This document shows, in pieces, positions 1-64,000 of a DNA stretch of 64,000 nucleotides (the stretch's first letter is position 1; every line of letters starts with the position of its first letter). This stretch comes from Pontibacter sp. G13. GTDB taxonomy: Bacteria > Bacteroidota > Bacteroidia > J057. The position numbers and the translations under genes were made by a program. Where the stretch lies: NCBI RefSeq assembly GCF_031851795.1, contig NZ_CP134696.1:1197001-1261000 (forward strand), given 5' to 3'. The notes beneath the pieces were generated by a model. It was not told the origin of the DNA, did not search any database, and worked only from the letters and a program-made list of their open reading frames with translations.

Positions 1-512
1 GTCAACCACGGCACTTTGCCTCCGGCAGCTTGAAGGACTTCCTGCACGACATCCTCTCCCCCATTGAACTTATTGAAGGCAAACAACTTGCGGTTACAAT
101 CGGTATCGTCTGCGGCCTCATTCATGATGCCCTCATGATTGCTCCCCCAAGGATCAGGCGCATGATCCATGAAGGTTTCCTCGGAGCTTTTGAAGGTGCC
201 GAATACCATCGGAGTCAGGTTGCCGGGCATGCCCCAATCTTCCAGGGTAGCGGTCGTGTCTGGCTTGCCGGGGGTCTCGGGATCTGCAGGCCAAGTCATG
301 GCCACAAAGGTCTGCCATGCGAAGGCATTGGTGCAGGATTGGTTCAGGACATCGACATCCATCGGCAGGGTCGGCTTGAAGGCCACCTGTACACAGCCTG
401 CTCCAAATACGGCCGCAGCCGAAGCATCCGTAGATGTCTGTTGGCGAGAAGCGAGTTCACACCCCACCAGAACGGAAAGGACCATCGCGGTCAGCAAGAG
501 ATATTTTTTCAT
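1..512 (-). CDS. Lipoprotein of unknown function, C-terminus beyond window edge
   Basis: An open frame on the minus strand starts at the ATG at 512-510 and runs off the left edge without a stop, so about 170 N-terminal residues are visible. It opens with a lipoprotein signal peptide (MKKYLLLTAMVLSVLVGC, lipobox LVGC). A stretch with WQTFVAMTWPADPETPGKP then resembles, from memory, uncharacterised bacterial exported proteins that share a W..F..L.WP motif; I cannot assign a function. The start is 2 nt after the stop of the upstream secreted protein gene, so the two are almost certainly one transcript and may form one envelope complex. Opposite-strand frames here are shadows. Confidence 0.7.
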   Translation of the reverse strand, partial: MKKYLLLTAMVLSVLVGCELASRQQTSTDASAAAVFGAGCVQVAFKPTLPMDVDVLNQSCTNAFAWQTFVAMTWPADPETPGKPDTTATLEDWGMPGNLTPMVFGTFKSSEETFMDHAPDPWGSNHEGIMNEAADDTDCNRKLFAFNKFNGGEDVVQEVLQAAGGKVPWL

Positions 513-514
513 GA

Positions 515-2275
515 CTATTGGGTGATGGGATTGAGGTCAGCAGGAAGAGTGCCAGCGGCAACGACTTGAATCATTTGGGGAATGGGGATTCCTGCGCCTG
601 TTTTGGAGTTCTTGATCAGGAGATCGTACCGTCCAACTTCGGCATCTGCAGGGGTCTCGACAGTCAACATATACAGGTAGGTTCCTTCAAGTGCGGGGAG
701 ATTGGCGATCCGAGTGGTAGGTCCTGCGTATCGCGCCTCCAACACCTTCAGCGGAGAATTGGGGAAGGAAATCTCCAAAGCGTCTGAGTCTGCCTGATCT
801 ACATTGTCGACGACCAGTGCCAAATTGGTGACTGTGGTATTCTGGGCGACTTGCAGAATATTGCAGGTCACATTGGAATAGGTTGGGAGATTGGTCAGAA
901 TACTCGCCTCCAGCACGTTGTAGTTGGTGAAATAATCATAGCCGGGGACCTGATTGTCGGAAGTACAAGCCTGGGGGGTTTGCTTGACACTGTAGGGCTT
1001 TCCGCCCGCTGCCAATTGCACTTCGAATGCTTGCATGACCTGAGATCCGAATTCGATTTCTTTCCCCAAAATGGATAGGTCAGAGATCGTCAGATCGGAA
1101 TTCCATGACGGAGGAATCTCCATGATCATGTGCAGGATCATATTGTTGGGATAATCCGTGGTATCTACCACGCCTCTTACAAATCGAAAGCAATCCTCGA
1201 TCTTGGCTCCAGTGGGGGCGCCATCTGGCAATTGGAAATATTGGTACTGAGGCTCCTGAAGATATAAGCCTACGGGATTGAGCAGGCTCACCTGCATCCC
1301 CAATGATGCGGCTTGATAGACATTCTGCCCAATGTGCGGATCGCTATGACGAAATCTTCGGCCATACTTCCCGCAGCAGACCATGGTGTTGGCCACTTTG
1401 GCATCTGGGAAATCTTCCCGCAAAACAGCTGCTCCGCCCGCCAGTACAATCTCCGCACTCAACTCATTGGGCGGACTCGTCAAGTGCATGGCGCCTCCAT
1501 AGCTTTCTGTCATCACGGTGCCGCTATTCCACTTGTTGATGGGATTGTAGGCAGGACGTCCCGTTTCGCGGACGATGGGCACCGAGCCATCGGGATTGGT
1601 GAGGTACAGATCCTCCAACTGGATGTTGTCGTTTTCGAGGGTTTTTCGGTAGAGTTCCAGTACCAATTCGGGGTCAATTTTCCAGAGGGTCCAATAGTAC
1701 TCCGGATTTTCGCAGGTGAAATGAAGCTTGGTGATTTTGCCTGAATCGTTTCGTACAATTCCCATTTCGCAGTATTCATCCAACCAACCACGCGGTCCAT
1801 AGGGATCCATCAATTTGAGGTCGTTGGGATTGGGATCGCACGGACTAGCAGGAATGAACGGCAAGCTGTCCTTGTACTTGTCGAAATATGCCTGAGGACC
1901 GATATCCGCCAGTTCGAATCGCTGCTCGGATTTGGCTGTTTGCATGTAGTACATGATCCGACCGGGGAATGCCTGCCAGCGGACCGGAACCAATGCTGCG
2001 CCATCAAAGAAGTCCGGATCATCTTTGGGATTGACATAGTAAGGCCCCGGAGCGGTGTGATCATATCCGCCACTCAGGTTGTAGACTGAAGAAGTCAGCG
2101 TGTAACGATTGACGTACTGGTCCCAAGCGGAGAAAAAAGCTTGAGCCACACTGTCTGGTGAGTTGGCGAGGTCCTTGGCTCCTTGGTACGCAGGGGTATG
2201 GAATACGAATCCATCTTGCGCAAAGGAGGCCAACGTCGCCAACAGGAGCATTCCTGTTAGGATTGACTTACCCAT
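515..2275 (-). CDS. Secreted protein of unknown function (586 aa)
   Basis: The product has a clear Sec signal peptide (MGKSILTGMLLLATLASFAQ) and no lipobox, so it is periplasmic or exported. The mature part is acidic and rich in Trp, Tyr and Pro, with several Cys (two in SPCDPNP and DEYCEMG, a pair in TMVCCGKYG) that could form disulfides. I recognise no catalytic motif. The last about 100 residues look like a beta-rich, surface-type domain, but no T9SS sorting signal is visible (it ends DLNPITQ). It is the first gene of a two-gene unit with the lipoprotein that starts 2 nt downstream. The ATG at 2275 is chosen because the signal peptide begins there. Confidence 0.75.
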   Translation of the reverse strand: MGKSILTGMLLLATLASFAQDGFVFHTPAYQGAKDLANSPDSVAQAFFSAWDQYVNRYTLTSSVYNLSGGYDHTAPGPYYVNPKDDPDFFDGAALVPVRWQAFPGRIMYYMQTAKSEQRFELADIGPQAYFDKYKDSLPFIPASPCDPNPNDLKLMDPYGPRGWLDEYCEMGIVRNDSGKITKLHFTCENPEYYWTLWKIDPELVLELYRKTLENDNIQLEDLYLTNPDGSVPIVRETGRPAYNPINKWNSGTVMTESYGGAMHLTSPPNELSAEIVLAGGAAVLREDFPDAKVANTMVCCGKYGRRFRHSDPHIGQNVYQAASLGMQVSLLNPVGLYLQEPQYQYFQLPDGAPTGAKIEDCFRFVRGVVDTTDYPNNMILHMIMEIPPSWNSDLTISDLSILGKEIEFGSQVMQAFEVQLAAGGKPYSVKQTPQACTSDNQVPGYDYFTNYNVLEASILTNLPTYSNVTCNILQVAQNTTVTNLALVVDNVDQADSDALEISFPNSPLKVLEARYAGPTTRIANLPALEGTYLYMLTVETPADAEVGRYDLLIKNSKTGAGIPIPQMIQVVAAGTLPADLNPITQ

Positions 2276-2599
2276 AATAAATCAAAATTGGAGTTGAGAA
2301 TTCTTTGTAGCCCTGATTTTCAAGCCTTTCCTATTGAAAAGACTCCCTTTCAGATCGGCCAATTCGTGAAGTAGACAACAGTTGGATGGTTTACATTATC
2401 TGCCTTCATGAACTTAATTGATAAGTTAGGACAATTACCATTTATTTAATAACCTGTAATGCCAAATTTTTGAAATCAAGTACAAACACTGTTTCAATCC
2501 CCACCTGATTTTCCTTGTGCCCCCCACCTTTGGGTCCCCCTCTTTTTGGGGGGTCAATCCTCCATGAAACTACCGAGGCTCAAGGTTCAGTTCCCTCCC

Positions 2600-2633
2600 A
2601 AAAACAATTGCGGCCCCGATTGGGGCCGCAATT
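2600..2633 (-). terminator. Intrinsic terminator of the alginate lyase gene
   Basis: A perfect 12-bp stem (AATTGCGGCCCC at 2606-2617 and its complement at 2622-2633, loop GATT) is followed on the minus strand by a run of Ts (plus-strand As just below 2606). It lies about 35 bp past the lyase stop. The rest of the 391-bp gap to 2275 holds C- and G-rich runs around 2518-2560 that could fold, and I see no gene in it. Confidence 0.8.
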
Positions 2634-2666
2634 CCGAGCAAGAAATTTCGAATTCAATAACTATTC

Positions 2667-4643
2667 TTAATAAGTCTCAACCAAGTTGATGCTGCTCACG
2701 GCAACTTCACCGTATGCAGTCAACGGCTCATCTTGGCTGTAGTTCGATTTGAAATCGCTCAAGAAGATCGAAGACTGGGTATAGCATCCCACCTTGAAAT
2801 ATCCAGTATTGTCGGAAGAAGCCCAAGTACGGCTGTAGTTGGTGCCTTGATCCAAGTTTTCGATCAAACAAGTGATATCTCCATTGTCAACCGTAACGGT
2901 GACGCGAAGGTCTTCCCCGAGATTGTAATCGAGTGCATTTCCGGTATCCTTGTTGGACTCATTCCAGATGATGTAGACTCCGATATCGGCATGGTACTGC
3001 ACGCGCAAAGGCTCATCGCTCGGACCGTGGATCTGAACCATGGACACTTCAGGCTTGACTACAGGTACCTGTGTTACTCGCAGATTAGTTTGGAGATACT
3101 GGTAGTCATCGACAGACCAGTAGTTGTCTCCGCCTCCTACACGTTGACGCAGCTCCGAACGTGGATAGTAGGAACCGCTCGTGGTAGCTCCTGCGCAGTG
3201 ACCGCGGAAATACACCTCGCCATTCGACGCATAGAAATAGGGAGGATACTCATAGTCGATCAAGTTGTTGTCCTTGATTTCGTGGGCATCGTTGTTGCGG
3301 TTACTGGCACTGGTGGAGTTGGAGCTGTCATCTCCATTGGCGTCTACCGGGAGGGTGATTTTCCATTCCACCAAGCTTGGAATGATGTCGGTTGGATACA
3401 CTGTACCACCGCCTCCACCACCGGATGGAGTAGCATTGACGGATTGTCCAGAAGATCCATTGCCTGAGGCATCATAGGCAACAGCGGTGAAGGTGTAGCT
3501 CGTACCATTGGTCAAACCAGTGATGGTCAAAGAGCTGCCTGTGGTCGTCTGAGATCCTCCAGCATAGCTTACCTCCACGTAGCTGAAATCGCTGTCGCCG
3601 GGATTGTTCCAGGACAGAGCCACCTGACCATTCCCAGCATTCGCAGAGAGGCTAGAAACATTTCCGGGAGGTGTAGTATCGCCACCACCCGATCCGGAAT
3701 CCTGACCGTAGATATCCAGTTCGGTGATGCTGTTCCAGGAGTTGGCAGAGTTTCCGTAGCCAATCACACGGACATATCGCCCGGTAGCATCGGTTACATC
3801 ATAGGATTCCAGTGCCAAGGTGTTCCCACTGGAATTGCTGTCGTAGACTTTGACGAGGGAATTGGTGGTTGTACCCACCCAAATTTCGAAATCGGCAGCA
3901 CGCTGGTCGCCTTTGTACCAAGCGATGTCCACGGACTCTACGAGTTTGCTGCTTCCCAAATCAAACGTGATGTACTGGCCATTGCCATTGGCAGACCAAC
4001 GGGTGTTGAGGTCTCCGTCGCGGGTGTTGGCTGGCCCGTTACCGTCGTCAGCCGAAGCTGTCACAGTGCTTACGGATAGTTCGGTTGTGGAGCCGCCTCC
4101 ACCTCCGCCGCCACCGCCGCCGGAACCGCTATTTGCCCAGAGCTCGAAATCATCCACACGGCCTGTACCGCCATTGTACTTGCCATAGATTTCGATACTG
4201 GTGGCGCTACCCGTGTTGAAGCTTACGCTTACTTGGGTCCAACTGGAATAGTCTCCGCCATCTTCTACAGTGGAGCTTCCCAAGTCTACGCCAATGGTTC
4301 CTTTCTCAAGCACCCATGCACGCAATTCGTAGTCGGTATTCGCCGTCACCGAAACAGATTGGGACACTTCACCACCGCTTCCGGTGATTTTGGCAGATTT
4401 GGAACCCGTGTGGGCATCTCCTGAAATCGCGGAAGGATCGACGTCACTCCAATCCGTAAAATTGTTTTCAAATCCGGGATTGTCCAGAGATACGGGGGTG
4501 GGTGTGCCTGAACCTCCAGTGGTTGAGGCGAGCGTCAGGGGCTTGTCGTCTCCCATGGGGGAGAGCTGGGTACGCTGGCACCCGGCTAGTACGACCGCAC
4601 ACACCGACACCAAGCAGAGTAGCCAGTTAGTGGTCTTTTTCAT
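2667..4643 (-). CDS. Multidomain alginate lyase, polysaccharide lyase family 7, lipoprotein
   Basis: This gene encodes a surface or periplasmic lipoprotein that should cleave alginate by beta-elimination. The ATG at 4643 is preferred over an upstream frame extension because a lipoprotein signal starts there (lipobox VLAGC, Cys22). Domains in order: a carbohydrate-binding jelly-roll module (about 53-175), a poly-Gly linker, an F5/8-type C (discoidin/CBM32-like) domain (about 195-315, RDGDLNTRWSA), a fibronectin III domain (about 325-405), then the PL7 catalytic domain (about 425-650). PL7 hallmarks are visible: RSELRQR, the QIH motif (MVQIHG) and YFKVGCYTQS. No T9SS C-terminal domain is present, in line with lipid anchoring. 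An operator-like double palindrome sits just upstream. The substrate (alginate) is inferred from the family; other polyuronates are possible. Confidence 0.92.
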   Translation of the reverse strand: MKKTTNWLLCLVSVCAVVLAGCQRTQLSPMGDDKPLTLASTTGGSGTPTPVSLDNPGFENNFTDWSDVDPSAISGDAHTGSKSAKITGSGGEVSQSVSVTANTDYELRAWVLEKGTIGVDLGSSTVEDGGDYSSWTQVSVSFNTGSATSIEIYGKYNGGTGRVDDFELWANSGSGGGGGGGGGGSTTELSVSTVTASADDGNGPANTRDGDLNTRWSANGNGQYITFDLGSSKLVESVDIAWYKGDQRAADFEIWVGTTTNSLVKVYDSNSSGNTLALESYDVTDATGRYVRVIGYGNSANSWNSITELDIYGQDSGSGGGDTTPPGNVSSLSANAGNGQVALSWNNPGDSDFSYVEVSYAGGSQTTTGSSLTITGLTNGTSYTFTAVAYDASGNGSSGQSVNATPSGGGGGGTVYPTDIIPSLVEWKITLPVDANGDDSSNSTSASNRNNDAHEIKDNNLIDYEYPPYFYASNGEVYFRGHCAGATTSGSYYPRSELRQRVGGGDNYWSVDDYQYLQTNLRVTQVPVVKPEVSMVQIHGPSDEPLRVQYHADIGVYIIWNESNKDTGNALDYNLGEDLRVTVTVDNGDITCLIENLDQGTNYSRTWASSDNTGYFKVGCYTQSSIFLSDFKSNYSQDEPLTAYGEVAVSSINLVETY

Positions 4644-4670
4644 TGTAGTGATTTTGAGAGTTAGTCCATT

Positions 4671-4697
4671 TTGGTTCACCAAATTTTGGTAAACCAA
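4671..4697. promoter_or_regulatory. Tandem TTGGTnnACCAA palindromes, GntR/UxuR-type operator
   Basis: Two dyads, TTGGTTCACCAA (4671-4682) and TTGGTAAACCAA (4686-4697), lie 15 bp apart centre to centre, 28-54 bp before the alginate lyase start. TTGGTnnACCAA matches the type of site bound by GntR/FadR-family uronate regulators (UxuR/ExuR). That makes a uronate-responsive repressor or activator the likely ligand; this is inference. Confidence 0.6.
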
Positions 4698-4958
4698 TTT
4701 TTATTGAACTTAGCAAAAGATCTCAAAACCCAAAAGTCCTTGGATGATTTTGCTGGAAAAAATTTCACCGAACGGTGGTTATTTGATGCTAAGGCCGTTT
4801 TGGGCATACTATTTATTCATAACCCTGATTCATAAGGAGTTCCAGATATTGGCAAATAGTGTTAGGTTAGGAAAGCATTCGGGATTGGGCTATATTTCGA
4901 ATTCATTTACCATCACATTCCTTCAACAAAACATCTCCATTACCTAGCTTTCTTCTCC

Positions 4959-5624
4959 ATGAAAAACCTATCGATTCTGCTATTCTTGGCACTCAGCCTT
5001 CCACTTGGTCTTCAGGCGCAATCCAGCGAGATGAATCCTGAAATTCGTTTCTATTTTACCCCAACCGAATTACTCAATCTGCACCCAAGGCTCAGATTCG
5101 GGGTCGAATATGCCCATGCAGCCAATCGGGGAATTCTGCTGGAATATGGAATCGGCCATCAAAACCTCGTCACCAACACGATCTTTCCGCAGGGAAACAG
5201 ATGGAAAAATGACTACCGTTCCCACCAGGTACAGCTCTCCTACCTCTTCTACAAAAACCCCTACAATCGCAGCACGACCTATGCGGGATTCACCGCCTTT
5301 TACCATCGGGTATCAGATCTCGTGCGGGAAGGGTCTATCCGCGATCAGGAGACCAATTCCATTGTCATGTTTCCAGAAGGCACCATGAAATTGGCCAAGG
5401 GAGGGATTTTGGCTCGAATCGGTGCCAATATCCGGATGACGGATTGGATGATGTTTAGTATGTATGGGGCTGGGGGAATTTCCTTCCGTCACATCACCTA
5501 CCGCGATTTGGTGCAGCCCCAGGAAGGGGGAGTCTTGGTGGACATGAGATACGCCACTGAAGGCTGGGATGAGTTGATTGACCTCCAAATGGGCATGGCG
5601 CTCATCATCCGGATCGCCGAATAG
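4959..5624 (+). CDS. Predicted outer-membrane beta-barrel-like protein (221 aa)
   Basis: The product has a Sec signal peptide (MKNLSILLFLALSLPLGLQA). The rest alternates hydrophobic and polar residues with frequent aromatics (EIRFYFTPTE, RFGVEYAHA, HQVQLSYLFY, TYAGFTAFYHR), which is typical of small Bacteroidota outer-membrane barrels. It ends with a strand-like segment (LQMGMALIIRIAE). No catalytic residues stand out and the function is unknown. It lies 42 nt before the serine hydrolase gene on the same strand and may be co-transcribed with it. The region 4698-4958 upstream has no convincing gene. Confidence 0.7.
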   Translation: MKNLSILLFLALSLPLGLQAQSSEMNPEIRFYFTPTELLNLHPRLRFGVEYAHAANRGILLEYGIGHQNLVTNTIFPQGNRWKNDYRSHQVQLSYLFYKNPYNRSTTYAGFTAFYHRVSDLVREGSIRDQETNSIVMFPEGTMKLAKGGILARIGANIRMTDWMMFSMYGAGGISFRHITYRDLVQPQEGGVLVDMRYATEGWDELIDLQMGMALIIRIAE

Positions 5625-5666
5625 ATCTGCTGCTGTAACCAATCCTAATTCCTGAATTCTCCATTC

Positions 5667-6791
5667 ATGATGATGATGACAGATGCCTTCCCTACTTGGG
5701 CAAGGTGGATTCCCCTATGTTTCATGGGAATTATGAGCGCTTGCCAATCCGTGGAACCCCCTCAATCTTTATCTGCGCTCCATGAGCAACTCGTTTCCAC
5801 CGCTGACATTCCGGCTGTTGCCATGTTGGTAGTCGAGGCCGATTCCATTCATTACCTGTCCGCACAGGGAGTTCGCTTTCTCGATAGTGAAGATTCTATT
5901 GCCCTCGATGATCCTTTCCATCTAGGCTCCAACACCAAGGCCATGACAGCACTTGGGATTGCCAAGTGGCTGGATCAAGCTCCTCAGGGCTGGAACACGC
6001 CACTCCAAGCACTCATGGCTGGAACTGGCCTTGAGATTCTGCCACCTTACCAAGGGATTACGATGGCAGATCTGCTCAGTCACCGGGCTGGAATTGCCCC
6101 CTTTACGGATTTGATGGCTTTTGACACCCTGCCCAAATGGTCGGGTTCGGTCAGGGACAGACGCTTGGCCTTTACAGAATGGCTGGTACACCAGCCACCC
6201 GGGCCACAGGGCGAATACGACTACTCCAATAGCGGATATACGGTAGCGGCTACGATTTTGGAACAACACACCGGCTTGAGCTGGGAGGAATGGATGCAAG
6301 ATTCGGTATTTGAACCGCTGGGCATACAGGCGGGATTTGGATGGCCGATGGATCATCTGGAAAATCCGATTTTGGGTCACTACTCAGGGGAAATGGGAAT
6401 GCCCCCGATTGCCCACACCCCTGAGATGTCCTATCGTGTTTCTCCCCTGATCGCGTCCGCAGGAGACATCATGATTTCCGCTCCAGAATGGGCCAAATTG
6501 CTACAGGAATTTCTGCGAGGACATCGGGGAGAATCGACCTTCCTTGGACAAGAACAGTGGAAGTATTTACTGGAAAGCCGGCCCACGTACAGCATGGGAT
6601 GGCGAAGGGAAGTTGAAAATGGGATCGAGATATTTCATCATGCGGGAACGGCTGGCACATTCTATACCACAGCAGTGATAATCCCTGATCGCAATATCGC
6701 CTTTGCCATCATGACCAGCGCAGGGCCTGATTTCGCGGGAGACCCAATACTATCCATAAAGCAAGTATTGACTGATCGTTATACACGGTAA
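5667..6791 (+). CDS. Serine hydrolase, class C beta-lactamase/PBP-like, lipoprotein
   Basis: This is a member of the beta-lactamase-related serine hydrolase family (AmpC/EstB/D-aminopeptidase fold). The catalytic SxxK is SNTK (Ser88 to Lys91, in FHLGSNTKAM). The second motif is YSN (Tyr186 in YDYSNSGYT), and HAG (in FHHAGTAGTF, near 329) fills the KTG position. A lipobox (IMSAC, Cys26) predicts periplasmic membrane anchoring. The start is uncertain because four Met codons begin the frame. The substrate could be a peptide, an ester or a beta-lactam; the family does not settle it. A palindromic, AT-rich 294-bp gap follows. Confidence 0.88.
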   Translation: MMMMTDAFPTWARWIPLCFMGIMSACQSVEPPQSLSALHEQLVSTADIPAVAMLVVEADSIHYLSAQGVRFLDSEDSIALDDPFHLGSNTKAMTALGIAKWLDQAPQGWNTPLQALMAGTGLEILPPYQGITMADLLSHRAGIAPFTDLMAFDTLPKWSGSVRDRRLAFTEWLVHQPPGPQGEYDYSNSGYTVAATILEQHTGLSWEEWMQDSVFEPLGIQAGFGWPMDHLENPILGHYSGEMGMPPIAHTPEMSYRVSPLIASAGDIMISAPEWAKLLQEFLRGHRGESTFLGQEQWKYLLESRPTYSMGWRREVENGIEIFHHAGTAGTFYTTAVIIPDRNIAFAIMTSAGPDFAGDPILSIKQVLTDRYTR

Positions 6792-6821
6792 TTAGGATAT
6801 TTTAGATTTTCCACACAAAAA

Positions 6822-6833
6822 TCTCCTAGGAGA
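6822..6833. promoter_or_regulatory. Perfect palindrome with repeated ATCTCCTA half sites
   Basis: TCTCCTAGGAGA is a perfect 12-bp dyad. The half site ATCTCCTA recurs at about 6851, and a weaker TTCTCCT follows at about 6863. It sits between the serine hydrolase and the zinc-ribbon genes, about 45-80 bp before a promoter-like sequence, and could be an operator. No regulator is identified. Confidence 0.3.
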
Positions 6834-6875
6834 CTAAAAACAAAAGAATGATCTCCTAAATATTCTCCTTAATTA

Positions 6876-6906
6876 TTTCACTTTAATGTGAAAAATAATA
6901 CCTTTA
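6876..6906 (+). promoter_or_regulatory. Likely Bacteroidota promoter for the zinc-ribbon gene cluster
   Basis: TTTC (6876-6879), 19 nt, then TACCTTTA (6899-6906). Each box differs by one base from the phylum consensus TTTG-N19-TAnnTTTG. It would give a 5' leader of about 170 nt, which contains a GCAGCA...TGCTGC hairpin near 6954-6982. Confidence 0.4.
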
Positions 6907-7085
6907 CATCATCAAACACAACCATAAACACTTAAGACCTCCTATATATTCAGGCAGCACATGCTTTTCTGAATGCTGCTCCGGCATATTTGAAGGGGGC
7001 GAAATTTTTCCACAACCTATTGTTCGGCTAGCAGCGCAACACTACCTTGCCAAACAATCACCCTCTTACCTAATCTCGACAAATC

Positions 7086-7691
7086 ATGGTCATTTACGGA
7101 CAAAGAGCTGCACATATCGGCACCGCACCATCCCAAAACGGCGTGTGCCCCAATTGCGAGTCCGAAGGCACAATCGCCTACAGCTATTTCAGCCGCCACG
7201 CACATGTTTTTTGGATTCCTTTGTTTCCATTCGGCAAGACGGGAGCCGCAGTATGTACCAATTGCCAGCACACCATGGAGCCGAAGCAGATGCCCAAGCT
7301 CATGAAGGCAGAGTTCAAGGAACTCAAGGCAGATTTCAAAACGCCTATCTGGCAATTCTCAGGCTTGGCCATCATCGCGGGTCTATTTGGATGGGGATAC
7401 TTTAGCGCCCAACAGACCAAAGCAAATACACAGGAGTACGTCGCTGCCCCTCAGATGAATGATGTGTACACCATCCAATCCGATGACGAAGAATACACCA
7501 CCATCAAGGTGGCTGGTGTAGATGAGGATTCTGTCTATATCTACATCAATACCATGGCCGTGGACAAGAAATCTGGGATCTACAAAATCGACAAGGAAGA
7601 ATATTATCTGGACGTACCTCTGGGTGTACAACATTCCTACCTCGATAGCCTATACCAAGATGGGACGATCTTGGAAATAGAGCGCGAATAA
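7086..7691 (+). CDS. Zinc-ribbon membrane protein, first of a tandem pair (201 aa)
   Basis: The N-terminal cytoplasmic part carries a four-Cys zinc ribbon: CPNCESEG (about 20-25) and CTNCQH (about 58-63). Between them lies an aromatic stretch (AHVFWIPLFPFGKTG) typical of small zinc-ribbon proteins. One transmembrane helix follows (about 96-113, FSGLAIIAGLFGWGYFSA), then an exported acidic domain of about 85 residues that ends with a repeated LDSLYQDGTILEIER motif. The downstream neighbour is a clear paralogue of the same length with the same order of parts. The function is unknown; one-pass topology suggests sensing or anchoring. The two genes are separated by a terminator. Confidence 0.75.
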   Translation: MVIYGQRAAHIGTAPSQNGVCPNCESEGTIAYSYFSRHAHVFWIPLFPFGKTGAAVCTNCQHTMEPKQMPKLMKAEFKELKADFKTPIWQFSGLAIIAGLFGWGYFSAQQTKANTQEYVAAPQMNDVYTIQSDDEEYTTIKVAGVDEDSVYIYINTMAVDKKSGIYKIDKEEYYLDVPLGVQHSYLDSLYQDGTILEIERE

Positions 7692-7713
7692 GCCCGAGTT
7701 TCCGCTTTCATCC

Positions 7714-7759
7714 TCCGCCGAATGTTTCCCGCTAGGGGGCACATTCGGCGGATTTTTTT
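7714..7759 (+). terminator. Intrinsic terminator after the first zinc-ribbon gene
   Basis: TCCGCCGAATGT (7714-7725) pairs perfectly with ACATTCGGCGGA (7741-7752) across a 15-nt loop and is followed by seven Ts (7753-7759). Confidence 0.88.
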
Positions 7760-7857
7760 CAGGCAGTAAGCTCGTATTTGCAGAAAGGATATAATGTCCG
7801 ATCTTTCGGAAATAAATACCTTGCCCTCAATACCAAGTCCCATTTAGCACAATAACC

Positions 7858-8463
7858 ATGATCATCTACGGCGAAAATAATCCCGGTATTGGCTTTGTCC
7901 GTTCCGACAATGCGATCTGCCCCAACTGTGATTCCGAAGGAACCATACGGTATGAAATCATTGGGAAATATTTTCATATTTTCTGGATTCCTGTGGTTCC
8001 TTCTGGCAAAACAGGGGGAGCTGTCTGCAGTCAGTGCGACCATGTGATGCATCCTGACGAGATGCCCAAGTTCATAAAAGCTGAGTTCAAAGAGGCAAAA
8101 TCATCCATCCCAATACCTTGGTGGCAATTTCTCGGATTGGGCTCATTGGCCATTCTGATATTAATCGGACAACTCAATAACAGGTTTGAGTTCAGCCATG
8201 CGGAGGAATATCTCGCCCATCCTAAAATTGATGACGTCTACACCATTCGATTGGCTGAACAGGAATACACAAGCTATCGGATCGACATGATCTACGCGGA
8301 CAGTGTCTTCATGCAGCCCAATGATTATTCCGTAGAGAAGGAATATGAAATTCAAGAAATTGACATTCCCCAATTCTACCTCGATACCCTGATCGGTTTC
8401 CAGAAAAGTGAGCTGGACAGCCTGTACCAATCCGGGCAAATCACCGAAATCAACCGTCCCTAA
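7858..8463 (+). CDS. Zinc-ribbon membrane protein, second of a tandem pair (201 aa)
   Basis: A paralogue of the preceding gene. It has the same CPNCDSEG and CSQCDH zinc-ribbon pairs, the same FHIFWIPVVPSGKTGG core, EMPKFIKAEFKEAK before one transmembrane helix (about 84-100, FLGLGSLAILILIGQL), and an extracytoplasmic tail ending LDSLYQSGQITEINRP. The two differ mainly in the exported domain, which suggests duplication followed by divergence of a ligand- or partner-binding face. The function is unknown. The terminator between them means it probably has its own promoter in 7760-7857. Confidence 0.75.
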   Translation: MIIYGENNPGIGFVRSDNAICPNCDSEGTIRYEIIGKYFHIFWIPVVPSGKTGGAVCSQCDHVMHPDEMPKFIKAEFKEAKSSIPIPWWQFLGLGSLAILILIGQLNNRFEFSHAEEYLAHPKIDDVYTIRLAEQEYTSYRIDMIYADSVFMQPNDYSVEKEYEIQEIDIPQFYLDTLIGFQKSELDSLYQSGQITEINRP

Positions 8464-8581
8464 CCTTTTGCAGAGCTACCGATAGCCCAATGCCGCAAAA
8501 ATTTCCGGATTTCGGCAATGCATGTTTGAGGCGTTACGACTTTTTGACGAAAGATCACTCTTTCTCCCAAATTCGGCACGC

Positions 8582-9160
8582 ATGAATCAACGATCGACAC
8601 ATCTGGAATTCAATCTAGGAAGGGAAACGGGCGCATTCGGGCTGGTGATTGGGGGATTTTGGATCACAGTTACCATAGTACTGGTGGTCCATTTCGGTTT
8701 CCCTTCATCATGGAAATCGCTTTACCTGATTCCCATCCTGTATCCAGCAATTGCCATGATGGCTGCCCACACACGTGTCCAGATAGATCCCATCAAGCGC
8801 CGCATCAAGGTCTACACATGGATTCCTCTTTTCAAGCTGGGACTTTGGCGCTCCCTAGATGGGCATGAGGATCTGTTTATCCTCAAGCGGAAATTATCTA
8901 CAGGGAAAAATGGTCACATTTCCGGACAAGAAATAGGTTCTCTGGAGGGCGATTGGCACGAATACGAAATCTGCCTAGCCAAGCCCCATCATTTCACCCC
9001 CTATCTGCTATACAGGAGCGAAGATCAGGAAGAAGTCTACCGGATCGTCCGCGATCTTGTGGAGCAACTTGGCTGCGAATGGGTGGAATTCAACCCCGGC
9101 AGAAAAAACAGACGCAAAGTGATCCAAAGACCCGCAACCTCTGCGGAGTCGATTGAGTAG
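8582..9160 (+). CDS. Two-helix membrane protein of unknown function, first of a tandem pair
   Basis: Two transmembrane helices are near the N-terminus (GAFGLVIGGFWITVTIVLVV and SLYLIPILYPAIAMMAA). A basic cytoplasmic domain follows with VQIDPIKRRIKVYTWIPLFKLGLWRSL, resembling small membrane proteins with a PH-like strand pattern. It ends in a basic tail (GRKNRRKVIQRP). The ATG at 8582 is chosen over one 60 nt upstream (8522) because it lines up with the start of the downstream paralogue. It shares VQIDP, G.W..LD and the I.R.L.E..G block with that paralogue. The function is unknown. Confidence 0.65.
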   Translation: MNQRSTHLEFNLGRETGAFGLVIGGFWITVTIVLVVHFGFPSSWKSLYLIPILYPAIAMMAAHTRVQIDPIKRRIKVYTWIPLFKLGLWRSLDGHEDLFILKRKLSTGKNGHISGQEIGSLEGDWHEYEICLAKPHHFTPYLLYRSEDQEEVYRIVRDLVEQLGCEWVEFNPGRKNRRKVIQRPATSAESIE

Positions 9161-9212
9161 GACTTGCCAAAGTCATTCACAAAATGGAAATTTGAAAAAA
9201 CATTATTCCTCG

Positions 9213-9743
9213 ATGAGTACATATTTCACGCACGCAACAAGACTAAATATCCTCAACTTGACGGGACCCTGGGCAGCGGCTTGGGTGATCACATCCTTGG
9301 GATTTTACGGCGCGGGAAATGAGTTTTGGGGGCGATGCGCTTTGGGGATTGCAGCCATGGCCGCCCTAGTCAAATATGGCATTCAAATCGATCCTGAAGG
9401 AAATCGGTATAGATTCTTACTGACTTTTGGGGGAATTCCTTTTGGAATCTGGAAACCGCTAGATCGATATACGAACTTGGTTGTTCAGACATTCACCAAA
9501 ATCTCCAATTCCAGTAGTTCTGATGGCTCCCATTCCGAAAATGCAGGCAGTGAGGGGGATACGGTAACCCCCAGATATGACCTTTTATTCGTGTCTAGCT
9601 GCCAACGTGATCTGCTGGAAATCTTGAGTACGCCAGACCGCGATCTCGTGTACCGCTGGGCGCATGAAATAGCAGATTTATCGGGTCGTGAAATCAAGGA
9701 ATACAATCCCAAGCCAGAAAGACCTCGCTTTGGCCGCAGGTAG
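9213..9743 (+). CDS. Two-helix membrane protein of unknown function, second of a tandem pair
   Basis: A paralogue of the preceding gene. N-terminal hydrophobic segments (WAAAWVITSLGFYGAG and CALGIAAMAALV) are followed by IQIDPEGNRYRFLLTFGGIPFGIWKPLDRY and a soluble part ending in basic residues (ERPRFGRR). The start at 9213 is preferred over an upstream ATG at 9153 that overlaps the previous gene. Together with the zinc-ribbon pair it forms a four-gene run made of two tandem duplications. No function is assigned. Confidence 0.65.
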   Translation: MSTYFTHATRLNILNLTGPWAAAWVITSLGFYGAGNEFWGRCALGIAAMAALVKYGIQIDPEGNRYRFLLTFGGIPFGIWKPLDRYTNLVVQTFTKISNSSSSDGSHSENAGSEGDTVTPRYDLLFVSSCQRDLLEILSTPDRDLVYRWAHEIADLSGREIKEYNPKPERPRFGRR

Positions 9744-9887
9744 GAAAAGGCTCGCAGATCCATCGCCCTATCCAAATTCTAGCAAAATATCCCACCTTTA
9801 CACGCCAGTACTTCCGAATCAGATGGTCTGAGGACTAGACATGCATGTAGACTAGATAGCCGCTTTTCCATTCCCAAAAGAGATTAG

Positions 9888-10113
9888 GTGCGGCTGGCGA
9901 GTGCGGCGTAAGGGATGGGAATGGCGAGCCGTCAGGCGAGGTCCGAGGGTTCCATCTTTGCTTGGGCAAAGGCGTCAAGGTCAAGATAGCCTTGTGCTCC
10001 AAGCGCCTCATTCCGAGGACGGAGTGCAACGAACCCATGTAACAGCCCGGCCCCGCGACATAGATGCCAAGCAATTCTCTGTTTTCCAAGCACGCGGGGA
10101 TACGCCCAAATCT
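9888..10113 (-). repeat. Dispersed intergenic repeat, copy A (minus orientation)
   Basis: Read on the minus strand it begins TTTGGGCGTATCCCCGCG and contains TCGCGGGGCCGGGCTG, then a CTCCGTCCTCGG block, and ends with CATTCCCATCCCTTACGCC and CCAGCCGCACC. The same order of blocks recurs at 18.2, 40.9, 49.7, 52.5 and 55.0 kb. In this copy the basal stem is CCCCGCG/CGCGGGG, a compensatory change relative to CCCGGCG/CGCCGGG elsewhere. It fills most of the 472-bp gap between 9743 and 10216, where I see no gene. Confidence 0.75.
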
Positions 10114-10215
10114 CCCGCTTTCATACGAAGACCAGTAGCAGCATTTTGCCTGTACGCATGGCATCTTGGTCACTCCTTCACATCCATCTCCCGTCGAAAT
10201 TTCGTAAGTTTCGGC

Positions 10216-10779
10216 ATGGCCCAATACTCCTCCTATTGCCAAGCTGTGGCAGATGGTTCACTCTCTGATCTCCACGTCCAATATCACGACACGGAATACG
10301 GATTTCCTGCCCAATCTGATGATGCGCTCTTCCAGCGGATGATGCTCGAAATCAACCAAGCGGGCTTATCATGGGATCTGATCCTACGCAAACGGAAGAC
10401 CTTGCGTGCCGCCTATGCAGATTTTCAGGTCGAAGTGGTGGCGAGGTTCCAAGAGGAAGATATCGAACGCCTTCTTCAAGATGCGGGGATCATCCGGATG
10501 CGCCGCAAGATTGAAGCCGCTATCCACAACGCCCGTCAAATTCAAGACATACAGGGCGCCCATGGTTCATTTGCTGCTTGGCTGGATCACCATCATCCAC
10601 TCCCCTACCCTGCATGGCTCAAGCTCTTCAAGAAGACCTTCAAATTTATGGGCGGCGAGACGACCAAGGAATTTCTGATGAGTGCGGGTTATCTTCCTGG
10701 GGCTCATACCGAGGATTGTCCGATGTATGCCAAAGTGCTGGAAAGCAGCCCGCGGTGGTACACTCATCCACTCCAGTAG
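10216..10779 (+). CDS. tag: DNA-3-methyladenine glycosylase I
   Basis: This base-excision repair enzyme removes 3-methyladenine from alkylated DNA. The 187-residue product matches the Tag family along its length: YHDTEYGFP near the N-terminus, LEINQAGLSW (carrying the family's active-site Glu region), EEDIERLLQDAGIIRMRRKIEAAIHNA in the helix-hairpin-helix part, and FKFMGGETTKEFLMSAGY. The zinc ligands appear as Cys in SSYCQAV, His in QYHDTE, and His and Cys in AHTEDCPMY. The common N-terminal RCxW is replaced by YCQA. The ATG at 10216 is used because the longer upstream frame runs through repeat copy A and has no Tag homology. It stands alone. Confidence 0.95.
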   Translation: MAQYSSYCQAVADGSLSDLHVQYHDTEYGFPAQSDDALFQRMMLEINQAGLSWDLILRKRKTLRAAYADFQVEVVARFQEEDIERLLQDAGIIRMRRKIEAAIHNARQIQDIQGAHGSFAAWLDHHHPLPYPAWLKLFKKTFKFMGGETTKEFLMSAGYLPGAHTEDCPMYAKVLESSPRWYTHPLQ

Positions 10780-10799
10780 CTCATCCCACCAAGCATAAA

Positions 10800-10824
10800 G
10801 CCCCACCAGAAGGTCTGGCGGGGC
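10800..10824. terminator. Hairpin between convergent tag and T9SS gene
   Basis: GCCCCaCCAGA (10800-10810) and TCTGGcGGGGC (10814-10824) form a stem with one A-C mismatch. No strong T-run follows on either side, so termination is plausible but not certain. Confidence 0.4.
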
Positions 10825-10864
10825 GTCACATCTAAATACTTATGTTGTGTAATAGGCGCTTGAT

Positions 10865-13800
10865 CTATTCAATGACCACCTTGCCGAAGTAGGACGTCTC
10901 ACCCCGCAATTCGAAGAGATACACACCCTCCGAGAGGTTTCCGCGATCCAGGTCGAAATAGTCGGCGCGTGTGAGAGGCAGCCTCTTTACCACGCGTCCC
11001 TGCATATCCCACAAGATGAGCGAGTTGAGCTTCATATCGGGATTATCAAAGGTGATCCGAGTGGATTCAGAGAACGGGTTCGGCGCTATTCGTACATGGT
11101 TCCAATTAGGATCGGGCAATGCAGTCGGACTTGCGATGGTATTGACCGCCTCATTGGTGAAGATCGGTTCGTTGAAGTCAAAGTAGATTCCTGCATCATT
11201 TCGGAGCTGAGTGCCATAATCGAGCGCACCGCTGTGCTTCATTCCGAATTTGATGAATCCGATACTACCCATCGGATCTGAGAGGGAATCAGGCAGCCAG
11301 ATATCGCTGAAGGTGAATACCAAGATATTTCCATCCTCCACCCGCATGGTGAAATCGTGGCTGTAGTTTTTGACATAGAGCGATTCGATGGGCAGATTGG
11401 ACTCCAAGGTATCGCGCAAGATCACGCGGATCGCCGGGAAGTTACCGGTATTCTGGAAACGGATGGTATACGTCAAATCACGCTCGGACTGCTGAATATA
11501 TCCCAGTGGGCCTTCGCCTTCCTTGGATTGCTTGTCGTTGGGGTCGTATGCTCCCAGAATTTCCGCTGCGTAATCGTCCTGATTGTTGCCGGGAACCATG
11601 TCTCCGATCACAGGAACGACCGATGCTTGGTTGAATACGGAGTCTCCAATCGTTGCCAACGTATCCACCTCGGTATAGGCTTTGAGCATGATGCTCTGTT
11701 GGGGAGCGAGGTTACCCAAGTTCCAGGTGGCGGTACGAGTCACAGGATCATAGGAAGTGGCTGGCGGATTGAAGCTAGTCACATCAAATGCATCATCGTG
11801 AATCCAAGTGGCCACTACTCCTGAGACTGGATAATTCTGGGTCTGAACCAGGAGATTGAAGATCACCCCGAGACCGGGTACGGGTGGGGTGTAGGCTTGT
11901 TGATCGATGGACACATCAAATGCAGAGTCTGCCTCAATCGGGAAATCCAATCCTGTGGCCGAGCTACCAACTCCTGCAAACGTAGCGGAATGCGTTCCAG
12001 AAGGTAGGCAAATGGCATTGATCGACCCCACAAAGGAGGAAATGAGCTGGATCGAATAGGTACCTGATCCGACCACCAGTTGGTAATTGCCTTGCGCATC
12101 GGATACTGCGTGCTTGCCATTGGCATAGACCATAGCATGGGGGATGGCGGCATCTCCGGCATCAAAGAGGCAGTTGGCATTCATATCCACATACACCTTA
12201 CCCTCGATGACGTTCTGACAAGCCAATGCCTGCGGGTCTAGTTCGATTTGATCCAGCGCAAAGCAACCAGCGGCATCCGTCACCTGAATCACGTAAGTAC
12301 CTGCTGATAGTCCTGTCTGAGAAAGTCCTGTACCTCCATTGGACCAGCTCACGGTGTAAGGAGCTGTACCACCTGAAATGGCCAAGCTGATCTGACCATC
12401 AGAAAGACCACAGCTCGGTTGAGTCAGTGTAGTGCTGAATGACAAATCGGTGGAAGAGACAAAATAGGTCTGCGACAGGATCAATCCCCCCGAAGCGTCG
12501 AAGTATTGAACGGTATAAGGACCAGAAGCCAATCCAGACAGATCCTCCGTGGTAGCGCCATTGCTCCATACCAAGGAACTGTAAGGGAAATTCACCGTCA
12601 GGTCAATCGCTCCTGTATTGGCCGTACAGGTGGTAGGAGTCACGACCGCATCTCCCCAAGCCTGAATATCCAGGTAGATGACCTTGGCATTGCGAGAAGG
12701 ATATGGACAGTTACCATCCTCAATCGTCACATAGACCGGGATGAGGGTATCTGAGTCAAACTGCGGAATATCCCATACCACATTGGCCGTAACAGGTCCA
12801 GAACCGCTATGCGTGACCGTGGCACCGGGCAGATCCACCAGCATGGATTCAACCAATTTCGGTGTATCACCTGGATCGAGCATTTCGAGGTCAAAAGAAA
12901 GCTGGGTGCCGGAAATCGCCTCAATCGTGCTATCGCCGATGACTGCAACAGCATTGGTGCTGGTCAGGCTGCCAAAGGTAGGAATGGCATTTCCGGGGGA
13001 ACAAGCCTGCATGTCGACGATGATTTCGCGACGAACTACGGTGACGGTGGAATCCGTATCTGAATCTTCCGTGATATTGACCACAATGGTCGCTTTCTCA
13101 GGGGTGCCAGTTCCATTGGGCAAAACGGTCAAAATTCCCGTGGTCCAATCCAGCGAAACATTCCAGTTGGGGCCTAGAGGCGTCCAACCATTGTACCCAG
13201 TTGAGTAGGTCGCAATATTGGTGGGCCAGCTGGTGTAGGCATAGACCAAATGATAATTCAAATCGTCCCCATCAGGATCAATCGCAGAAAGATCGAACAC
13301 ACCACCAGTAGTAGCACATCCTGTCAAATACTGCGGATTTCGGGGAATAGGTGCATGGTTGACTCCAATCTGAATCGGATCTAGGTAGCTATCGAGGGAG
13401 ATGCTGGTATTCTCACTCGCGCCACCATTGGTGAGGTCGACCGGGCGGCAACAACCATCTACCACGATATTGAAATTACAGATGAACCCAGATGGGTCCA
13501 ATTCATAGCTGTACACATACTCCATCACTCCCATCGTCGTGGACAATGGATCTGTACACGAAGAAGCGACAGACGGGCAAAGGGCCGTAACTTCCGTCCA
13601 GCTTTCAAGCAGGGGATTGGCGAGCGATACGGGCGTTCCGCACTGTCCCCAAGAAGGGGTCGCGACTCCAGTGGGAGCGACAGGCGCAGAGGCTACATTG
13701 ATCGGAGCATTCACTCCGGCTTCGCAATCCTCATAGGTGCGGACGTACACTTTCCACAGTTGTGGCGTCAGTGCCTCGTACCAGATTTCGCGGCCATAAT

Positions 13801-13882
13801 GTTCTGCGGCGGAAGCGGGCAAAAACGATCCGATGAGGCATAAAATCGCCATGATCGCCTTCAAGATGGTTTTTTGAATCAT
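10865..13882 (-). CDS. Large T9SS-exported protein with SprB-type repeat (1,005 aa), paralogue 1
   Basis: A cell-surface protein exported through the type IX system. The start at 13882 (MIQKTILKAIMAILCLIGS) gives a Sec signal ending SAA; the longer TTG-initiated frame lacks one. N-terminal domain: AEHYGREIWYEALTPQLWKVYVRTYEDCEAGVN, with Cys pairs. Cadherin-like stretches follow, such as SAIDPDGDDLNYHLVYAY. At about 480-560 there is an SprB-type repeat (SCGLSDGQISLAISGGTAPY), then an SdrD-B-like Ca-binding segment (DMNANCLFDAGD). Near the C-terminus is a conserved domain (AYDPNDKQSKEGEGPLGYI, DUF7619-like from memory) and a type A sorting domain (APNPFSESTRITF ... GVYLFELRG ... GKVVIE). The next gene is a paralogue; both probably act in adhesion or gliding. 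Confidence 0.88.
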   Translation of the reverse strand: MIQKTILKAIMAILCLIGSFLPASAAEHYGREIWYEALTPQLWKVYVRTYEDCEAGVNAPINVASAPVAPTGVATPSWGQCGTPVSLANPLLESWTEVTALCPSVASSCTDPLSTTMGVMEYVYSYELDPSGFICNFNIVVDGCCRPVDLTNGGASENTSISLDSYLDPIQIGVNHAPIPRNPQYLTGCATTGGVFDLSAIDPDGDDLNYHLVYAYTSWPTNIATYSTGYNGWTPLGPNWNVSLDWTTGILTVLPNGTGTPEKATIVVNITEDSDTDSTVTVVRREIIVDMQACSPGNAIPTFGSLTSTNAVAVIGDSTIEAISGTQLSFDLEMLDPGDTPKLVESMLVDLPGATVTHSGSGPVTANVVWDIPQFDSDTLIPVYVTIEDGNCPYPSRNAKVIYLDIQAWGDAVVTPTTCTANTGAIDLTVNFPYSSLVWSNGATTEDLSGLASGPYTVQYFDASGGLILSQTYFVSSTDLSFSTTLTQPSCGLSDGQISLAISGGTAPYTVSWSNGGTGLSQTGLSAGTYVIQVTDAAGCFALDQIELDPQALACQNVIEGKVYVDMNANCLFDAGDAAIPHAMVYANGKHAVSDAQGNYQLVVGSGTYSIQLISSFVGSINAICLPSGTHSATFAGVGSSATGLDFPIEADSAFDVSIDQQAYTPPVPGLGVIFNLLVQTQNYPVSGVVATWIHDDAFDVTSFNPPATSYDPVTRTATWNLGNLAPQQSIMLKAYTEVDTLATIGDSVFNQASVVPVIGDMVPGNNQDDYAAEILGAYDPNDKQSKEGEGPLGYIQQSERDLTYTIRFQNTGNFPAIRVILRDTLESNLPIESLYVKNYSHDFTMRVEDGNILVFTFSDIWLPDSLSDPMGSIGFIKFGMKHSGALDYGTQLRNDAGIYFDFNEPIFTNEAVNTIASPTALPDPNWNHVRIAPNPFSESTRITFDNPDMKLNSLILWDMQGRVVKRLPLTRADYFDLDRGNLSEGVYLFELRGETSYFGKVVIE

Positions 13883-14039
13883 AGTAATTAGGTTGATAAG
13901 TGTCGAAGAAATGGCCGGAGGAGGTCCAACTGGACAAATGGCCAATTCCCTAACTTATCCCTATCCACGTATTCAGAACTTCGAAAGGTTGGGTATTAGA
14001 TAAAAAAATGTGATTCGATCATTTCATTTTTCCGAATAA

Positions 14040-14066
14040 GAGGCCGTCCCGATTGGAGACGGCCTC
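14040..14066 (-). terminator. Hairpin after the second large T9SS gene
   Basis: GAGGCCGTC (14040-14048) pairs with GACGGCCTC (14058-14066). It lies 50 bp downstream of the minus-strand gene that ends at 14117. The T-run is weak (CTCTTATT on the minus strand). Confidence 0.55.
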
Positions 14067-14116
14067 CTTGTGAGTTATAATATCAAAAAATGGTTGAGCT
14101 GTAGAGACTGGCTGAT

Positions 14117-17110
14117 CTATTCAATGACCACCTTGCCGAAATAGGACGTCTCGCCCCGCAATTCGAAGAGATACACACCCTCCGAGAGGTTTCCGCGATC
14201 TAATTCGAAATAGTCGGCGCGGCTTGCCGGAAGCCTTTTCACCTCACGGCCCTGCATATCCCACAGGATGAGCGAGTTGAGCTTCATATCGGGATTGTTG
14301 AAGGTGATCCGCGTGGATTCAGAGAATGGGTTCGGCGCTACCCGAACATCTTGCCAATTAGGATCGGGCAATGCTGTCGGACTGGCAATGGTATTGACCG
14401 CCTCATTGGTGAAGATCGGCTCGTTGAAGTCAAAGTAGATCCCCGCATCGTTTCGGAGCTGGGTACCATAGGGCAATGCGCCGCTATGCTTCATACCGAA
14501 CTTCACGAATCCGATACTTCCAGCGGGGTCGGAGGCAGAGTCCGGCAACCAGATGTCGTTGAAGGTGAATACCAAGATGTTTCCATCCTCCACCCGTATA
14601 TCAAAATCGTGGCTGTAGTTTCGGATGTACAAGGATTCCACAGGAAGATTGGACTCTAGAGTATCACGCAAGATCACGCGAATAGCCGGGAAGGTGCCTG
14701 TATTCTGGAACCGGATGGTATATGTCAGATCACGCTCGGACTGCTGAATATAGCCCAGTGGGCCTTCGCCTTCCTTGGACTGCTTGTCGTTGGGGTCGTA
14801 GGCGGCCAGCACCACTGATTTCAATGTGTCTAGGTTATTGACGACATCTGCATCTCCCACCAATGGCGTTACAGATACATAGTGGAATACAGAATCGCCC
14901 ATAATGGCTGTGGTATCAACAAACCCATAGGCATACAATTCCACAATCTGGTAGGGATTGATAGTTCCGAGATTCCAGATTGCAGTACCTGAGACTGGAT
15001 CGTACGAAGTTGCCGGAGGGCTGAAAGATACATTCTGCAGAACAGGATCATGTACCCAAGTCAACACCGCATTATTGGCAGGGAACCCCTGAGTCCTTAC
15101 CTTCAAATAATTGCTTTGCCAAAGTCCGGGAACGAATGGCGTAGCCATCTCCTGATCCACCGAGATATCGAAAGTCGCGTCCTTTTCTATCGGCAGATGG
15201 AGATTCGAGACGGTTTCGCCTAACCCTGTGAACGTGTGTGTAACTTCGCCTGCTGGATAACAAGCTGTACTCACGTTTCCGGGGAAAGCAACTGTAGGTT
15301 TAACCGTGTAGGTACCGACATTTGTAAAGAAATCGAACTCCCCATTCATGTCAGTCTTATCAAAGTGGTAGGTTCCTCGCTGTACGATATGACCTGGAAT
15401 CGGAAAATCGCCCGCATCATACACGCAATCCCCATTCATATCCAGATAGAGAACTCCTGTCATCTGATTGAGACAGAAGCCGGATGCCATATTCAACTCT
15501 ATCAATTCTTGCGAGAAGCACCCATTGGCATCGACGACCTGCACCACAAAATCTCCATCTGGAAGATTGGATTGGGTAGTTCCCGAACCTCCGTTTGACC
15601 AATTGACTGTATAGGGCGCAGTTCCTCCAGTTATGGTGATATCGATTTGACCGTCTGATTGCCCACATGTAGGCTGGATCAAGGTGTGGGAGAAAGTCAA
15701 ATCGGAAGAAGAAACGAAATAGGTTTGCGTCCAGATCAACCCGCCTGCGGCATCAAAGAGCTCCACCATGTAAGGCCCAGATGCCAATCCTGTAAGGTCT
15801 TCCGTCGTGGCATTGTTGCTCCAGATGACACTTGCATACGGGATATTCACCGTCAAATCAATGGCTCCAGTATTCGCGGAACAGCTGGATGGAGTGACAG
15901 TGGCAGAGATCGGATTTTCGACCTGAACGTATACCACTTTGGCATTGCTCGCTGGATGGGGACAATGTCCATCTTGGATGGTCAAGTACACCGCGATGGT
16001 TGTATCGATGTAATTCGCTGGGACATTCCATTGAATGTGTGCATTGACAGGGCCCGTGCCTGTATGCGTAACGGTTGCACCCGGCAAATCCACAAACATG
16101 GATTCCAGCAGGTGAGGTGAATCCCCAGGGTCTGACATTTCGACGGTCAGGTCAAAGGGCTGACCTGCGGTTGCCAGAAAGGTGTCGGGGCCGACCAATC
16201 CTCCCGAGGTACTGGTGATATTCCCAAAAGTAGGCAAGGCATTGGCGGATGGGCAAGCTTGCATGTCTATGACCACGTCCCGATTGGTCACAGAAAGGGT
16301 GGAATCAAAATCTCGATAGTGTTCTTGGACTCTTACCTTTAGGGCGACTTTCTCCGGAGAACCTACTCCATTAGGCAAAACAGAAAGTATGCCTGTTTGC
16401 GCATCAATGGAAATATCCCAGTTGGGGCCCATCAATTGATTCCACCCGTAGGAGCTGCCGGATATACCTCTCAACTGGTACACCAAACTATCCCCATCCA
16501 GATCTATACTAGAAAGGTCAAAGACTCCACCAGAGGATGCACATCCAGTCAGATGTACAACCTGACGGGGCTGAGGCGAGTGGTTATTTCCATTGAGCAG
16601 ACTAAAAAAGGACACATAATTCCGTATACCCAAGGAGGCTCCAGCGACTCCATTGGTTAGATCCACGGGACGGCAGCACTCTTCCACTTGAAAGTCAAAC
16701 CATGTCCCAAAACCGGTTGGATCAAAGTCATAAGCGTATATGTATTCCATAATCCCCACAATAGCTGAGGTGGGATCTGTACAGGTAGACACACTCCCCG
16801 GACAAAGCGCCGTCACTTCAGTCCAAGATTCCAAACTAGGATTGGTGAGTGTCTGCTGGGCCCCCCAACCAGTAGTGCCGAGTTCTCTTGCTATTATAGT
16901 AGGGGCTGACGGAACTGCAGCAACACTAATAGGCGCATTCACCCCTACCTCGCAATCTTGATAGGTCCGTAAGTATACTTTCCAATTCGTAGGCGAAATG
17001 ACTTCATGCCACATCTCTCGCCCCATCAAATTCCCTGCAGAACTCGTCAGGCATGTGGACACCAGACATCCTAGCAGGATGAGCATCCGGACATTGAAAA
17101 CATGATTCAT
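14117..17110 (-). CDS. Large T9SS-exported protein with SprB-type repeat (997 aa), paralogue 2
   Basis: A full-length paralogue of the 10865-13882 gene with the same order of parts: signal peptide (MNHVFNVRMLILLGCLVSTCLTSSA), N-terminal domain beginning GREMWHEVISPTNWKVYLRTYQDCEVGVN, an Asp-rich cadherin-like strand (SSIDLDGDSLVYQLRG), an SprB-type repeat (TCGQSDGQIDITITGGTAPY), a DMNGDCVYDAGD Ca-binding loop, the DPNDKQSKEGEGPLGYI domain and a type A sorting domain ending GKVVIE. The last about 240 residues are nearly identical to paralogue 1 even at DNA level, whereas residues about 600-800 have diverged strongly. That points to gene conversion of the C-terminal half. The gene has its own terminator and leader, so the two are probably separate transcripts. 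Confidence 0.88.
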   Translation of the reverse strand: MNHVFNVRMLILLGCLVSTCLTSSAGNLMGREMWHEVISPTNWKVYLRTYQDCEVGVNAPISVAAVPSAPTIIARELGTTGWGAQQTLTNPSLESWTEVTALCPGSVSTCTDPTSAIVGIMEYIYAYDFDPTGFGTWFDFQVEECCRPVDLTNGVAGASLGIRNYVSFFSLLNGNNHSPQPRQVVHLTGCASSGGVFDLSSIDLDGDSLVYQLRGISGSSYGWNQLMGPNWDISIDAQTGILSVLPNGVGSPEKVALKVRVQEHYRDFDSTLSVTNRDVVIDMQACPSANALPTFGNITSTSGGLVGPDTFLATAGQPFDLTVEMSDPGDSPHLLESMFVDLPGATVTHTGTGPVNAHIQWNVPANYIDTTIAVYLTIQDGHCPHPASNAKVVYVQVENPISATVTPSSCSANTGAIDLTVNIPYASVIWSNNATTEDLTGLASGPYMVELFDAAGGLIWTQTYFVSSSDLTFSHTLIQPTCGQSDGQIDITITGGTAPYTVNWSNGGSGTTQSNLPDGDFVVQVVDANGCFSQELIELNMASGFCLNQMTGVLYLDMNGDCVYDAGDFPIPGHIVQRGTYHFDKTDMNGEFDFFTNVGTYTVKPTVAFPGNVSTACYPAGEVTHTFTGLGETVSNLHLPIEKDATFDISVDQEMATPFVPGLWQSNYLKVRTQGFPANNAVLTWVHDPVLQNVSFSPPATSYDPVSGTAIWNLGTINPYQIVELYAYGFVDTTAIMGDSVFHYVSVTPLVGDADVVNNLDTLKSVVLAAYDPNDKQSKEGEGPLGYIQQSERDLTYTIRFQNTGTFPAIRVILRDTLESNLPVESLYIRNYSHDFDIRVEDGNILVFTFNDIWLPDSASDPAGSIGFVKFGMKHSGALPYGTQLRNDAGIYFDFNEPIFTNEAVNTIASPTALPDPNWQDVRVAPNPFSESTRITFNNPDMKLNSLILWDMQGREVKRLPASRADYFELDRGNLSEGVYLFELRGETSYFGKVVIE

Positions 17111-17362
17111 GGTAATAATTGTGTTGAGATAAATGGATAATCGTATTCAGGAATCATCTGGCAGATGCTTTCCCGATTGGATAGATTTCTGGTATCGAAT
17201 AAATAGTCGTGGATATAGTATTGGTATCTTTCATACACCCTCACGTGATCGAGGATGGCAAAGGTTGGGTGGCGGAATCATTTTGTCCATCTTTTTTTGA
17301 TTAAGCACTCCCAACCCCATTCACCAAGATGGAATAGGCCAACTAGGAATCCAGACCCCCTC

Positions 17363-17393
17363 TTTGCTTTTGAGGAATTAATCGCTACCTTTG
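17363..17393 (+). promoter_or_regulatory. Promoter of rplU-rpmA, exact Bacteroidota consensus
   Basis: TTTG (17363-17366), 19 nt, TACCTTTG (17386-17393) match the -33 and -7 boxes of the Bacteroidota primary sigma factor exactly. Transcription should start near 17400, giving a leader of about 20 nt before rplU. The rest of the 309-bp gap from 17111 holds no gene. Confidence 0.8.
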
Positions 17394-17419
17394 CAAACTC
17401 AAATTGACATATTATACCC

Positions 17420-17731
17420 ATGTACGCAGTTGTCAAGATCAAAGGAGCTCAATTCAAAGTCCAAGCAGGACAGAAGCTGTACGTAAATCGTATGGCTGAG
17501 GCGGTAGGAGATACCGTAGAGCTCAACGAGGTGATGCTGGTCGACAATGACGGTTCTGTCACAGTCGGCAAACCCTTCGTGGAAGGTGCCAGTGTTACTG
17601 CCAAAGTGGTCAATCATCTGAAGGATGACAAAGTGATCGTGTTCAAGAAAAAGCGCCGTAAGGGATACCGCAAGAAGAACGGACACAGATCTCACTTGTC
17701 TCAGATCGAAATCGAATCCATCAAGGCGTAA
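17420..17731 (+). CDS. rplU: 50S ribosomal protein L21
   Basis: 103 residues, the usual length, matching L21 throughout: [20 protein letters not shown] at the start, [24 protein letters not shown] in the middle and the basic [23 protein letters not shown] tail that contacts 23S rRNA. It is followed by rpmA after 52 nt, the standard bacterial order, with the promoter at 17363 upstream and a terminator after rpmA. Confidence 0.98.
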
Positions 17732-17783
17732 CCGCTGGATTTTTCCATATTATTCTTTTTCTAACCCACAATCACTAGAAGCC

Positions 17784-18059
17784 ATGGCTCATAAGAAAGG
17801 TGGAGGTAGTTCACGAAATGGACGCGAATCCGCAAGTAAGCGTCTCGGTGTAAAGAAATTCGGTGGTGAAGCGGTGATCGCTGGAAACATCATCGTACGC
17901 CAAAGAGGTACTCGTTTCGTTGCCGGTAAAGGTGTCGGAATGGGCAAGGATCACACCTTGTTTGCCCTCGAAGATGGTGTAGTGAAGTACACTGAAAAGA
18001 CTTTCAATCAGAAGACCCGCAAGCGCGTCTCCATTGAGTCTGTTCAGGCGGAAGCTTAA
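17784..18059 (+). CDS. rpmA: 50S ribosomal protein L27
   Basis: 91 residues. The N-terminus [20 protein letters not shown] is the conserved L27 tail that reaches the peptidyl-transferase centre. There is no Firmicutes-type N-terminal extension that would need cleavage. [25 protein letters not shown] is the core signature. It is the second gene of the rplU-rpmA operon. Confidence 0.98.
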
Positions 18060-18081
18060 TCCGTACTTACTCAAAAACATA

Positions 18082-18114
18082 GGCCCGTAGCGCTCCAGCG
18101 TTACGGGCCTTTTT
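18082..18114 (+). terminator. Intrinsic terminator of rplU-rpmA
   Basis: GGCCCGTAGCGCT (18082-18094) pairs with AGCGTTACGGGCC (18097-18109; one G-T wobble) across a 2-nt loop and is followed by TTTTT. Confidence 0.92.
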
Positions 18115-18200
18115 GCATACATTCCAATTTTTCAAGCACTTAGGATTGAGCGACTTCCTTTCTGACACATGTGCCAGCCTTGGGCATTCATGAGAGGTAT

Positions 18201-18415
18201 TTGGGCGTGCCCCGGCGTACTGACCAGCCAGATTCCTCCAAGACAGGCAAGTCGCCGGGTCGGGTGCTTCCGGGCTACGCGTTCGCTTCGGTCGGTGATG
18301 AGGATTCCCGCTCCAATCTACCAAGCTTGATTTCAATCGAGCACCGCCCAATTTGATCTACTAGGCACCGACTACCCCTTCAGCCCCCTCACGCCACACA
18401 AGCCAGCCGCACCTG
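18201..18415 (+). repeat. Dispersed intergenic repeat, copy B
   Basis: It begins TTGGGCGTGCCCCGGCG (18201), has the pairing arm CGCCGGGTCGGGTG about 50 nt later, a diverged middle, and ends CCCTCACGCC ... AGCCAGCCGCACCT (18415). It occupies half of the 571-bp gap between rpmA and the MBOAT gene. I see no gene in the rest (18416-18630). Confidence 0.72.
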
Positions 18416-18630
18416 AAAATACCGCCTGCATGAGCCAATTCCTGTCCCATACCCTACTACCGAATGCCAGCTTCCTCCTCTTCATAAATTCTTCTCGATC
18501 CCGTGCAGCGATTCCCGCCTTCATGACGTTCAAACAATAAACGATATTAAAATATTCGTTACACTTGAAAATGACAGGTTTTGGAAATTTCATATTTGCC
18601 AATAAATCTGCTTCCCACTTCTGCATTTCC

Positions 18631-20070
18631 ATGATATTTAATTCACTTGACTTTGCGGTATTTCTGCCACTTGTATTTGTGTTCTTTTGGCTCCTGAGAT
18701 CCTACCGCAATCTTCAGAATGCCTGGCTGTTATTGGCAAGCTATTGTTTCTATGGCTGGTGGGATTGGCGGTTCCTTTCGCTTATTTTCATCAGTTCGGC
18801 TGTGGATTTCCTAGTGGGATTGCAACTGGACAAAACCCAGAAATCTCAACGTAGGAGAGCATGGGTTGCATTTAGTTTGACGGTCAACTTGGGGATACTG
18901 GGGTTCTTCAAATACTATGGATTTTTTGTCGAAACCCTCATTGATACTTGGAAACTCTTCGGTCATGAATTGTCTATTCACACCCTAGACATCATCCTAC
19001 CCGTGGGCATCAGCTTCTACACTTTCCAGACCCTGAGTTACACAATCGACATTTACCGAGGCAAGATCGCTGCCACTACTAATCCAATCAAATTCTTTGC
19101 CTATGTGAGTTTTTTTCCGCAATTGGTCGCAGGTCCCATCGAACGAGCAGCCCATTTGCTTCCCCAATTCGACCGTACCAAAACCTTCTCTTTTCATCAA
19201 GCTGCAGACGGGCTTCGGCAATTCCTCTGGGGCCTATTTAAAAAGGTCGCAATTGCCGATGGATGTGCGCATTACGTAGACACTATTTTCAATAGCTACC
19301 AGCAAGCCTCAGCACTCACCCTACTGGCTGCCCTATTTCTCTTTTCCTTTCAGATCTATGGGGATTTTTCAGGCTATTCGGACATGGCCATCGGAATTGC
19401 CCGACTATTTGGCTTTCAATTACAGCCCAATTTCCGAACCCCCTATTTCGCTGTAGGTATCGGTGATTTCTGGCGGCGGTGGCACATTTCCCTTTCGGGC
19501 TGGTTTCGGGACTACCTGTACATTCCTATGGGCGGGAGCCGAGGCCCCCTTCGGCAAACCATCCTCAATACCCTGACCGTATTCACCATTAGCGGATTCT
19601 GGCATGGAGCCAGTGGCACATTCCTCATCTGGGGACTTTGGCATGCTGTCCTTTTCATTCCAAGTCTCCTTCGGAAACACCTTTTCCGCCAACCACTGAT
19701 TCCCTCCTGGAGCGGTTCACCCTTTTGGACTGCCTTGATGCGCATACAGACATTTTGGTGGGTGATGCTTTCTTGGATTTGGTTTCGGGCAAACGATATC
19801 ACCCATGCGTGGCGAATCTTTGTGGGCATCGCCACCAAAAGCTGGATTGCCCCCCACCCCCCAATCACTTTGCTTGAGCCCATTTTCGGATTCATCGCAT
19901 TCATGCTTCTGTGTGAATGGCGTACTCGCCGAGAACTCCACCCCTTGTCTGACAATTTCCTGCGTCTTCCCCGGCCCATCAGATGGTGGGCATACATCAT
20001 GGGATGCATGGTGATCATCTATCACCTCAATACTCGACCTCCAATTCCATACATTTATTTTGACTTTTGA
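18631..20070 (+). CDS. MBOAT-family O-acyltransferase (AlgI/PatA-like)
   Basis: A polytopic inner-membrane acyltransferase that should transfer acyl groups (typically acetyl) across the membrane to a polysaccharide or cell-wall sugar. The start MIFNSLDFAVFLPLVF is the family N-terminus, so the ATG at 18631 is used rather than one 66 nt upstream. Motifs: YCFYGWWDWRFL, PVGISFYTFQTLSYTIDIYRG, FFPQLVAGPIERA, DFWRRWHISLSGWFRDY and the active-site His in ISGFWHGASGTF. About ten transmembrane helices are visible over 479 residues. A periplasmic SGNH-like protein is encoded 2 nt downstream, the usual pairing for exopolysaccharide O-acetylation. The sugar substrate is unknown. Confidence 0.93.
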   Translation: MIFNSLDFAVFLPLVFVFFWLLRSYRNLQNAWLLLASYCFYGWWDWRFLSLIFISSAVDFLVGLQLDKTQKSQRRRAWVAFSLTVNLGILGFFKYYGFFVETLIDTWKLFGHELSIHTLDIILPVGISFYTFQTLSYTIDIYRGKIAATTNPIKFFAYVSFFPQLVAGPIERAAHLLPQFDRTKTFSFHQAADGLRQFLWGLFKKVAIADGCAHYVDTIFNSYQQASALTLLAALFLFSFQIYGDFSGYSDMAIGIARLFGFQLQPNFRTPYFAVGIGDFWRRWHISLSGWFRDYLYIPMGGSRGPLRQTILNTLTVFTISGFWHGASGTFLIWGLWHAVLFIPSLLRKHLFRQPLIPSWSGSPFWTALMRIQTFWWVMLSWIWFRANDITHAWRIFVGIATKSWIAPHPPITLLEPIFGFIAFMLLCEWRTRRELHPLSDNFLRLPRPIRWWAYIMGCMVIIYHLNTRPPIPYIYFDF

Positions 20071-20072
20071 CC

Positions 20073-20981
20073 ATGCGTGCTTTTCTCGTTGACACTTTCA
20101 AATTCTTGACTGCATTAGTCTGCTCCTATATGGCATTGTTTTGGGCAGCGTGCCAATTTCTACCAGCCGAATTCAACAGGAACACCCAGATGGTTTCCTC
20201 CCATGCAGACAGCCGTCCCAGAATCATCCTCGTTGGCAATTCCAATCTTAAGTTCAATTTTGACTTCGACCGCATACAGTCGGCCTTCCCTTCACATCGA
20301 TTGGTGGGTTGCAAGCTTGTATTGCCGTTTGGGTCGTTGGCACTCAAGGACAAACTGAATAAGATCGCTCCTCAAACAGGCGATATCGTCATCGTCTCCT
20401 TGTCCTATGCCCTTCTAGAGAAAGAATATTTCATGCCCGATGCAGAAGCGCTTTCCAAACGGCTTTCTCGCCAGATGGTGGTAGATGCAGCAATGATCCA
20501 TCCCGATTTGGCATTCGAATGTTTTTCGAATCTCACCCTCCCGCAATGGTCGAAAATATTGAGGGCCCCAAATGGCACACAACCTGATTCAGTGCACTTG
20601 ATCGATGAATGGAGCAATCAATTCTATTATCCGGAAAAATACCAAGCTTGCTGGACCAGTCCTGAGAATAAATTTTTCATTCAATCATCGTATGAGGATC
20701 CTGACTATCACCGCTGGATCAAGGAATGGTTCGAATCGGGAATCCCAAGCAAAGTAGTCTACCGATTTCCGGCGATTCGGGAGGGACACTTTGAGATTTC
20801 TGACGAATTGATCCAATTTGAGGAAACACACTACGAGTACCTCAATCGTTTTGAGTCTTCGGTATATCCGGACAGTCTGCTTTTCAACCAATGGTATCAC
20901 CTCAATGCCTGCGGTCGAGCACTCCAATCCAGTAGGTTCATAGCGGAATTAGATAGCCTCCTCTCAGAAACAAGCAATTGA
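20073..20981 (+). CDS. SGNH-hydrolase-like partner of the MBOAT acyltransferase
   Basis: 302 residues with an N-terminal signal anchor (FLVDTFKFLTALVCSYMALFWAA) and an extracytoplasmic domain. ILVGNSNLKFNFDF resembles SGNH block I with Ser replacing the Asp-Ser order, and WYHLNACGRALQSS near the C-terminus fits block V (a His followed by N and G). It starts 2 nt after the MBOAT stop, so coupling is near certain. The likely role is accepting acyl groups in the periplasm, as AlgJ/AlgX/PatB-type proteins do. The catalytic triad is not proven by eye. The ATG at 20073 is preferred to the TTG at 20067. Confidence 0.7.
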   Translation: MRAFLVDTFKFLTALVCSYMALFWAACQFLPAEFNRNTQMVSSHADSRPRIILVGNSNLKFNFDFDRIQSAFPSHRLVGCKLVLPFGSLALKDKLNKIAPQTGDIVIVSLSYALLEKEYFMPDAEALSKRLSRQMVVDAAMIHPDLAFECFSNLTLPQWSKILRAPNGTQPDSVHLIDEWSNQFYYPEKYQACWTSPENKFFIQSSYEDPDYHRWIKEWFESGIPSKVVYRFPAIREGHFEISDELIQFEETHYEYLNRFESSVYPDSLLFNQWYHLNACGRALQSSRFIAELDSLLSETSN

Positions 20982-21052
20982 CGCCAATTCCATTTGCCAT
21001 TTGCTAATATTTCTGGTAAAATTGAACCCTATATCCCAAACTCCCCCATCAC

Positions 21053-22378
21053 TTGAACCTCGAATACATCCAGACACTGGCACCCGATGCGGCCCATCTC
21101 CAAAGGAGCCAGAAGTTTTCCCGACCAGCCACTTGGGAAACCATTGGAGGAAATGAACAGGCCATTTGGGGAACCTGTTCAGGAAGCGGAAGAACACCTT
21201 ACCAAACCAAGGTCGACCTCCATGGTATCGCCTATTCCTGCACTTGCCCAAGCAGGAAGTTTCCCTGCAAACACGCTTTGGGACTCTTGCTCCTCAAAGC
21301 CAAAGACCCCGGCAAAATCCCGTTCAAGACGCAGCCAGAATGGGTCACCACTTGGCTTGAAAAACGCGCACTCAAAGCCGCCCAAAAAGACAAACCCGCC
21401 ACCCCCATAGACGAAGAGGCCCAAGCCAAACGAAAGGCCCAACGAATGGACAATATGGCCGCGGGCATTCGCGAGCTGAGATTGTGGCTCCAAGATGCCG
21501 TCAGGATGGGGACCGCCGACCTCTCCCAACAACCCAACACCTACTGGGAAGCACTCCGCGCAAGGATGGTTGATGCGCAAGTCTCCGGACTGGCAGGGCG
21601 CATAGATCGCCTTGCCTCCGCATTCCAGTCTGGGGATTGGCACGAATACGCCGCACAAAACATCGCTGAATTATTCCTGATTACGGAAGCATTTGAACGC
21701 AGAGAGTCGCTCTCCGACGCGCTCCAAACCGAATTGATGACCTTGCTGGGAAGCCATGCCAAGAAAGAGGAAATCCTCCAACAAGCGGGCAATCAAGACC
21801 AATGGCTAATCGTGGGACAGCGATTCGAATTGGGAGAACGATTCACCACTCGTAGAACTTGGCTGCAAGGAATGTCCAGCGGCAAATCCGCGCTCATTCT
21901 CGACTTCTCGGCAGGCGGCAGAAATTACGATTATCAGCTCGTGCCGGGAACCATCGTCGAAGCTGTTTTGGCATGGTATCCGAGCCCTGCACCTGTACGT
22001 GCGCTCATCAAGCAGCAGATCAAGATGTGTCCGAATCAGCCATTTGCGCCCGTTCACAAGAACTTTGCCTCCTTCCAGAGAGCGTATGCGCAGGCACTCT
22101 CTATTCATCCATTTTTTGGATTGGCCCCTTGCTCTGTGAGCCAGATGAAACTACAGGCCATCGAGGATCGCTGGCACCTCATCGACCAAGAAGGACGCGC
22201 AGTACCCATCACCCGCAATTGGCCGCTCCTCTGGAACCTATTGGCCATCTCCGGTGGACATACCATCGATGTGTTCGGAGAGTGGGACGGACAGTCTCTC
22301 TGGCCACTTTCCGCTTCCCTAGATGGGCAGTGGTATGCATTGACGCCGCCATTGACTTATGACCATGAAGCAGACTGA
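21053..22378 (+). CDS. SWIM zinc-finger protein of a MoxR-associated operon
   Basis: The product (441 aa) carries the SWIM motif CxCxnCxH as CTCPSRKFPCKH (Cys63, Cys65, Cys72, His74), a zinc site linked to DNA or protein binding. The start is a TTG at 21053; MNLEYIQTLAPDAAHLQRSQ is the conserved beginning of this family and no suitable ATG exists, so the rare start is accepted. A charged linker follows (about 105-140), then an all-alpha and beta C-terminal region without known motifs. The gene overlaps the next by 20 nt, so translation is coupled. The complex probably works as a MoxR-type chaperone or a conflict-response system; this is inference. Confidence 0.85.
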   Translation: MNLEYIQTLAPDAAHLQRSQKFSRPATWETIGGNEQAIWGTCSGSGRTPYQTKVDLHGIAYSCTCPSRKFPCKHALGLLLLKAKDPGKIPFKTQPEWVTTWLEKRALKAAQKDKPATPIDEEAQAKRKAQRMDNMAAGIRELRLWLQDAVRMGTADLSQQPNTYWEALRARMVDAQVSGLAGRIDRLASAFQSGDWHEYAAQNIAELFLITEAFERRESLSDALQTELMTLLGSHAKKEEILQQAGNQDQWLIVGQRFELGERFTTRRTWLQGMSSGKSALILDFSAGGRNYDYQLVPGTIVEAVLAWYPSPAPVRALIKQQIKMCPNQPFAPVHKNFASFQRAYAQALSIHPFFGLAPCSVSQMKLQAIEDRWHLIDQEGRAVPITRNWPLLWNLLAISGGHTIDVFGEWDGQSLWPLSASLDGQWYALTPPLTYDHEAD

Positions 22379-23912
22379 TCTACATACCTCCCTGACCCTT
22401 GGACTCAACCGGAGACCTTTTCGGACCGAAGAGTCCGTCCAGACCCAAGAGGATTTGGCCTTTCTCCGCGCACTGACTCGACATGAGAAGGAAAGGCAAG
22501 GCGCCTCCATCAGTCAGATTGTCTCGATCACAGACTCGATTACGGCACCGGTGGAAACGGCTGCATGGACGCCTATGATGGCGACGAGCATCCTCAAACG
22601 CATGATCTCCCAAGATCAATCCTCCTCCGTGGAAGAAGCCTGTACATTGGCCGCGGATCTGGATTATCATATCGCGCCAGACGCACTCCCCTCCTTGCTC
22701 GAATATGCAGAATCGAATACGCCTCCTCCCTTTTTCCTGCAAGTACTGGGAGAAAGAGGTCGCTGGCTGGCCGGACAACATCCCACCTGGAAACGCATGC
22801 TCCCTCCCTCGGAAGATTCATGGGAATACGGCAACCCCGAGACTAGGCTCCGATTCCTGACCTTCCTACGGCAAGAAGATCCCTCCCATGCCCGGGAATT
22901 GCTGGAGGCAACCGCCAGTCAGGAATCCCCGCAGACCTTGGCCAAATTCATTGGAACATTTCGCATAGGCTTGACCCAAGCAGACAACGATTTTGTGGAA
23001 ACCATGCGCGCCCATCGTCGGAAGGAAATTCGGACGGCCGCTACGGAAGTTCAGGCATTTATCGAAGGCGGCGGCAGAGATCTCCGGTTGAGAAATGCGC
23101 TCGGTCCTTACCTCAAAATACACAAGGGCATGCTGGGCAAGGCCCGTTGGGAAGTGACCCTTCCGACTCAGTTTCAGGATGCATGGAAGGCAGAAGGCAT
23201 TCAGGCGAAAAGTAAGAACGTATATCAGGACCTTGGGCAAAAATCCATCTGGATGGCCCAACTCGTCGCGGGGGTTTCCCCCAAGCATTGGGAATCCATA
23301 TCCAACAAAAGCGCCGAGCAATTGGTGTCCATGACTCTGCAAAGCGAATGGGGCTTCATGCTCATACATGGCTTTATCGCTGCGACAGTCAGATTTCGAG
23401 ACCCGGACTGGGCGGCAGCCCTGCTCAATCTATATTCCGTCAGAAAGCCCTACCAGTTTCCCGCATTCAAAGAAAAGCGGATGGGCACATGGGATCGAGA
23501 AGTGATCTCTCACTTGTTTCAGGAAGATCAGCTAGCCACTTTGCTGGACACCGTTTCGAGAACCCAAAGAATCCAGATGTTGGGGACATTAAATGAAGGC
23601 TCCTTTTGGCAAGCCTATCATTGGCTCCCGCATCTTCCGGAACCATTGACCGAAGGTGCCGCTTTGACTGTGTGCAAGATGCTGAAATTCCAGCTGGACC
23701 AATTCCATCATTCCCTGCCCCATTCGGTTCGAAGATTCACCTATGATTTACCCAAATACACCCATTGGATTCCCCCAAAACTCTATCCGCAAGTCGCTCA
23801 GATTTGGGCATGGAATCCGCTGGAAGTACAATGGTACCATCCCTACTTGGAGAGAGCCCTCCATCAGCTCGATCTGAGATATCGCTTTTACCAATCCATG
23901 AACCAAGCATAA
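22359..23912 (+). CDS. DUF5691-like helical-repeat protein of the MoxR operon
   Basis: 517 residues, soluble, with no signal peptide. The sequence is helical and HEAT-like in feel (RLRFLTFLRQEDPSHARELLEA; RAHRRKEIRTAATEVQAFI) with a conserved GLNRRPF start. From memory, proteins of this kind (DUF5691) sit between SWIM and MoxR genes in many bacteria. The function is unknown; a scaffold or adaptor role for the AAA+ ATPase is a guess from context. It overlaps the SWIM gene by 20 nt and lies 10 nt before the MoxR gene. The ATG at 22365 is an alternative start. Confidence 0.75.
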   Translation: MTMKQTDLHTSLTLGLNRRPFRTEESVQTQEDLAFLRALTRHEKERQGASISQIVSITDSITAPVETAAWTPMMATSILKRMISQDQSSSVEEACTLAADLDYHIAPDALPSLLEYAESNTPPPFFLQVLGERGRWLAGQHPTWKRMLPPSEDSWEYGNPETRLRFLTFLRQEDPSHARELLEATASQESPQTLAKFIGTFRIGLTQADNDFVETMRAHRRKEIRTAATEVQAFIEGGGRDLRLRNALGPYLKIHKGMLGKARWEVTLPTQFQDAWKAEGIQAKSKNVYQDLGQKSIWMAQLVAGVSPKHWESISNKSAEQLVSMTLQSEWGFMLIHGFIAATVRFRDPDWAAALLNLYSVRKPYQFPAFKEKRMGTWDREVISHLFQEDQLATLLDTVSRTQRIQMLGTLNEGSFWQAYHWLPHLPEPLTEGAALTVCKMLKFQLDQFHHSLPHSVRRFTYDLPKYTHWIPPKLYPQVAQIWAWNPLEVQWYHPYLERALHQLDLRYRFYQSMNQA

Positions 23913-23922
23913 ACCTCTAGAG

Positions 23923-25002
23923 ATGAGTCAAGCAATCAGACAACATGCAGAGCAGGCATTCGAAGCCGAAATCGAAGCCCTCAAGCAAGTCGACACCTAT
24001 CCCAAGCCTCCCAATTGGCAGCTCAGCCCTTGGGCGGTTCTCCAATATCTCATGGGGGGCACACTGGAAAATGGATTCGAGCTTGAGCCCAAGTACATCG
24101 GCAATTCCCGGGTGATCGAAATAGCCATCGCCACGTTGGCCACAGACCGTGCCCTCTTGTTGCTCGGTGTCCCCGGCACCGCCAAAACGTGGGTGGCAGA
24201 GCACCTCACCGCAGCCATCAGCGGGGACAGCACCTTGCTGGTACAGGGAACCGCAGGAACTCCAGAAGAAGCGATCAGATATAGCTGGAATTATGCCCAG
24301 CTGCTTTCCAAGGGCCCCAATCGTGAAGCATTGGTTCCAAGCCCCATCATGCGCGCTATGGAATTGGGCAAAATCGGCCGTGTGGAAGAATTGACCCGAC
24401 TGCCTGCCGATGTACAGGATACCCTGATCACGCTCCTTTCAGAAAAGATGTTGCCTATTCCAGAGCTGGAAGACGAGGTGATGGCCCAGCAGGGATTCAA
24501 CTTGATCGCCACCGCCAATGACCGAGACAAAGGCGTGAACGACCTTTCAAGCGCCTTGAGGAGACGATTCAATACGGTCATCTTGCCGCTACCTGCTACT
24601 TTGGAGGAAGAAGTGGACATCGTTTCGACCCGCGTTTCCAGCATTGGCAAAATGCTTCAACTGCCTACAGAAGCGCCTGCTGTAGACGAAATCAAACGAT
24701 TGGTGACCATCTTCCGAGAATTGCGTGGGGGAAAATCACTCGATGGCAGCACACGCCTGAAATCCCCTTCCTCCACATTGAGTACCGCAGAAGCCATTTC
24801 AGTGGCCATTCAGGGCATTTCGCTCGCGTCGCACTTTGGAGATGGCACCTTGAAAGCCAAAGATCTCGCTGGGGGATTGGTAGGCGCCATCGTGAAAGAA
24901 CCAGATGCTGACCAGATGGTGCTCAAGGAATATCTGGAAACAGTCGTCAAGGAACGAGGCGATTGGAAGGACCTTTATCGTGCAGTCAAGGAAATCCTCT
25001 AA
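23923..25002 (+). CDS. MoxR-family AAA+ ATPase
   Basis: A 359-residue AAA+ ATPase. Walker A is GVPGTAKT (82-89). The Walker B position, in RVEELTRLPADVQDTLITLLSEK, has Glu-Glu where MoxR proteins normally have Asp-Glu. Sensor 1 is in LIATANDRDKGVNDLSSALRRRFNTV, which also supplies the arginine finger. MoxR ATPases usually act with a VWA-domain protein to remodel or activate metal-dependent targets. No VWA gene follows here. It is the third gene of the operon, with 10 nt before it and a 1-nt TAATG overlap with the next gene. Confidence 0.92.
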   Translation: MSQAIRQHAEQAFEAEIEALKQVDTYPKPPNWQLSPWAVLQYLMGGTLENGFELEPKYIGNSRVIEIAIATLATDRALLLLGVPGTAKTWVAEHLTAAISGDSTLLVQGTAGTPEEAIRYSWNYAQLLSKGPNREALVPSPIMRAMELGKIGRVEELTRLPADVQDTLITLLSEKMLPIPELEDEVMAQQGFNLIATANDRDKGVNDLSSALRRRFNTVILPLPATLEEEVDIVSTRVSSIGKMLQLPTEAPAVDEIKRLVTIFRELRGGKSLDGSTRLKSPSSTLSTAEAISVAIQGISLASHFGDGTLKAKDLAGGLVGAIVKEPDADQMVLKEYLETVVKERGDWKDLYRAVKEIL

Positions 25003-27239
25003 TGGGAACTCACATTTTCGGCATTCGGCATCATGGGCCCGGGTCGGCACGCATGCTAGCCCGAGCCCTAGAGGAATTGCAGCCTGATTGCATCCTGATC
25101 GAAGGGCCTCCGGAGGGCGACAAATTGATCCACCATATTACCCATCCGGATATGGTGCCTCCCGTCGCATTGTTGCTCTATCACCCCAAGGCCATTGATC
25201 GAGCGGTCTATTACCCATTTGCGGAATTCTCGCCAGAATGGCAGGCCATCCGCCACGGGTTGCGCCATCAAGTCCATACCCAATTCATGGATTTGTCCCC
25301 GGGGTATTATTGGCCCAAGGACAATGAACCAGCCGGGGAGATTCCCCTTGCTCCCCCCAAGCAAGACCTTTTGGGGAGAATTGCCGAAGTAGCTGGATAT
25401 CCCAAAGGGGAAAGTTGGTGGGAAGAGACCGTAGAGCGCAGATACGATCAAGCAGATCATTTCGAAGCGCTCAATGAACTGATCGGAACGGTCCGGGCAC
25501 AACTGGAAGAAACGCATCCCACGGATCTTCACACCCTCCGTAGAGAGGCAATGATGCGAAAGCACATACGGGCAGCCATGAAGAAGTTTGACCGGATTGC
25601 CGTCGTCTGCGGAGCATTTCACGGACCAGCACTGGCCACACTTCCAGCCGCCAAAGCAGATAACGCGCTGCTCAAAGGCATGAAAAAGGCCAAATATGTA
25701 GCGACATGGATCCCTTGGACCTACGAGCGCCTGTCCTATTTTTCTGGATACGGTGCAGGAGTGACCTCTCCCGCCCTGTATGAATTGCTGTTCGAGCATG
25801 ACCGCGAGGGCTTGGTCCAGACATGGATGACCCGAGTGGCCCGCCTGTTCAGGTCCGAAGATATGGACGGTTCGCCTGCGCATGTCATCGAGGCAGTGAG
25901 ACTGGCCGAGGCCTTGGCATTGCTCCGTGGCCATACCGTACCGGGACTCGACGAATTGTTCGAGGCTGTCCAGACGGTATTTTGCTTTGGAGATGACGCC
26001 CCGTTGGAACTGGTACAGCAACAGCTGATCATAGGAGATAACATGGGGACCGTTCCCGATGACGCTCCCACCCTACCCTTGCAAGCACATATCAGGGCCT
26101 TGCAGAAACGACTTCGATTGGCTGTCAGCAATAGCGCCTCTACCGTGGAGTTGGATTTGAGAAAGCCCTTCCATTTGGAGAAGAGCCATTTTCTCCATCG
26201 CCTTCAACTCCTCGGAATCAAATGGGCCAATCCTGCCGAAAGTCGAGCTTCACTGGGAACTTTCCGGGAGACCTGGCAATTGAAATGGCGGCCCGAGCAT
26301 GAAATACAGGTTGTGGAAGCGGCCACTTGGGGAAACACCCTTCCTCAGGCTAGCGCGACCAAGGTTCGGCAAATCCTCAAAAATGGCCCCACTCTGCCTC
26401 AATTGGCGGAATTACTGGAGCAGCTTTTCCGCGCCGAGCTACCGGACGAAGTTTACCGCGTTTCCAGAGCACTCTCGGAGGAAGTCGCCCTAGATGCGGA
26501 TGTTCGACATCTGATGGGAACCCTCCCTGCTTTGGTGAGGATGATGCGCTACGGCGATGTCCGGAAAACCCAGTCCGAGCAAGTCGAGGAAGTGCTCAAG
26601 GCCATCTTGCCAAGGATTTGCATCGGATTGCCCAATGCATGCAGGAATTTGGATGAAGATCATCAGACTGAGTTATTCGAGCAATTCATTGCCCTCAATC
26701 AGGCGATGCAGATTGCCTTGGGGCTTCCCGCATTCAGCGCTTTCCAGCCCAATTGGAAAGGCCTCCTTCTCCAATTGGGAAACATGGAATTATCCGCTCC
26801 CAAACTGAGTGGATTGGCCAATAGATTGGCTTTTGAACAGGAACTCCAGCCGCTAGGAGAGACAGCCACAGCCATGCAAAGAGCCTTATCCATTGGCACC
26901 GAGCCAGCTATTGCCGCTGCCTGGGTATCGGGATTTCTGCATGGCAGTGCATTGTTGCTGATTCACAATCCGACCCTTTGGGACCTATTGGATGAATGGA
27001 TTGGGGAGTTGCCCGACGCGAGATTTGAAGAATGCCTCCCCTTGTTGCGTAGGACATTTTCGCAGTTTGCACCGGGAGAACGCAGACAAATGGGGGGATT
27101 GGCACGGATGGGGACTTCTGAAGCTAAGCCCAATGGGCACCAGCCTACGGAATCTCTTGATCCCGATCGACTTAAGATTTTAGCGCCCATGTTAGATCTG
27201 TTGTTATCGCCCATTTCGCAGGAAGGAGAAGAAGCCTAA
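25002..27239 (+). CDS. DUF5682-like protein of the MoxR operon
   Basis: 745 residues. It starts MGTHIFGIRHHGPGSARMLA followed by DCILIEGPPEGDKL, which I recall as the signature of DUF5682 proteins found next to MoxR. A segment VVCGAFHGPAL follows at about 205-215, resembling TraB/GumN-type folds where His and Glu residues near GIRHHGPGS and EGPPEG could form a metal site. The C-terminal half is helical. The TAATG overlap with the ATPase sets the start at 25002. A cytoplasmic hydrolase or effector role is possible but unproven. Confidence 0.8.
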   Translation: MGTHIFGIRHHGPGSARMLARALEELQPDCILIEGPPEGDKLIHHITHPDMVPPVALLLYHPKAIDRAVYYPFAEFSPEWQAIRHGLRHQVHTQFMDLSPGYYWPKDNEPAGEIPLAPPKQDLLGRIAEVAGYPKGESWWEETVERRYDQADHFEALNELIGTVRAQLEETHPTDLHTLRREAMMRKHIRAAMKKFDRIAVVCGAFHGPALATLPAAKADNALLKGMKKAKYVATWIPWTYERLSYFSGYGAGVTSPALYELLFEHDREGLVQTWMTRVARLFRSEDMDGSPAHVIEAVRLAEALALLRGHTVPGLDELFEAVQTVFCFGDDAPLELVQQQLIIGDNMGTVPDDAPTLPLQAHIRALQKRLRLAVSNSASTVELDLRKPFHLEKSHFLHRLQLLGIKWANPAESRASLGTFRETWQLKWRPEHEIQVVEAATWGNTLPQASATKVRQILKNGPTLPQLAELLEQLFRAELPDEVYRVSRALSEEVALDADVRHLMGTLPALVRMMRYGDVRKTQSEQVEEVLKAILPRICIGLPNACRNLDEDHQTELFEQFIALNQAMQIALGLPAFSAFQPNWKGLLLQLGNMELSAPKLSGLANRLAFEQELQPLGETATAMQRALSIGTEPAIAAAWVSGFLHGSALLLIHNPTLWDLLDEWIGELPDARFEECLPLLRRTFSQFAPGERRQMGGLARMGTSEAKPNGHQPTESLDPDRLKILAPMLDLLLSPISQEGEEA

Positions 27240-27390
27240 AGCTCAGATCTCGCAATCAGAACCATCAGAGAGACCGAAAAACACCCCGATGGATTCCTTT
27301 CGAATCCCTATATTGAAGGAGAATAAGGCTTTCTCCATTCGCGAGAAAGGCCTGAACAGCTTCATTGCCTAAACAGTAAAGATCATTCGC

Positions 27391-28059
27391 ATGAATTGGA
27401 TATCTCGAATATTGAGCATTGCCCTCTTGGGGATCATGAGTGCCAGCTGCCTGACCATCAAGGAATCCTATGTTTTCAAGAAAAATGGTTCCGGCACGAT
27501 GCACTATCAAATCGACATGAGCGAAATGGCCATGCTCTTGAAATCTGCCATCGAAGAAGACGAAGAGGCCTCTGCTGGCGTCTCAGAGATGGATCTTTCC
27601 GATATCGCCGCCAAGCTTTCCGATGTGTCCGGGATTTCCAATGTCAAGCACGAACAAAACATGGAGGAATTCATCTTTGATGTATCCTTCAAATTCAAGG
27701 ATATCCAGAGCTTGAATGAAGCACTTTCAGTCGTCTTCAAGCAAAGTGAGGAATCTGGACAGACTCCTCCTTCCTTCTCTTGGGACGGCAACAAAGTCAC
27801 CCGTACGCACTCCCTGAGCGGCGAATTGACAGATGGATTTCTAGATGGAGAAGACGAGGAATCCGAGCAAGCTCGCATGTTTTTGGGACAAATGACCTAC
27901 GAAATCGACTATACCTTCGCCAAGCCCATCAAGGTTGTCTATGGCCCTGAATCTGCTCAAGTAGGCGGAAAGAAGGATCGTGAGCTCAAGGTTTCCTCCA
28001 GCTTTCTGGAATTGGCGGAAACTCAGGATCGATTGGGCACAACCATCGTCCTGAAGTAA
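27391..28059 (+). CDS. Lipoprotein of unknown function (222 aa)
   Basis: A lipoprotein signal with lipobox SASC (MNWISRILSIALLGIMSASC) leads into an acidic, alpha/beta protein with two EDEEA/EDEES runs. The start KESYVFKKNGSGTMHYQIDMSEM is typical of small Bacteroidota lipoproteins whose first strands make a lipocalin- or LolA-like half barrel. No catalytic residues are evident. It lies 151 nt after the MoxR operon and 66 nt before the O-antigen ligase; whether it belongs with either is unclear. Confidence 0.72.
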   Translation: MNWISRILSIALLGIMSASCLTIKESYVFKKNGSGTMHYQIDMSEMAMLLKSAIEEDEEASAGVSEMDLSDIAAKLSDVSGISNVKHEQNMEEFIFDVSFKFKDIQSLNEALSVVFKQSEESGQTPPSFSWDGNKVTRTHSLSGELTDGFLDGEDEESEQARMFLGQMTYEIDYTFAKPIKVVYGPESAQVGGKKDRELKVSSSFLELAETQDRLGTTIVLK

Positions 28060-28125
28060 TCCGGCCTCAACTCGCTCTACCTGATTGGCTTCTGCCGACC
28101 TTGCTTTTCCCGACATTTCCAGCAC

Positions 28126-29382
28126 ATGCAACGACTGCTTCGGAACTACCTTCGCCCCGAATTCGCTTCGTGGTTTTTCATCTTGGCCATTACCGCAGGA
28201 CTATCCACCTCCAAAGCGATCATGAGTATCGCCACCGTGGCTTTTGGCTTTATGGGCCTTTGGTACCTTTGGGCTTACCGAGCCGACAAAACCTACATTC
28301 GGAGTTGGGATAGCAGGTGGGTATTGCTATTGTTCCTACTGGCGGTCGTTGCCATTTTCTGGACGGAAGATTCTGGAAGATGGCTGAGAGATGTCAAGCA
28401 AAAGATTCCGTTTCTGTGTATGGGCGTTGGGTTCATGTTGATTGGACCTTTCACCAAACGACAGTATGCAGGGATTTTCGTCGTGTTTTGCCTGACCCAA
28501 TTCTTGCTGGGAATCCTCTCCTTGGGGATTGCACTGTCTGACTATGAGGCAGCATTGGAACTCGTCCGCACCAATTCCCACATCCCCATCCTCGGCTCCA
28601 TCCACCACATCTATTTTGGGCTATTTCTCGGTATGAGTGTGTTTGTCGGGAGCCATCTCGTATTCGGCAATCCCTACGGCTGGAAGAAATGGCAAGTCAC
28701 CACCATGGCGGTGATTACCATCACCAATCTAATCATACTCCATATTTTGGGAGCAAGAACAGCCCTTTTGGCCTTTTACAGCGGAGTGGTCTGGTTGGCG
28801 GCAGGACTGATTATTCAGCAGCGTAGATGGTGGTTAGGGTTTTCGGTTTTGGCGATGATCATCTTGTTGCCCTTGGCGAGCTACCAACTTGTTCCAGCGT
28901 TTCAATTACGCGTAGATGCAGCCGTATGGGATCTCGAGCAAATGGCTCATTCCGACAAGGATCTGACCAATCATTCTGCCTCCCTTCGAGTGCTTGCGTG
29001 GAGTGCTGCATGGGATTCCTACCTGACCGCTCCTTGGCTGGGAGTCGGCCCCGGGGATCTCAAATCCGAGATGCACGCCCAATATGAGGCACATCCCTCC
29101 GTTTATCGTGCTGACGACCTTCCCGAAGGTCCACACAACCAATATCTGGAACACCTTGCATCGCTAGGTCCGATCGGGCTCATCCTTCTGCTGGCTGTAC
29201 TATTTGCGCCATTGTGGAGTCGACATGCATCCCCTAGCTTGCTGATGCTCTCTTTTGTAGGGCTTATTTCGGTAGGAATGCTCTTTGAATCCGTCCTTGA
29301 GCGGCAGGCAGGCATTTGTTTTTTCACTATATTTAGCCTGATTTTGCCGAGACATGGAATGGTCATTCGGAAAGATCATTGA
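28126..29382 (+). CDS. O-antigen ligase/polymerase family membrane protein
   Basis: 418 residues with about ten to twelve transmembrane helices. The large periplasmic loop carries Wzy_C/WaaL-type motifs: LGARTALLAFYSGV, WLGVGPGDLKSEM and a His in GPHNQYLEHLASLGPIGLI. Such proteins transfer lipid-linked glycans to lipid A-core or polymerise repeat units. The acceptor cannot be told from sequence. A sugar transferase lies far away at the right edge of the window, so this is not an obvious glycan cluster. Confidence 0.85.
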   Translation: MQRLLRNYLRPEFASWFFILAITAGLSTSKAIMSIATVAFGFMGLWYLWAYRADKTYIRSWDSRWVLLLFLLAVVAIFWTEDSGRWLRDVKQKIPFLCMGVGFMLIGPFTKRQYAGIFVVFCLTQFLLGILSLGIALSDYEAALELVRTNSHIPILGSIHHIYFGLFLGMSVFVGSHLVFGNPYGWKKWQVTTMAVITITNLIILHILGARTALLAFYSGVVWLAAGLIIQQRRWWLGFSVLAMIILLPLASYQLVPAFQLRVDAAVWDLEQMAHSDKDLTNHSASLRVLAWSAAWDSYLTAPWLGVGPGDLKSEMHAQYEAHPSVYRADDLPEGPHNQYLEHLASLGPIGLILLLAVLFAPLWSRHASPSLLMLSFVGLISVGMLFESVLERQAGICFFTIFSLILPRHGMVIRKDH

Positions 29383-29433
29383 TGCAAACCGAAACTCCAA
29401 GCCACTGAATCACCCTAATCCTGACTCGACATC

Positions 29434-30408
29434 ATGCTGACCTCAACCCGTACGCTTTTCCCTGTGCTCGGAATATGGTTGTGCGTGTGCCTGTTTAGCA
29501 CACCCCTCGCCGCGCAAATCGGCCCACTCACCCAAGTCATCACCGACGAATCGGGCAATGATTGGGAGCTTCAATACCACAAAATTCAAAGTGGAGACAA
29601 TCTCTACAAACTCTCCCGACAATACGATCTCACCCTAGAGGATCTCATGGACCTCAATGGCCTGAATAATCAATCCACCATCTATCCCGGCCAGCGAATT
29701 GTCGTAGGCAAGAAACCCGCCAATGAAGTGCTTCCCATGAGAGGGCAAGGCACCACTCCCGAAATCTCGAGAATCCCGAAACCTGCCAATGACCCCATCC
29801 TGCCACCCGCCGAAGATGAAGCTACGACTCTAGAAGTGAGCAAGGCGCGGATGCACAAAGAGTATTATGAAGTGGTGGCTGGAGACAATCTCTACGCCAT
29901 CGCCCAGAAATTTGGCGTGACTGCCGAACAGCTTAGAGAATGGAATGGGGGCATCAGAACCGTAAAGCCCGGGCAAAATCTCGTCGTCGCCAAGACCCAA
30001 ATCAATGTCGAGCAGGATGTAGTCCACGAGTTTCGCAAGTCCAGAAATGAGCATATCGCACCCATGACCGAGCGATCCGCCAACAATCCCGGCATTCCCG
30101 AAATCGAATCCACTACCGTAAATGCTGTCCCTCCGGCATACAAGCACTTGGGCAAGCACGCGCTTTCCTGCTCTTATGGCCGATATGACATTGGAGACGA
30201 CAATTACGGCCGATTCTACGCCGTCCACAAAACCCTCAAGATCGGCACCAAGATCAATATTCCCATTCCGGGCAATGGAGGATTCTTCCAAGTGGAAATC
30301 ATCGGGTCGCTTCCGCCCAACAGTGAAATCGAGATGGGGCTTTCTCCTGCTTCCATCCAGATCCTCACGGCTTCTGGACTCCCGACGTCATTGATGATCA
30401 TTTACTAA
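29434..30408 (+). CDS. Secreted LysM protein with RlpA-like C-terminal domain
   Basis: A signal peptide (ending PLAAQ) is followed by two LysM domains: about 47-93 (YHKIQSGDNLYKLSRQYDLT ... YPGQRIVVG) and about 149-190 (VVAGDNLYAIAQKFGVT ... KPGQNLVVA). They bind peptidoglycan. The last about 90 residues (YGRFYAVHKTLKIGTKINIP, then MGLSPASIQIL) match a double-psi beta-barrel as in RlpA, but where RlpA has an NDRGP-like catalytic Asp this protein reads IIGSLPPN. So it probably binds rather than cleaves. It is followed by a CPBP protease gene after 28 nt. Confidence 0.85.
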   Translation: MLTSTRTLFPVLGIWLCVCLFSTPLAAQIGPLTQVITDESGNDWELQYHKIQSGDNLYKLSRQYDLTLEDLMDLNGLNNQSTIYPGQRIVVGKKPANEVLPMRGQGTTPEISRIPKPANDPILPPAEDEATTLEVSKARMHKEYYEVVAGDNLYAIAQKFGVTAEQLREWNGGIRTVKPGQNLVVAKTQINVEQDVVHEFRKSRNEHIAPMTERSANNPGIPEIESTTVNAVPPAYKHLGKHALSCSYGRYDIGDDNYGRFYAVHKTLKIGTKINIPIPGNGGFFQVEIIGSLPPNSEIEMGLSPASIQILTASGLPTSLMIIY

Positions 30409-30436
30409 GCATTGTTCCCTCTGAGTATTCTTCTGA

Positions 30437-31354
30437 ATGGTATTTATCGAAACACCCCTTGGCAAAGCGTGGGAGGCCTACGATGATTCCGCCTCGCACA
30501 GATTTTTTACCTACAGCCAAGTGGTGATCATGCTGGTTTTGTTCGAATTGTTCCTTTGGATGGCGCAAACCGAGCATTTGTATGAGTACACAGGAGAAAA
30601 AGTCTGGATGTTGGTCAGCCTCATTTTCCCAGCCAGAACCACTTGGTTCTCGCTGGGAATTATCGGTTTTGGGCTGTACTACTGCATCACGGACTGGATG
30701 GGGATCAAGAATTTTGCGGAGAAGAAAGCCGACCGCGAAAAGGCTGCCAAGGACAAGAAATTCAAGCCCGCTCCCAAGGGGGCTTATCGTCCCAATTGGT
30801 ATTATCTGCTCTTCCAGCTTTTCGAGGGCCTGATCTACGGCTCCTTGATGTTTGCCCTGTTGAAATGGGGCGTCTGGATTTTTATGCTGATTGCCACTCC
30901 CGACCCGGATATCCCGATCCCATTGGATGCGAGCATAAGCATGCAGGATATTCATTCGAATCCGATTCAGGACTTGGCGCTAGCATTCGGAGGAGGATTC
31001 TATGAAGAGTTGATTTTCAGAGGATTCCTTTTCTGGTGGCTGGTCTACGCAGGGAAGAAGATCAAATTCCTCAAGGATTTTGACATTGATGTCGAACCCG
31101 TCAGATTCCTCAAAACGTATCAGATCGCAGGCTCGTGGAAGGACGGCAAAGTTTTGACCGTCATTCTCACAGGATGCCTCATTTATAGCCTATCACATTA
31201 CCTCTTTCCGTGGGGAGACACCTTGAGTTGGTACTCCTTCTTGCATCGATTCTTTTTCGGCCTCATCATGTACGCTATATTTGTGAATCGGAAATTTCCG
31301 GTCGCGGCTTGGACACATGCGGTTTACATGACTTGGTATTTCATCTTTTATTGA
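30437..31354 (+). CDS. CPBP-family intramembrane metalloprotease
   Basis: 305 residues with about eight transmembrane helices. The CPBP/Abi motifs are present: EExxxR as YEELIFRGFLFWW, a His in YSLSHYLFPWGD, FxxG/H in HRFFFGLIMYAIF and a final His in AAWTHAVYM. These residues form the glutamic-type or metal active site of Rce1-like proteases. A basic loop (EKKADREKAAKDKKF) separates helices two and three. The substrate is unknown. It is probably co-transcribed with the LysM protein 28 nt upstream. Confidence 0.85.
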   Translation: MVFIETPLGKAWEAYDDSASHRFFTYSQVVIMLVLFELFLWMAQTEHLYEYTGEKVWMLVSLIFPARTTWFSLGIIGFGLYYCITDWMGIKNFAEKKADREKAAKDKKFKPAPKGAYRPNWYYLLFQLFEGLIYGSLMFALLKWGVWIFMLIATPDPDIPIPLDASISMQDIHSNPIQDLALAFGGGFYEELIFRGFLFWWLVYAGKKIKFLKDFDIDVEPVRFLKTYQIAGSWKDGKVLTVILTGCLIYSLSHYLFPWGDTLSWYSFLHRFFFGLIMYAIFVNRKFPVAAWTHAVYMTWYFIFY

Positions 31355-31462
31355 ATTGTGTGGAACCCTCACCCCCGTTCGGCCCTCCCCCGGTGATTCT
31401 GTAACACGCGTAAACAGGAGCATTCCTCCTTTTTGACATTCACCTGATTCAGGACACACCAC

Positions 31463-32833
31463 ATGATTTACGAAAACATCATCGAAACCATCGGCGGAAC
31501 GCCCATTGTGAAGCTCAACAGCGTGGCCTCACACATCAAGGCGACCGTTGCCGTCAAAGTGGAATACTTCAACCCCGGACACTCTATCAAGGATCGGATC
31601 GCCCTCCAGATGATCGAGGATGCGGAACGAGATGGACGAATCAAACCCGGTGGTACAATCATCGAATCCACCTCCGGCAACACGGGCATGGGACTTGCTC
31701 TCGCTGCAGCCGTCAAAGGATACCGCTGTATCTTCACGATGGCCGACAAGCAGTCTCAAGAGAAAATCGACATCCTACGTGCGGTAGGTGCCGAAGTTAT
31801 CGTCTGCCCAACCAACGTAGAAGCCGAGGATCCTCGCTCCTATTACTCCATCGCAGGTCGGCTCTCCAAGGAGATCCCCAACTCGATCTGGATGAACCAG
31901 TATGACAATCCCAGCAACCGTGCAGCGCATATCGCCACCACGGGGCCTGAGATTTGGAGACAGACCGAAGGCAAAGTGACCCACTTTGTCGCGGGCATGG
32001 GTACTTGCGGAACCATCACGGGAATTTCTTCCTACCTCAAAGAGCAAAATCCCAATATCCAAACTGTCGGAATCGACACCTACGGCTCTGTATTCAAAAA
32101 ACTGAAAGAGACGGGTAAAGTAGATACTAATGAGATCTACCCATACCTGACAGAAGGAATCGGCGAGGATATCGTCCCAGAAAACTGTGATATGTCCTTG
32201 ATCGACGAAATCATCAAGGTATCTGACAAGGATGGCGCCCTGATGGCGCGGAAGCTTTCCAAAATGGAAGGACTGTTTGTGGGCTGGTCTTGTGGATCTG
32301 CCGTTTTCGGTGCTTTGGAGTATGCTGCCAAAAACCTCGGTCGCGACGACCTCATGGTGATTATTCTTCCTGACCATGGCTCTCGCTACCTCGGCAAGGT
32401 CTACAATGACCAATGGATGCAGACCCATGACTTCCTCGATGAAGGAACCATGATGACCGCCGAAGAGATCCTCAAATTCAAGACGGATCGCCGCAAAGTC
32501 ATCACCCTCAACACGTCCCAAACGCTTGCTGAGGCCATCGCGGTCATGCGCGAGCAGGATGTGTCCCAAATCCCTGTATCAGATGGTGTGAGCATCGTAG
32601 GAAGTGTCAATGAGACGCGGGTCCTCAACACGATCCTCGATGACCCAAGCCTCAAGGAAGGCCCTGTCACTCAGGCCATGAGCGATCCATTCCCGTTCGT
32701 CTTGCGATCCACCAGATTGGATATTATCAGCAAGTTGATCAATAAAGATAATCCGGCCGTACTCGTCCAAGGTGACAATGGCAGCTTGGAGATTATCACC
32801 AAATTCGACTTGATTGGCGTTTTGGCTCGATAA
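31463..32833 (+). CDS. Pyridoxal-phosphate cystathionine beta-synthase/cysteine synthase with CBS pair
   Basis: A 456-residue type II PLP enzyme. Lys43 in NPGHSIKDRIA is the Schiff-base lysine, SGNTGMGLA binds the cofactor phosphate and GTCGTITGI closes the active site. The C-terminal part (from about 340) holds two CBS domains (AIAVMREQDVSQIPVSDG and KLINKDNPAVLVQGDNG), which usually bind adenosyl ligands and regulate activity. This layout (no haem domain) is typical of bacterial cystathionine beta-synthases, which condense serine and homocysteine; O-acetylserine sulfhydrylase activity cannot be excluded. It is a stand-alone gene with its own terminator. Confidence 0.92.
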   Translation: MIYENIIETIGGTPIVKLNSVASHIKATVAVKVEYFNPGHSIKDRIALQMIEDAERDGRIKPGGTIIESTSGNTGMGLALAAAVKGYRCIFTMADKQSQEKIDILRAVGAEVIVCPTNVEAEDPRSYYSIAGRLSKEIPNSIWMNQYDNPSNRAAHIATTGPEIWRQTEGKVTHFVAGMGTCGTITGISSYLKEQNPNIQTVGIDTYGSVFKKLKETGKVDTNEIYPYLTEGIGEDIVPENCDMSLIDEIIKVSDKDGALMARKLSKMEGLFVGWSCGSAVFGALEYAAKNLGRDDLMVIILPDHGSRYLGKVYNDQWMQTHDFLDEGTMMTAEEILKFKTDRRKVITLNTSQTLAEAIAVMREQDVSQIPVSDGVSIVGSVNETRVLNTILDDPSLKEGPVTQAMSDPFPFVLRSTRLDIISKLINKDNPAVLVQGDNGSLEIITKFDLIGVLAR

Positions 32834-32855
32834 GATTCCAGCAAAAAACAAAATT

Positions 32856-32890
32856 GGGGACTCGCCACCATCAGTTGGCGAGTCCCCTTT
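32856..32890 (+). terminator. Intrinsic terminator after the CBS-domain enzyme
   Basis: GGGGACTCGCCA (32856-32867) pairs perfectly with TGGCGAGTCCCC (32876-32887), followed by TTT. The remaining gap to 33153 has no gene. Confidence 0.85.
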
Positions 32891-33153
32891 GCTTGTAGAC
32901 ACACGGGCTACCTACGCTTCAGACCCGCTAAATCTTGTCCCTTTTCAACTGGATACTCCCTGTCCGAAGCCCAAACCCATTGGTTTGATTAACAAATTCC
33001 TATTAATTCTGGTAGCAAAATATTAACATTGTCTAGATCAATTCCGATCTTGCGCACTTATCATTTCTCCAATTTGTTGCATTTGGTTTTTCCCTCAAAG
33101 ATCGACGCAAACCATACGAGCAGTTGATCTTCATTCTCGTCAATTCCCCCACC

Positions 33154-33717
33154 ATGTCTACCCCTATCATTCAAACCGAACGGCTAAACCTGAGAACTTG
33201 GCTCCCCAAGGATTTCGCGCCCATGGCAGAGCTGAACTTGGATGAACGTGTGATGGCTTACTTTCCTTCTACCCAATCCCCTGAGGACACTCAGAATTTC
33301 ATGGATCGAATGAATAAGCTGTATGATGAACGGGGATATTGTTTCTTTGCGATCGAATTGCGCGAGACGAGTGCATTTATCGGGATGACTGGCCTTTCCT
33401 TTGTAGACTGGAAGGCTGATTTCACCCCTTGCGTCGAGATCGGATGGAGACTCAGGCGATCCGCATGGAACCAGGGATATGCTACGGAAGCCGCTACCGC
33501 CTGCCTAGAATTTGGGTTTCAGCAGCTTGAACTCGATGAAATCCTATCCTTCGCCAGTCACGCCAACCTTCCCTCAATCGCCGTCATGGAGCGCATCGGC
33601 ATGACCAAGCGAAGTGAATTCCAACACCCTAAGCTCTTGGAACATCCGAGCCTGAATCCCTGCGTCCTGTATGGAATCACCATAGATGAGCCAATTAAGG
33701 CCAAGTATGCAGGCTAA
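33154..33717 (+). CDS. GNAT-family N-acetyltransferase (RimJ/RimL type)
   Basis: 187 residues. IQTERLNLRTWLPKDFAPMAEL is the standard start of the Acetyltransf_3 subgroup. The acetyl-CoA loop appears around EIGWRLRRSAWNQGYATEAATACLEFGF, and ASHANLPSIAVMERIGM is the conserved late motif. The substrate (protein N-terminus or small amine) is unknown. The ATG at 33154 is used rather than an in-frame one 30 nt upstream, because homology starts there. Confidence 0.88.
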   Translation: MSTPIIQTERLNLRTWLPKDFAPMAELNLDERVMAYFPSTQSPEDTQNFMDRMNKLYDERGYCFFAIELRETSAFIGMTGLSFVDWKADFTPCVEIGWRLRRSAWNQGYATEAATACLEFGFQQLELDEILSFASHANLPSIAVMERIGMTKRSEFQHPKLLEHPSLNPCVLYGITIDEPIKAKYAG

Positions 33718-33814
33718 AACCTCTTGCCGATATTTCGCAATTTTTGCAGCGTAAAATTACTTGCCTATGTATGGATTTCGGGCAAATTTCCAGTCTTGCT
33801 GAAAATACTACCTC

Positions 33815-35125
33815 ATGCAACTAGCTTTACGCGTTTTAGCCATCATTTGCCTCCTCGTGGGCTTTCATTCCCTGAGGGCGCAGACCCACCTTTCTGGACA
33901 ACTGATCAATGTCCAAGACTCTCTCCCAATGCCCTTTGTGCGTGTATTGGCTCCTAGTGTCCAGGCTCAGGCGCTTTCCGATGAGACGGGTACATTCACC
34001 TTGAACTGGGAACAAAACGCCCCCCAGATCGAACTGAGCATTTACGCACTGGGATTGTCCATCACCCAAACCGTAATCGTAGACACGACAGAAACTGTCC
34101 AGATTTTTGTCAACCAGAGGCCTACTCAAATCGAAGGCGTGGAAATCGAAGGGCTGACCGCAGAGAAGATTGTCCGAAAAGCGATCAAAGCCATCCCGAA
34201 AACCACTCCCGATTCCAGTTATTTTTCCGAGGCATTTTTCCGCCAATACTATTTCATCAATGGTGCTTTCAAAAACTTGATCGAAGCACGATCTGTAGTC
34301 ATGTTTCAGCGAGATCACTCCAACAAACTTCATCGCTTCAAGGAAGCCTATGCCATTCCCCAGCTTCGCCGGACGGAATTGAATCGCTATTTGGGGGATT
34401 TTCATGGGGATGAATACGTGGACCTCATGGCCCAAAACCCCATCAACCATCTGGGCACCAGCTCTCTAGCACCCGGATATCTGGAAGGATATACGTTCCG
34501 ATTTGACACGATTTTCTCAGATCGCTATGTGATTCGGTATCAGCGATGGAAACGATCCTCAGAGAATCACGGCATCACCAATTTCGACCAGATCAACTTC
34601 AGGGCGGAAGCATGGGAAGTCGGTCGCCTCACCATTCGCAAAGAAGACCTTGCGATTATGCGGTATGAGCGAAAGGCATTTCGGGACCCCAATTACGACT
34701 ATGCATGGGCCGCAAACTTTGTACTTCCCGGTCGAAAATACACCATTGAGTTTCTGGAAGGACACTTGATCATCGATTATCAGGAGGTCGAAGGCAAATG
34801 GTTTCCCGCTCGAATCCTGCACAGATTCACCAATGAATTTTTCCACGTGCGGACACACCGAACGGCCTATAAATTCACCGAGATGTTTGAATGGCACAAT
34901 CAAGCCATCAGTACGCAGATCAGTGAGGAATTGCTGAATCAATTCTTCGAAATCCCCAATCTATCGGATATTCGATATCCCTACGAACCTTCGATGTGGG
35001 AGCATCAGGTTCCACCATTCCTATTCTTCCCAAAATCTCGCGTCTACGCCGATCTTGAGGCAGAATCACCGATTGTGGAGCAATTTATCCGATCAGGTGA
35101 GGAAGGCGAGGAATTGCCAGATTGA
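33815..35125 (+). CDS. Secreted protein with carboxypeptidase-regulatory-like domain
   Basis: The product has a signal peptide (MQLALRVLAIICLLVGFHSLRAQ), then an Ig-like carboxypeptidase-regulatory domain (about 25-115: LSGQLINVQDSLPMPFVRVL ... SDETGTFTLNW), then about 320 residues with aromatic-rich beta strands (FRQYYFINGAFKNLIEARSVVMF; VIDYQEVEGKWFPARI in similar form). This architecture is common in Bacteroidota and usually periplasmic or outer-membrane associated. No TonB box or catalytic site is visible. The function is unknown. Confidence 0.78.
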   Translation: MQLALRVLAIICLLVGFHSLRAQTHLSGQLINVQDSLPMPFVRVLAPSVQAQALSDETGTFTLNWEQNAPQIELSIYALGLSITQTVIVDTTETVQIFVNQRPTQIEGVEIEGLTAEKIVRKAIKAIPKTTPDSSYFSEAFFRQYYFINGAFKNLIEARSVVMFQRDHSNKLHRFKEAYAIPQLRRTELNRYLGDFHGDEYVDLMAQNPINHLGTSSLAPGYLEGYTFRFDTIFSDRYVIRYQRWKRSSENHGITNFDQINFRAEAWEVGRLTIRKEDLAIMRYERKAFRDPNYDYAWAANFVLPGRKYTIEFLEGHLIIDYQEVEGKWFPARILHRFTNEFFHVRTHRTAYKFTEMFEWHNQAISTQISEELLNQFFEIPNLSDIRYPYEPSMWEHQVPPFLFFPKSRVYADLEAESPIVEQFIRSGEEGEELPD

Positions 35126-35142
35126 CCCGGTCACACTGCATG

Positions 35143-35166
35143 GGGGAATCCGATATTGGGTTCCCC
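35143..35166. terminator. Hairpin between convergent genes
   Basis: GGGGAATCC (35143-35151) pairs with GGGTTCCCC (35158-35166; one T-G wobble). It lies between the ends of the plus gene at 35125 and the minus gene at 35180. There is no clear T-run. Confidence 0.45.
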
Positions 35167-35179
35167 GATGTGGCATTCA

Positions 35180-35701
35180 TCAGGATTCGGGAGTAGCTTC
35201 CGCATCTACATCCTCGTAGTCTACGGCATCCATATCGACCTCAACTTCGGGTTCCTTACCAGCGGCATCGGCGATTTGGCGTAGGGCATCAGGTTGGGTG
35301 ATCTGAAATGCAATTTCTTCCTTCTTGAAGGTAAGCTTGACAGATTTGAGGGAACCCGCCTGAATCAAGGCCATCAACGATTCGTCCAAATCCACGTCGA
35401 AATGGGTCAGTCCCTGCTTGAGCTTTTTGGAGAACAAACTCTTAATTTCGGTACTGTCGGATTCCATCTCAAGGGAGGAATCCTCAGTACGCCAAATTAC
35501 CTCTGCGCCCAATTGGGTGCGAATGTTCCATGGTCCCACTAGTTCAAGGCGTAGAAATTTGAATCCATTCACCTCAGTACTACTTGCGCAAAGCACCCCA
35601 TCTTCACTTCTGCCGATCTCAATTCCTCGGTAGGACTTGAGCATTTTATCAATTGCAGAATCTTTGCCGGATTGTTGAAATAGGTTTCGGAACATGGACA
35701 T
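35180..35701 (-). CDS. Hypothetical soluble protein (173 aa)
   Basis: There is no signal peptide or membrane helix. The protein is acidic, with a C-terminal tail rich in Asp and Glu (EVEVDMDAVDYEDVDAEA). The middle alternates beta-like strands (FKFLRLELVGPWNIRTQLGAEVIWRTED). I do not recognise the family. The start at 35701 gives MSMFRNLFQQSGKD. A terminator of the upstream transporter gene lies between them, so it is probably transcribed alone. Confidence 0.65.
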   Translation of the reverse strand: MSMFRNLFQQSGKDSAIDKMLKSYRGIEIGRSEDGVLCASSTEVNGFKFLRLELVGPWNIRTQLGAEVIWRTEDSSLEMESDSTEIKSLFSKKLKQGLTHFDVDLDESLMALIQAGSLKSVKLTFKKEEIAFQITQPDALRQIADAAGKEPEVEVDMDAVDYEDVDAEATPES

Positions 35702-35749
35702 TGTTTAGCTTTCGAAGCCTGAAGATACAATCCTCCCTCCAAAAACCAC

Positions 35750-35782
35750 AACGCGCACCACGGATCGAGCCGGGTGCGCGTT
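35750..35782 (-). terminator. Terminator of the sugar-transporter gene
   Basis: AACGCGCACC (35750-35759) and GGTGCGCGTT (35773-35782) form a perfect 10-bp stem. On the minus strand it is followed by GTGGTTTTT. Confidence 0.75.
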
Positions 35783-35845
35783 TTCAAAACCTGTATGTTG
35801 TTGGAGTAGAAACGGGACTCTGTGCCCTTATCATCCTTTTGCTGC

Positions 35846-37231
35846 CTACTTCTTTTGGTTGAAGTAGGTAGTACTACTGTCTGGGCTGGTGGCATTGAGC
35901 TGCTCATCTACGTCATCGACAAACATCACCGAGATCGCCGCCAAGATCATGAAGACTCCCGCAGTCACGATCGACCAGATGGGATCGCCTCCATAAAATG
36001 CCTTGATGATCGGCCCTCCAAAAATCCCGTTCACGATCTGCGGCAAGGTGATGAAGAAGTTGAAAATCCCCATGTACACCCCAATCTTCTTGGCTGGCAA
36101 TGCCCCTCCCAAAATCGCATAAGGCATCGCGAGGATACTGGCCCAGGCAATGCCAACGCCGAACATGGAAGCAATCAGCATATACTTGTCATGGATGAAG
36201 AAGAAGGAAATCAATCCGATCCCCCCCATCACCAGCGAGAACGCATGCGTCTGGCGACGACCGAACTTAGCGGCAATTCTTGGCAGGAAGAAGGCAAACA
36301 CTGCTGAAACAGCATTATAGACGCCAAAAATGATCCCAACCCAGTTACCAGCATCTTGATAGGCCTCTGAAGAAGTATCACTCAGATCCAATCCCCACAC
36401 ATGATGGGCAATTGCTGGCGTGGTATACACCCACATGGAAAACAGCGCAAACCAAGAGAAGAACTGCACAACGCCCAATTGCTTCATGGTCTTGGGCATG
36501 TTGGCAAAATCCTGAATGATGCCTGCCAGCCCTTGGGATTCTTCTTCCTCCTCCTCGGCTGCCTCTTCCTCAAATGCCTTTTGCTCTTCGGGAGAATATT
36601 CCTTCGTCCGAGCGATGGTCCACAAGATCGTCGCCAACAAAATGACCGCGCCTATGACAAAGGAAGCAATCAATGAGGTTGGAACTTCTCCTTCGGCTGC
36701 CGTTTTCTCCATGCCAAACCATTCGGTCAGCACATAGGGCAACCAAGATCCTACTACCGCTCCAATCCCGATCAGTACGGTTTGAATGGAGAACCCCATG
36801 GTCCGTTGCTCCGAATTCAACTTATCCGCCACAAGCGCTCGAAATGGCTCCATGGCAATGTTGAAGGAAGCATCCATGATCATCAAGAATCCTGCTCCCA
36901 TCCACAAGAGCGGAAGGTATTTCACAAATGCGCCTGCATTAGGCAAAAGAATCAAACCGATAGCGGCCAAAATAGCCCCTGCCAGAAAAAAGGGTCGGCG
37001 ACGTCCCAGACGAGTCCAGGTATTGTCACTCATTTTTCCGATGATAGGCTGTACAATCATACCCGTCAGCGGAGCTACAAGCCAGAACCAGCTCAGATGG
37101 TGGACGTCGGCGCCAAAGATTTGCAGAATTCGGCTGGCGTTGGCGTTTTGGAGGGCAAAACCCATCTGGATGCCGAGAAAGCCGACACTCATGTTCCAAA
37201 TCTGCCAAAAGGACAAGCGAGGTTTTTTCAT
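35846..37231 (-). CDS. MFS transporter, SLC45-like (maltose/sucrose type)
   Basis: 461 residues, twelve transmembrane helices. MKKPRLSFWQIWNMSVGFLGIQMGFALQNAN at the start and the loop motif MSDNTWTRLGRRRPFFLAGA are characteristic of the SLC45/GPH-like sucrose and maltose transporters. A very acidic central loop (EEQKAFEEEAAEEEEEE) separates the two halves. The start at 37231 excludes a 38-residue upstream extension through the preceding terminator. The next gene upstream on the same strand encodes a T9SS protein with starch-binding-like domains, which suggests an alpha-glucan connection (inference). No hydrolase is nearby. Confidence 0.88.
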   Translation of the reverse strand: MKKPRLSFWQIWNMSVGFLGIQMGFALQNANASRILQIFGADVHHLSWFWLVAPLTGMIVQPIIGKMSDNTWTRLGRRRPFFLAGAILAAIGLILLPNAGAFVKYLPLLWMGAGFLMIMDASFNIAMEPFRALVADKLNSEQRTMGFSIQTVLIGIGAVVGSWLPYVLTEWFGMEKTAAEGEVPTSLIASFVIGAVILLATILWTIARTKEYSPEEQKAFEEEAAEEEEEESQGLAGIIQDFANMPKTMKQLGVVQFFSWFALFSMWVYTTPAIAHHVWGLDLSDTSSEAYQDAGNWVGIIFGVYNAVSAVFAFFLPRIAAKFGRRQTHAFSLVMGGIGLISFFFIHDKYMLIASMFGVGIAWASILAMPYAILGGALPAKKIGVYMGIFNFFITLPQIVNGIFGGPIIKAFYGGDPIWSIVTAGVFMILAAISVMFVDDVDEQLNATSPDSSTTYFNQKK

Positions 37232-37311
37232 AACATTCAGTAGTAAACGATCAGGAAGGGTTGGGCAAGCGTGTGAATCAACAACCCAATTAGGACCAAT
37301 GGGTTTTGGGC

Positions 37312-37342
37312 AATAAAAAGGCCGGGCAAAAATGCCCAGCCT
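37312..37342 (-). terminator. Terminator of the starch-binding-like T9SS gene
   Basis: AGGCcGGGCA (37319-37328) pairs with TGCCCaGCCT (37333-37342; one mismatch). On the minus strand it is followed by TTTTTATTG. Confidence 0.8.
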
Positions 37343-37368
37343 CATATAGGTTATCTAACTACATCCAA

Positions 37369-38757
37369 CTATCGGATGATCACCTTCTGAGTGAAGGTCT
37401 CGCCAGCTGCGTTGCGCAGGCTCACGAAGTACAGACCGTTGGTCAAGTTTCCTTTTTCCAAGGTTACTTTGCTGTCTGTGATGTCATTGATCACACGTAC
37501 AGTCTTTCCAGTCAAGTCAGTTACGATCACGTCGTAGCTAGCAGCGAAGTCATTCTTGAATTCGATGATCGCAGTGTGGTTGAATGGATTCGGGTAGATG
37601 TTGAATCCACCTTCCAACTCAGTTTCGATGTCTACACCACCGGAAAGCTCGTCACAAGTACCGAATACGTAAACAGGAGTCAAGTATGCGGAACCTTGTC
37701 CACCAGCGCTGATGTTACGGTTGAATCCACCGATTCCGTTGTCACAACCACATTTTTCAAGCGCAGCACCGTTGGTAGCGTCTTCAGCTACACCGTCACC
37801 TCCAGTGGAATCGATACCATTGTAGAATTTGAACTCGTGCTCTTTAGCGGAGATCGCCAAAGTAGCTTCGTAGATGCCGTCGCCGTCACCGTCCATCAAT
37901 TGGAAAGTGTCCTTGTCCCATGCTGGAGCAGAGAAAGAACCAGCTACGAATACACCCTCTGGTGCCAAGAACTCATTGGACATGTCAACACGGAAAGTCA
38001 CGTCAACCAAGTCATCAGAAGGACAGTTGTCAGAGCAGGAACCGAAGCATACGATATCCAAAGTGGTATCTGCAGGAGCAGAAGTCAAGTCAACGCCGCG
38101 GTTACCACCGATTTTGCAAGAACAAGGAACACCTTCGTCTTGTCCCCAAGCAGTACCGTTGATGAATTTGTAGCCATACTGACCTTGTGGTACAGTTACA
38201 GTCACTTCGTAAACACCATCAGCGTCTACATCTGTCAAGACAGTTTCACCTGGAGACCAGTCGTTGAAACCGGCAACTCCTTGGAAGGAACCTGCAACAG
38301 ATACAGTGTCAGCAACAGTAATACCACCACCCATACGTACACGGAAGGTTACATTGGTAGTGGGAACTACCAAGCCACAAGTGTCGCAAGAAGCGTAGCA
38401 AACCAAATCAGTAGTGAGATCGGTTGCACCAACAGCTACGAAACGGTTGTTGTTTTGAGCACACTGACCAGGTACAGACTCGGAATCAGGCCAGTCGTTA
38501 CCGTTGATGAATTTGTACTCGTAAGTGGAGTCTGGATCAACCTGCAAAGTCACTTCGTAGATACCGTCAGCATCCACGTCAGTCAACTCGGTAGAAGCAG
38601 GGTCCCAACCTTGGAAAGATCCCGCAACGTGTACGCCGGAATCAGAGACAGTTTGCTCGTTCATGTCAACTTGAATGGTCAAGTTCACCTGAGCATTCAT
38701 GCTAAATGGCGCGAGCAGCAAGGCTGCCAAGATCAGGTAGTAGTGTTTCATTTTCAT
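37369..38757 (-). CDS. T9SS-exported protein with three CBM20/CBM48-like repeats
   Basis: The product has a signal peptide (MKMKHYYLILAALLLAPFSMNA). Three Ig-like starch-binding-type modules follow, at about 23-135, 140-255 and 258-370. Each has a V.V.GSFQGW..... L.D.D.DG.YE.T....G..EYKF.NG pattern and a Cys-rich insert (CYASCDTC, CFGSCSDNC). A type A sorting domain ends the protein (FNIYPNPFNHTAIIEF ... GLYFVSLRNAAGETFTQKVIIR). It lacks a catalytic domain and so may be a surface glycan-binding or display protein. The start at 38757 is set by the signal peptide; 38751 is also possible. It is divergent from the BlaI/M56 pair. Confidence 0.85.
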   Translation of the reverse strand: MKMKHYYLILAALLLAPFSMNAQVNLTIQVDMNEQTVSDSGVHVAGSFQGWDPASTELTDVDADGIYEVTLQVDPDSTYEYKFINGNDWPDSESVPGQCAQNNNRFVAVGATDLTTDLVCYASCDTCGLVVPTTNVTFRVRMGGGITVADTVSVAGSFQGVAGFNDWSPGETVLTDVDADGVYEVTVTVPQGQYGYKFINGTAWGQDEGVPCSCKIGGNRGVDLTSAPADTTLDIVCFGSCSDNCPSDDLVDVTFRVDMSNEFLAPEGVFVAGSFSAPAWDKDTFQLMDGDGDGIYEATLAISAKEHEFKFYNGIDSTGGDGVAEDATNGAALEKCGCDNGIGGFNRNISAGGQGSAYLTPVYVFGTCDELSGGVDIETELEGGFNIYPNPFNHTAIIEFKNDFAASYDVIVTDLTGKTVRVINDITDSKVTLEKGNLTNGLYFVSLRNAAGETFTQKVIIR

Positions 38758-39071
38758 TTTGGTAAGGTCCATATAGATAAAGAGGTATTCGAGTAATTCG
38801 AACAATCTCAATATGCAATTAACCATCCATTTTATTCGCCTCATCCGATCAAACGAACCGCAAACCCAAGTACCATTCGTTTCATTCCATCCGATGAACC
38901 CAAATAACTCCCTGATGAACAAATGATTAATTAAGACGCAACTTGGCACTTATTCTGACAGTTTTTTCCCCATTCAACCCAAAGATTGACGTACCTGAAC
39001 CCCATTAGGCTCCACTCAGACACAATTGCCAAACATTTCATAGGCCCCCAAGCAGTCTTTCATTTATTTTT

Positions 39072-39117
39072 TTAGATCAAAATCTAATCAAATAGTTGTT
39101 GATTTAAATTTTTAGAT
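39072..39117 (+). promoter_or_regulatory. Candidate BlaI-family operator upstream of the repressor gene
   Basis: A perfect dyad TTAGAT-CAAA-ATCTAA lies at 39072-39087, and a further half site TTTAGAT at 39111-39117, 31 bp before the repressor start. BlaI-type regulators bind dyads in their own promoters, so autoregulation is likely. The 390-bp intergenic region is AT-rich and must also hold the divergent promoter. Confidence 0.5.
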
Positions 39118-39147
39118 ATACCTTGTGCTCATCATACGGAAAAGCCC

Positions 39148-39522
39148 ATGCAGAAACTTACCAAAGCAGAGGAGAACCTCATGCAAATCATCTGGGAAAA
39201 AGAAGCGGTATTCCTCCGAGACTTGATGGATGCTCTCCCAGATCCCAAACCTTCCCAAAGTACCGTCAGTACCGTGATCCGTATTTTGAAGGACAAGGGA
39301 TTTATCGACTTCAAGGCATTTGGCAAATCCTACCAATACTACCCGATTGTCTCCAAAGATGATTACGCCAAGGAGTACCTCCACCAATTTCTCGACAATT
39401 ACTTTGGAGGTTCATTCCGCAACCTTCTGAGCTTTTTCGCCAAAGAGGAAAATCTCGACCTCCACGATATCGACGCACTGCTCAAAAACCTTCCCGACTC
39501 CGACTCACCTACTGAATCATGA
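39148..39522 (+). CDS. BlaI/MecI/CopY-family transcriptional regulator
   Basis: 124 residues. A winged-helix N-terminus (LTKAEENLMQIIWEKEAVFLRDLMDALPDPKPSQSTVSTVIRILKDKGFI) matches the Penicillinase_R family. The C-terminal dimerisation helix (YAKEYLHQFLDNYFGGSFRNLLSFF) carries the region cleaved in BlaI/MecI-type repressors. It overlaps the M56 gene by 4 nt (ATGA), the classic repressor-protease pairing. It probably represses its own operon. Confidence 0.93.
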   Translation: MQKLTKAEENLMQIIWEKEAVFLRDLMDALPDPKPSQSTVSTVIRILKDKGFIDFKAFGKSYQYYPIVSKDDYAKEYLHQFLDNYFGGSFRNLLSFFAKEENLDLHDIDALLKNLPDSDSPTES

Positions 39523-40772
39523 ATATCTCCATTCCATCCCTCCCTGATTGGCTTTTGCAATCAAGCCTTGCACTGACGGGCGTGTATGCGATCTACCGGA
39601 TCTTTCTCGCCAAAATCACCCAATTCCAGTTCAATCGATTCTTCCTGCTTGGTGGGAGTCTGGTCAGTCTGCTTTTGCCGATGCTATCCATCGACGCACC
39701 TCAGGCCCTAGGAGAGTTCACCCTTCCGACGATGAACGTAGCCGCAGCCGAGTTTTCCGGAGAATCAGGCTTCCAAATGCCGAGCTGGATGACAGTCTTG
39801 GGCATCATATATCTGGCGGGCGTGCTTATCTCCGGAACCAAATTTGGCATGGAACTTTTCAGGCTGTTTGCATTCGTACGGAAACATCCGACTACCCAGG
39901 AAGCAGGGATTCCCGTCATCCAAACGGATGGAGCCATCCCCACCAGCTCATTCCTCCGCTGGATCTTGTGGGACAACTCCCAGAATCTCAGCCCCGAAGA
40001 ACGCCTACAAATGTGGCAACACGAACAATGCCACATTCTTCAAAGACATACTTACGACATCTTGGTGATGCGGCTTTTGCTCATCGTATGCTGGTTCCAT
40101 CCATTGGCCTATCAGCTGCACCAGGCACTCCGACTCACCCACGAATATTTGGCAGACCGCGTAGCCGTTTCAGCCGGCGAACCTGCGCGCTACGCCCGTC
40201 TGCTTGTGCGCCAAACACTGGGACGCCAATGGTTGCCTGCACATGCTTTTTCTCAGTCACCCACAAAAACCCGTATTGTGATGCTAACCAAATCCACTTC
40301 TCGTTTCAAAAGCTGGATCAATACCAGCCTGGCCCTTTCCATGATGTGCTTGCTCGCCGTATCCATTGGATGCTCCCAAGAGCTCGACCAAGTAGAAGCT
40401 GAAACCGTTTCGCGTGGAGAGCCCACCGTCATCCAGGTCCAAGATGCCGACCAGGCTCCCACTCCGCTCAATATGGTGGATCTCTACACCAAAATCGGCT
40501 ACCCGAAATCCCTTCAGGATGCGGAGGTACAAGGCATGGTCGTGGCGCGAATTCTCGTTTCTCCAGAAGGAACCTATGTCAAGCATGAGATCCTCAAGGA
40601 GGACCACCCACTGTTGTCAGAAGCCGTGGTTCCACACCTGAAAGATCTGTTGTTTGAGCCCGCTATGAAGGATGGAAAACCCGTCAAATTCTGGGTGAAC
40701 ATCCCGTTCAACTTCAAGCTCTCAGAGGAAGAAGAATTGCCTAAAATCAAGGAGATTCCTTCTGACAACTAA
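39519..40772 (+). CDS. M56-family (BlaR1-like) membrane metalloprotease with TonB C-terminal domain
   Basis: 417 residues. The M56 zinc site is HEQCH (168-172) followed by a downstream Glu in RLTHEYLAD. About four transmembrane helices flank it. In place of the penicillin-sensor domain of BlaR1, the C-terminus (about 315-410: YPKSLQDAEVQGMVVARILVSPEG ... PVKFWVNIPFNFKL) is a TonB-like domain, a Bacteroidota arrangement. A helix and lipid-like Cys (VSIGCSQE) lie between. It should sense an envelope signal and inactivate the BlaI repressor. The signal is unknown and may not be a beta-lactam. Confidence 0.9.
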   Translation: MNISIPSLPDWLLQSSLALTGVYAIYRIFLAKITQFQFNRFFLLGGSLVSLLLPMLSIDAPQALGEFTLPTMNVAAAEFSGESGFQMPSWMTVLGIIYLAGVLISGTKFGMELFRLFAFVRKHPTTQEAGIPVIQTDGAIPTSSFLRWILWDNSQNLSPEERLQMWQHEQCHILQRHTYDILVMRLLLIVCWFHPLAYQLHQALRLTHEYLADRVAVSAGEPARYARLLVRQTLGRQWLPAHAFSQSPTKTRIVMLTKSTSRFKSWINTSLALSMMCLLAVSIGCSQELDQVEAETVSRGEPTVIQVQDADQAPTPLNMVDLYTKIGYPKSLQDAEVQGMVVARILVSPEGTYVKHEILKEDHPLLSEAVVPHLKDLLFEPAMKDGKPVKFWVNIPFNFKLSEEEELPKIKEIPSDN

Positions 40773-40822
40773 AACCAACAGGCACTCAACAGCCTTCAGT
40801 CTTAATCTATAGCTTACTCGAG

Positions 40823-40846
40823 CCGGGTCTTTCTAGACCCGGATTT
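40823..40846 (+). terminator. Intrinsic terminator of the blaI-M56 operon
   Basis: CCGGGTCT (40823-40830) pairs perfectly with AGACCCGG (40835-40842) and is followed by ATTTT. Confidence 0.75.
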
Positions 40847-40917
40847 TGGGTTTCACAATACGGGTTTGGCATCCGAGATCTTCTACCGGGAAGAGCTCGG
40901 ATGTTTCTTTTTTCGAA

Positions 40918-41012
40918 TGATTTGGGCATGCCCCGGCGAGCCTAGAATCGTTTGCCTCACGAGCATCAAGCGCCGGGTCGGGCTATGCGGGGGTATCGTC
41001 CTCGGACTTGAA
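40918..41012 (+). repeat. Dispersed intergenic repeat, copy C (head part)
   Basis: TTTGGGCATGCCCCGGCG is followed about 35 nt later by CGCCGGGTCGGGCT and a CGTCCTCGGACTTG block. A CCTCCTATCCCTCATGCG tail at about 41096-41113 is the likely 3' end, with a diverged middle. It fills the 422-bp gap between the M56 gene and the 41195 operon, together with the terminator. Confidence 0.65.
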
Positions 41013-41194
41013 GATCAATCAATACCTGATTCCTCCCCCATTCATGACCTACTCCTTGACATCACAACCAAATTCCTCCGACCTCGCAAGCTCGCCCCTC
41101 CTATCCCTCATGCGATTCCCCGCACCAATCTCACGAATGGCCATAGCAGATAGATCCGCACTTGATATTTGCGGAGAATTAGTATATTGTAATT

Positions 41195-42130
41195 ATGCGA
41201 AACTTCTTTACTTCGAAATCTATCGTTCTCGGGGTGATTTGTTGCCTGTTGGGACTCCTCTCCCATGCCTGCAGTGACCCTCAGACTGTGGTGGTTCCAG
41301 ACAACGAACCCACCCCCTATGACGGGATTTCCACCCTGAAGATAGAAGCCTATCTGAGCCGTATGTACATCGACCTCCAAGGGCGCGTTCCCACCGCCGA
41401 GGAATTGGCAGATGACGTGGCCATGCTTCGCACACAGAATTTGGGCGAACAAGCCAGACGGACACTGGCGGAGCGATTGGTCTATGGATCGGACTCTCTC
41501 GCGGGAGGAGCCCCTCCCAAGCAATTGTATGCGCTTCAGATCTATGAAGCCATGAAGACTCGGTTTCTGGAGTCCGTCTCCGCCAATGAGATTCTAGAAG
41601 AGATCGTCGTCGTTTCCAACGCAGCAGAAATGGATTCCCTCGCAGGAAATTGGGAAGGCTATCAGATCAAAAAAGCACGCGTTCAGCGGATGGCAGATCT
41701 GCTCAATCTTGGGGAGCAATTTGAGGAAGGCGAGATCGATATCCGCGACATGTCAGCAGCGATGGTCTACAATGACATCTATGACATCATCAACATGAAT
41801 TCCATCAATTTCATCCGGGCGTGCTACGACAATCTGTTCTGGCGCTATCCCACAGAAGTTGAATTTGATATTGCATTTCCCATCGTGGAATACGGCCAAC
41901 CGGGTCAGCTCCTCGGCGGCACGGCCACGGACAAAGCGTCCTTTGTCGAATTGGTCGTCAACAGCCGAGAATGTTCCGAGGGCACCATTATCTGGGCATT
42001 TCAAGCACTATTGGCCAGATCACCTTCCACGGAGGAAATCAATCATTTCATCGAATCTTTTCACAACCAGCCAGATTTACGCCAACTACAAATTGCACTG
42101 ATCACCACTGACGAATACGCTCAATTCTGA
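41195..42130 (+). CDS. Lipoprotein with DUF1549-like motif, first gene of six-gene operon
   Basis: A lipobox (LLSHAC, Cys26) predicts envelope anchoring. YLSRMYIDLQGRVPTAEELADD resembles the DUF1549 motif of Planctomycete-type surface proteins (R.YLDL.GR.PT..E). It recurs weakly later (DNLFWRYPTEVEFDIAF), as if the protein holds two related halves. The function is unknown. It starts a six-gene cluster in which all genes lie within 23 nt of each other; the next gene overlaps by 1 nt (TGATG). The order suggests an assembled surface complex. Confidence 0.78.
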   Translation: MRNFFTSKSIVLGVICCLLGLLSHACSDPQTVVVPDNEPTPYDGISTLKIEAYLSRMYIDLQGRVPTAEELADDVAMLRTQNLGEQARRTLAERLVYGSDSLAGGAPPKQLYALQIYEAMKTRFLESVSANEILEEIVVVSNAAEMDSLAGNWEGYQIKKARVQRMADLLNLGEQFEEGEIDIRDMSAAMVYNDIYDIINMNSINFIRACYDNLFWRYPTEVEFDIAFPIVEYGQPGQLLGGTATDKASFVELVVNSRECSEGTIIWAFQALLARSPSTEEINHFIESFHNQPDLRQLQIALITTDEYAQF

Positions 42131-42651
42131 TGCTACCAACATTTCCCTTACTCAAACGCATAGGCCATTGGATCTCTTTGGGACTTTGGGCCATTCTGGT
42201 GTCTAGCCTGACGAGCTGTCAGACTCCCACCAGTTACACCTACGAGGTCCTTCCCCTCGAAATTCCCGCTCCACAATCTGAGAAGACCAAACTCAAAACG
42301 ACCGAGCAATATATCTCGGTCCTCTACACGGATCTTTTCCAAAAGGCGCTTTCTCCACAAGACATGAGCCAACTGAGGCAACTGATCCAATCCGTGGGCG
42401 ACAAGGATGTGATCCACGAGATTATCCTGTCCAATTTCCTCAATCGGCCCGATGTCATCATCCCCACAAGAACCGACATGGAAGCCGACATCGACGATTT
42501 TCTGGAGGACACCTACCATCGGTTCTACATCCGTCCTCCCACTGAAGCAGAGCGCAATTATCTGCGCAATCACATCGTGTCCCACCCAGAACTGACCCCT
42601 GAGCTGGTCTACATCAGCTTTGCGCTCAGTGACGAGTACCAGTATTACTAG
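42130..42651 (+). CDS. Lipoprotein related to the preceding one (173 aa)
   Basis: A lipobox (SSLTSC) follows an N-terminal hydrophobic segment. The pattern YISVLYTDLFQKALSPQDMSQL and TYHRFYIRPPTEAERNYLRNHIV is a shorter relative of the DUF1549-like motif in the preceding gene, which ends DEYAQF; this one ends DEYQYY. It overlaps that gene by 1 nt. The function is unknown. The shared ending suggests a paired role. Confidence 0.72.
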   Translation: MLPTFPLLKRIGHWISLGLWAILVSSLTSCQTPTSYTYEVLPLEIPAPQSEKTKLKTTEQYISVLYTDLFQKALSPQDMSQLRQLIQSVGDKDVIHEIILSNFLNRPDVIIPTRTDMEADIDDFLEDTYHRFYIRPPTEAERNYLRNHIVSHPELTPELVYISFALSDEYQYY

Positions 42652-42674
42652 CCATCAACCCTTTCCGAGATTCC

Positions 42675-44012
42675 ATGAAACGTAGAAAATTCCTCAAGGC
42701 AGGTATCGCCGCCACTGCGGGTACCTTTGGCATGCCCTATCTGCTTCCTTCGGGCAGACTATTTGCCAAGTCCGCAGCTAGAAAGGCAGATCACGTGGTG
42801 GTCGTCATGTTTGCAGGGGGTGTCCGGCAGCAGGATGCCGTATTGCAGCGCTACCTCGCAGGCAGTCAGAATGAACAAATCGAGGGGAATATCCTCTACA
42901 ATCTACTGGATGGAGCTCCCCCCACGGACAAAATCGTTTATGGAGAGGATGGGGTCCTGCTAGGTCAGATCCCCATTCCTTCGATCCTGTCGACCCCTTT
43001 ACAAAATCAGGGAACGCTCTTTCCGGAAATGCAAGCCACGCTGGTAGGACACTATGGAGGCCTCAATGTGATCCTTCAGGGCAATACCATCACCAACCAA
43101 GGGCTGCGTCAGCGCCCCCTGCACCCCACTATCTTCGAATATCTCAGGAGACATGCAGGCATTCCAGCCTCCAAGGTCTGGTTTGTAGGAAACAGCATCG
43201 GCAATTCGATCCCGCTGCTCCACTATAGCCTCCACGAAGATTACGGCTCGAAATTCGGGGCCAATTTCCTCGTGCCCAATATGACCTTTAGCCAACTCGG
43301 ATTCGAACATCTCGCCAACGCCAAGAACTACCATCCGGAGTATGAGCTTTCGCCGATGTATGAAATGCAGGCTTTTCTGGATGCTACTTTTCAGCAAAAT
43401 GGAGCTTCACATATCGATCTGGGCAATACCGAGGAAGAGCGATGGCAGATCAAGGAATTCATCCGCAAGACCTTTACCAAGGTGGAAAACGGTATCCAGT
43501 ATCGTCCACCTGTAGCAGACAATTCCGACCTTTTTACCATCGGATATGCATGCGAGGTCCTTCAGGAGTTTGAACCCAATTTGACGGTTCTCAACCTCTC
43601 CAATGTGGACAATTGCCACGGAAACTTCACCTCCTACCTCAAGAACCTGCATCGTGCGGACCATGGAGTTGGATATCTGTGGGACTTCATCCAGACCCAG
43701 ATCCCCAATATGGCCGACAATACGATCATGATTGTCATTCCAGAATGTGGCCGGAATCTCTCTCCCAATCCCATTCAAGATGCCAACGATTGGTATGGCT
43801 ATGACCACAACGACGCAAACTCACGTCGGATATTTGGACTGATGGCCGGTCCTACCGTCCCTCAGGGGCTTCAGGTCGGTAGTGAAACGAATCCAGTGGG
43901 CTTCTCTGCCGATGTCGCGCCGACTGTAGCCGACATTTTCGGCATCAAGGATACCGTGATGAATACCGGACTGCTCGCCAGTGGTAGCGCCTCGCTTTTC
44001 GACCGAATCTAA
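42675..44012 (+). CDS. DUF1501-family Tat-exported protein
   Basis: A twin-arginine signal (MKRRKFLKAGIAATAGTFGM) sends a folded protein across the membrane. The body resembles the DUF1501 family: VVVVMFAGGVRQQDAV near the start, then NLSNVDNCHGNFTSYLKNLHRADHGVGYLWDFIQ and IMIVIPECGRNLSPN, which recall alkaline-phosphatase/sulfatase-superfamily metal-binding segments (Asp, His, Glu). In Planctomycetes such proteins accompany DUF1549/cytochrome partners. The substrate is unknown. It sits in the middle of the six-gene operon, 23 nt after the previous gene and 9 nt before the next. Confidence 0.85.
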   Translation: MKRRKFLKAGIAATAGTFGMPYLLPSGRLFAKSAARKADHVVVVMFAGGVRQQDAVLQRYLAGSQNEQIEGNILYNLLDGAPPTDKIVYGEDGVLLGQIPIPSILSTPLQNQGTLFPEMQATLVGHYGGLNVILQGNTITNQGLRQRPLHPTIFEYLRRHAGIPASKVWFVGNSIGNSIPLLHYSLHEDYGSKFGANFLVPNMTFSQLGFEHLANAKNYHPEYELSPMYEMQAFLDATFQQNGASHIDLGNTEEERWQIKEFIRKTFTKVENGIQYRPPVADNSDLFTIGYACEVLQEFEPNLTVLNLSNVDNCHGNFTSYLKNLHRADHGVGYLWDFIQTQIPNMADNTIMIVIPECGRNLSPNPIQDANDWYGYDHNDANSRRIFGLMAGPTVPQGLQVGSETNPVGFSADVAPTVADIFGIKDTVMNTGLLASGSASLFDRI

Positions 44013-44021
44013 TTCTCCTCC

Positions 44022-44975
44022 ATGCGCACATTCAACGCCTCAAAGGCATTTAGATACCTCCCATTCATGGTCATCATGGGGTGCGGAAGTCCAGAAGTCC
44101 CACCCAATCCTTTCGATGAACCTGTAGAGCTCCGAGCCACCTTGGAAATTCCAACGGAAGACCTTCCCGGCAACCATATCGCGGGGTTACACGCCCGTAT
44201 CTTCCAGCCGACCTGTGCCAATTCCGGTTGCCACGACGGGACCTTCGAGCCTGACTTTCGGACTGTGGAAGGCACCTACAACACCTTGGTCAATCATCCC
44301 ATCGTCAAAAACGATCCGGATGGAACCTATCAACTTAGAGTCAAGCCCAGAGATGTAGACAATTCCATCCTGTGGGTCCGATTGAATCAAGATATTGACG
44401 GACAATCGGGCATCATGCCTCTAGTGGTGGAACCCGGTTCTGACTGGCCAGACCTGAAAACTGAGCACATGTCCAACATCCGAGCGTGGATCGAAGATGG
44501 CGCCAAGGATTGGTTTGGAAACGAGCCTTCTGGGGGCAATCTTAGTCCGAGCATGACAGGCATGATCGTCACGCTCCCTGGCAATCCCTCTCCCCTTCCC
44601 CGCACGACCCAAGGGGCAGTAGCCATCCCCGCTCAAACAACTACCGTGTCTATTTGGCTGGCCCTTTCCGACGCAGAATCCAGCACCTCCGAGTTGCAAC
44701 ATGTATCCTTGAGAGCCAGCACCTCCCGCTCCACCTTGGAACAACAGACCGCCCAAACCCTGACTACCACCTCGTCCATGGCCGGAATCGACGCATTCGG
44801 TTCCCAGACGACCTATTTCCACTCCCTGAATTTGGATGTAAGTCCTTATTCCAGCGGAGATCAGGTATTCATACAAGTTTCGGTCATGGACCCCATTTCT
44901 GGCTTAACCTTTCAATTGCCCAGCGGAGGAAGTCCGCTGTACATGCACACGTACTTTTCAATCCTTCTCGAATGA
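44022..44975 (+). CDS. Lipoprotein with CX4CH haem-like motif
   Basis: A lipobox (VIMGC, Cys21) leads to RIFQPTCANSGCHDGTFEPDF. The C-ANSG-CH spacing is the CX4CH variant of the c-type haem site that I recall from many myxobacterial and Planctomycete surface cytochromes. A Met-rich axial-ligand region may lie around QSGIMPLVVEPG. The C-terminal part (about 200-317) is beta-rich. If haem binds, this is an envelope electron carrier working with the DUF1501 protein next door. The ATGA overlap with the following gene shows translational coupling. Confidence 0.75.
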   Translation: MRTFNASKAFRYLPFMVIMGCGSPEVPPNPFDEPVELRATLEIPTEDLPGNHIAGLHARIFQPTCANSGCHDGTFEPDFRTVEGTYNTLVNHPIVKNDPDGTYQLRVKPRDVDNSILWVRLNQDIDGQSGIMPLVVEPGSDWPDLKTEHMSNIRAWIEDGAKDWFGNEPSGGNLSPSMTGMIVTLPGNPSPLPRTTQGAVAIPAQTTTVSIWLALSDAESSTSELQHVSLRASTSRSTLEQQTAQTLTTTSSMAGIDAFGSQTTYFHSLNLDVSPYSSGDQVFIQVSVMDPISGLTFQLPSGGSPLYMHTYFSILLE

Positions 44976-45424
44976 GCCTCCCAAATTTCACATACATGAC
45001 CACCATCTTGCTGGGACTTGCTTTCCTGACAGGATGTGGACCTGAGGTTCCTGAGATCGATCCGGTTCCTCACCTAGAAGTGGTTTCCATCACCCCCACC
45101 GACCTACAGGAATTCTCCCAGCCGCTTGAGTTGGTATTGGCCTATCGGGACGAAGATGGGGATTTGGGAAGCACCGATCCGGATGAACATACCTTGCACA
45201 TTCAGGATAGCCGCCTTGAGGACCCCGATACTTACCACATTCCTCCAATTGCACCTGTAGGCTCCGCTGTGAGCATTCAGGGAACATTGGAAATCCCCCT
45301 TCCTGCGCCGTTTCTGTTGGGAAATGGGGCTTCCGAAACCTTCTCCTTCAGGCTCCAGATTCGCGATCAGGCAGGCAACTGGAGTGAGCCGATCTCCACC
45401 CCTCCCATTACCGTCTTCCGCTAA
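44972..45424 (+). CDS. Small lipoprotein (150 aa) of the DUF1501 operon
   Basis: A lipobox (AFLTGC, Cys22) is followed by an Ig-like beta-sandwich (LEVVSITPTDLQEFSQPLELVLAYRDEDGDLGSTDPDE). The DEDGDLG loop looks like a calcium site. The ATG at 44972 overlaps the previous stop by 4 nt, so a longer upstream frame in the antisense-like region is not used. It ends ITVFR, the same five residues as the next gene product. The function is unknown; it is probably a lipid-anchored partner of the giant surface protein 11 nt downstream. Confidence 0.75.
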   Translation: MSLPNFTYMTTILLGLAFLTGCGPEVPEIDPVPHLEVVSITPTDLQEFSQPLELVLAYRDEDGDLGSTDPDEHTLHIQDSRLEDPDTYHIPPIAPVGSAVSIQGTLEIPLPAPFLLGNGASETFSFRLQIRDQAGNWSEPISTPPITVFR

Positions 45425-45435
45425 TCGCTCCTTCC

Positions 45436-48400
45436 ATGGAAATCCGTCTTATTCTGCTCAGCGCGTTATGTATCCTTCCGCTTTGTTCCCGGGCCCAAGG
45501 CACCTACCAGATGGCCAATCTTCAGGTAAGTGATTGTATCGGTACGCTGACTGACTCCGAAGCAGGAGCACTGCCCAATCACTACGACCACAACGAAGAT
45601 TACACCTTCACCATCTGTGTTCCAGGAGCCAGTTCCATCACCATTCAGTTTCTGACCTTTTGCACAGAACTGGATTACGACAGCCTCCGAATTTTTGATG
45701 GTGCCGACCTCAGTGCGCCTCAATTGGGCACAACCTATTCCGGCACTGCTGGTCCGGGCACCTTGACGTCCTCTGGCAATTGCCTCACCCTGAATTTTCA
45801 GACAGATGCGAATGTCACCTGCACAGGATGGGTTGCCAATTGGGAAGCGGAGATCGATACGCCTATTCTCCCCAATCTGCTCCTTCCCTCCCCCACACCA
45901 GTATGTAGCGCCCAGAGCGTGGTGGTCCAGTTCGATCAACCCCTTCCTTGCGACAGCTTGACTTCGGGACATTTTGCCATCTCGGGCCCCTCCATCCCGA
46001 GTGGGATATCGGTTGCCGCCACCAATTGCCTCAATGATAGTGCAACCGAAGCCCTCATTTCCTTCCCAGATGGATTGACCCAAAGCGGATGGTACACGGT
46101 TACGTATACCGGAGCGATCATCGATGCCTGTGGCAATGTCTGGGAGGTAGAGACTTCGGAGGTATTTGCCATCACGGACTGTCCCTTGGAGGTGGATTTG
46201 ACCGCTCCCTCCCTCTATGTATGCGAGGGAAGTTGCGAGACCCTCACAGCTGAAGCCATCGGTGGAGATTTCCTCAACTACCAATACAGTTGGAGTCCCC
46301 CCTTGCCCAACACAGGGACTGTCACTGCATGTCCCAATACCACCACCTTGTACACCGTCACAGTGTCAGATGGAACAGGCGCGACCGCGACGGACACCCT
46401 TACACTCAATGTTCTGCCCGTACCCACTATCCCCGCACAAGGACCTTTCTGCCAGCAAGCTGGTCCCCAAACCCTGACGGCATCGCCTTCTGGGGGTACA
46501 TGGACAGGTCCGGGGATCTTCTCCAATAATTTTTATCCGGATTCGGCGGGGTCAGGACTTCACACCCTGATGTATGTTGGGCCCAATGGATGCCCAACAG
46601 ACATCCAAATTCAGGTGACGCCGATTGATGCGGGACCTCCCGAAGGAACCTGCCCGGGTTCCGCGCCCTTTCAACTAGCAGGACAACTACCGCTTAGTGG
46701 GGGTACATGGACAGGACCCAACGTATCTCCGAGCGGCATATTCACCCCTCCTGCCACTCCGGGGACCTTTACGCTCACCTATACTGCCAATGGCTGTAGC
46801 GATACCCGCGTAGTTGAAGTGGGAACACCTGCTGCGAATGTCCCAGATACCGTTTGCCAATCTGAGCCCCTTTTTGCGTTGCAGGGAAGTCCCAATGGTG
46901 GATTTTGGACAGGCCCAGGGGTCAATGCCGGAGACGGTACCTTCTCCGCTGCATCCGCTGGTCCCGGAGACCATACCCTCAACTATATCCTGAATGGCTG
47001 CCAAACAAGTGTTTCCATCCATGTCAAGAGTATCCTAGTTGGGGGAAATATGGCACTCTGTCCCAGTCAGGCTCCCCTCCAAATTCCAGCAGCATCCCCA
47101 GCAGGCGGAGTCTGGACCAGTTCTGGAGGCGGGATCACAGACCCGATTCTGGGGATATTTGACCCCGGACTCAACGGAGGAAACTACAACGATACACTCA
47201 CCTACACCCTCGATGGATGTACCGCCCAACGGATTGTCTATGTTAGGCAGACCGAAATCCGGCTCCAGCCAGATACCATCGTTTTCTGTCTGGAGGATAC
47301 CGTCCTCCTACTGGATTGGGACCACATCATGCGCACTCCTTGGAATGGTGTGTGGACAGGTCCGGGGATCATCGATCCTGACTTTCCGGGAGAATTCTCC
47401 GCATTGGCAGCTGGGAGAGGAATTCATACACTGGTCTACACCGCCAATGAATGTGTCGATTCCATGACCATCATCGTTTCGGAATCTACCCTCGCATCCG
47501 ATACCACCGTATGTCGATTAGCCGATCCATTCCTATTGGCAACTTCCGAACCGGGAGGATTTTGGATAGGGGCGGGAATTACCGATGGCTTTCTTGGGGA
47601 ATTCGACCCAGGGGTTTCAGGTGCAGGTGTATTCACCATTCAATACCAAACCCCTAGTGGTTGCCTTGATACCATGATGATCACCGTCGAGGAACCCGCC
47701 CAAGTAGAGATCACCGGATTAGACCCCACATACTGCTACCGAGATTCGAGCATTGAATTGCAAGGAACTCCATCAGGGGGGACGTGGGATGGCCCCGGCG
47801 TCTCCAATGGGTTCTTCAATCCAGTGGTGGCCGGCGCAGGCGGTCCTTGGATTATTTCATATACTTACGGAAGTGGGAGTTGCGCCCAGACTGCATTCGC
47901 AGCGACAGAAGTACTGACGCCACTGGAAGTCAGTTTGCAAAGCACCAAAGATTCGGTCTGCGCGGGAGACTTCATACGGTTGGAGGCCCAAGGAAGCGGT
48001 GGTCAAATCCTCCAATATGACTTCGCGTGGAATGCAGGACTTGGAGGCGGCACCCAACACATCGTGGCCCCAGATTCGACCCTCACCTACCAAGTGACCC
48101 TATCGGATGGATGCTCCGATCCCGCTGTCGCGACCCAATCGATCAAGGTCTACCCCGCATTTACGCTGGCATTTGTCCCACAGGACTCGATCTGTGCTGG
48201 CGAATCCGGTATTGCCGTAGCACAGGCTTCGGGGCCCAATTCCTATGTCTATGAATGGGAAGTCGAGCCACCAGTCTTTGGCGACACCTTGCGTGCCCCC
48301 ACCGGATTTGGCTATCGAGTAATTGCGACAGATGTCTTCACAGGCTGCCAACTGATTGGAGAGACCAGCATCCCCAGATTTCCCTTTGTACTGGCAGATG

Positions 48401-48948
48401 CGCTCCCCAATCCCAACGACACCTGTCAAGTCATCAGCAATCCCGTGATTAGTTGGATCGACAGGTCCACTGGAGGCAATATGGGGATCTGGGACTTTGG
48501 GGATGGCACGACGCAGCCCTATGACCCCGCCGAATCCCCCGCGCATACCTACCCCGGTATCGGTAGCTACCTGACGACACTGATCATGTCGTACGATGGG
48601 CATTGTCCAGACACCTTCCAGACGACCGTGTGCATCATGCCCGAGCAGGCTTCTCTGTGGATTCCGACTGCATTTTCACCCAATGGAGATGGAGAGAATG
48701 AGCTCTTCCACATCGTGAGTGAGGGCATCACGGAGTTTGAGATGCATATCTTCAACCAGTGGGGCAGGGAGATCTTCTACACCCAAGATTGGGAGTTCCA
48801 GTGGGACGGAAATAATGCGCAAGGCTGGCCGATTCCGGAAGGCGTGTATGTCTACCGCATGGAAGGTAGGATCTTTGACAAAAACTCCGCAGGGAGGTAT
48901 GTCGAACTTCCCTTCCAGCGGAGTGGGACCATCACGGTTTTTCGATAG
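45436..48948 (+). CDS. Giant T9SS surface protein: CUB domain, seven GGxWTGPG repeats, CHU_C
   Basis: 1,170 residues. A signal peptide (MEIRLILLSALCILPLCSRA) precedes a CUB domain (about 30-140: ITIQFLTFCTELDYDSLRIFDGADLSAPQLG). After a beta-rich spacer there are seven repeats of about 70-80 residues with the core SGGTWTGPGV...G.F.P..AG.G.HTLTY...GC (about 350-830). Then come two PKD-like modules (NMGIWDFGDGTTQPYDP) and a gliding-motility-type C-terminal domain (PTAFSPNGDGENELFHI ... EGVYVYRMEG ... SGTITVFR), the type B sorting signal. It is the last gene of the operon, so the lipoproteins and DUF1501 protein probably work with it at the cell surface. Confidence 0.9.
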   Translation: MEIRLILLSALCILPLCSRAQGTYQMANLQVSDCIGTLTDSEAGALPNHYDHNEDYTFTICVPGASSITIQFLTFCTELDYDSLRIFDGADLSAPQLGTTYSGTAGPGTLTSSGNCLTLNFQTDANVTCTGWVANWEAEIDTPILPNLLLPSPTPVCSAQSVVVQFDQPLPCDSLTSGHFAISGPSIPSGISVAATNCLNDSATEALISFPDGLTQSGWYTVTYTGAIIDACGNVWEVETSEVFAITDCPLEVDLTAPSLYVCEGSCETLTAEAIGGDFLNYQYSWSPPLPNTGTVTACPNTTTLYTVTVSDGTGATATDTLTLNVLPVPTIPAQGPFCQQAGPQTLTASPSGGTWTGPGIFSNNFYPDSAGSGLHTLMYVGPNGCPTDIQIQVTPIDAGPPEGTCPGSAPFQLAGQLPLSGGTWTGPNVSPSGIFTPPATPGTFTLTYTANGCSDTRVVEVGTPAANVPDTVCQSEPLFALQGSPNGGFWTGPGVNAGDGTFSAASAGPGDHTLNYILNGCQTSVSIHVKSILVGGNMALCPSQAPLQIPAASPAGGVWTSSGGGITDPILGIFDPGLNGGNYNDTLTYTLDGCTAQRIVYVRQTEIRLQPDTIVFCLEDTVLLLDWDHIMRTPWNGVWTGPGIIDPDFPGEFSALAAGRGIHTLVYTANECVDSMTIIVSESTLASDTTVCRLADPFLLATSEPGGFWIGAGITDGFLGEFDPGVSGAGVFTIQYQTPSGCLDTMMITVEEPAQVEITGLDPTYCYRDSSIELQGTPSGGTWDGPGVSNGFFNPVVAGAGGPWIISYTYGSGSCAQTAFAATEVLTPLEVSLQSTKDSVCAGDFIRLEAQGSGGQILQYDFAWNAGLGGGTQHIVAPDSTLTYQVTLSDGCSDPAVATQSIKVYPAFTLAFVPQDSICAGESGIAVAQASGPNSYVYEWEVEPPVFGDTLRAPTGFGYRVIATDVFTGCQLIGETSIPRFPFVLADALPNPNDTCQVISNPVISWIDRSTGGNMGIWDFGDGTTQPYDPAESPAHTYPGIGSYLTTLIMSYDGHCPDTFQTTVCIMPEQASLWIPTAFSPNGDGENELFHIVSEGITEFEMHIFNQWGREIFYTQDWEFQWDGNNAQGWPIPEGVYVYRMEGRIFDKNSAGRYVELPFQRSGTITVFR

Positions 48949-49072
48949 AATTATATCCGGAGATCGCCATAAGCCCCATAATTTTTCACCAACCTTTCGA
49001 TTCCGCACATTTCAAAAAGCACAGATTGCAAAAAAGTTCTATATTTCGGCAAATAACGTAAGTTTACCTTTC

Positions 49073-49576
49073 ATGTCGAACGTGTTCACCTTTTCGTTGG
49101 AGGGCTGGGAAGAAACAGAAACCGGCCTTCTGGTGGCTGAGTCTGAACAATGGGTCCTGATCCAGAGCATGCCGATGGATTACTTGATCGATGGATACAA
49201 ACTGATCAAGAAATCCGAAATCTACTCCCAAGATCAAGGGGCCGAGGAAGAACGAATAGCCAAAGTGCTCTCCCTACGCGGGATCGAGCCCAAAATGCCC
49301 GAAGGATTTGAGTTCGGGAATGCGCAAAGCATGCTGACCTGGATCGAGGCGAAATACGACCTGTTCCAGTTTCAGGATTTGGAGGAGGATACCCTACAGA
49401 TCGGGCGGATGTATGATGTGGTGGACGGCGAGATGCTGACCATTGACTACATAGATGCCGATGGCCAGATTGAATCCCCCTATGACTATGAATTTGTCCT
49501 TCGACAGATCCGGGTGATCACGTTCGGAACGGACTACTTGGACGGTGTCAACCTGCTTCGCCAAAATCAGGATTGA
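49073..49576 (+). CDS. Hypothetical acidic protein (167 aa)
   Basis: MSNVFTFSLEGWEETETGLLVAESEQWVLIQSMPMDYLIDGYKLIKKSEI is followed by a Glu- and Asp-rich region. There is no signal peptide or membrane helix. The pattern suggests a small beta-rich cytoplasmic protein; I do not recognise the family. The ATG at 49073 is chosen because the longer frame overlaps the end of the giant surface gene and has no sensible content. The promoter is not obvious. Confidence 0.68.
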   Translation: MSNVFTFSLEGWEETETGLLVAESEQWVLIQSMPMDYLIDGYKLIKKSEIYSQDQGAEEERIAKVLSLRGIEPKMPEGFEFGNAQSMLTWIEAKYDLFQFQDLEEDTLQIGRMYDVVDGEMLTIDYIDADGQIESPYDYEFVLRQIRVITFGTDYLDGVNLLRQNQD

Positions 49577-49603
49577 CCACATACTGCTGACTACTGAAGA
49601 GTG

Positions 49604-49638
49604 AAGGGGCTGTCTCAATCTGAGATGGCCCCTTGTTT
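49604..49638 (+). terminator. Intrinsic terminator after the small acidic protein
   Basis: AAGGGGC(tg)TCTCA (49604-49617) pairs with TGAGA(t)GGCCCCTT (49621-49634) and is followed by GTTTGT. Confidence 0.7.
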
Positions 49639-49650
49639 GTTGGAGGATGA

Positions 49651-49874
49651 TCTGGGCGTATCCCGGCGATCTGACAACCATACCTCCCCTGTGATCCATG
49701 ACGCCGGGCCGGGCTGATCCATGGGTTCGCGGTGCTCCGTCCTCCTCATATTTTCCCGCTGAGTGCAGCTCCCCTCCTCCCAATTCGGGGACCTGAGCAT
49801 CCATGCTCCTGCGACGGACTGCTCGTGAACTCGCACCATTCCCATCCCTTACGCCGCGCAACCAGCCGCACCTC
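49651..49874 (+). repeat. Dispersed intergenic repeat, copy D
   Basis: It begins CTGGGCGTATCCCGGCG and has the partner arm CGCCGGGCCGGGCTG about 45 nt later, then GGGTTCGCGGTGCTCCGTCC and finally CATTCCCATCCCTTACGCC and CAGCCGCACC. It is the most complete copy in plus orientation. It fills the 412-bp gap before the VOC gene; the remainder (49875-49988) holds no gene. Confidence 0.75.
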
Positions 49875-49988
49875 TCCATCAAGTCCGAGTCTCCCCACAA
49901 TCGGATTGGAAAGCCAAGGCTGAGTCGCTACATTCTAGGTTGAAGGTCCTCTACTTCAGAGGATACCACCCTCAACTCAAGATCATTT

Positions 49989-50405
49989 ATGAAACGTGTC
50001 ACAGGAATCGGAGGCGTCTTCTTCAAATGCCAAGACCCCGACCGAATGAAGGATTGGTATCGCGATCATCTGGGTTTTAATACCGACAAATACGGAACCA
50101 CCTTCGTATGGCATGAACTCGGCCGGCCCAATGACAAAGCATATACCCAATGGAGCCCGTTTGACGCCAAGACGACGTATTTTCAGCCGTCTGAAAAGCA
50201 ATTTATGCTCAACTATCGTGTGGCGGATCTGGAAGGGCTCCTCAAGGTACTGAAGGAGGAAGGCGTGGAAATCGTGGGAGAGATGCAAACTTTCGACTAC
50301 GGAAAATTTGCGCACATCATGGACCCCGAAGGCAACAAAATTGAGTTGTGGGAGCCCGTAGATCAAGTTTTCACCGATTCCGAAGATACGCGAACAACAC
50401 ACTAG
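49989..50405 (+). CDS. VOC-family protein (glyoxalase/dioxygenase-like)
   Basis: 138 residues with the two beta-alpha-beta-beta-beta modules of the vicinal-oxygen-chelate fold. MKRVTGIGGVFFKCQDPDRMKDWYRDHLGF is a typical first module and FDYGKFAHIMDPEGNKIELWEP the standard last one, where the Glu in IELWEP is a metal ligand. The specific reaction cannot be told. The gene is single. Confidence 0.9.
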   Translation: MKRVTGIGGVFFKCQDPDRMKDWYRDHLGFNTDKYGTTFVWHELGRPNDKAYTQWSPFDAKTTYFQPSEKQFMLNYRVADLEGLLKVLKEEGVEIVGEMQTFDYGKFAHIMDPEGNKIELWEPVDQVFTDSEDTRTTH

Positions 50406-50428
50406 TAGCGTAATTTCGCATTTTTCAT

Positions 50429-50436
50429 TATATTTG
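50429..50436 (+). promoter_or_regulatory. Possible -7 box of the thiolase gene
   Basis: TATATTTG matches TAnnTTTG exactly, 48 bp before the thiolase start. The -33 element is weak (no TTTG at the expected distance), so this is only suggestive. Confidence 0.35.
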
Positions 50437-50484
50437 AAGATCATATCCTGATCTTTCAGTAGACCATTCTTTTAACATCAAAAG

Positions 50485-51663
50485 ATGAAGGAAGTATATA
50501 TCGTATCGGCTGTCCGTACTCCGATCGGAAGTTTCGGCGGCATCCTCTCTGGGATTTCCGCGACCCAATTGGGCGCAAAAGCCATCAAAGGCGCACTTGA
50601 GCGTGCGGGGGTAGCAGCCTCCGAAGTTCAGGAAGTCTTCATGGGCAATGTGGTTTCTGCCAACTTGGGACAGGCTCCGGCCCGTCAGGCAGCAATCTTT
50701 GCGGGAATCGGCAACAACGTTCCCTGTACCACAGTGAACAAGGTATGCGCTTCCGGTGCGAAGTCTATCATGTTCGGCGCCCAAAGCATCATGCTGGGTC
50801 AAAACGACCTCGTAGTTGCCGGTGGCATGGAGAACATGTCCCAAATCCCCTACTACGTACCCAAAGCTCGTTTCGGCTACAAATACGGCGACGCCGCCTT
50901 GATCGACGGATTGGCGAAAGACGGCCTGACTGATGTCTACAATCAGCAGGCAATGGGCATCTGTGCCGATGCCACCGCTGCCAAGTACAACATCAGCCGT
51001 GAAGAGCAAGACGAATTCGCCATACTCTCCTATACACGCTCCGCTGCTTCCACCGAAGCCGGCAAATTCGGACAGGAGATTATCCCCGTTGAGATTCCTC
51101 AGCGCAAGGGAGATCCCCTCATCGTAGGTGAAGACGAGGAATTCAAGAAGGTGAAGTTCGAAAAGATCCCAGCCCTTCGTCCAGCATTCTCCAAAGACGG
51201 TACCGTGACCGCGGCCAATGCCTCCACCATCAATGATGGAGCCTCTGCCCTGATCCTCGCCAGCAAGGAGAAAGTCGAAGAACTCGGTCTCAAGCCGATC
51301 GCCAAGATCTTGTCCTTTGCAGATGCAGCTCAAGAGCCTGAGTGGTTCACCACGGCTCCTACGATCGCTGCACCATTGGCCCTCAAACGTGCCAACTTGA
51401 CCTTGGACGATGTGGACTTCTTCGAAGTGAACGAGGCGTTTGCGGTCGTTACCTTGGCCTTTAACAAGGTACTAGGGGTAGACGTGAACAAAGTGAATAT
51501 CCACGGCGGCTCGGTATCTCTGGGTCACCCATTGGGTGCTTCTGGCGCTCGGATCATCACAACCCTCAACGGTGTCCTCCAACAAAACGAAGGTGAAATC
51601 GGCCTCGCAGCAATCTGCAACGGTGGCGGAGGGGCGTCGGCGATGGTCCTCCAAAAACTGTAA
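50485..51663 (+). CDS. Acetyl-CoA acetyltransferase (thiolase)
   Basis: 392 residues, the family's normal length. The nucleophile is Cys88 in NKVCASGAKS. Later catalytic parts are NEAFAVV, GHPLGASGARI and the final CNGGGGASAMV, with the second Cys. It should catalyse the reversible condensation or thiolysis of acetyl-CoA and acetoacetyl-CoA; longer chain lengths cannot be excluded. No beta-oxidation genes flank it. Tandem terminator-bearing repeats follow directly. Confidence 0.95.
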   Translation: MKEVYIVSAVRTPIGSFGGILSGISATQLGAKAIKGALERAGVAASEVQEVFMGNVVSANLGQAPARQAAIFAGIGNNVPCTTVNKVCASGAKSIMFGAQSIMLGQNDLVVAGGMENMSQIPYYVPKARFGYKYGDAALIDGLAKDGLTDVYNQQAMGICADATAAKYNISREEQDEFAILSYTRSAASTEAGKFGQEIIPVEIPQRKGDPLIVGEDEEFKKVKFEKIPALRPAFSKDGTVTAANASTINDGASALILASKEKVEELGLKPIAKILSFADAAQEPEWFTTAPTIAAPLALKRANLTLDDVDFFEVNEAFAVVTLAFNKVLGVDVNKVNIHGGSVSLGHPLGASGARIITTLNGVLQQNEGEIGLAAICNGGGGASAMVLQKL

Positions 51664-51709
51664 TCGACGTATTTAGCTTGATCTCTTGCACGGATACGTC
51701 GTCTGGAAA

Positions 51710-51835
51710 TCTTCACTTGGAACACCAAGCTCAGATTTCCTTCCTTGTCTCCGCACAAGATCTCGGCGCTAAATCCGCCGATTGGACTGAAGGCTTCGCG
51801 CGGTTCTCGTCATCCGATGGGTACCGCGCTTTTTT
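51710..51835 (+). ncRNA. Candidate small RNA 1 (first of twin units) with terminator
   Basis: A core from 51710 to 51784 is identical over 75 bp to 51913-51987. It contains two potential hairpins (CTTGG-aaca-CCAAG; CGGCG-ctaaatc-CGCCG). A terminator stem GCGCGGT/ACCGCGC (51798-51804, 51823-51829) and TTTTTT end the unit. The sequence around the core has diverged between copies, which suggests selection on the core. No exact promoter match was found. It could instead be just a duplicated thiolase terminator region. Confidence 0.4.
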
Positions 51836-51912
51836 GCTCCGGAGCTGATTTCACAAAACTGTCTAATCGACGCAGGGCGCTTGAACGCTCTCACCGATAC
51901 GGCAGCGGGAAT

Positions 51913-52040
51913 TCTTCACTTGGAACACCAAGCTCAGATTTCCTTCCTTGTCTCCGCACAAGATCTCGGCGCTAAATCCGCCGATTGAGATTGATGCTTC
52001 GCGCGGTTTTCATCATCCGATGGGTACCGCGCATTTTTTT
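51913..52040 (+). ncRNA. Candidate small RNA 2 (second of twin units) with terminator
   Basis: The same 75-bp core (51913-51987) with the same hairpins. It ends in GCGCGGT (52001-52007)/ACCGCGC (52026-52032), then A and seven Ts. The period between the two units is 203 bp, measured from the TAATCGACG that begins each (51661 and 51864). Confidence 0.4.
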
Positions 52041-52054
52041 GCTCCAGAGCCCGA

Positions 52055-52487
52055 GGGAATGTTTAGAAAAGTGTGTCAACTGCTCCTGAACGTGTTGGGC
52101 TTGGAAATAACCCTATGGAAAGCTTCCACTCCCCTAAAAGCCCGGATCTGATCCCCATCGACGACAGATCCGGGCTTTCCTATGTAGCATGGTCGGGCAT
52201 TGGAAATAGCGGTCTTTGATCTGTCGTCCCTACAGGACTTGCAACTTGGTGGGCGGGAGCCGGATTTCGCACGGGCTGGTGCACTGGCCAAAAGGGTGCT
52301 GGGCCGACCACACATGCCCCCGTGGCGAGTTCCCAGAATGCCGATCACGCTCGGGGAGATTCCGGATATGGCTCCATGCGAGGGCCGTGGCCTATGCCAT
52401 TCCGGAATGACGCGGTTGATTGGGCGGGAGCCGGATTACGCTCGGGCCGGCCCACCGGCCGAAATCCGCCTCAGCCCATTTGAAATG
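52055..52487 (+). repeat. Direct repeat, left copy, flanking the RHS-toxin island
   Basis: It begins GGGAATGTTTAGAAAAGTGTG and ends CCCATTTGAAATGTGCGG. Long blocks are identical to 54525-54957, such as the region from TGTAGCATGGTCGGGCATTG to GGTGGGCGGGAGCCGGATT. It contains a perfect 14-bp hairpin, AAAGCCCGGATCTG (52137-52150) with CAGATCCGGGCTTT (52165-52178). GGGCGGGAGCCGGATT occurs twice inside the unit, so it has internal sub-repeats. Confidence 0.85.
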
Positions 52488-52711
52488 TGCGGCTGGCCTG
52501 CGGCGGCGATAGGGATGGGAGGGGCGAGCCGTCAGGCGAGGTCCGAGGGCTCCGGCATTTGATGGGAGCATGCTGAAATCCGGGATTTTTCATAAGGCCG
52601 AGCGGCAGATCCCGAGGACGGGAGCGCTAGCGGACTCCCGGAACAGCCCGGCCCGGCGACTGATTTGCCGAGGGAGGAATTCATGCCCAGCTCGCCGGGA
52701 TCGCCCAGATC
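52487..52711 (-). repeat. Dispersed intergenic repeat, copy E (minus orientation)
   Basis: Read on the minus strand: CTGGGCGATCCCGGCGAGCTG, then TCGCCGGGCCGGGCTG, GGGAG-tccgctagcg-CTCCCGTCCTCGG, then CTCGGACCTCGCCTGACGGC and CCATCCCTATCGCC. It directly follows the left direct repeat and overlaps the open frame in front of the RHS homology, which therefore starts inside non-coding repeat sequence. Confidence 0.75.
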
Positions 52712-53433
52712 ACCTTGAACCTCCAACATCGGATGATTTTCCGGAGGGATTCGACAATTGCAATTGCGACTATATCGAGGTGCTCGTGGCCGCGGAATAC
52801 GAACTGTACGGCTCCAAACGGCTGGGCAACTGGCTGGGCAGGCGCTTCCTGACGGGGCGCTACTTCGACAAGGCCACAGCCACCTATGGCCAGTCATTCG
52901 ACTTCCCGAAGGGATACCATCCGGATCGGAGCAACCCGACCGCTCCCGAGGCGACTGCGTATGGAGGGCCACTCTCGGCGGGGACCTTCTCGCTCGGTCA
53001 CAAGCGGTTCGAGGGCACCAACCACCTCGGAAATGTCCTCTCGGTCTTCTCCGACCGGAAGCTGCAGATCCCCGCTACGGGCATGCAGTATGTGGATGGG
53101 TATACGGCGGAGGTCTATGCGTACAATGATTACTATCGCACGGGTCGAAGAAGGGCTGCTTGTGGGGATGAGGTGGCGTCGCCCTTCGGGATGCTGATGC
53201 CGGGTAGAAATGGGCAAAGGGATGGGTATCGGTATGGGTTCCAGGGGCAAGAGGAGGATCAAGAAACAGGTCTTGTCAATTATGAGTATCGTATGCATAA
53301 TCCGAGGCTAGGCCGGTTCTTTGCTGTAGATCCATTGGCTGCAAAATATTCCTATAATTCACCTTATGCGTTTGCTGAAAACCGAGTAATTGATGGAATT
53401 GAATTAGAAGGTGCAGAATGGAAGCCCAAATAA
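52570..53433 (+). CDS. RHS repeat-associated core fragment, 5'-truncated, ends at in-frame stop
   Basis: True RHS homology begins only near 52765 (YIEVLVAAEYELYGSKRLGN); the first about 65 codons run through repeat copy E, so the real N-terminus of the ancestral Rhs protein is missing. Visible parts: RHS strands (KRFEGTNHLGNVLSVFSDRK), PFGMLMPGRN, and the core RYGFQGQEEDQETGLVNYEYRMHNPRLGRFFAVDPLA, followed by YSYNSPYAFAENRVIDGIELEGAEW, the conserved junction at which Rhs C-terminal toxins begin. It ends at TAA 53431-53433; translation in the same frame continues open to the toxin stop. This is an orphan, probably silent, toxin-tip module rather than a complete Rhs protein. Confidence 0.8.
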   Translation: MLKSGIFHKAERQIPRTGALADSRNSPARRLICRGRNSCPARRDRPDHLEPPTSDDFPEGFDNCNCDYIEVLVAAEYELYGSKRLGNWLGRRFLTGRYFDKATATYGQSFDFPKGYHPDRSNPTAPEATAYGGPLSAGTFSLGHKRFEGTNHLGNVLSVFSDRKLQIPATGMQYVDGYTAEVYAYNDYYRTGRRRAACGDEVASPFGMLMPGRNGQRDGYRYGFQGQEEDQETGLVNYEYRMHNPRLGRFFAVDPLAAKYSYNSPYAFAENRVIDGIELEGAEWKPK

Positions 53434-53517
53434 AAATGGACTGATGTTATTGAAAATTCAGGTCGAGGCGCATCTTTAATTAAAAAGTTAAAAGCAGATG
53501 GTGTTTATAAGGAAGGG

Positions 53518-54162
53518 ATGACTTATGCCCAAGCTTTTTCTCATCGTGTTCCTAGTATGGTTGCTAGGCAATTGGGTACAGATCCAAAGCCTGTTTATCA
53601 GTGTATGAATTTTGCGACAGCAGTTATTACTGAATACGCACATTTTTATAAACTAGAATTAAACATTCGTTCGGATAGAGCTGATAAGCGTAAGGAGCAT
53701 AGTAAAATTTCACCTGACCCTACCTACAACGGAACTTGGCAAGATTTTCATGGTGGTGCTGAGAATGACAATACGGGTAAAGGGAAATGGGGTAAATTCA
53801 GCAATTACTTTATGGCTTGGGAAGCTTATAACAATAATACTGTTTTTAATGATATTTCTTGGGATAATCTTCAACCAGGAGATATAATTGCTACACAATA
53901 TGATGATGGAGGGTATCATGCTCAGACTGTAGAGAGTATTGAGACGAAGGAAGAGACCAGTGGTTTTTTATGGTGGGAAACAACTGAGGAAGTTACTTAT
54001 GTAACAGTTACTCAAGGTAGTTTAGATAGTTCCAGGGATGGTTCTGCCTTAGCTAGAAAGACTTACAAATTAGAAAATTTAAAGGATAACAGACATTATG
54101 ATGATGACTCAGGTAAAAAAATTAAAGCTAGGAGACTTAATTATTCTAATATTAGTAATTAA
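53518..54162 (+). CDS. Papain-like (NlpC/CHAP-type) toxin domain of an Rhs C-terminus
   Basis: The open frame continues in phase from the RHS core after one stop codon (first sense codon 53434: KWTDVIENSGRGASLIKKL), and the first ATG is at 53518. The 214-residue product has a Cys in VYQCMNFATAV (Cys29) and, about 105 residues later, QPGDIIATQYDDGGYHAQTVESI (His134). A Cys, then a GDI strand and a His in a beta-sheet, is the layout of NlpC/P60 and CHAP amidases, so a peptidoglycan-targeting toxin is likely. Base use is strikingly AT-rich relative to the RHS core, a sign of lateral acquisition. Its end overlaps the lipoprotein gene by 65 nt. Function is inferred, not known. Confidence 0.7.
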   Translation: MTYAQAFSHRVPSMVARQLGTDPKPVYQCMNFATAVITEYAHFYKLELNIRSDRADKRKEHSKISPDPTYNGTWQDFHGGAENDNTGKGKWGKFSNYFMAWEAYNNNTVFNDISWDNLQPGDIIATQYDDGGYHAQTVESIETKEETSGFLWWETTEEVTYVTVTQGSLDSSRDGSALARKTYKLENLKDNRHYDDDSGKKIKARRLNYSNISN

Positions 54163-54490
54163 CGCTTCTTCATGTATCAATAAGTCTGTAAAAGATGATA
54201 GTATCCTAGGAACTTGGGATTTAGTGTGTTTGGATACTATTCATCAAGATCGATCATGGTCTGTTTCATTTTATGCTGATTCAACTTTTTTGTTAAATGA
54301 GAATTCAGTAGATGGGAGATGGTTTGTAAAAAATGATAGTTTAATAACTGAACTGATTTATGATGATGGTTTATCTGAAATGAAGATTAGTAAGATTAGG
54401 ATTTTACAAGACTCTTTGTTTTTATCGGAAGACTTTTATCGGAATATACTTGAGAAGTACAAGACTTCAAGTATTTATGTAAGGCATTAA
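54098..54490 (+). CDS. Lipoprotein, probable immunity protein for the adjacent toxin
   Basis: A lipoprotein signal (MMMTQVKKLKLGDLIILILVINASSC, lipobox ASSC) leads into SILGTWDLVCLDTIHQDRSWSVSFYADSTFLLNENSVDGRWF, a small lipocalin-like beta fold common in Bacteroidota. The gene overlaps the toxin frame by 65 nt and shares its AT-rich composition, so the two were acquired together. A periplasmic, lipid-anchored partner is exactly what would protect against a cell-wall amidase. Immunity is inferred from position, compartment and size. Three Met codons make the start slightly uncertain. Confidence 0.7.
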   Translation: MMMTQVKKLKLGDLIILILVINASSCINKSVKDDSILGTWDLVCLDTIHQDRSWSVSFYADSTFLLNENSVDGRWFVKNDSLITELIYDDGLSEMKISKIRILQDSLFLSEDFYRNILEKYKTSSIYVRH

Positions 54491-54524
54491 AATAATGGGT
54501 GTACAGTTCAGAAAGGGAATGTTC

Positions 54525-54957
54525 GGGAATGTTCAGAAAAGTGTGTCAACCGCTCCTTGGACGTGGGGCTTGGAAATGATCCCAGAGACAGCGTCCTCTC
54601 CTACAAGCCCGGATCTGCCCCCCATCGACTCCAGATCCGGGCTTTCCTATGTAGCATGGTCGGGCATTGGAAATAGCGGTCTTTGATCTGTCGTCCCTAC
54701 AGGACTTGCAACTTGGTGGGCGGGAGCCGGATTACCCAAGGGCCGGTGCACTTGCCGGATTCCGGCCCGGGCGATCACACATGCCCCCGTGGCGAGTTCC
54801 CAGAATGCCGATCACGCTCGGGGAGATCCGGATATGGCTCCATGGGAGGGCCGTGGCCAATGCCATTCTGGAATGACGCGGTTGATTGAGAGCGAGCCGG
54901 ATTACGCGCGGGCCCGAGCACTGGGCCGAAATCCGGCTCAGCCCATTTGAAATGTGC
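54525..54957 (+). repeat. Direct repeat, right copy, flanking the RHS-toxin island
   Basis: It begins GGGAATGTTCAGAAAAGTGTG and ends CCCATTTGAAATGTGCGG, matching the left copy through most of its length. The hairpin AAGCCCGGATCTG (54605-54617) with CAGATCCGGGCTT (54632-54644) is kept although the loop differs. A short partial duplication of the left boundary (GTTCAGAAAGGGAATGTTCG) precedes it at 54505. Confidence 0.85.
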
Positions 54958-55142
54958 GGATGGCCAGCGGCGGCGTGAAGGCTCCGGAGTGGCCGCCCTT
55001 AGGCGGCGTCTGGGATCTGGGGGCGGCGGTATCTCGCCCCCAGATCTCAGACCGAGCGCCAGCGAGTATGGAGGAGCCTGACCCAGCGAATCTATGGCCA
55101 AGCAGGAGCTCATCTGCCCAACCGCTGGGGCACGCCCAAATC
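54955..55142 (-). repeat. Dispersed intergenic repeat, copy F (diverged, minus orientation)
   Basis: On the minus strand: TTTGGGCGTGCCCCAGCG and later TTCGCTGGGTCAGGCT. The basal stem has become CCCAGCG/CGCTGGG, an A-T pair where other copies have G-C or C-G. The middle holds a separate GGGGGCG...CGCCCCC hairpin (about 55018-55060). It directly follows the right direct repeat, mirroring copy E. The gap 55143-55307 has no gene. Confidence 0.65.
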
Positions 55143-55307
55143 AGCACGAAGCCCAATCGGTGAGTTTTGCTAAAAAGGCCAATTCCAGCCGCTCATTTGG
55201 GAAAAACGGGCCAAATCATCAACTTTCCGTTCAAGACCGCATCCCTCCCATTTGTCAATTTCCCCTAGGCAACCTCTAGTGGGACACGTTTGCCTGAATA
55301 TCACATT

Positions 55308-57701
55308 ATGCTGAAGAACTTCATCACCATGGCCCTCCGGACGATGCGGAGGCAATGGGGGTACACCCTCCTCAACATGCTGGGCCTTACGATCGGGATC
55401 GGATCCACCTTGTTGATTTCGCTATTTCTCCTGCAGGAGCTGAGTTACGATCAGTATCACGAGCGCAAGGACCGGATCTATCGCGTGAGTTCGGCGATTG
55501 CGGAGCCCGACAATGCCTTTCGTTGGGCCTCCACACAATTTCCGCTTGGGCCCTGGCTAGAAGGCCAATACCCCGAGGTCGAGGCCATGAGCCGGTTTGT
55601 CTCTTCCGACAATGTGCAGTTGCAATATGAAGACCACACCTTCATCGAGGAGGACATCTATCTGTGCGACTCGGCAGTATTTGACATGTTTTCCTTCGAA
55701 TTCTTGGCGGGCGACCCTTCTCAGGCTTTGACCGCGCCCAATTCCATCGTCCTGTCGGAAACGTTGGCGGACAAGTATTTCGGATCGGCCGCAGAAGCCT
55801 TGGGAAAGGTGATGAAGCGCGGGCAAAATGGCGAGGATGAAGTAAAGGTGACGGGCGTCTACCGAGACATGCCCACCGAATCTCATATCATTGCCAACGC
55901 CATGTATTCCATCTTGGAGATGGATGAAGAGCAATCAGGAGGTTGGGGAAGCTTTTACCTCTTCACGTACGTGATGCTGACAGAGGGATCAGATGGGGCA
56001 GCATTTGCGGCCAAGCTTCCAGAAGTAATCGAAGGTCATGTAGCCCCTATTTTTGAGCGCTTTGGGATCACAGTGGACTATGAGTTGATGGGAATCACCG
56101 AGCTGCATCTTCACTCTACCTTCGAAGGCGAACCGACCCCCAAGGGCAATCCAGAGTATATTTTCATTTTCAGCATTGTAGCCGTATTCATGCTTTTGAT
56201 CGCCTGTATCAACTACATGAATCTGGCCACAGCCCGATCCTCCAAACGCGCCAAAGAGGTGGGTATACGCAAGGTGATGGGGTCCTTGAAGGGACAGCTG
56301 GTCGGGCAATTCATGTCGGAGTCGGTCATTTTGGCGATTCTGGCTGCCGGTCTGAGTATCGCCTTCGTGTACGCCGCGGTACCGATGGTCAACAACTTGC
56401 TGGTAACGCCTATTCGGGCTGGTGCCATCTGGCGGCCAGAATTATTGCTCTTGTTGGCGGGAATGATCTTGGCCGTAGGGGTGTTGAGTGGAATCTACCC
56501 AGCCTTCTTTCTGGCGTCTTTCAAGCCCGTATCCATACTCAAGGGAAAATTCATCCACACCAAGGGAGGCAGCATGGTCCGCAAAGGGCTTGTGGTCTTC
56601 CAGTTTGTCATCTCATTGGGCCTGCTGGTCTGTACGGGGATTGTCTATGACCAACTGCAATATGTACAGGAGAAGGAATTGGGCTTCACGATGGACCCTA
56701 TTTTGCGGTTTTCGACGGGTGATGCCGATAGCCGAGGCAAATGGATGGTTTTGCGGGAGGAATTACTTTCCCACCCCTACATCACCCATGCCGCCACTTC
56801 CAGCTCTTCACCTGGGCAAGGCTATTCCAAGAACCTCCTGAATGTCCAAACCGAGGAAGGCCCCATGGACCAAAAAGGCGTGGATATGTACTTCATCGAC
56901 TTTGACTTCATGGAGACCATGGACATGAAGCTCGTGGAAGGAAGAAATCTGGACAGTCAGTTGTCTACCGACTCTTCATTGGCGGTCTTGGTCAATGAGG
57001 CATTTGTCAAACGGATGTCTTGGACGGAGCCCATCGGCAAAAAGGTGCAGCAGATGAATCGCGATTCCATGCCTATGCTATCGGTAGTTGGGGTCATTCG
57101 GGACTTTCACCAGAATAGCCTGTACAATCCGATCGAGCCGTTGATGCTGTTCTCCAGAAGCCAGAATGGACAGGCATTGGTGAGAATCGACCGAGATCAC
57201 GTCAAGGAATCGCTCGCCCATGTGGAAAGCAGCTGGAACAAGCTCTTCCCCAACATGCCGTTTGAATACGAATTTTTGGATGAAGAATTTGCGGCCCAAT
57301 ATGAGTCTGACGAAAAGCAAGGCTACATCTTCACCCTCTTCTCCATCCTGACGGTTATCATCGCCTGTCTGGGGCTCTTGGGGCTCGCATCCTTCAGCGC
57401 AGAGCAGCGAACCAAGGAAATAGGCGTACGGAAGGTGATTGGTGCCTCAGTGGGAAGTCTGCTTGTTTTGCTGACCAAGGAATTCTTCCTGCTCGTTTGC
57501 CTTTCCATGATATTTGCCTTTCCGCTGGCGTGGTGGGCCATGGATAATTGGCTGGAGTCCTTTGCCTATCGAACCGATTTTCAAGTACTGACCTTTATTG
57601 GGGCATTGGTGATCACCTTGATGGTGACATTGCTCGCTACGGGCTATCATGCGCTCAAAGCTGCCCGGGCAAATCCGATAGAGGCGTTGAAGTACGAGTA
57701 A
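55308..57701 (+). CDS. ABC transporter permease, FtsX/MacB type
   Basis: 797 residues. The first membrane anchor (RRQWGYTLLNMLGLTIGIGSTLLISLFLLQ) and the MacB-like periplasmic core (about 60-270) lead to three helices with the NLATARSSKRAKEVGIRKVMGS motif at about 310. A second copy of the same unit follows, ending SAEQRTKEIGVRKVIGASVGS and ALKAARANPIEALKYE. It is the large duplicated form of FtsX-type permeases typical of Bacteroidota, which partners with a separate ATPase (not in the window). It probably exports a peptide or antibiotic, or acts in lipoprotein traffic. The ATG at 55308 is used, not the TTG at 55290. Confidence 0.92.
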   Translation: MLKNFITMALRTMRRQWGYTLLNMLGLTIGIGSTLLISLFLLQELSYDQYHERKDRIYRVSSAIAEPDNAFRWASTQFPLGPWLEGQYPEVEAMSRFVSSDNVQLQYEDHTFIEEDIYLCDSAVFDMFSFEFLAGDPSQALTAPNSIVLSETLADKYFGSAAEALGKVMKRGQNGEDEVKVTGVYRDMPTESHIIANAMYSILEMDEEQSGGWGSFYLFTYVMLTEGSDGAAFAAKLPEVIEGHVAPIFERFGITVDYELMGITELHLHSTFEGEPTPKGNPEYIFIFSIVAVFMLLIACINYMNLATARSSKRAKEVGIRKVMGSLKGQLVGQFMSESVILAILAAGLSIAFVYAAVPMVNNLLVTPIRAGAIWRPELLLLLAGMILAVGVLSGIYPAFFLASFKPVSILKGKFIHTKGGSMVRKGLVVFQFVISLGLLVCTGIVYDQLQYVQEKELGFTMDPILRFSTGDADSRGKWMVLREELLSHPYITHAATSSSSPGQGYSKNLLNVQTEEGPMDQKGVDMYFIDFDFMETMDMKLVEGRNLDSQLSTDSSLAVLVNEAFVKRMSWTEPIGKKVQQMNRDSMPMLSVVGVIRDFHQNSLYNPIEPLMLFSRSQNGQALVRIDRDHVKESLAHVESSWNKLFPNMPFEYEFLDEEFAAQYESDEKQGYIFTLFSILTVIIACLGLLGLASFSAEQRTKEIGVRKVIGASVGSLLVLLTKEFFLLVCLSMIFAFPLAWWAMDNWLESFAYRTDFQVLTFIGALVITLMVTLLATGYHALKAARANPIEALKYE

Positions 57702-57732
57702 TCAGCACTACCTTTATCGCAAACGATAATCG

Positions 57733-57761
57733 ACGCCGACATTCCCTAGGGATGTCGGCGT
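57733..57761 (+). terminator. Terminator-like hairpin after the ABC permease
   Basis: ACGCCGACAT (57733-57742) pairs with ATGTCGGCGT (57752-57761) around a CCTAGG core. The heptamer repeat starts at its last base, and the T-run is short. Confidence 0.6.
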
Positions 57762-57795
57762 TTGGCATTTGGCATTTGGCATTTGGCATTTGGCA
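57761..57795. repeat. Tandem heptamer (TTTGGCA)5
   Basis: Five perfect TTTGGCA units in a row, between the convergent permease and DUF4476 genes. Copy number probably varies between strains. Confidence 0.95.
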
Positions 57796-57816
57796 TTAGA
57801 TTCTCAATAAAAAGCC

Positions 57817-57849
57817 AAGAGGCCACCACCTAGCAGGTGATAGCCTCTT
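57817..57849 (-). terminator. Intrinsic terminator of the DUF4476 gene
   Basis: A 15-nt arm (57817-57831) pairs with 57835-57849 with two mismatches, loop GCT. On the minus strand it is followed by GGCTTTTTATT. Confidence 0.75.
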
Positions 57850-57878
57850 TGAGATTACAGGATTGTGCCTATTGGCTC

Positions 57879-58991
57879 CTAGAAATGATTACCGTTTCGT
57901 ATGAATGCTCGCAGTTCGCGGCGGGAGTTTTGAAATTGCAATTGTTGGAGGACGACATCGTACCCATGAGGATCTTGCACTTGCGTATATGCCTGTTTGG
58001 CGATCTTCACTTTGTTGCTTTCGTGGTCGAGATTGCTCATGATGCGTGCCACCTGATTGGAAGTCATGGCGTGATCATCGAGAAAATGCTCCAAATAGTC
58101 CATCCGCTTAAAATCGTTGGGCATTCCGCGGAGCTTGCGGACGACGAATCGCATCTCTTCCTGATCGACGGTCAAAAGGGTCGCCTTTCGTGGGCCTCTT
58201 GGGTTGCGCGGTTGCTGAGGTGCTTGGCAAGAGGCATCATCTTGGTCATAGTGTCCACCACGTGCATCATCTTGATCATAGTCGTGATCTGGATAAGTGT
58301 TGCGCGGATTGTTGTACATGAACTGGCGCATCTCGCGGACAGAGCTCCGAAAACTAAATACCTCGAGTACTTGCTCATAGCTTTCAGGATTGGTGACTTG
58401 CAACCAGGCTTTTTTGGCGAATTTCACCTTATTGGATTCATGAGAAAGTTGCTGGGCCATCCGGCGAACTTGGCGACTTCCTACACATTTGCGACTCAAT
58501 GTACGCTTGAGGACTTCCATTTTGTCTGAATCGAAAGTCGAACGATCCAATACAGTCATCACACGTTGAAACTCATCTCGATCCATCGGCTCGCTGCATA
58601 CCGCCTGAGGACCACTAGGACGGCGAGGATTTCGAGGTGGAGTCTGGTGTCGTCGGATCGGTTCTTCCCGCATAAGATCCAAGACATATCCTCGACGGGT
58701 AGGTACCAAGTGGTAGATACTCCGATAGTCATTGCGAACTTGGACATCATCCCATCCGAAGACTCCCATGCGAGGATTTTCAAAGCGGACAGACACACGG
58801 TATTTCATTCGTCCCAAATCATTCACCTCTACCCGTGAGGCTGGACGATGATTCTGTTCGCGGTTGTCCACCATGAGAAAGAACTTCTTGCCGTCAGTGG
58901 TTTGGACCACCAACTGTCCAGGATGGGCCTTGGAGGGCAGGAAGCAAAAGAAGGCCAATGCGAGGGTCAAAAGCGTAGAAATTCTGTTCAT
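57879..58991 (-). CDS. Secreted protein with two DUF4476 domains
   Basis: The start at 58991 (MNRISTLLTLALAFFCFLPSKA) gives a signal peptide. A short beta domain (about 22-110) resembles other DUF4476 N-termini. Then come two DUF4476 repeats, about 135-235 (VLDRSTFDSDKMEVLKRTL ... QQLSHESNKVKFAKKAW) and about 268-368 (LLTVDQEEMRFVVRKLRGM ... SNLDHESNKVKIAKQAYTQV), split by a low-complexity Asp/Gln/His-rich linker (DHDYDQDDARGGHYDQDD). Both repeats keep the SNKVK.AK.A core. The function of DUF4476 is unknown. It is transcribed towards the permease and ends at its own terminator. Confidence 0.85.
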   Translation of the reverse strand: MNRISTLLTLALAFFCFLPSKAHPGQLVVQTTDGKKFFLMVDNREQNHRPASRVEVNDLGRMKYRVSVRFENPRMGVFGWDDVQVRNDYRSIYHLVPTRRGYVLDLMREEPIRRHQTPPRNPRRPSGPQAVCSEPMDRDEFQRVMTVLDRSTFDSDKMEVLKRTLSRKCVGSRQVRRMAQQLSHESNKVKFAKKAWLQVTNPESYEQVLEVFSFRSSVREMRQFMYNNPRNTYPDHDYDQDDARGGHYDQDDASCQAPQQPRNPRGPRKATLLTVDQEEMRFVVRKLRGMPNDFKRMDYLEHFLDDHAMTSNQVARIMSNLDHESNKVKIAKQAYTQVQDPHGYDVVLQQLQFQNSRRELRAFIRNGNHF

Positions 58992-59200
58992 AATCTTTTG
59001 TGTTTGTCGTTTGACCATTCTACGGCAGGAACCATGCCCCAGCCAGCGACTGTGTGGGGCCCCCGATCCTCCTCAACCGATCTCCTATGCCACCGTGATC
59101 AATCTGGGAGGAACCGTGTTCGGCATTATGGACATTTCGAATTCCGAAGGTGTATGATCCACTGGACACAGCTGTACAATGTGCTGATCAAATGAGTCCA

Positions 59201-59234
59201 AAAAAGAAGCGGCCGCCCAAAAATGGACGGCCGC
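59201..59234 (-). terminator. Intrinsic terminator of tig
   Basis: GCGGCCGCCCA (59209-59219) pairs with TGGACGGCCGC (59224-59234; one mismatch), loop AAAA. On the minus strand TTCTTTTTT follows. Confidence 0.85.
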
Positions 59235-59258
59235 AGATATGGCTTAATGGAAGGATTC

Positions 59259-60692
59259 TTAAGCTTCTTTCGCAGCTTCTTCCTTCTCAGCTTTCTCTTT
59301 TTCTTGTGCCTTCTTCTCTTTCTCGATCAGATCGACAAATTTGGTGGCAGTGATTTCCTTGTTTTTAGGCTTCACTTGCTCCTTGAGGAAATCGAACACT
59401 CGGTTGTCCAAGATCCGGCGGTAGGTCTGGTCGACCATCTCACGGTTTTGGAGAGAGTGATTGAGGTATTGCTCCAACATCTCATCGTCGAAGTTTTGGT
59501 CGCCCATGCTGGCGAAAGCTTCGCGAATCTGACGGCGCATTTCCTCTTTGAGATCTTCTTCGGAAACCTTGAGATCTTCGTTGTCGGCCATCACCTTCTC
59601 GACGATCAAGGTCCAAACCAAAGACTGGGAGAAGTCTTCGTATTCGGATTCAGCACGCTCCTCGGTATATTCCTTGCGAGTTCTCACCAACCATTTCTTC
59701 AAGAATTCAGCAGGGAACTCCATCGGATTTTGCTCGATGAAAGCTGTTTGGAGCTTGTTGCGGTAGTATGCATCAGCGGACTTGGTCAAATCGTTTTCCA
59801 AGAATGCTTTCAATGCAGCTTTGAAACCTTCTTCGGTAGAAAGATCGGCATCGCCATCAAATTTGAGGGCTTCAGCGACTTTCTTGAAGAACTCTTCATT
59901 CATTTCCGCCAAAGAAACACGGTTGATACGCTTTACTTCGATCTCCATGTTCTTGTCCTTGAGCTCTTCCAATTTAGCTTCGTCGATGAACAACAAAGAA
60001 GCGGAAGCAGCCAAGCTAGAACCTACTTTGACAGGATCGAATTTGCGCTTAAAACCGACAGCTTTTCCGAAGAAAGGCTTGAGTACAGTCTTTTTCTTGA
60101 CGCGGAGTGGGTTCAAGGCGATCATCTGAGAGAATCCACCTTCCAACTCTTCTCCGTTATCGTCCAATTCGTAGAGCTTACCATAAACGATGTCTCCTTC
60201 AGCAACTTCCTCAGGATTGGTTACTTCACCGAAACGATCGCGGTAGTTCTCGATTTCTTGATCCAGGAATTTGTCGTCAATAGACACCTCCATGAGTTGA
60301 GGAGCCTTTTTGAGCTTGTAGTTGATATCGAAATCTGGTGCGAGACCTACTTCGAAATCAAATTCCATTTCCTTCTCACAGTGAGGGTCAAAATCCTCTT
60401 CAGTCTTAGTATCTACGGGCAATGGATCACCCAGCAGGTTGAGTTTTTCTTCTTGGATGTAGTTGGTGAGGGACTCGCCTACCAGCTTATTCAACTCCTC
60501 GATCACGACAGCAGTACCCACCATTTTGCGGATCACCCCTACGGGCACCTTTCCAGGGCGGAAACCGGGCATGTTGGCACGACGAGCTTGGCGCTTGAGT
60601 TCAGCATCCACCTGCTCCTTGTAGTCAGCGGGGGCAACGAGCATCTTAATCTCTGCTGTCAAGTTGCCAGTATTCTCCAGTGTGATATTCAA
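59259..60692 (-). CDS. tig: Trigger factor, ribosome-bound chaperone
   Basis: 477 residues with the three trigger-factor parts. The N-terminal ribosome-binding domain starts MNITLENTGNLTAEIKMLVA and has RARRANMPGFRPGKVPVGVIRK-type sequence, where GFRPGKVP is the L23-docking signature. The central PPIase-like domain is shortened and weak (AEGDIVYGKLYELDDNG), as is common in Bacteroidota. A long charged helical C-terminus ends in Lys/Glu runs (KEKKAQEKEKAEKEEAAKEA). It folds nascent chains as they leave the ribosome. The gene is single; a near-consensus TACCATTTG at 60716-60724 may be its -7 box. Confidence 0.96.
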   Translation of the reverse strand: MNITLENTGNLTAEIKMLVAPADYKEQVDAELKRQARRANMPGFRPGKVPVGVIRKMVGTAVVIEELNKLVGESLTNYIQEEKLNLLGDPLPVDTKTEEDFDPHCEKEMEFDFEVGLAPDFDINYKLKKAPQLMEVSIDDKFLDQEIENYRDRFGEVTNPEEVAEGDIVYGKLYELDDNGEELEGGFSQMIALNPLRVKKKTVLKPFFGKAVGFKRKFDPVKVGSSLAASASLLFIDEAKLEELKDKNMEIEVKRINRVSLAEMNEEFFKKVAEALKFDGDADLSTEEGFKAALKAFLENDLTKSADAYYRNKLQTAFIEQNPMEFPAEFLKKWLVRTRKEYTEERAESEYEDFSQSLVWTLIVEKVMADNEDLKVSEEDLKEEMRRQIREAFASMGDQNFDDEMLEQYLNHSLQNREMVDQTYRRILDNRVFDFLKEQVKPKNKEITATKFVDLIEKEKKAQEKEKAEKEEAAKEA

Positions 60693-60900
60693 AGCGACAA
60701 ATAGTTAAAAACCCAACAAATGGTACACGCTCCAATAACCAATCATGGAGCAGGTTTTGTTTTGTAACGGTTCCCAAAGCTGAAATTGAAGGGAGCGGGC
60801 TGGGCCTATACGGAATCCGCGAGCGGGGAATTAGCCCTAGGACGGGCAGTGATCCGGAAGGCAACCCACATTCCAAGTCATCCTCAGATTGGGCCCCATG

Positions 60901-60933
60901 AAAAAATGTCTGTGCAAGAAACCTTGCACAGAC
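60901..60933 (-). terminator. Intrinsic terminator of the tRNA-Leu gene
   Basis: GTCTGTGCAAG (60908-60918) pairs perfectly with CTTGCACAGAC (60923-60933), with a six-T run on the minus strand after the stem (plus-strand As 60901-60906). Confidence 0.9.
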
Positions 60934-60943
60934 GTGTAGTGGG

Positions 60944-61025
60944 TGCGGATGGAGGGACTCGAACCCCCACGCCGTGAGGCACTAGATCCTAAATCTAGCG
61001 TGGCTACCAATTACACCACATCCGC
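60944..61025 (-). tRNA. tRNA-Leu, anticodon UAG
   Basis: The minus strand reads GCGGATG ... CATCCGC plus discriminator A (acceptor stem 7 bp). A stem CTAGA/TCTAG encloses the loop TTTAGGA, giving anticodon TAG (UAG), which reads CUA and other CUN leucine codons. A variable arm (about TGCCTCACGGCG) and a GGTTCGAGTCC T-loop follow, as in class II tRNAs. No CCA is encoded. It has its own promoter and terminator. Confidence 0.95.
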
Positions 61026-61064
61026 TTGTAATATGTAAAGGAACTGCTCATTCCTTTCAGGGCA

Positions 61065-61095
61065 CAAATGTAGGCTACTCATGCCATTTTCCAAA
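61065..61095 (-). promoter_or_regulatory. Promoter of the tRNA-Leu gene, exact Bacteroidota consensus
   Basis: On the minus strand TTTG (61095-61092), 19 nt, TACATTTG (61072-61065). Both boxes and the spacing match the phylum consensus. Transcription should begin about 30 nt before the tRNA 5' end. Confidence 0.8.
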
Positions 61096-61311
61096 AAAAT
61101 ATTTAAATTTTATGAAAATACTTCTGAAAAAATCCACCACCAAAACCCCTCAGCACCCTTAACCATCTATCCAGCAAGCACTTGAATGAATCTCATGTTT
61201 TTTCAAAAACAGGTCAACCATGCTTCCGTTTGAAAGGGATACCGATTATTCCCTACTTTGACTTTTCAACTCCTATTTTACCTGTCAACGACCAAATCTA
61301 TCCGAGGAACT

Positions 61312-63597
61312 ATGTCCATGAGCGCTATCACAGAACCCAAACCCGACTACGAAAAGGAAATACAACGGGTATATCGCTCCATCATCCATGCGTTGCCCAA
61401 TGTTCCTCGATCGGAAAAGGCCAATATTCGCCGGGCCTTTGAATTTGCCAAGGAGGCCCATGAAGGAGTAAACCGTAAATCCGGAGAGCCCTATATCCTT
61501 CACCCACTTGCTGTTGCCAAGATTGTCGTCAGTGAAATGGGGTTACAAGATGCCACTTCGGTCATCTGCGCCTTCCTACACGATGTGGTCGAGGACACGA
61601 ATTTTGAGCTAACGGATATCAAGCGGGAATTCGGCCCCAAGGTCATGGCCATTATTGACGGCCTCACCAAAATTTCCGAGCCCGCCCTGCTGGATCAGAT
61701 GGACAGCAAACAAGCCGAAAACTTTCGCAAAATCCTGCTGACCATATCTGATGATGTACGAGTCGTCATCATCAAGCTGGCGGACCGGTTGCACAACATG
61801 CGTACCCTGGGTGCCATGCGGCGGGAGAAAATGCTCCGCAACACCTCTGAGACCTTGTACATATATGCCCCTCTAGCACATCGTCTGGGTCTGTATGAAA
61901 TCAAGACAGAGTTGGAAGAGTTGGCATTCAAATACTCCAACCCGGCCATTTACAATGAAATCGAAGCCAAGCTGAAGTCCAATCAGAAACAGGCGCAGGC
62001 ATATATCAATCGATTCATTAAGGGTATTCGCAAGGTCCTCAAGCCCACTGGGCTCAAATTCAAGGTCAAAAGCCGCTTCAAAAGCATTTATTCCATCTAC
62101 CTCAAGATGCAGCGCAAGGGATTGGCTTTTGAGGAGATCTACGATACCTACGCGATCCGTATCATTCTGGAAACCCGTCCAGACAAGGAGCGCGAGGATT
62201 GCTGGGTGGTCTATTCGGTCATTTCAGGCAAATACAGCCCCAATCCCAAGAGATTGAGAGATTGGATTACTGTCCCCAAGGACAACGGCTATGAGAGTCT
62301 CCACACCACGCTTATGGGCCCCAACCAACAGTGGGTGGAAGTCCAGATCCGGACCACAAGAATGGATCAAGTAGCGGAAAAGGGCGTGGCTGCACACTGG
62401 AAGTATAAGGAGGATGGCGAACTCCAAGATGAAACCTTCATCCAATGGATCGCCCAAATCAGAGACATTCTTGAAAACCCCAGTCTCAATGCACTGGAAG
62501 CAGTAAGGGAATTCAAGGAGCACCTCGCCCCTGAGGATGTGTTTGTCTTTACCCCCAAAGGAGAGATGATCCGCCTCCCTAACGAATCGACCGTTCTGGA
62601 CTTTGCCTATAAAATCCACACACAGATCGGGCATTCGGCTATTGGAGCAAAAGTGAACAATCAGGTAGTAAAACTCGATACGCGCCTTCGACCGGGTGAT
62701 CAGGTAGAGATCCTGACTTCTCGAAAAAGTCATCCACATAAGTCTTGGCTCAGAATCGTCAAAACGGCCCGAGCTCAAGAAAACATTCGTGGAGCTTTAA
62801 GAAGAGAGCGTCTGGATGTCATCAAACAAGGTAAGCTCCTCTTTCTTTGGAGAGCTAGGCAGTACGGCATCGACGAGAATCACGAGTACATGAAGGAGCT
62901 ATTGGCTTACTTCTTCATGCCCAATATGGATGAATTCTATTACGCCCTCGGAAGCCACAGAATCAACACCAAGCGAATCTCTGAATTCATCCAGCTGAAG
63001 AAGGAAGGAAAGGAAATTGACAATAAGTACCTCTCTGATTGGGAAGCCCAGAAGAAGCGATTCGATGAACGCCTGCAGGAAATGGGGGTTGAACCGGATA
63101 TGTTGATTTTGGGAATTGACCAAACGATCGAGAAGCAGGTCATCGCTAAATGCTGCAAACCCTTGCCGGGAGACGATATTCTCGGATTCAATCAGAACGG
63201 CAAAATCGTCATTCACCGCACGACGTGTGAAAAGGCTATATCGTTGATGTCCACCCACAGCTCCAACATTATTCGGGCTAAATGGGCGACACATGAAGCG
63301 CAACCCAACGTCGAGTTTTTGGCAGCCATCAAGGTGGTGGGGCTTGACAAGCAGGGCATGCTGAATGATTTGATTCGGATTATTTCCCTACAGAAGAAGC
63401 TCAATATCCGAAAGGTGACCATCGAGTCTCAGGATGGCATGTTTGAGGGGATTTTCCACCTATTTGTCAGAGACACTTCGGAGCTACAGGAAGTCATGGA
63501 CAAGGTCAAAAAGCTTGACAATGTCTATTATTCCTCTCGCTATGCCGCCGAGGCAGAAGGCGAGGGATTGGAAAGCAATCCTGTCCAAGAACCCTAG
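61312..63597 (+). CDS. Bifunctional (p)ppGpp synthetase/hydrolase, Rel/SpoT family
   Basis: 761 residues with the full long-RSH layout. An HD hydrolase domain (about 45-200) has FLHDVVEDTNF intact. A RelA/SpoT synthetase domain (about 240-370) contains KSRFKSIYSIYLKMQ and WITVPKDNGYESLHTTLMGP. A TGS domain (about 400-460) reads VFVFTPKGEMIRLPNESTVLDFAYKIHTQIGHSAIGAKVN. A zinc-finger/conserved-Cys region (AKCCKPLPGDDILG) and a C-terminal ACT domain close the protein. Both enzymatic halves look active. It sets the level of the stringent-response alarmone. The ATG at 61312 is preferred to a longer frame; 61318 is also possible. Confidence 0.96.
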   Translation: MSMSAITEPKPDYEKEIQRVYRSIIHALPNVPRSEKANIRRAFEFAKEAHEGVNRKSGEPYILHPLAVAKIVVSEMGLQDATSVICAFLHDVVEDTNFELTDIKREFGPKVMAIIDGLTKISEPALLDQMDSKQAENFRKILLTISDDVRVVIIKLADRLHNMRTLGAMRREKMLRNTSETLYIYAPLAHRLGLYEIKTELEELAFKYSNPAIYNEIEAKLKSNQKQAQAYINRFIKGIRKVLKPTGLKFKVKSRFKSIYSIYLKMQRKGLAFEEIYDTYAIRIILETRPDKEREDCWVVYSVISGKYSPNPKRLRDWITVPKDNGYESLHTTLMGPNQQWVEVQIRTTRMDQVAEKGVAAHWKYKEDGELQDETFIQWIAQIRDILENPSLNALEAVREFKEHLAPEDVFVFTPKGEMIRLPNESTVLDFAYKIHTQIGHSAIGAKVNNQVVKLDTRLRPGDQVEILTSRKSHPHKSWLRIVKTARAQENIRGALRRERLDVIKQGKLLFLWRARQYGIDENHEYMKELLAYFFMPNMDEFYYALGSHRINTKRISEFIQLKKEGKEIDNKYLSDWEAQKKRFDERLQEMGVEPDMLILGIDQTIEKQVIAKCCKPLPGDDILGFNQNGKIVIHRTTCEKAISLMSTHSSNIIRAKWATHEAQPNVEFLAAIKVVGLDKQGMLNDLIRIISLQKKLNIRKVTIESQDGMFEGIFHLFVRDTSELQEVMDKVKKLDNVYYSSRYAAEAEGEGLESNPVQEP

Positions 63598-63620
63598 TGG
63601 ATACTAAACGGTCCACAAAA

Positions 63621-63656
63621 AGAACGAGGCTTCCCCGTGAGAGGAAGCCTCGTTCT
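63621..63656. terminator. Bidirectional terminator between rel and the sugar transferase
   Basis: A perfect 14-bp stem (AGAACGAGGCTTCC at 63621-63634 with its complement at 63643-63656). T-rich sequence follows on the plus strand (TGTTT). Confidence 0.8.
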
Positions 63657-63674
63657 TGTTTATCCACCAAATTG

Positions 63675-64000
63675 CTAGAAAGCGTTCTGGTGTACTTTCT
63701 TTCCGAAGACTGTCAACCAAATGCACTTGACATCTAACCAGAAGCTCCAGTTTTCGATGTAAAAGAGGTCGTGACGGACACGCTCAAGCTTTTGCTCGTC
63801 GGTCTCTGTCGGCCCTCTCCATCCATTCACCTGAGCCCATCCGGTGATTCCAGGCTTCACGTAGTGCCGTACCATGTACTTTTCTACCATTTGCTGGAAT
63901 TCATCATTGAGGTTCAGTCTGTGCGGACGAGGTCCCACTACGCTCATATCGCCCTTGAGGACGTTGATGAACTGGGGCAATTCGTCCAAGCTGTACTTCC
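63675..64000 (-). CDS. Undecaprenyl-phosphate sugar phosphotransferase, C-terminal part
   Basis: The frame enters from the right edge, so only the last about 108 residues are seen. LDELPQFINVLKGDMSVVGPRPHR is the catalytic signature of the WbaP/WcaJ-type bacterial sugar transferase family. YMVRHYVKPGITGWAQVNGWRGPT and NWSFWLDVKCIWLTVFGKK match the WcaJ-like subgroup, which puts the first sugar phosphate on undecaprenyl phosphate. It probably starts an exopolysaccharide or O-antigen cluster beyond the window. Confidence 0.92.
   Translation of the reverse strand, partial: KYSLDELPQFINVLKGDMSVVGPRPHRLNLNDEFQQMVEKYMVRHYVKPGITGWAQVNGWRGPTETDEQKLERVRHDLFYIENWSFWLDVKCIWLTVFGKKVHQNAF

Follow-up and report, generated by a model that had tools for sequence, protein, structure and literature searches.

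A dispersed intergenic repeat family of Pontibacter sp. G13 with a conserved fold that may act in DNA

A repeated sequence with a conserved fold can be a structured RNA, a site that serves the host, or a piece of mobile DNA, and the question raised by this locus is which of these applies to a repeat that recurs between genes of Pontibacter sp. G13. We studied a stretch of 64,000 nt (contig NZ_CP134696.1, positions 1,197,001 to 1,261,000; here called the window) in which an original prediction, made from the sequence alone, had named six copies, A to F. All six are real family members. A covariance model (R1) built from 22 copies of this genome (alignment A2) matched them at E values between 7e-43 and 3e-13 when run over 864 kb.

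The element is mostly 165 to 260 nt long (most R1 matches, 163 to 258 nt; full range, 119 to 258 nt among 82), and both of its ends are sharp. On the left, TTT is present in 93 to 94% of the copies and is followed by GGGC; on the right, CCGCAC is present in 91 to 95%, after which flank similarity is lost. Past the right end there is a weak preference for T and no T tract common to the copies. The fold consists, in order, of a closing helix (P1), a 5′ hairpin (P2), and a helix (P3) that encloses further hairpins. P2 pairs CCCxGCG with CGCxGGG, where x is G, C, A or T, around a loop of about 30 to 40 nt. P3 is made of three pairs, then a middle position usually occupied by a C·T or C·C mismatch, then two more pairs; 2 of the 22 seed copies, copy F among them, have bases there that can pair. 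Inside P3 lie a small hairpin, the highly variable P5 hairpin, and the weakly supported hairpin P6 (71.6% of cells paired in 82 copies). Read by eye, the subclasses differ in the letters of P3 and in the base of P5 (GTCC/GGAC, GTCT/AGAC or GTCG/CGAC).

In the window, copy A (9889-10113, minus strand; R1 score, 145.3 bits) is of class 1 and has a long P5, with helices P1 at 10101-10106/9905-9910, P2 at 10093-10099/10051-10057, P3 at 10043-10048/9912-9917, and the P5 base at 10017-10020/9941-9944. Copy B (18197-18411, plus strand; 108.5 bits), with a P5 base of the GTCG/CGAC type, has P1 at 18204-18209/18390-18395, P2 at 18211-18217/18253-18259, and P3 at 18262-18267/18383-18388. The most diverged copy is C (40918-41124, plus strand; 52.0 bits; E = 3e-13), whose P1, P2 and P3 occupy 40925-40930/41109-41114, 40932-40938/40971-40977, and 40980-40985/41102-41107. 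Copy D (49648-49870, plus strand; 103.1 bits) has P1 at 49655-49660/49850-49855, P2 at 49662-49668/49702-49708, P3 at 49711-49716/49843-49848, and the P5 base at 49739-49742/49816-49819. Copy E (52488-52712, minus strand; 147.6 bits) has P1 at 52700-52705/52505-52510 (five of the six bases of the left arm are in the model's helix listing, and the sixth was read from the sequence), P2 at 52693-52699/52652-52658, P3 at 52644-52649/52512-52517, and the P5 base at 52616-52619/52541-52544. Copy F (54955-55143, minus strand; 152.4 bits) is of class 2, with a long near-perfect P5 hairpin (base at 55049-55052/55008-55011) and P1, P2 and P3 at 55131-55136/54972-54977, 55123-55129/55082-55088, and 55074-55079/54979-54984.

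The arms quoted in the original prediction are correct (CCCGGCG/CGCCGGG in B to E, CCCCGCG/CGCGGGG in A, and CCCAGCG/CGCTGGG in F), but they form P2 and not, as proposed, the basal stem. The basal helix is P1, in which GGGCGT pairs with ACGCC, two blocks that had been listed and left unpaired. P1 reads GGCGTA/TACGCC in A and D, GGCGTG/CACGCC in B and F, GGCGAT/ATCGCC in E, and GGCATG/CATGCG with a broken outermost pair in C, so that its covariation is visible even among these six copies. Of the ordered blocks described as common to the copies, GGGCGT is absent from E (GGGCGAT) and C (GGGCATG), and the block CGTCCTCGG occurs unaltered in A, C and E rather than in all six. It has 3 matches in the window against 0.45 expected, a number reached by 2 of 100 shuffles.

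The conserved fold is real. The 22 seed copies had been picked from about 50 to balance the subclasses and aligned with MAFFT, with the structure drawn by eye from that alignment. Paired cells, double-change cells, and the covariation score exceeded all 500 shuffles and all slid versions in the 22-copy set, in an 82-copy set, in 47 Flavobacteriaceae copies, and in 20 MAFFT-aligned sequences from several lineages. In the seed set, 93.4% of 543 cells were paired, compared with 80.3% after shuffling and at most 50.0% when one side was slid, although two cruder measures were weaker (11 double-change pairs, with 32 of 500 shuffles as high, and 23 extra pair types, with 45 of 500). In the 82-copy alignment, which was fitted to the structure and is hence biased towards it, 93.9% of 1,982 cells were paired, 19 of 25 pairs showed double changes, and 280 double-change cells were counted against 71.4 in shuffles (none of 500 as high); extra pair types numbered 46 against 41.2, a value reached by 23 of 500. 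All five pairs of P3 covary in both alignments. Across lineages, 96.9% of 256 cells were paired and double changes numbered 20 against 2.9 in shuffles. Between nearest copies (65 copies), paired columns differ at 6.4% and unpaired columns at 19.3%, and this threefold difference indicates that some form of selection holds the stems.

The family far exceeds the minimum of six copies first named, which itself was correct. Across 864 kb R1 found 82 copies, or one every 10.5 kb or so, a density that is approximate since the 864 kb comprise the window and two 400-kb stretches, one of which was picked for its dense top matches. Genome-wide, all 150 scored candidates (of 1,767 proposed) matched R1, giving at least 150 copies, and if the density of the 864 kb holds, the total is probably in the hundreds, roughly 700. 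A Blast search with copy E returned 52 matching stretches in the 7.67-Mb genome, some of them two halves of one copy. The placement of the copies between genes, as originally described, is broadly right: with a greedy set of open reading frames (ORFs), 11 of 82 copies lie under an ORF of at least 150 amino acids, none has 150 nt of the covering ORF beyond both element ends, and no long ORF is interrupted on both sides. No autonomous copy with an internal gene was found among the 82.

The intergenic regions of this genome are mosaics that also hold other repeats (GTCATCCTGAACGCCCAT.., GGGGCACGGTCTCGTGCC.., GACGGCAATGGCC..GATCGGGGATCTCC; for example, L045 1660-2410, and the flanks of many copies). 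In the window, a stretch of about 490 nt occurs twice, once beside the 3′ end of copy E and once beside that of copy F (52055-52543 and 54525-55010; 77 to 94% identity per block). It includes a near-palindrome of 41 nt, AAAGCCCGGATCTG...CAGATCCGGGCTT, and seems to represent a second repeat family. The very weak Acido-Lenti-1 matches inside this duplication (52214-52239 and 54681-54706; 18.2 bits; cut-off, 37) are probably due to chance. Two 175-nt direct repeats with 203-nt spacing and 86% identity occupy 51661-52038, and two adjacent large minus-strand ORFs (10865-13945 and 14117-17110), probably paralogues, are 89% identical over their C-terminal 300 nt.

A scan of the window with Rfam at its own thresholds returned one tRNA and nothing else. 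The nearest relative of the family that we found is nevertheless an Rfam entry, Flavo-1 (RF01705; Weinberg et al., 2010), which has a P1, P3 and P5 similar to those described here. Compared with it, the window copies are longer and carry P2, with its 30- to 40-nt loop, and extra hairpins, and the Rfam model lies on the opposite strand. RF01705 itself matched neither the window at its curated cut-off (42 bits), nor positions 49000-56000 with copies D, E and F at E values up to 5, nor this genome at an E value of 0.001 among 22 scored of 935 candidates. R1, on the other hand, matched 8 of 40 genomes, including its own, and some elements that it found in other families are also RF01705 matches (L117, 54.9 bits; L123, 54.0 bits, with the sequence TTTGGGCGTGTCCC..GGGGTCGGGCTGTACGCTCTATCTTTTTT..AAAAAAGGATGCCGCTCCCATCCCTCACGC; L118, 49.5 bits); a scan of 10 loci with R1 elements gave RF01705 matches in 3, on the opposite strand. 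A general model built from both kinds of element (R3) finds both, with E values of 6e-15 in the Pontibacter genome and 4e-15 in genome G060. As judged from such model matches, the family is shown by bridging sequences to be a homologue, albeit distant, of Flavo-1. It is a new, expanded and structurally richer branch.

The likeness to sequence in many Bacteroidota genomes that the original prediction mentioned is borne out: among 296 genomes from the phylum, R3 matched 50, this one included, and the matches span 15 families. The Flavo-1 model matched 27 of 198 phylum genomes at an E value of 0.001 (21 above the cut-off), this genome not among them. In these large searches the filters were stricter and few candidates were scored in each genome, so the counts are lower bounds. 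A specific sequence pattern had no match in 84,980 named genomes, a set from which this genome's own or very near records may be absent.

In RNA helices, G·U substitutes for Watson-Crick pairs, and a G·U on one strand is an A·C on the opposite strand. Wobble pairs are nearly absent from P1 to P3 (5 G·T and 10 A·C in 1,456 cells), whereas 16 distinct tRNAs identified with ARAGORN in the fetched loci had 27 G·U (8%) and no A·C among 335 pairs. One P3 pair in Flavobacteriaceae takes all four Watson-Crick types (15, 13, 13 and 2 of 45 read cells) and has 2 unpaired cells and no G·U. The near absence of wobble pairs in P1 to P3 argues that pairing is selected in DNA and not in RNA. Counting against this, the Flavobacteriaceae P5 has 9 G·T and no A·C in 356 cells, with 7 of the 9 at one pair where two subclasses may be misaligned. 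In minimum-energy folds of single copies, DNA energies recovered P1, P2 and P3 in more copies than RNA energies did, whichever strand was folded: P3 in 47 versus 22 of 82 copies on the reverse strand and 21 versus 9 on the modelled strand, and P1 in 50 versus 26 of 82 on the reverse strand. P5 was recovered better with RNA energies on the modelled strand (32 versus 25 of 78) and better with DNA energies on the other. For many copies the predicted fold is not the one of minimum energy even as DNA: with DNA energies, P3 is missing from 61 of 82 copies when the modelled strand is folded and from 35 of 82 when the other strand is.

These results weigh on the reading under which Rfam lists Flavo-1, namely, a small RNA or cis element that folds after transcription and has been copied around the genome. 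Rfam classes RF01705 as "Gene; sRNA," and the 2010 discovery table has the entry "RNA? y, cis-reg? n," marking it as RNA and not as cis-regulatory (PMC2864571). The strong covariation and the P5 of Flavobacteriaceae, with some G·T and no A·C, would fit such an RNA, but wobble in P1 to P3 is as rare as A·C mismatches, the elements point either way relative to genes (in tandem gaps, 12 same and 20 opposite), and F. psychrophilum transcripts are out of step with the motif (PMC9723704). The tests proposed in the original prediction also implied RNA, a view that the pair counts and the better fit of P1 to P3 with DNA energies leave unsupported. We regard the RNA reading as doubtful and its chance as small. 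That the pairing would act in DNA, as the base-pair counts and folding models suggest, we hold more firmly than any route by which the elements may move.

Pairs of copies that are about 86 to 97% identical sit in unrelated flanks (e.g., 97.2% over 179 nt), and their similarity starts within a few nucleotides of TTTGGGC and stops 1 to 16 nt past CCGCAC. No target duplication was detected in 114 copies, the best signal being 3 of 114 over 3,250 tests, in a scan whose end finder misplaces some starts and could miss a weak signal. Near-identical copies in unrelated flanks, sharp ends, and no target duplication together indicate that the family disperses. Some pairs share an extra 200 to 300 nt on the right (L045/L047/L051 and L065/L068). 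A relative of copy E on contig C2 is 93% identical and also has 300 nt of left flank in common, and it is therefore no evidence of precise movement. The ends TTTGGGC and CCGCAC are not inverted copies of each other, and no terminal inverted repeat was found. With neither inverted repeats nor a detected target duplication, the family does not match a miniature element (MITE) of a DDE transposon, nor does it match an intrinsic terminator, given that the copies share no T tract and lie in both orientations to genes. Dispersed, intergenic and numerous as the copies are, they might also be taken for the decayed ends of an ordinary transposon, without constraint on the stems. The original prediction had named this as the outcome that would refute it. 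The mobile-like dispersal is indeed seen, but the copies have neither terminal inverted repeats nor target duplication, and their stems are three times more conserved than unpaired columns; this last result refutes the decayed-end reading unless it is an alignment artefact, and we give that reading almost no weight.

No clean pre-insertion site was seen in a search with the joined flanks of 114 copies, which gave 15 spanning matches from 2 queries. Fourteen of these trace to a single copy lying inside a tandem array of ∼114-bp units (10 hit the array, and 4 weak ones hit two other loci), which proved on inspection to be a rearrangement; the remaining match is an artefact of a misplaced element start. 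The array itself (L094 12891-14372), interrupted by the one element copy, looks coding and rearranged. A candidate empty site in Flavobacterium (L213) reads as a deletion between GCAGG repeats and not as a pre-insertion site.

The 78 copies that could be placed relative to genes prefer convergent gaps (35 versus 13.6 expected by length) over divergent (11 versus 17.7) and tandem ones (32 versus 46.7). Close copies lie mostly tail to tail: in the 864 kb, all 7 pairs of neighbors at most 500 nt apart are convergent, as are 6 of 8 pairs (2 divergent) in the other fetched loci, a nonrandom sample. Along the chromosome, whose origin was not located, no orientation bias is evident in 149 copies.

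Some copies appear to stay in place. A Flavobacterium-type model (R2) found 47 copies in a set of 80 named loci around nrdB, whose titles place nearly all of them in Flavobacteriaceae and which do not all span the three sites in question: 14 copies lie between genes that we take, from reading the translated sequence by eye, to be nrdB and nrdA (site 1), 14 shortly after the presumed nrdA (site 2), and 6 upstream of a presumed tyrA-like gene (site 3). The variable P3 pair is CCAG/CTGG in 11 of 14 copies at site 1, compared with 2 of 33 elsewhere, and CCTG/CAGG in all 6 at site 3, which points to inheritance in place at these two sites; site 2 is mixed, with CCCG/CGGG commonest. The P5 tip is swapped wholesale between same-site copies, while the P5 base is usually kept. 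Some P5 tips in these loci (L190-L269) resemble other palindromic repeats. Mean core identity within sites 1, 2 and 3 is 82, 80 and 93%, and five of the six flank means are 45 to 64%, the right flank of site 3 being at 93% and the shuffled baseline at 42% (means leave out L202 at site 1 and L210 at site 2). Cores of different sites are equally alike (81 to 83%), so that homogenization rather than local function can explain the conservation of the core, and within-site conservation was dropped as a proof of function.

This pattern could nevertheless reflect a DNA site that serves the host in the manner of bacterial interspersed mosaic elements (BIMEs), folded or extruded by supercoiling, bound by a nucleoid, topology or recombination protein, kept by selection, and multiplied in an old burst. 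The persistence of copies at the same sites (14, 14 and 6 of 80 loci), their core identity of 80 to 93% next to mostly lower flanks, the site-specific P3 pair at sites 1 and 3, the constrained stems, and the preference for convergent gaps would all agree with it, but presence is patchy even among close species, between-site cores are as alike as those within sites 1 and 2, so that family-wide homogenization fits the same data, and R3 detected no copy in 246 of 296 phylum genomes, with few candidates scored in each. We consider a host-serving site unlikely, roughly one chance in a handful.

What kind of mobile DNA, then, would behave like this? IS200/IS605 elements have no terminal inverted repeat, make no target duplication, and carry subterminal hairpins. 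Integron attC sites recombine as folded single strands, with structure kept, sequence free, and a variable terminal hairpin. BIMEs, formed of repetitive extragenic palindromes (REPs), are short, intergenic, palindromic, and present in hundreds of copies, with inverted pairs and with pairs of unlike members common. The family shares the missing terminal repeats and target duplication and the hairpins with nonautonomous IS200/IS605 derivatives; the folded form, conservation of structure over sequence, and variable terminal hairpin with attC; and all the listed features with BIMEs. It differs from each: an attC consensus is unlike the family element, 6 of 18 element-bearing genomes show no detectable Y1_Tnp gene, and the orientation bias that lagging-strand movement of the IS608 type would predict is not evident. 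REPs are 20- to 40-bp palindromes with a GTAG or CGTC foot (PMC3733652), whereas the family elements are mostly 165 to 260 nt with a multihelix fold, their ends (TTTGGGC and CCGCAC) lack such a foot, and no RAYT neighbor was seen. By analogy, no inverted repeat or target duplication, precise ends, a constrained and strand-symmetric fold, and hundreds of noncoding copies are the pattern of elements handled as folded single-stranded DNA, of which IS200/IS605 and REP elements are the known examples.

We therefore lean, with somewhat better than even confidence, towards a branch of Bacteroidota-wide nonautonomous elements that would act as a folded DNA strand, either single stranded or as a cruciform, and be moved by a putative enzyme supplied in trans. 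Such an enzyme would recognize the folded strand, cut at the foot of P1, and insert the strand elsewhere, much as in IS200/IS605 and REP elements. We only infer this movement step, because no transposase was found. Once in place, the fold may sometimes be kept by selection or by repeated conversion, a step suggested by the same-site copies that persist between Flavobacterium species. Two further observations count against the trans-mobilized folded strand: a purely selfish element would have no need of the same-site copies seen at three places in Flavobacteriaceae, and one-sided stem changes outnumber double ones between nearest copies (58 versus 40 in 65 copies, with reciprocal pairs counted twice).

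A Y1/RAYT transposase encoded next to its own elements is an improbable candidate for the enzyme. A Y1_Tnp gene (Pfam) was found in 12 of 18 element-bearing genomes, with two in this genome, and none was detectable in the other 6. At 30 of 49 Y1 places (loci of about 3 kb each), R1 and R3 found no element and R2 found 3, one of them convincing; Y1/RAYT mobilization is thus unsupported by both the gene search and the three-model scan. One gene of this genome (L131 1065-2101) is RAYT-like and has the motifs NHIH and YIHQNP. It is flanked on both sides by a different repeat, on one side with an in-frame SGPCAGLPRSPR-like sequence, and is a candidate REPtron of its own. One study lists these motifs for RAYT subclass 2.6 of Bacteroidetes and reports that "atypical secondary structures," of which further copies lie at other places in the genome, flank the subclass (PMC6006769), and a rival reading is a REP-type element moved by a Y1 HUH transposase of this subclass. 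None of R1, R2 and R3 found a family element at the L131 locus, however, and that gene's flanking repeats and the 6 bearing genomes with no detectable Y1_Tnp speak against a RAYT as well; its likelihood is very low. A precedent for elements with no dedicated transposase known is given by the CGTC-type REPs (PMC3733652).

A broader reading, to which we give slightly less than an even chance, is that Flavo-1 is no RNA family but the part so far noticed of a class of mobile DNA elements spread across Bacteroidota. Its members would be multihelix folded single strands moved by a yet-unrecognized class of enzyme; they would have a P5 tip that can be swapped, number in the hundreds in some genomes, and in some cases have been adopted by the host in place. 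Our literature search, which covered few subscription journals and partial texts, found no description of Flavo-1 as a DNA or mobile element. A review names it in a section on the most abundant small RNAs and gives no function there (PMC9029176). If pairing is selected in DNA, then a large class in the phylum's RNA catalogues is false, and a genuine system of mobile DNA has gone unnoticed. The comparison of G·T with A·C counts is a simple test of DNA versus RNA that could also be run on other orphan motifs. With its probable hundreds of copies, this genome makes a search for the enzyme possible, and Flavo-1 itself merits reexamination as a DNA element.
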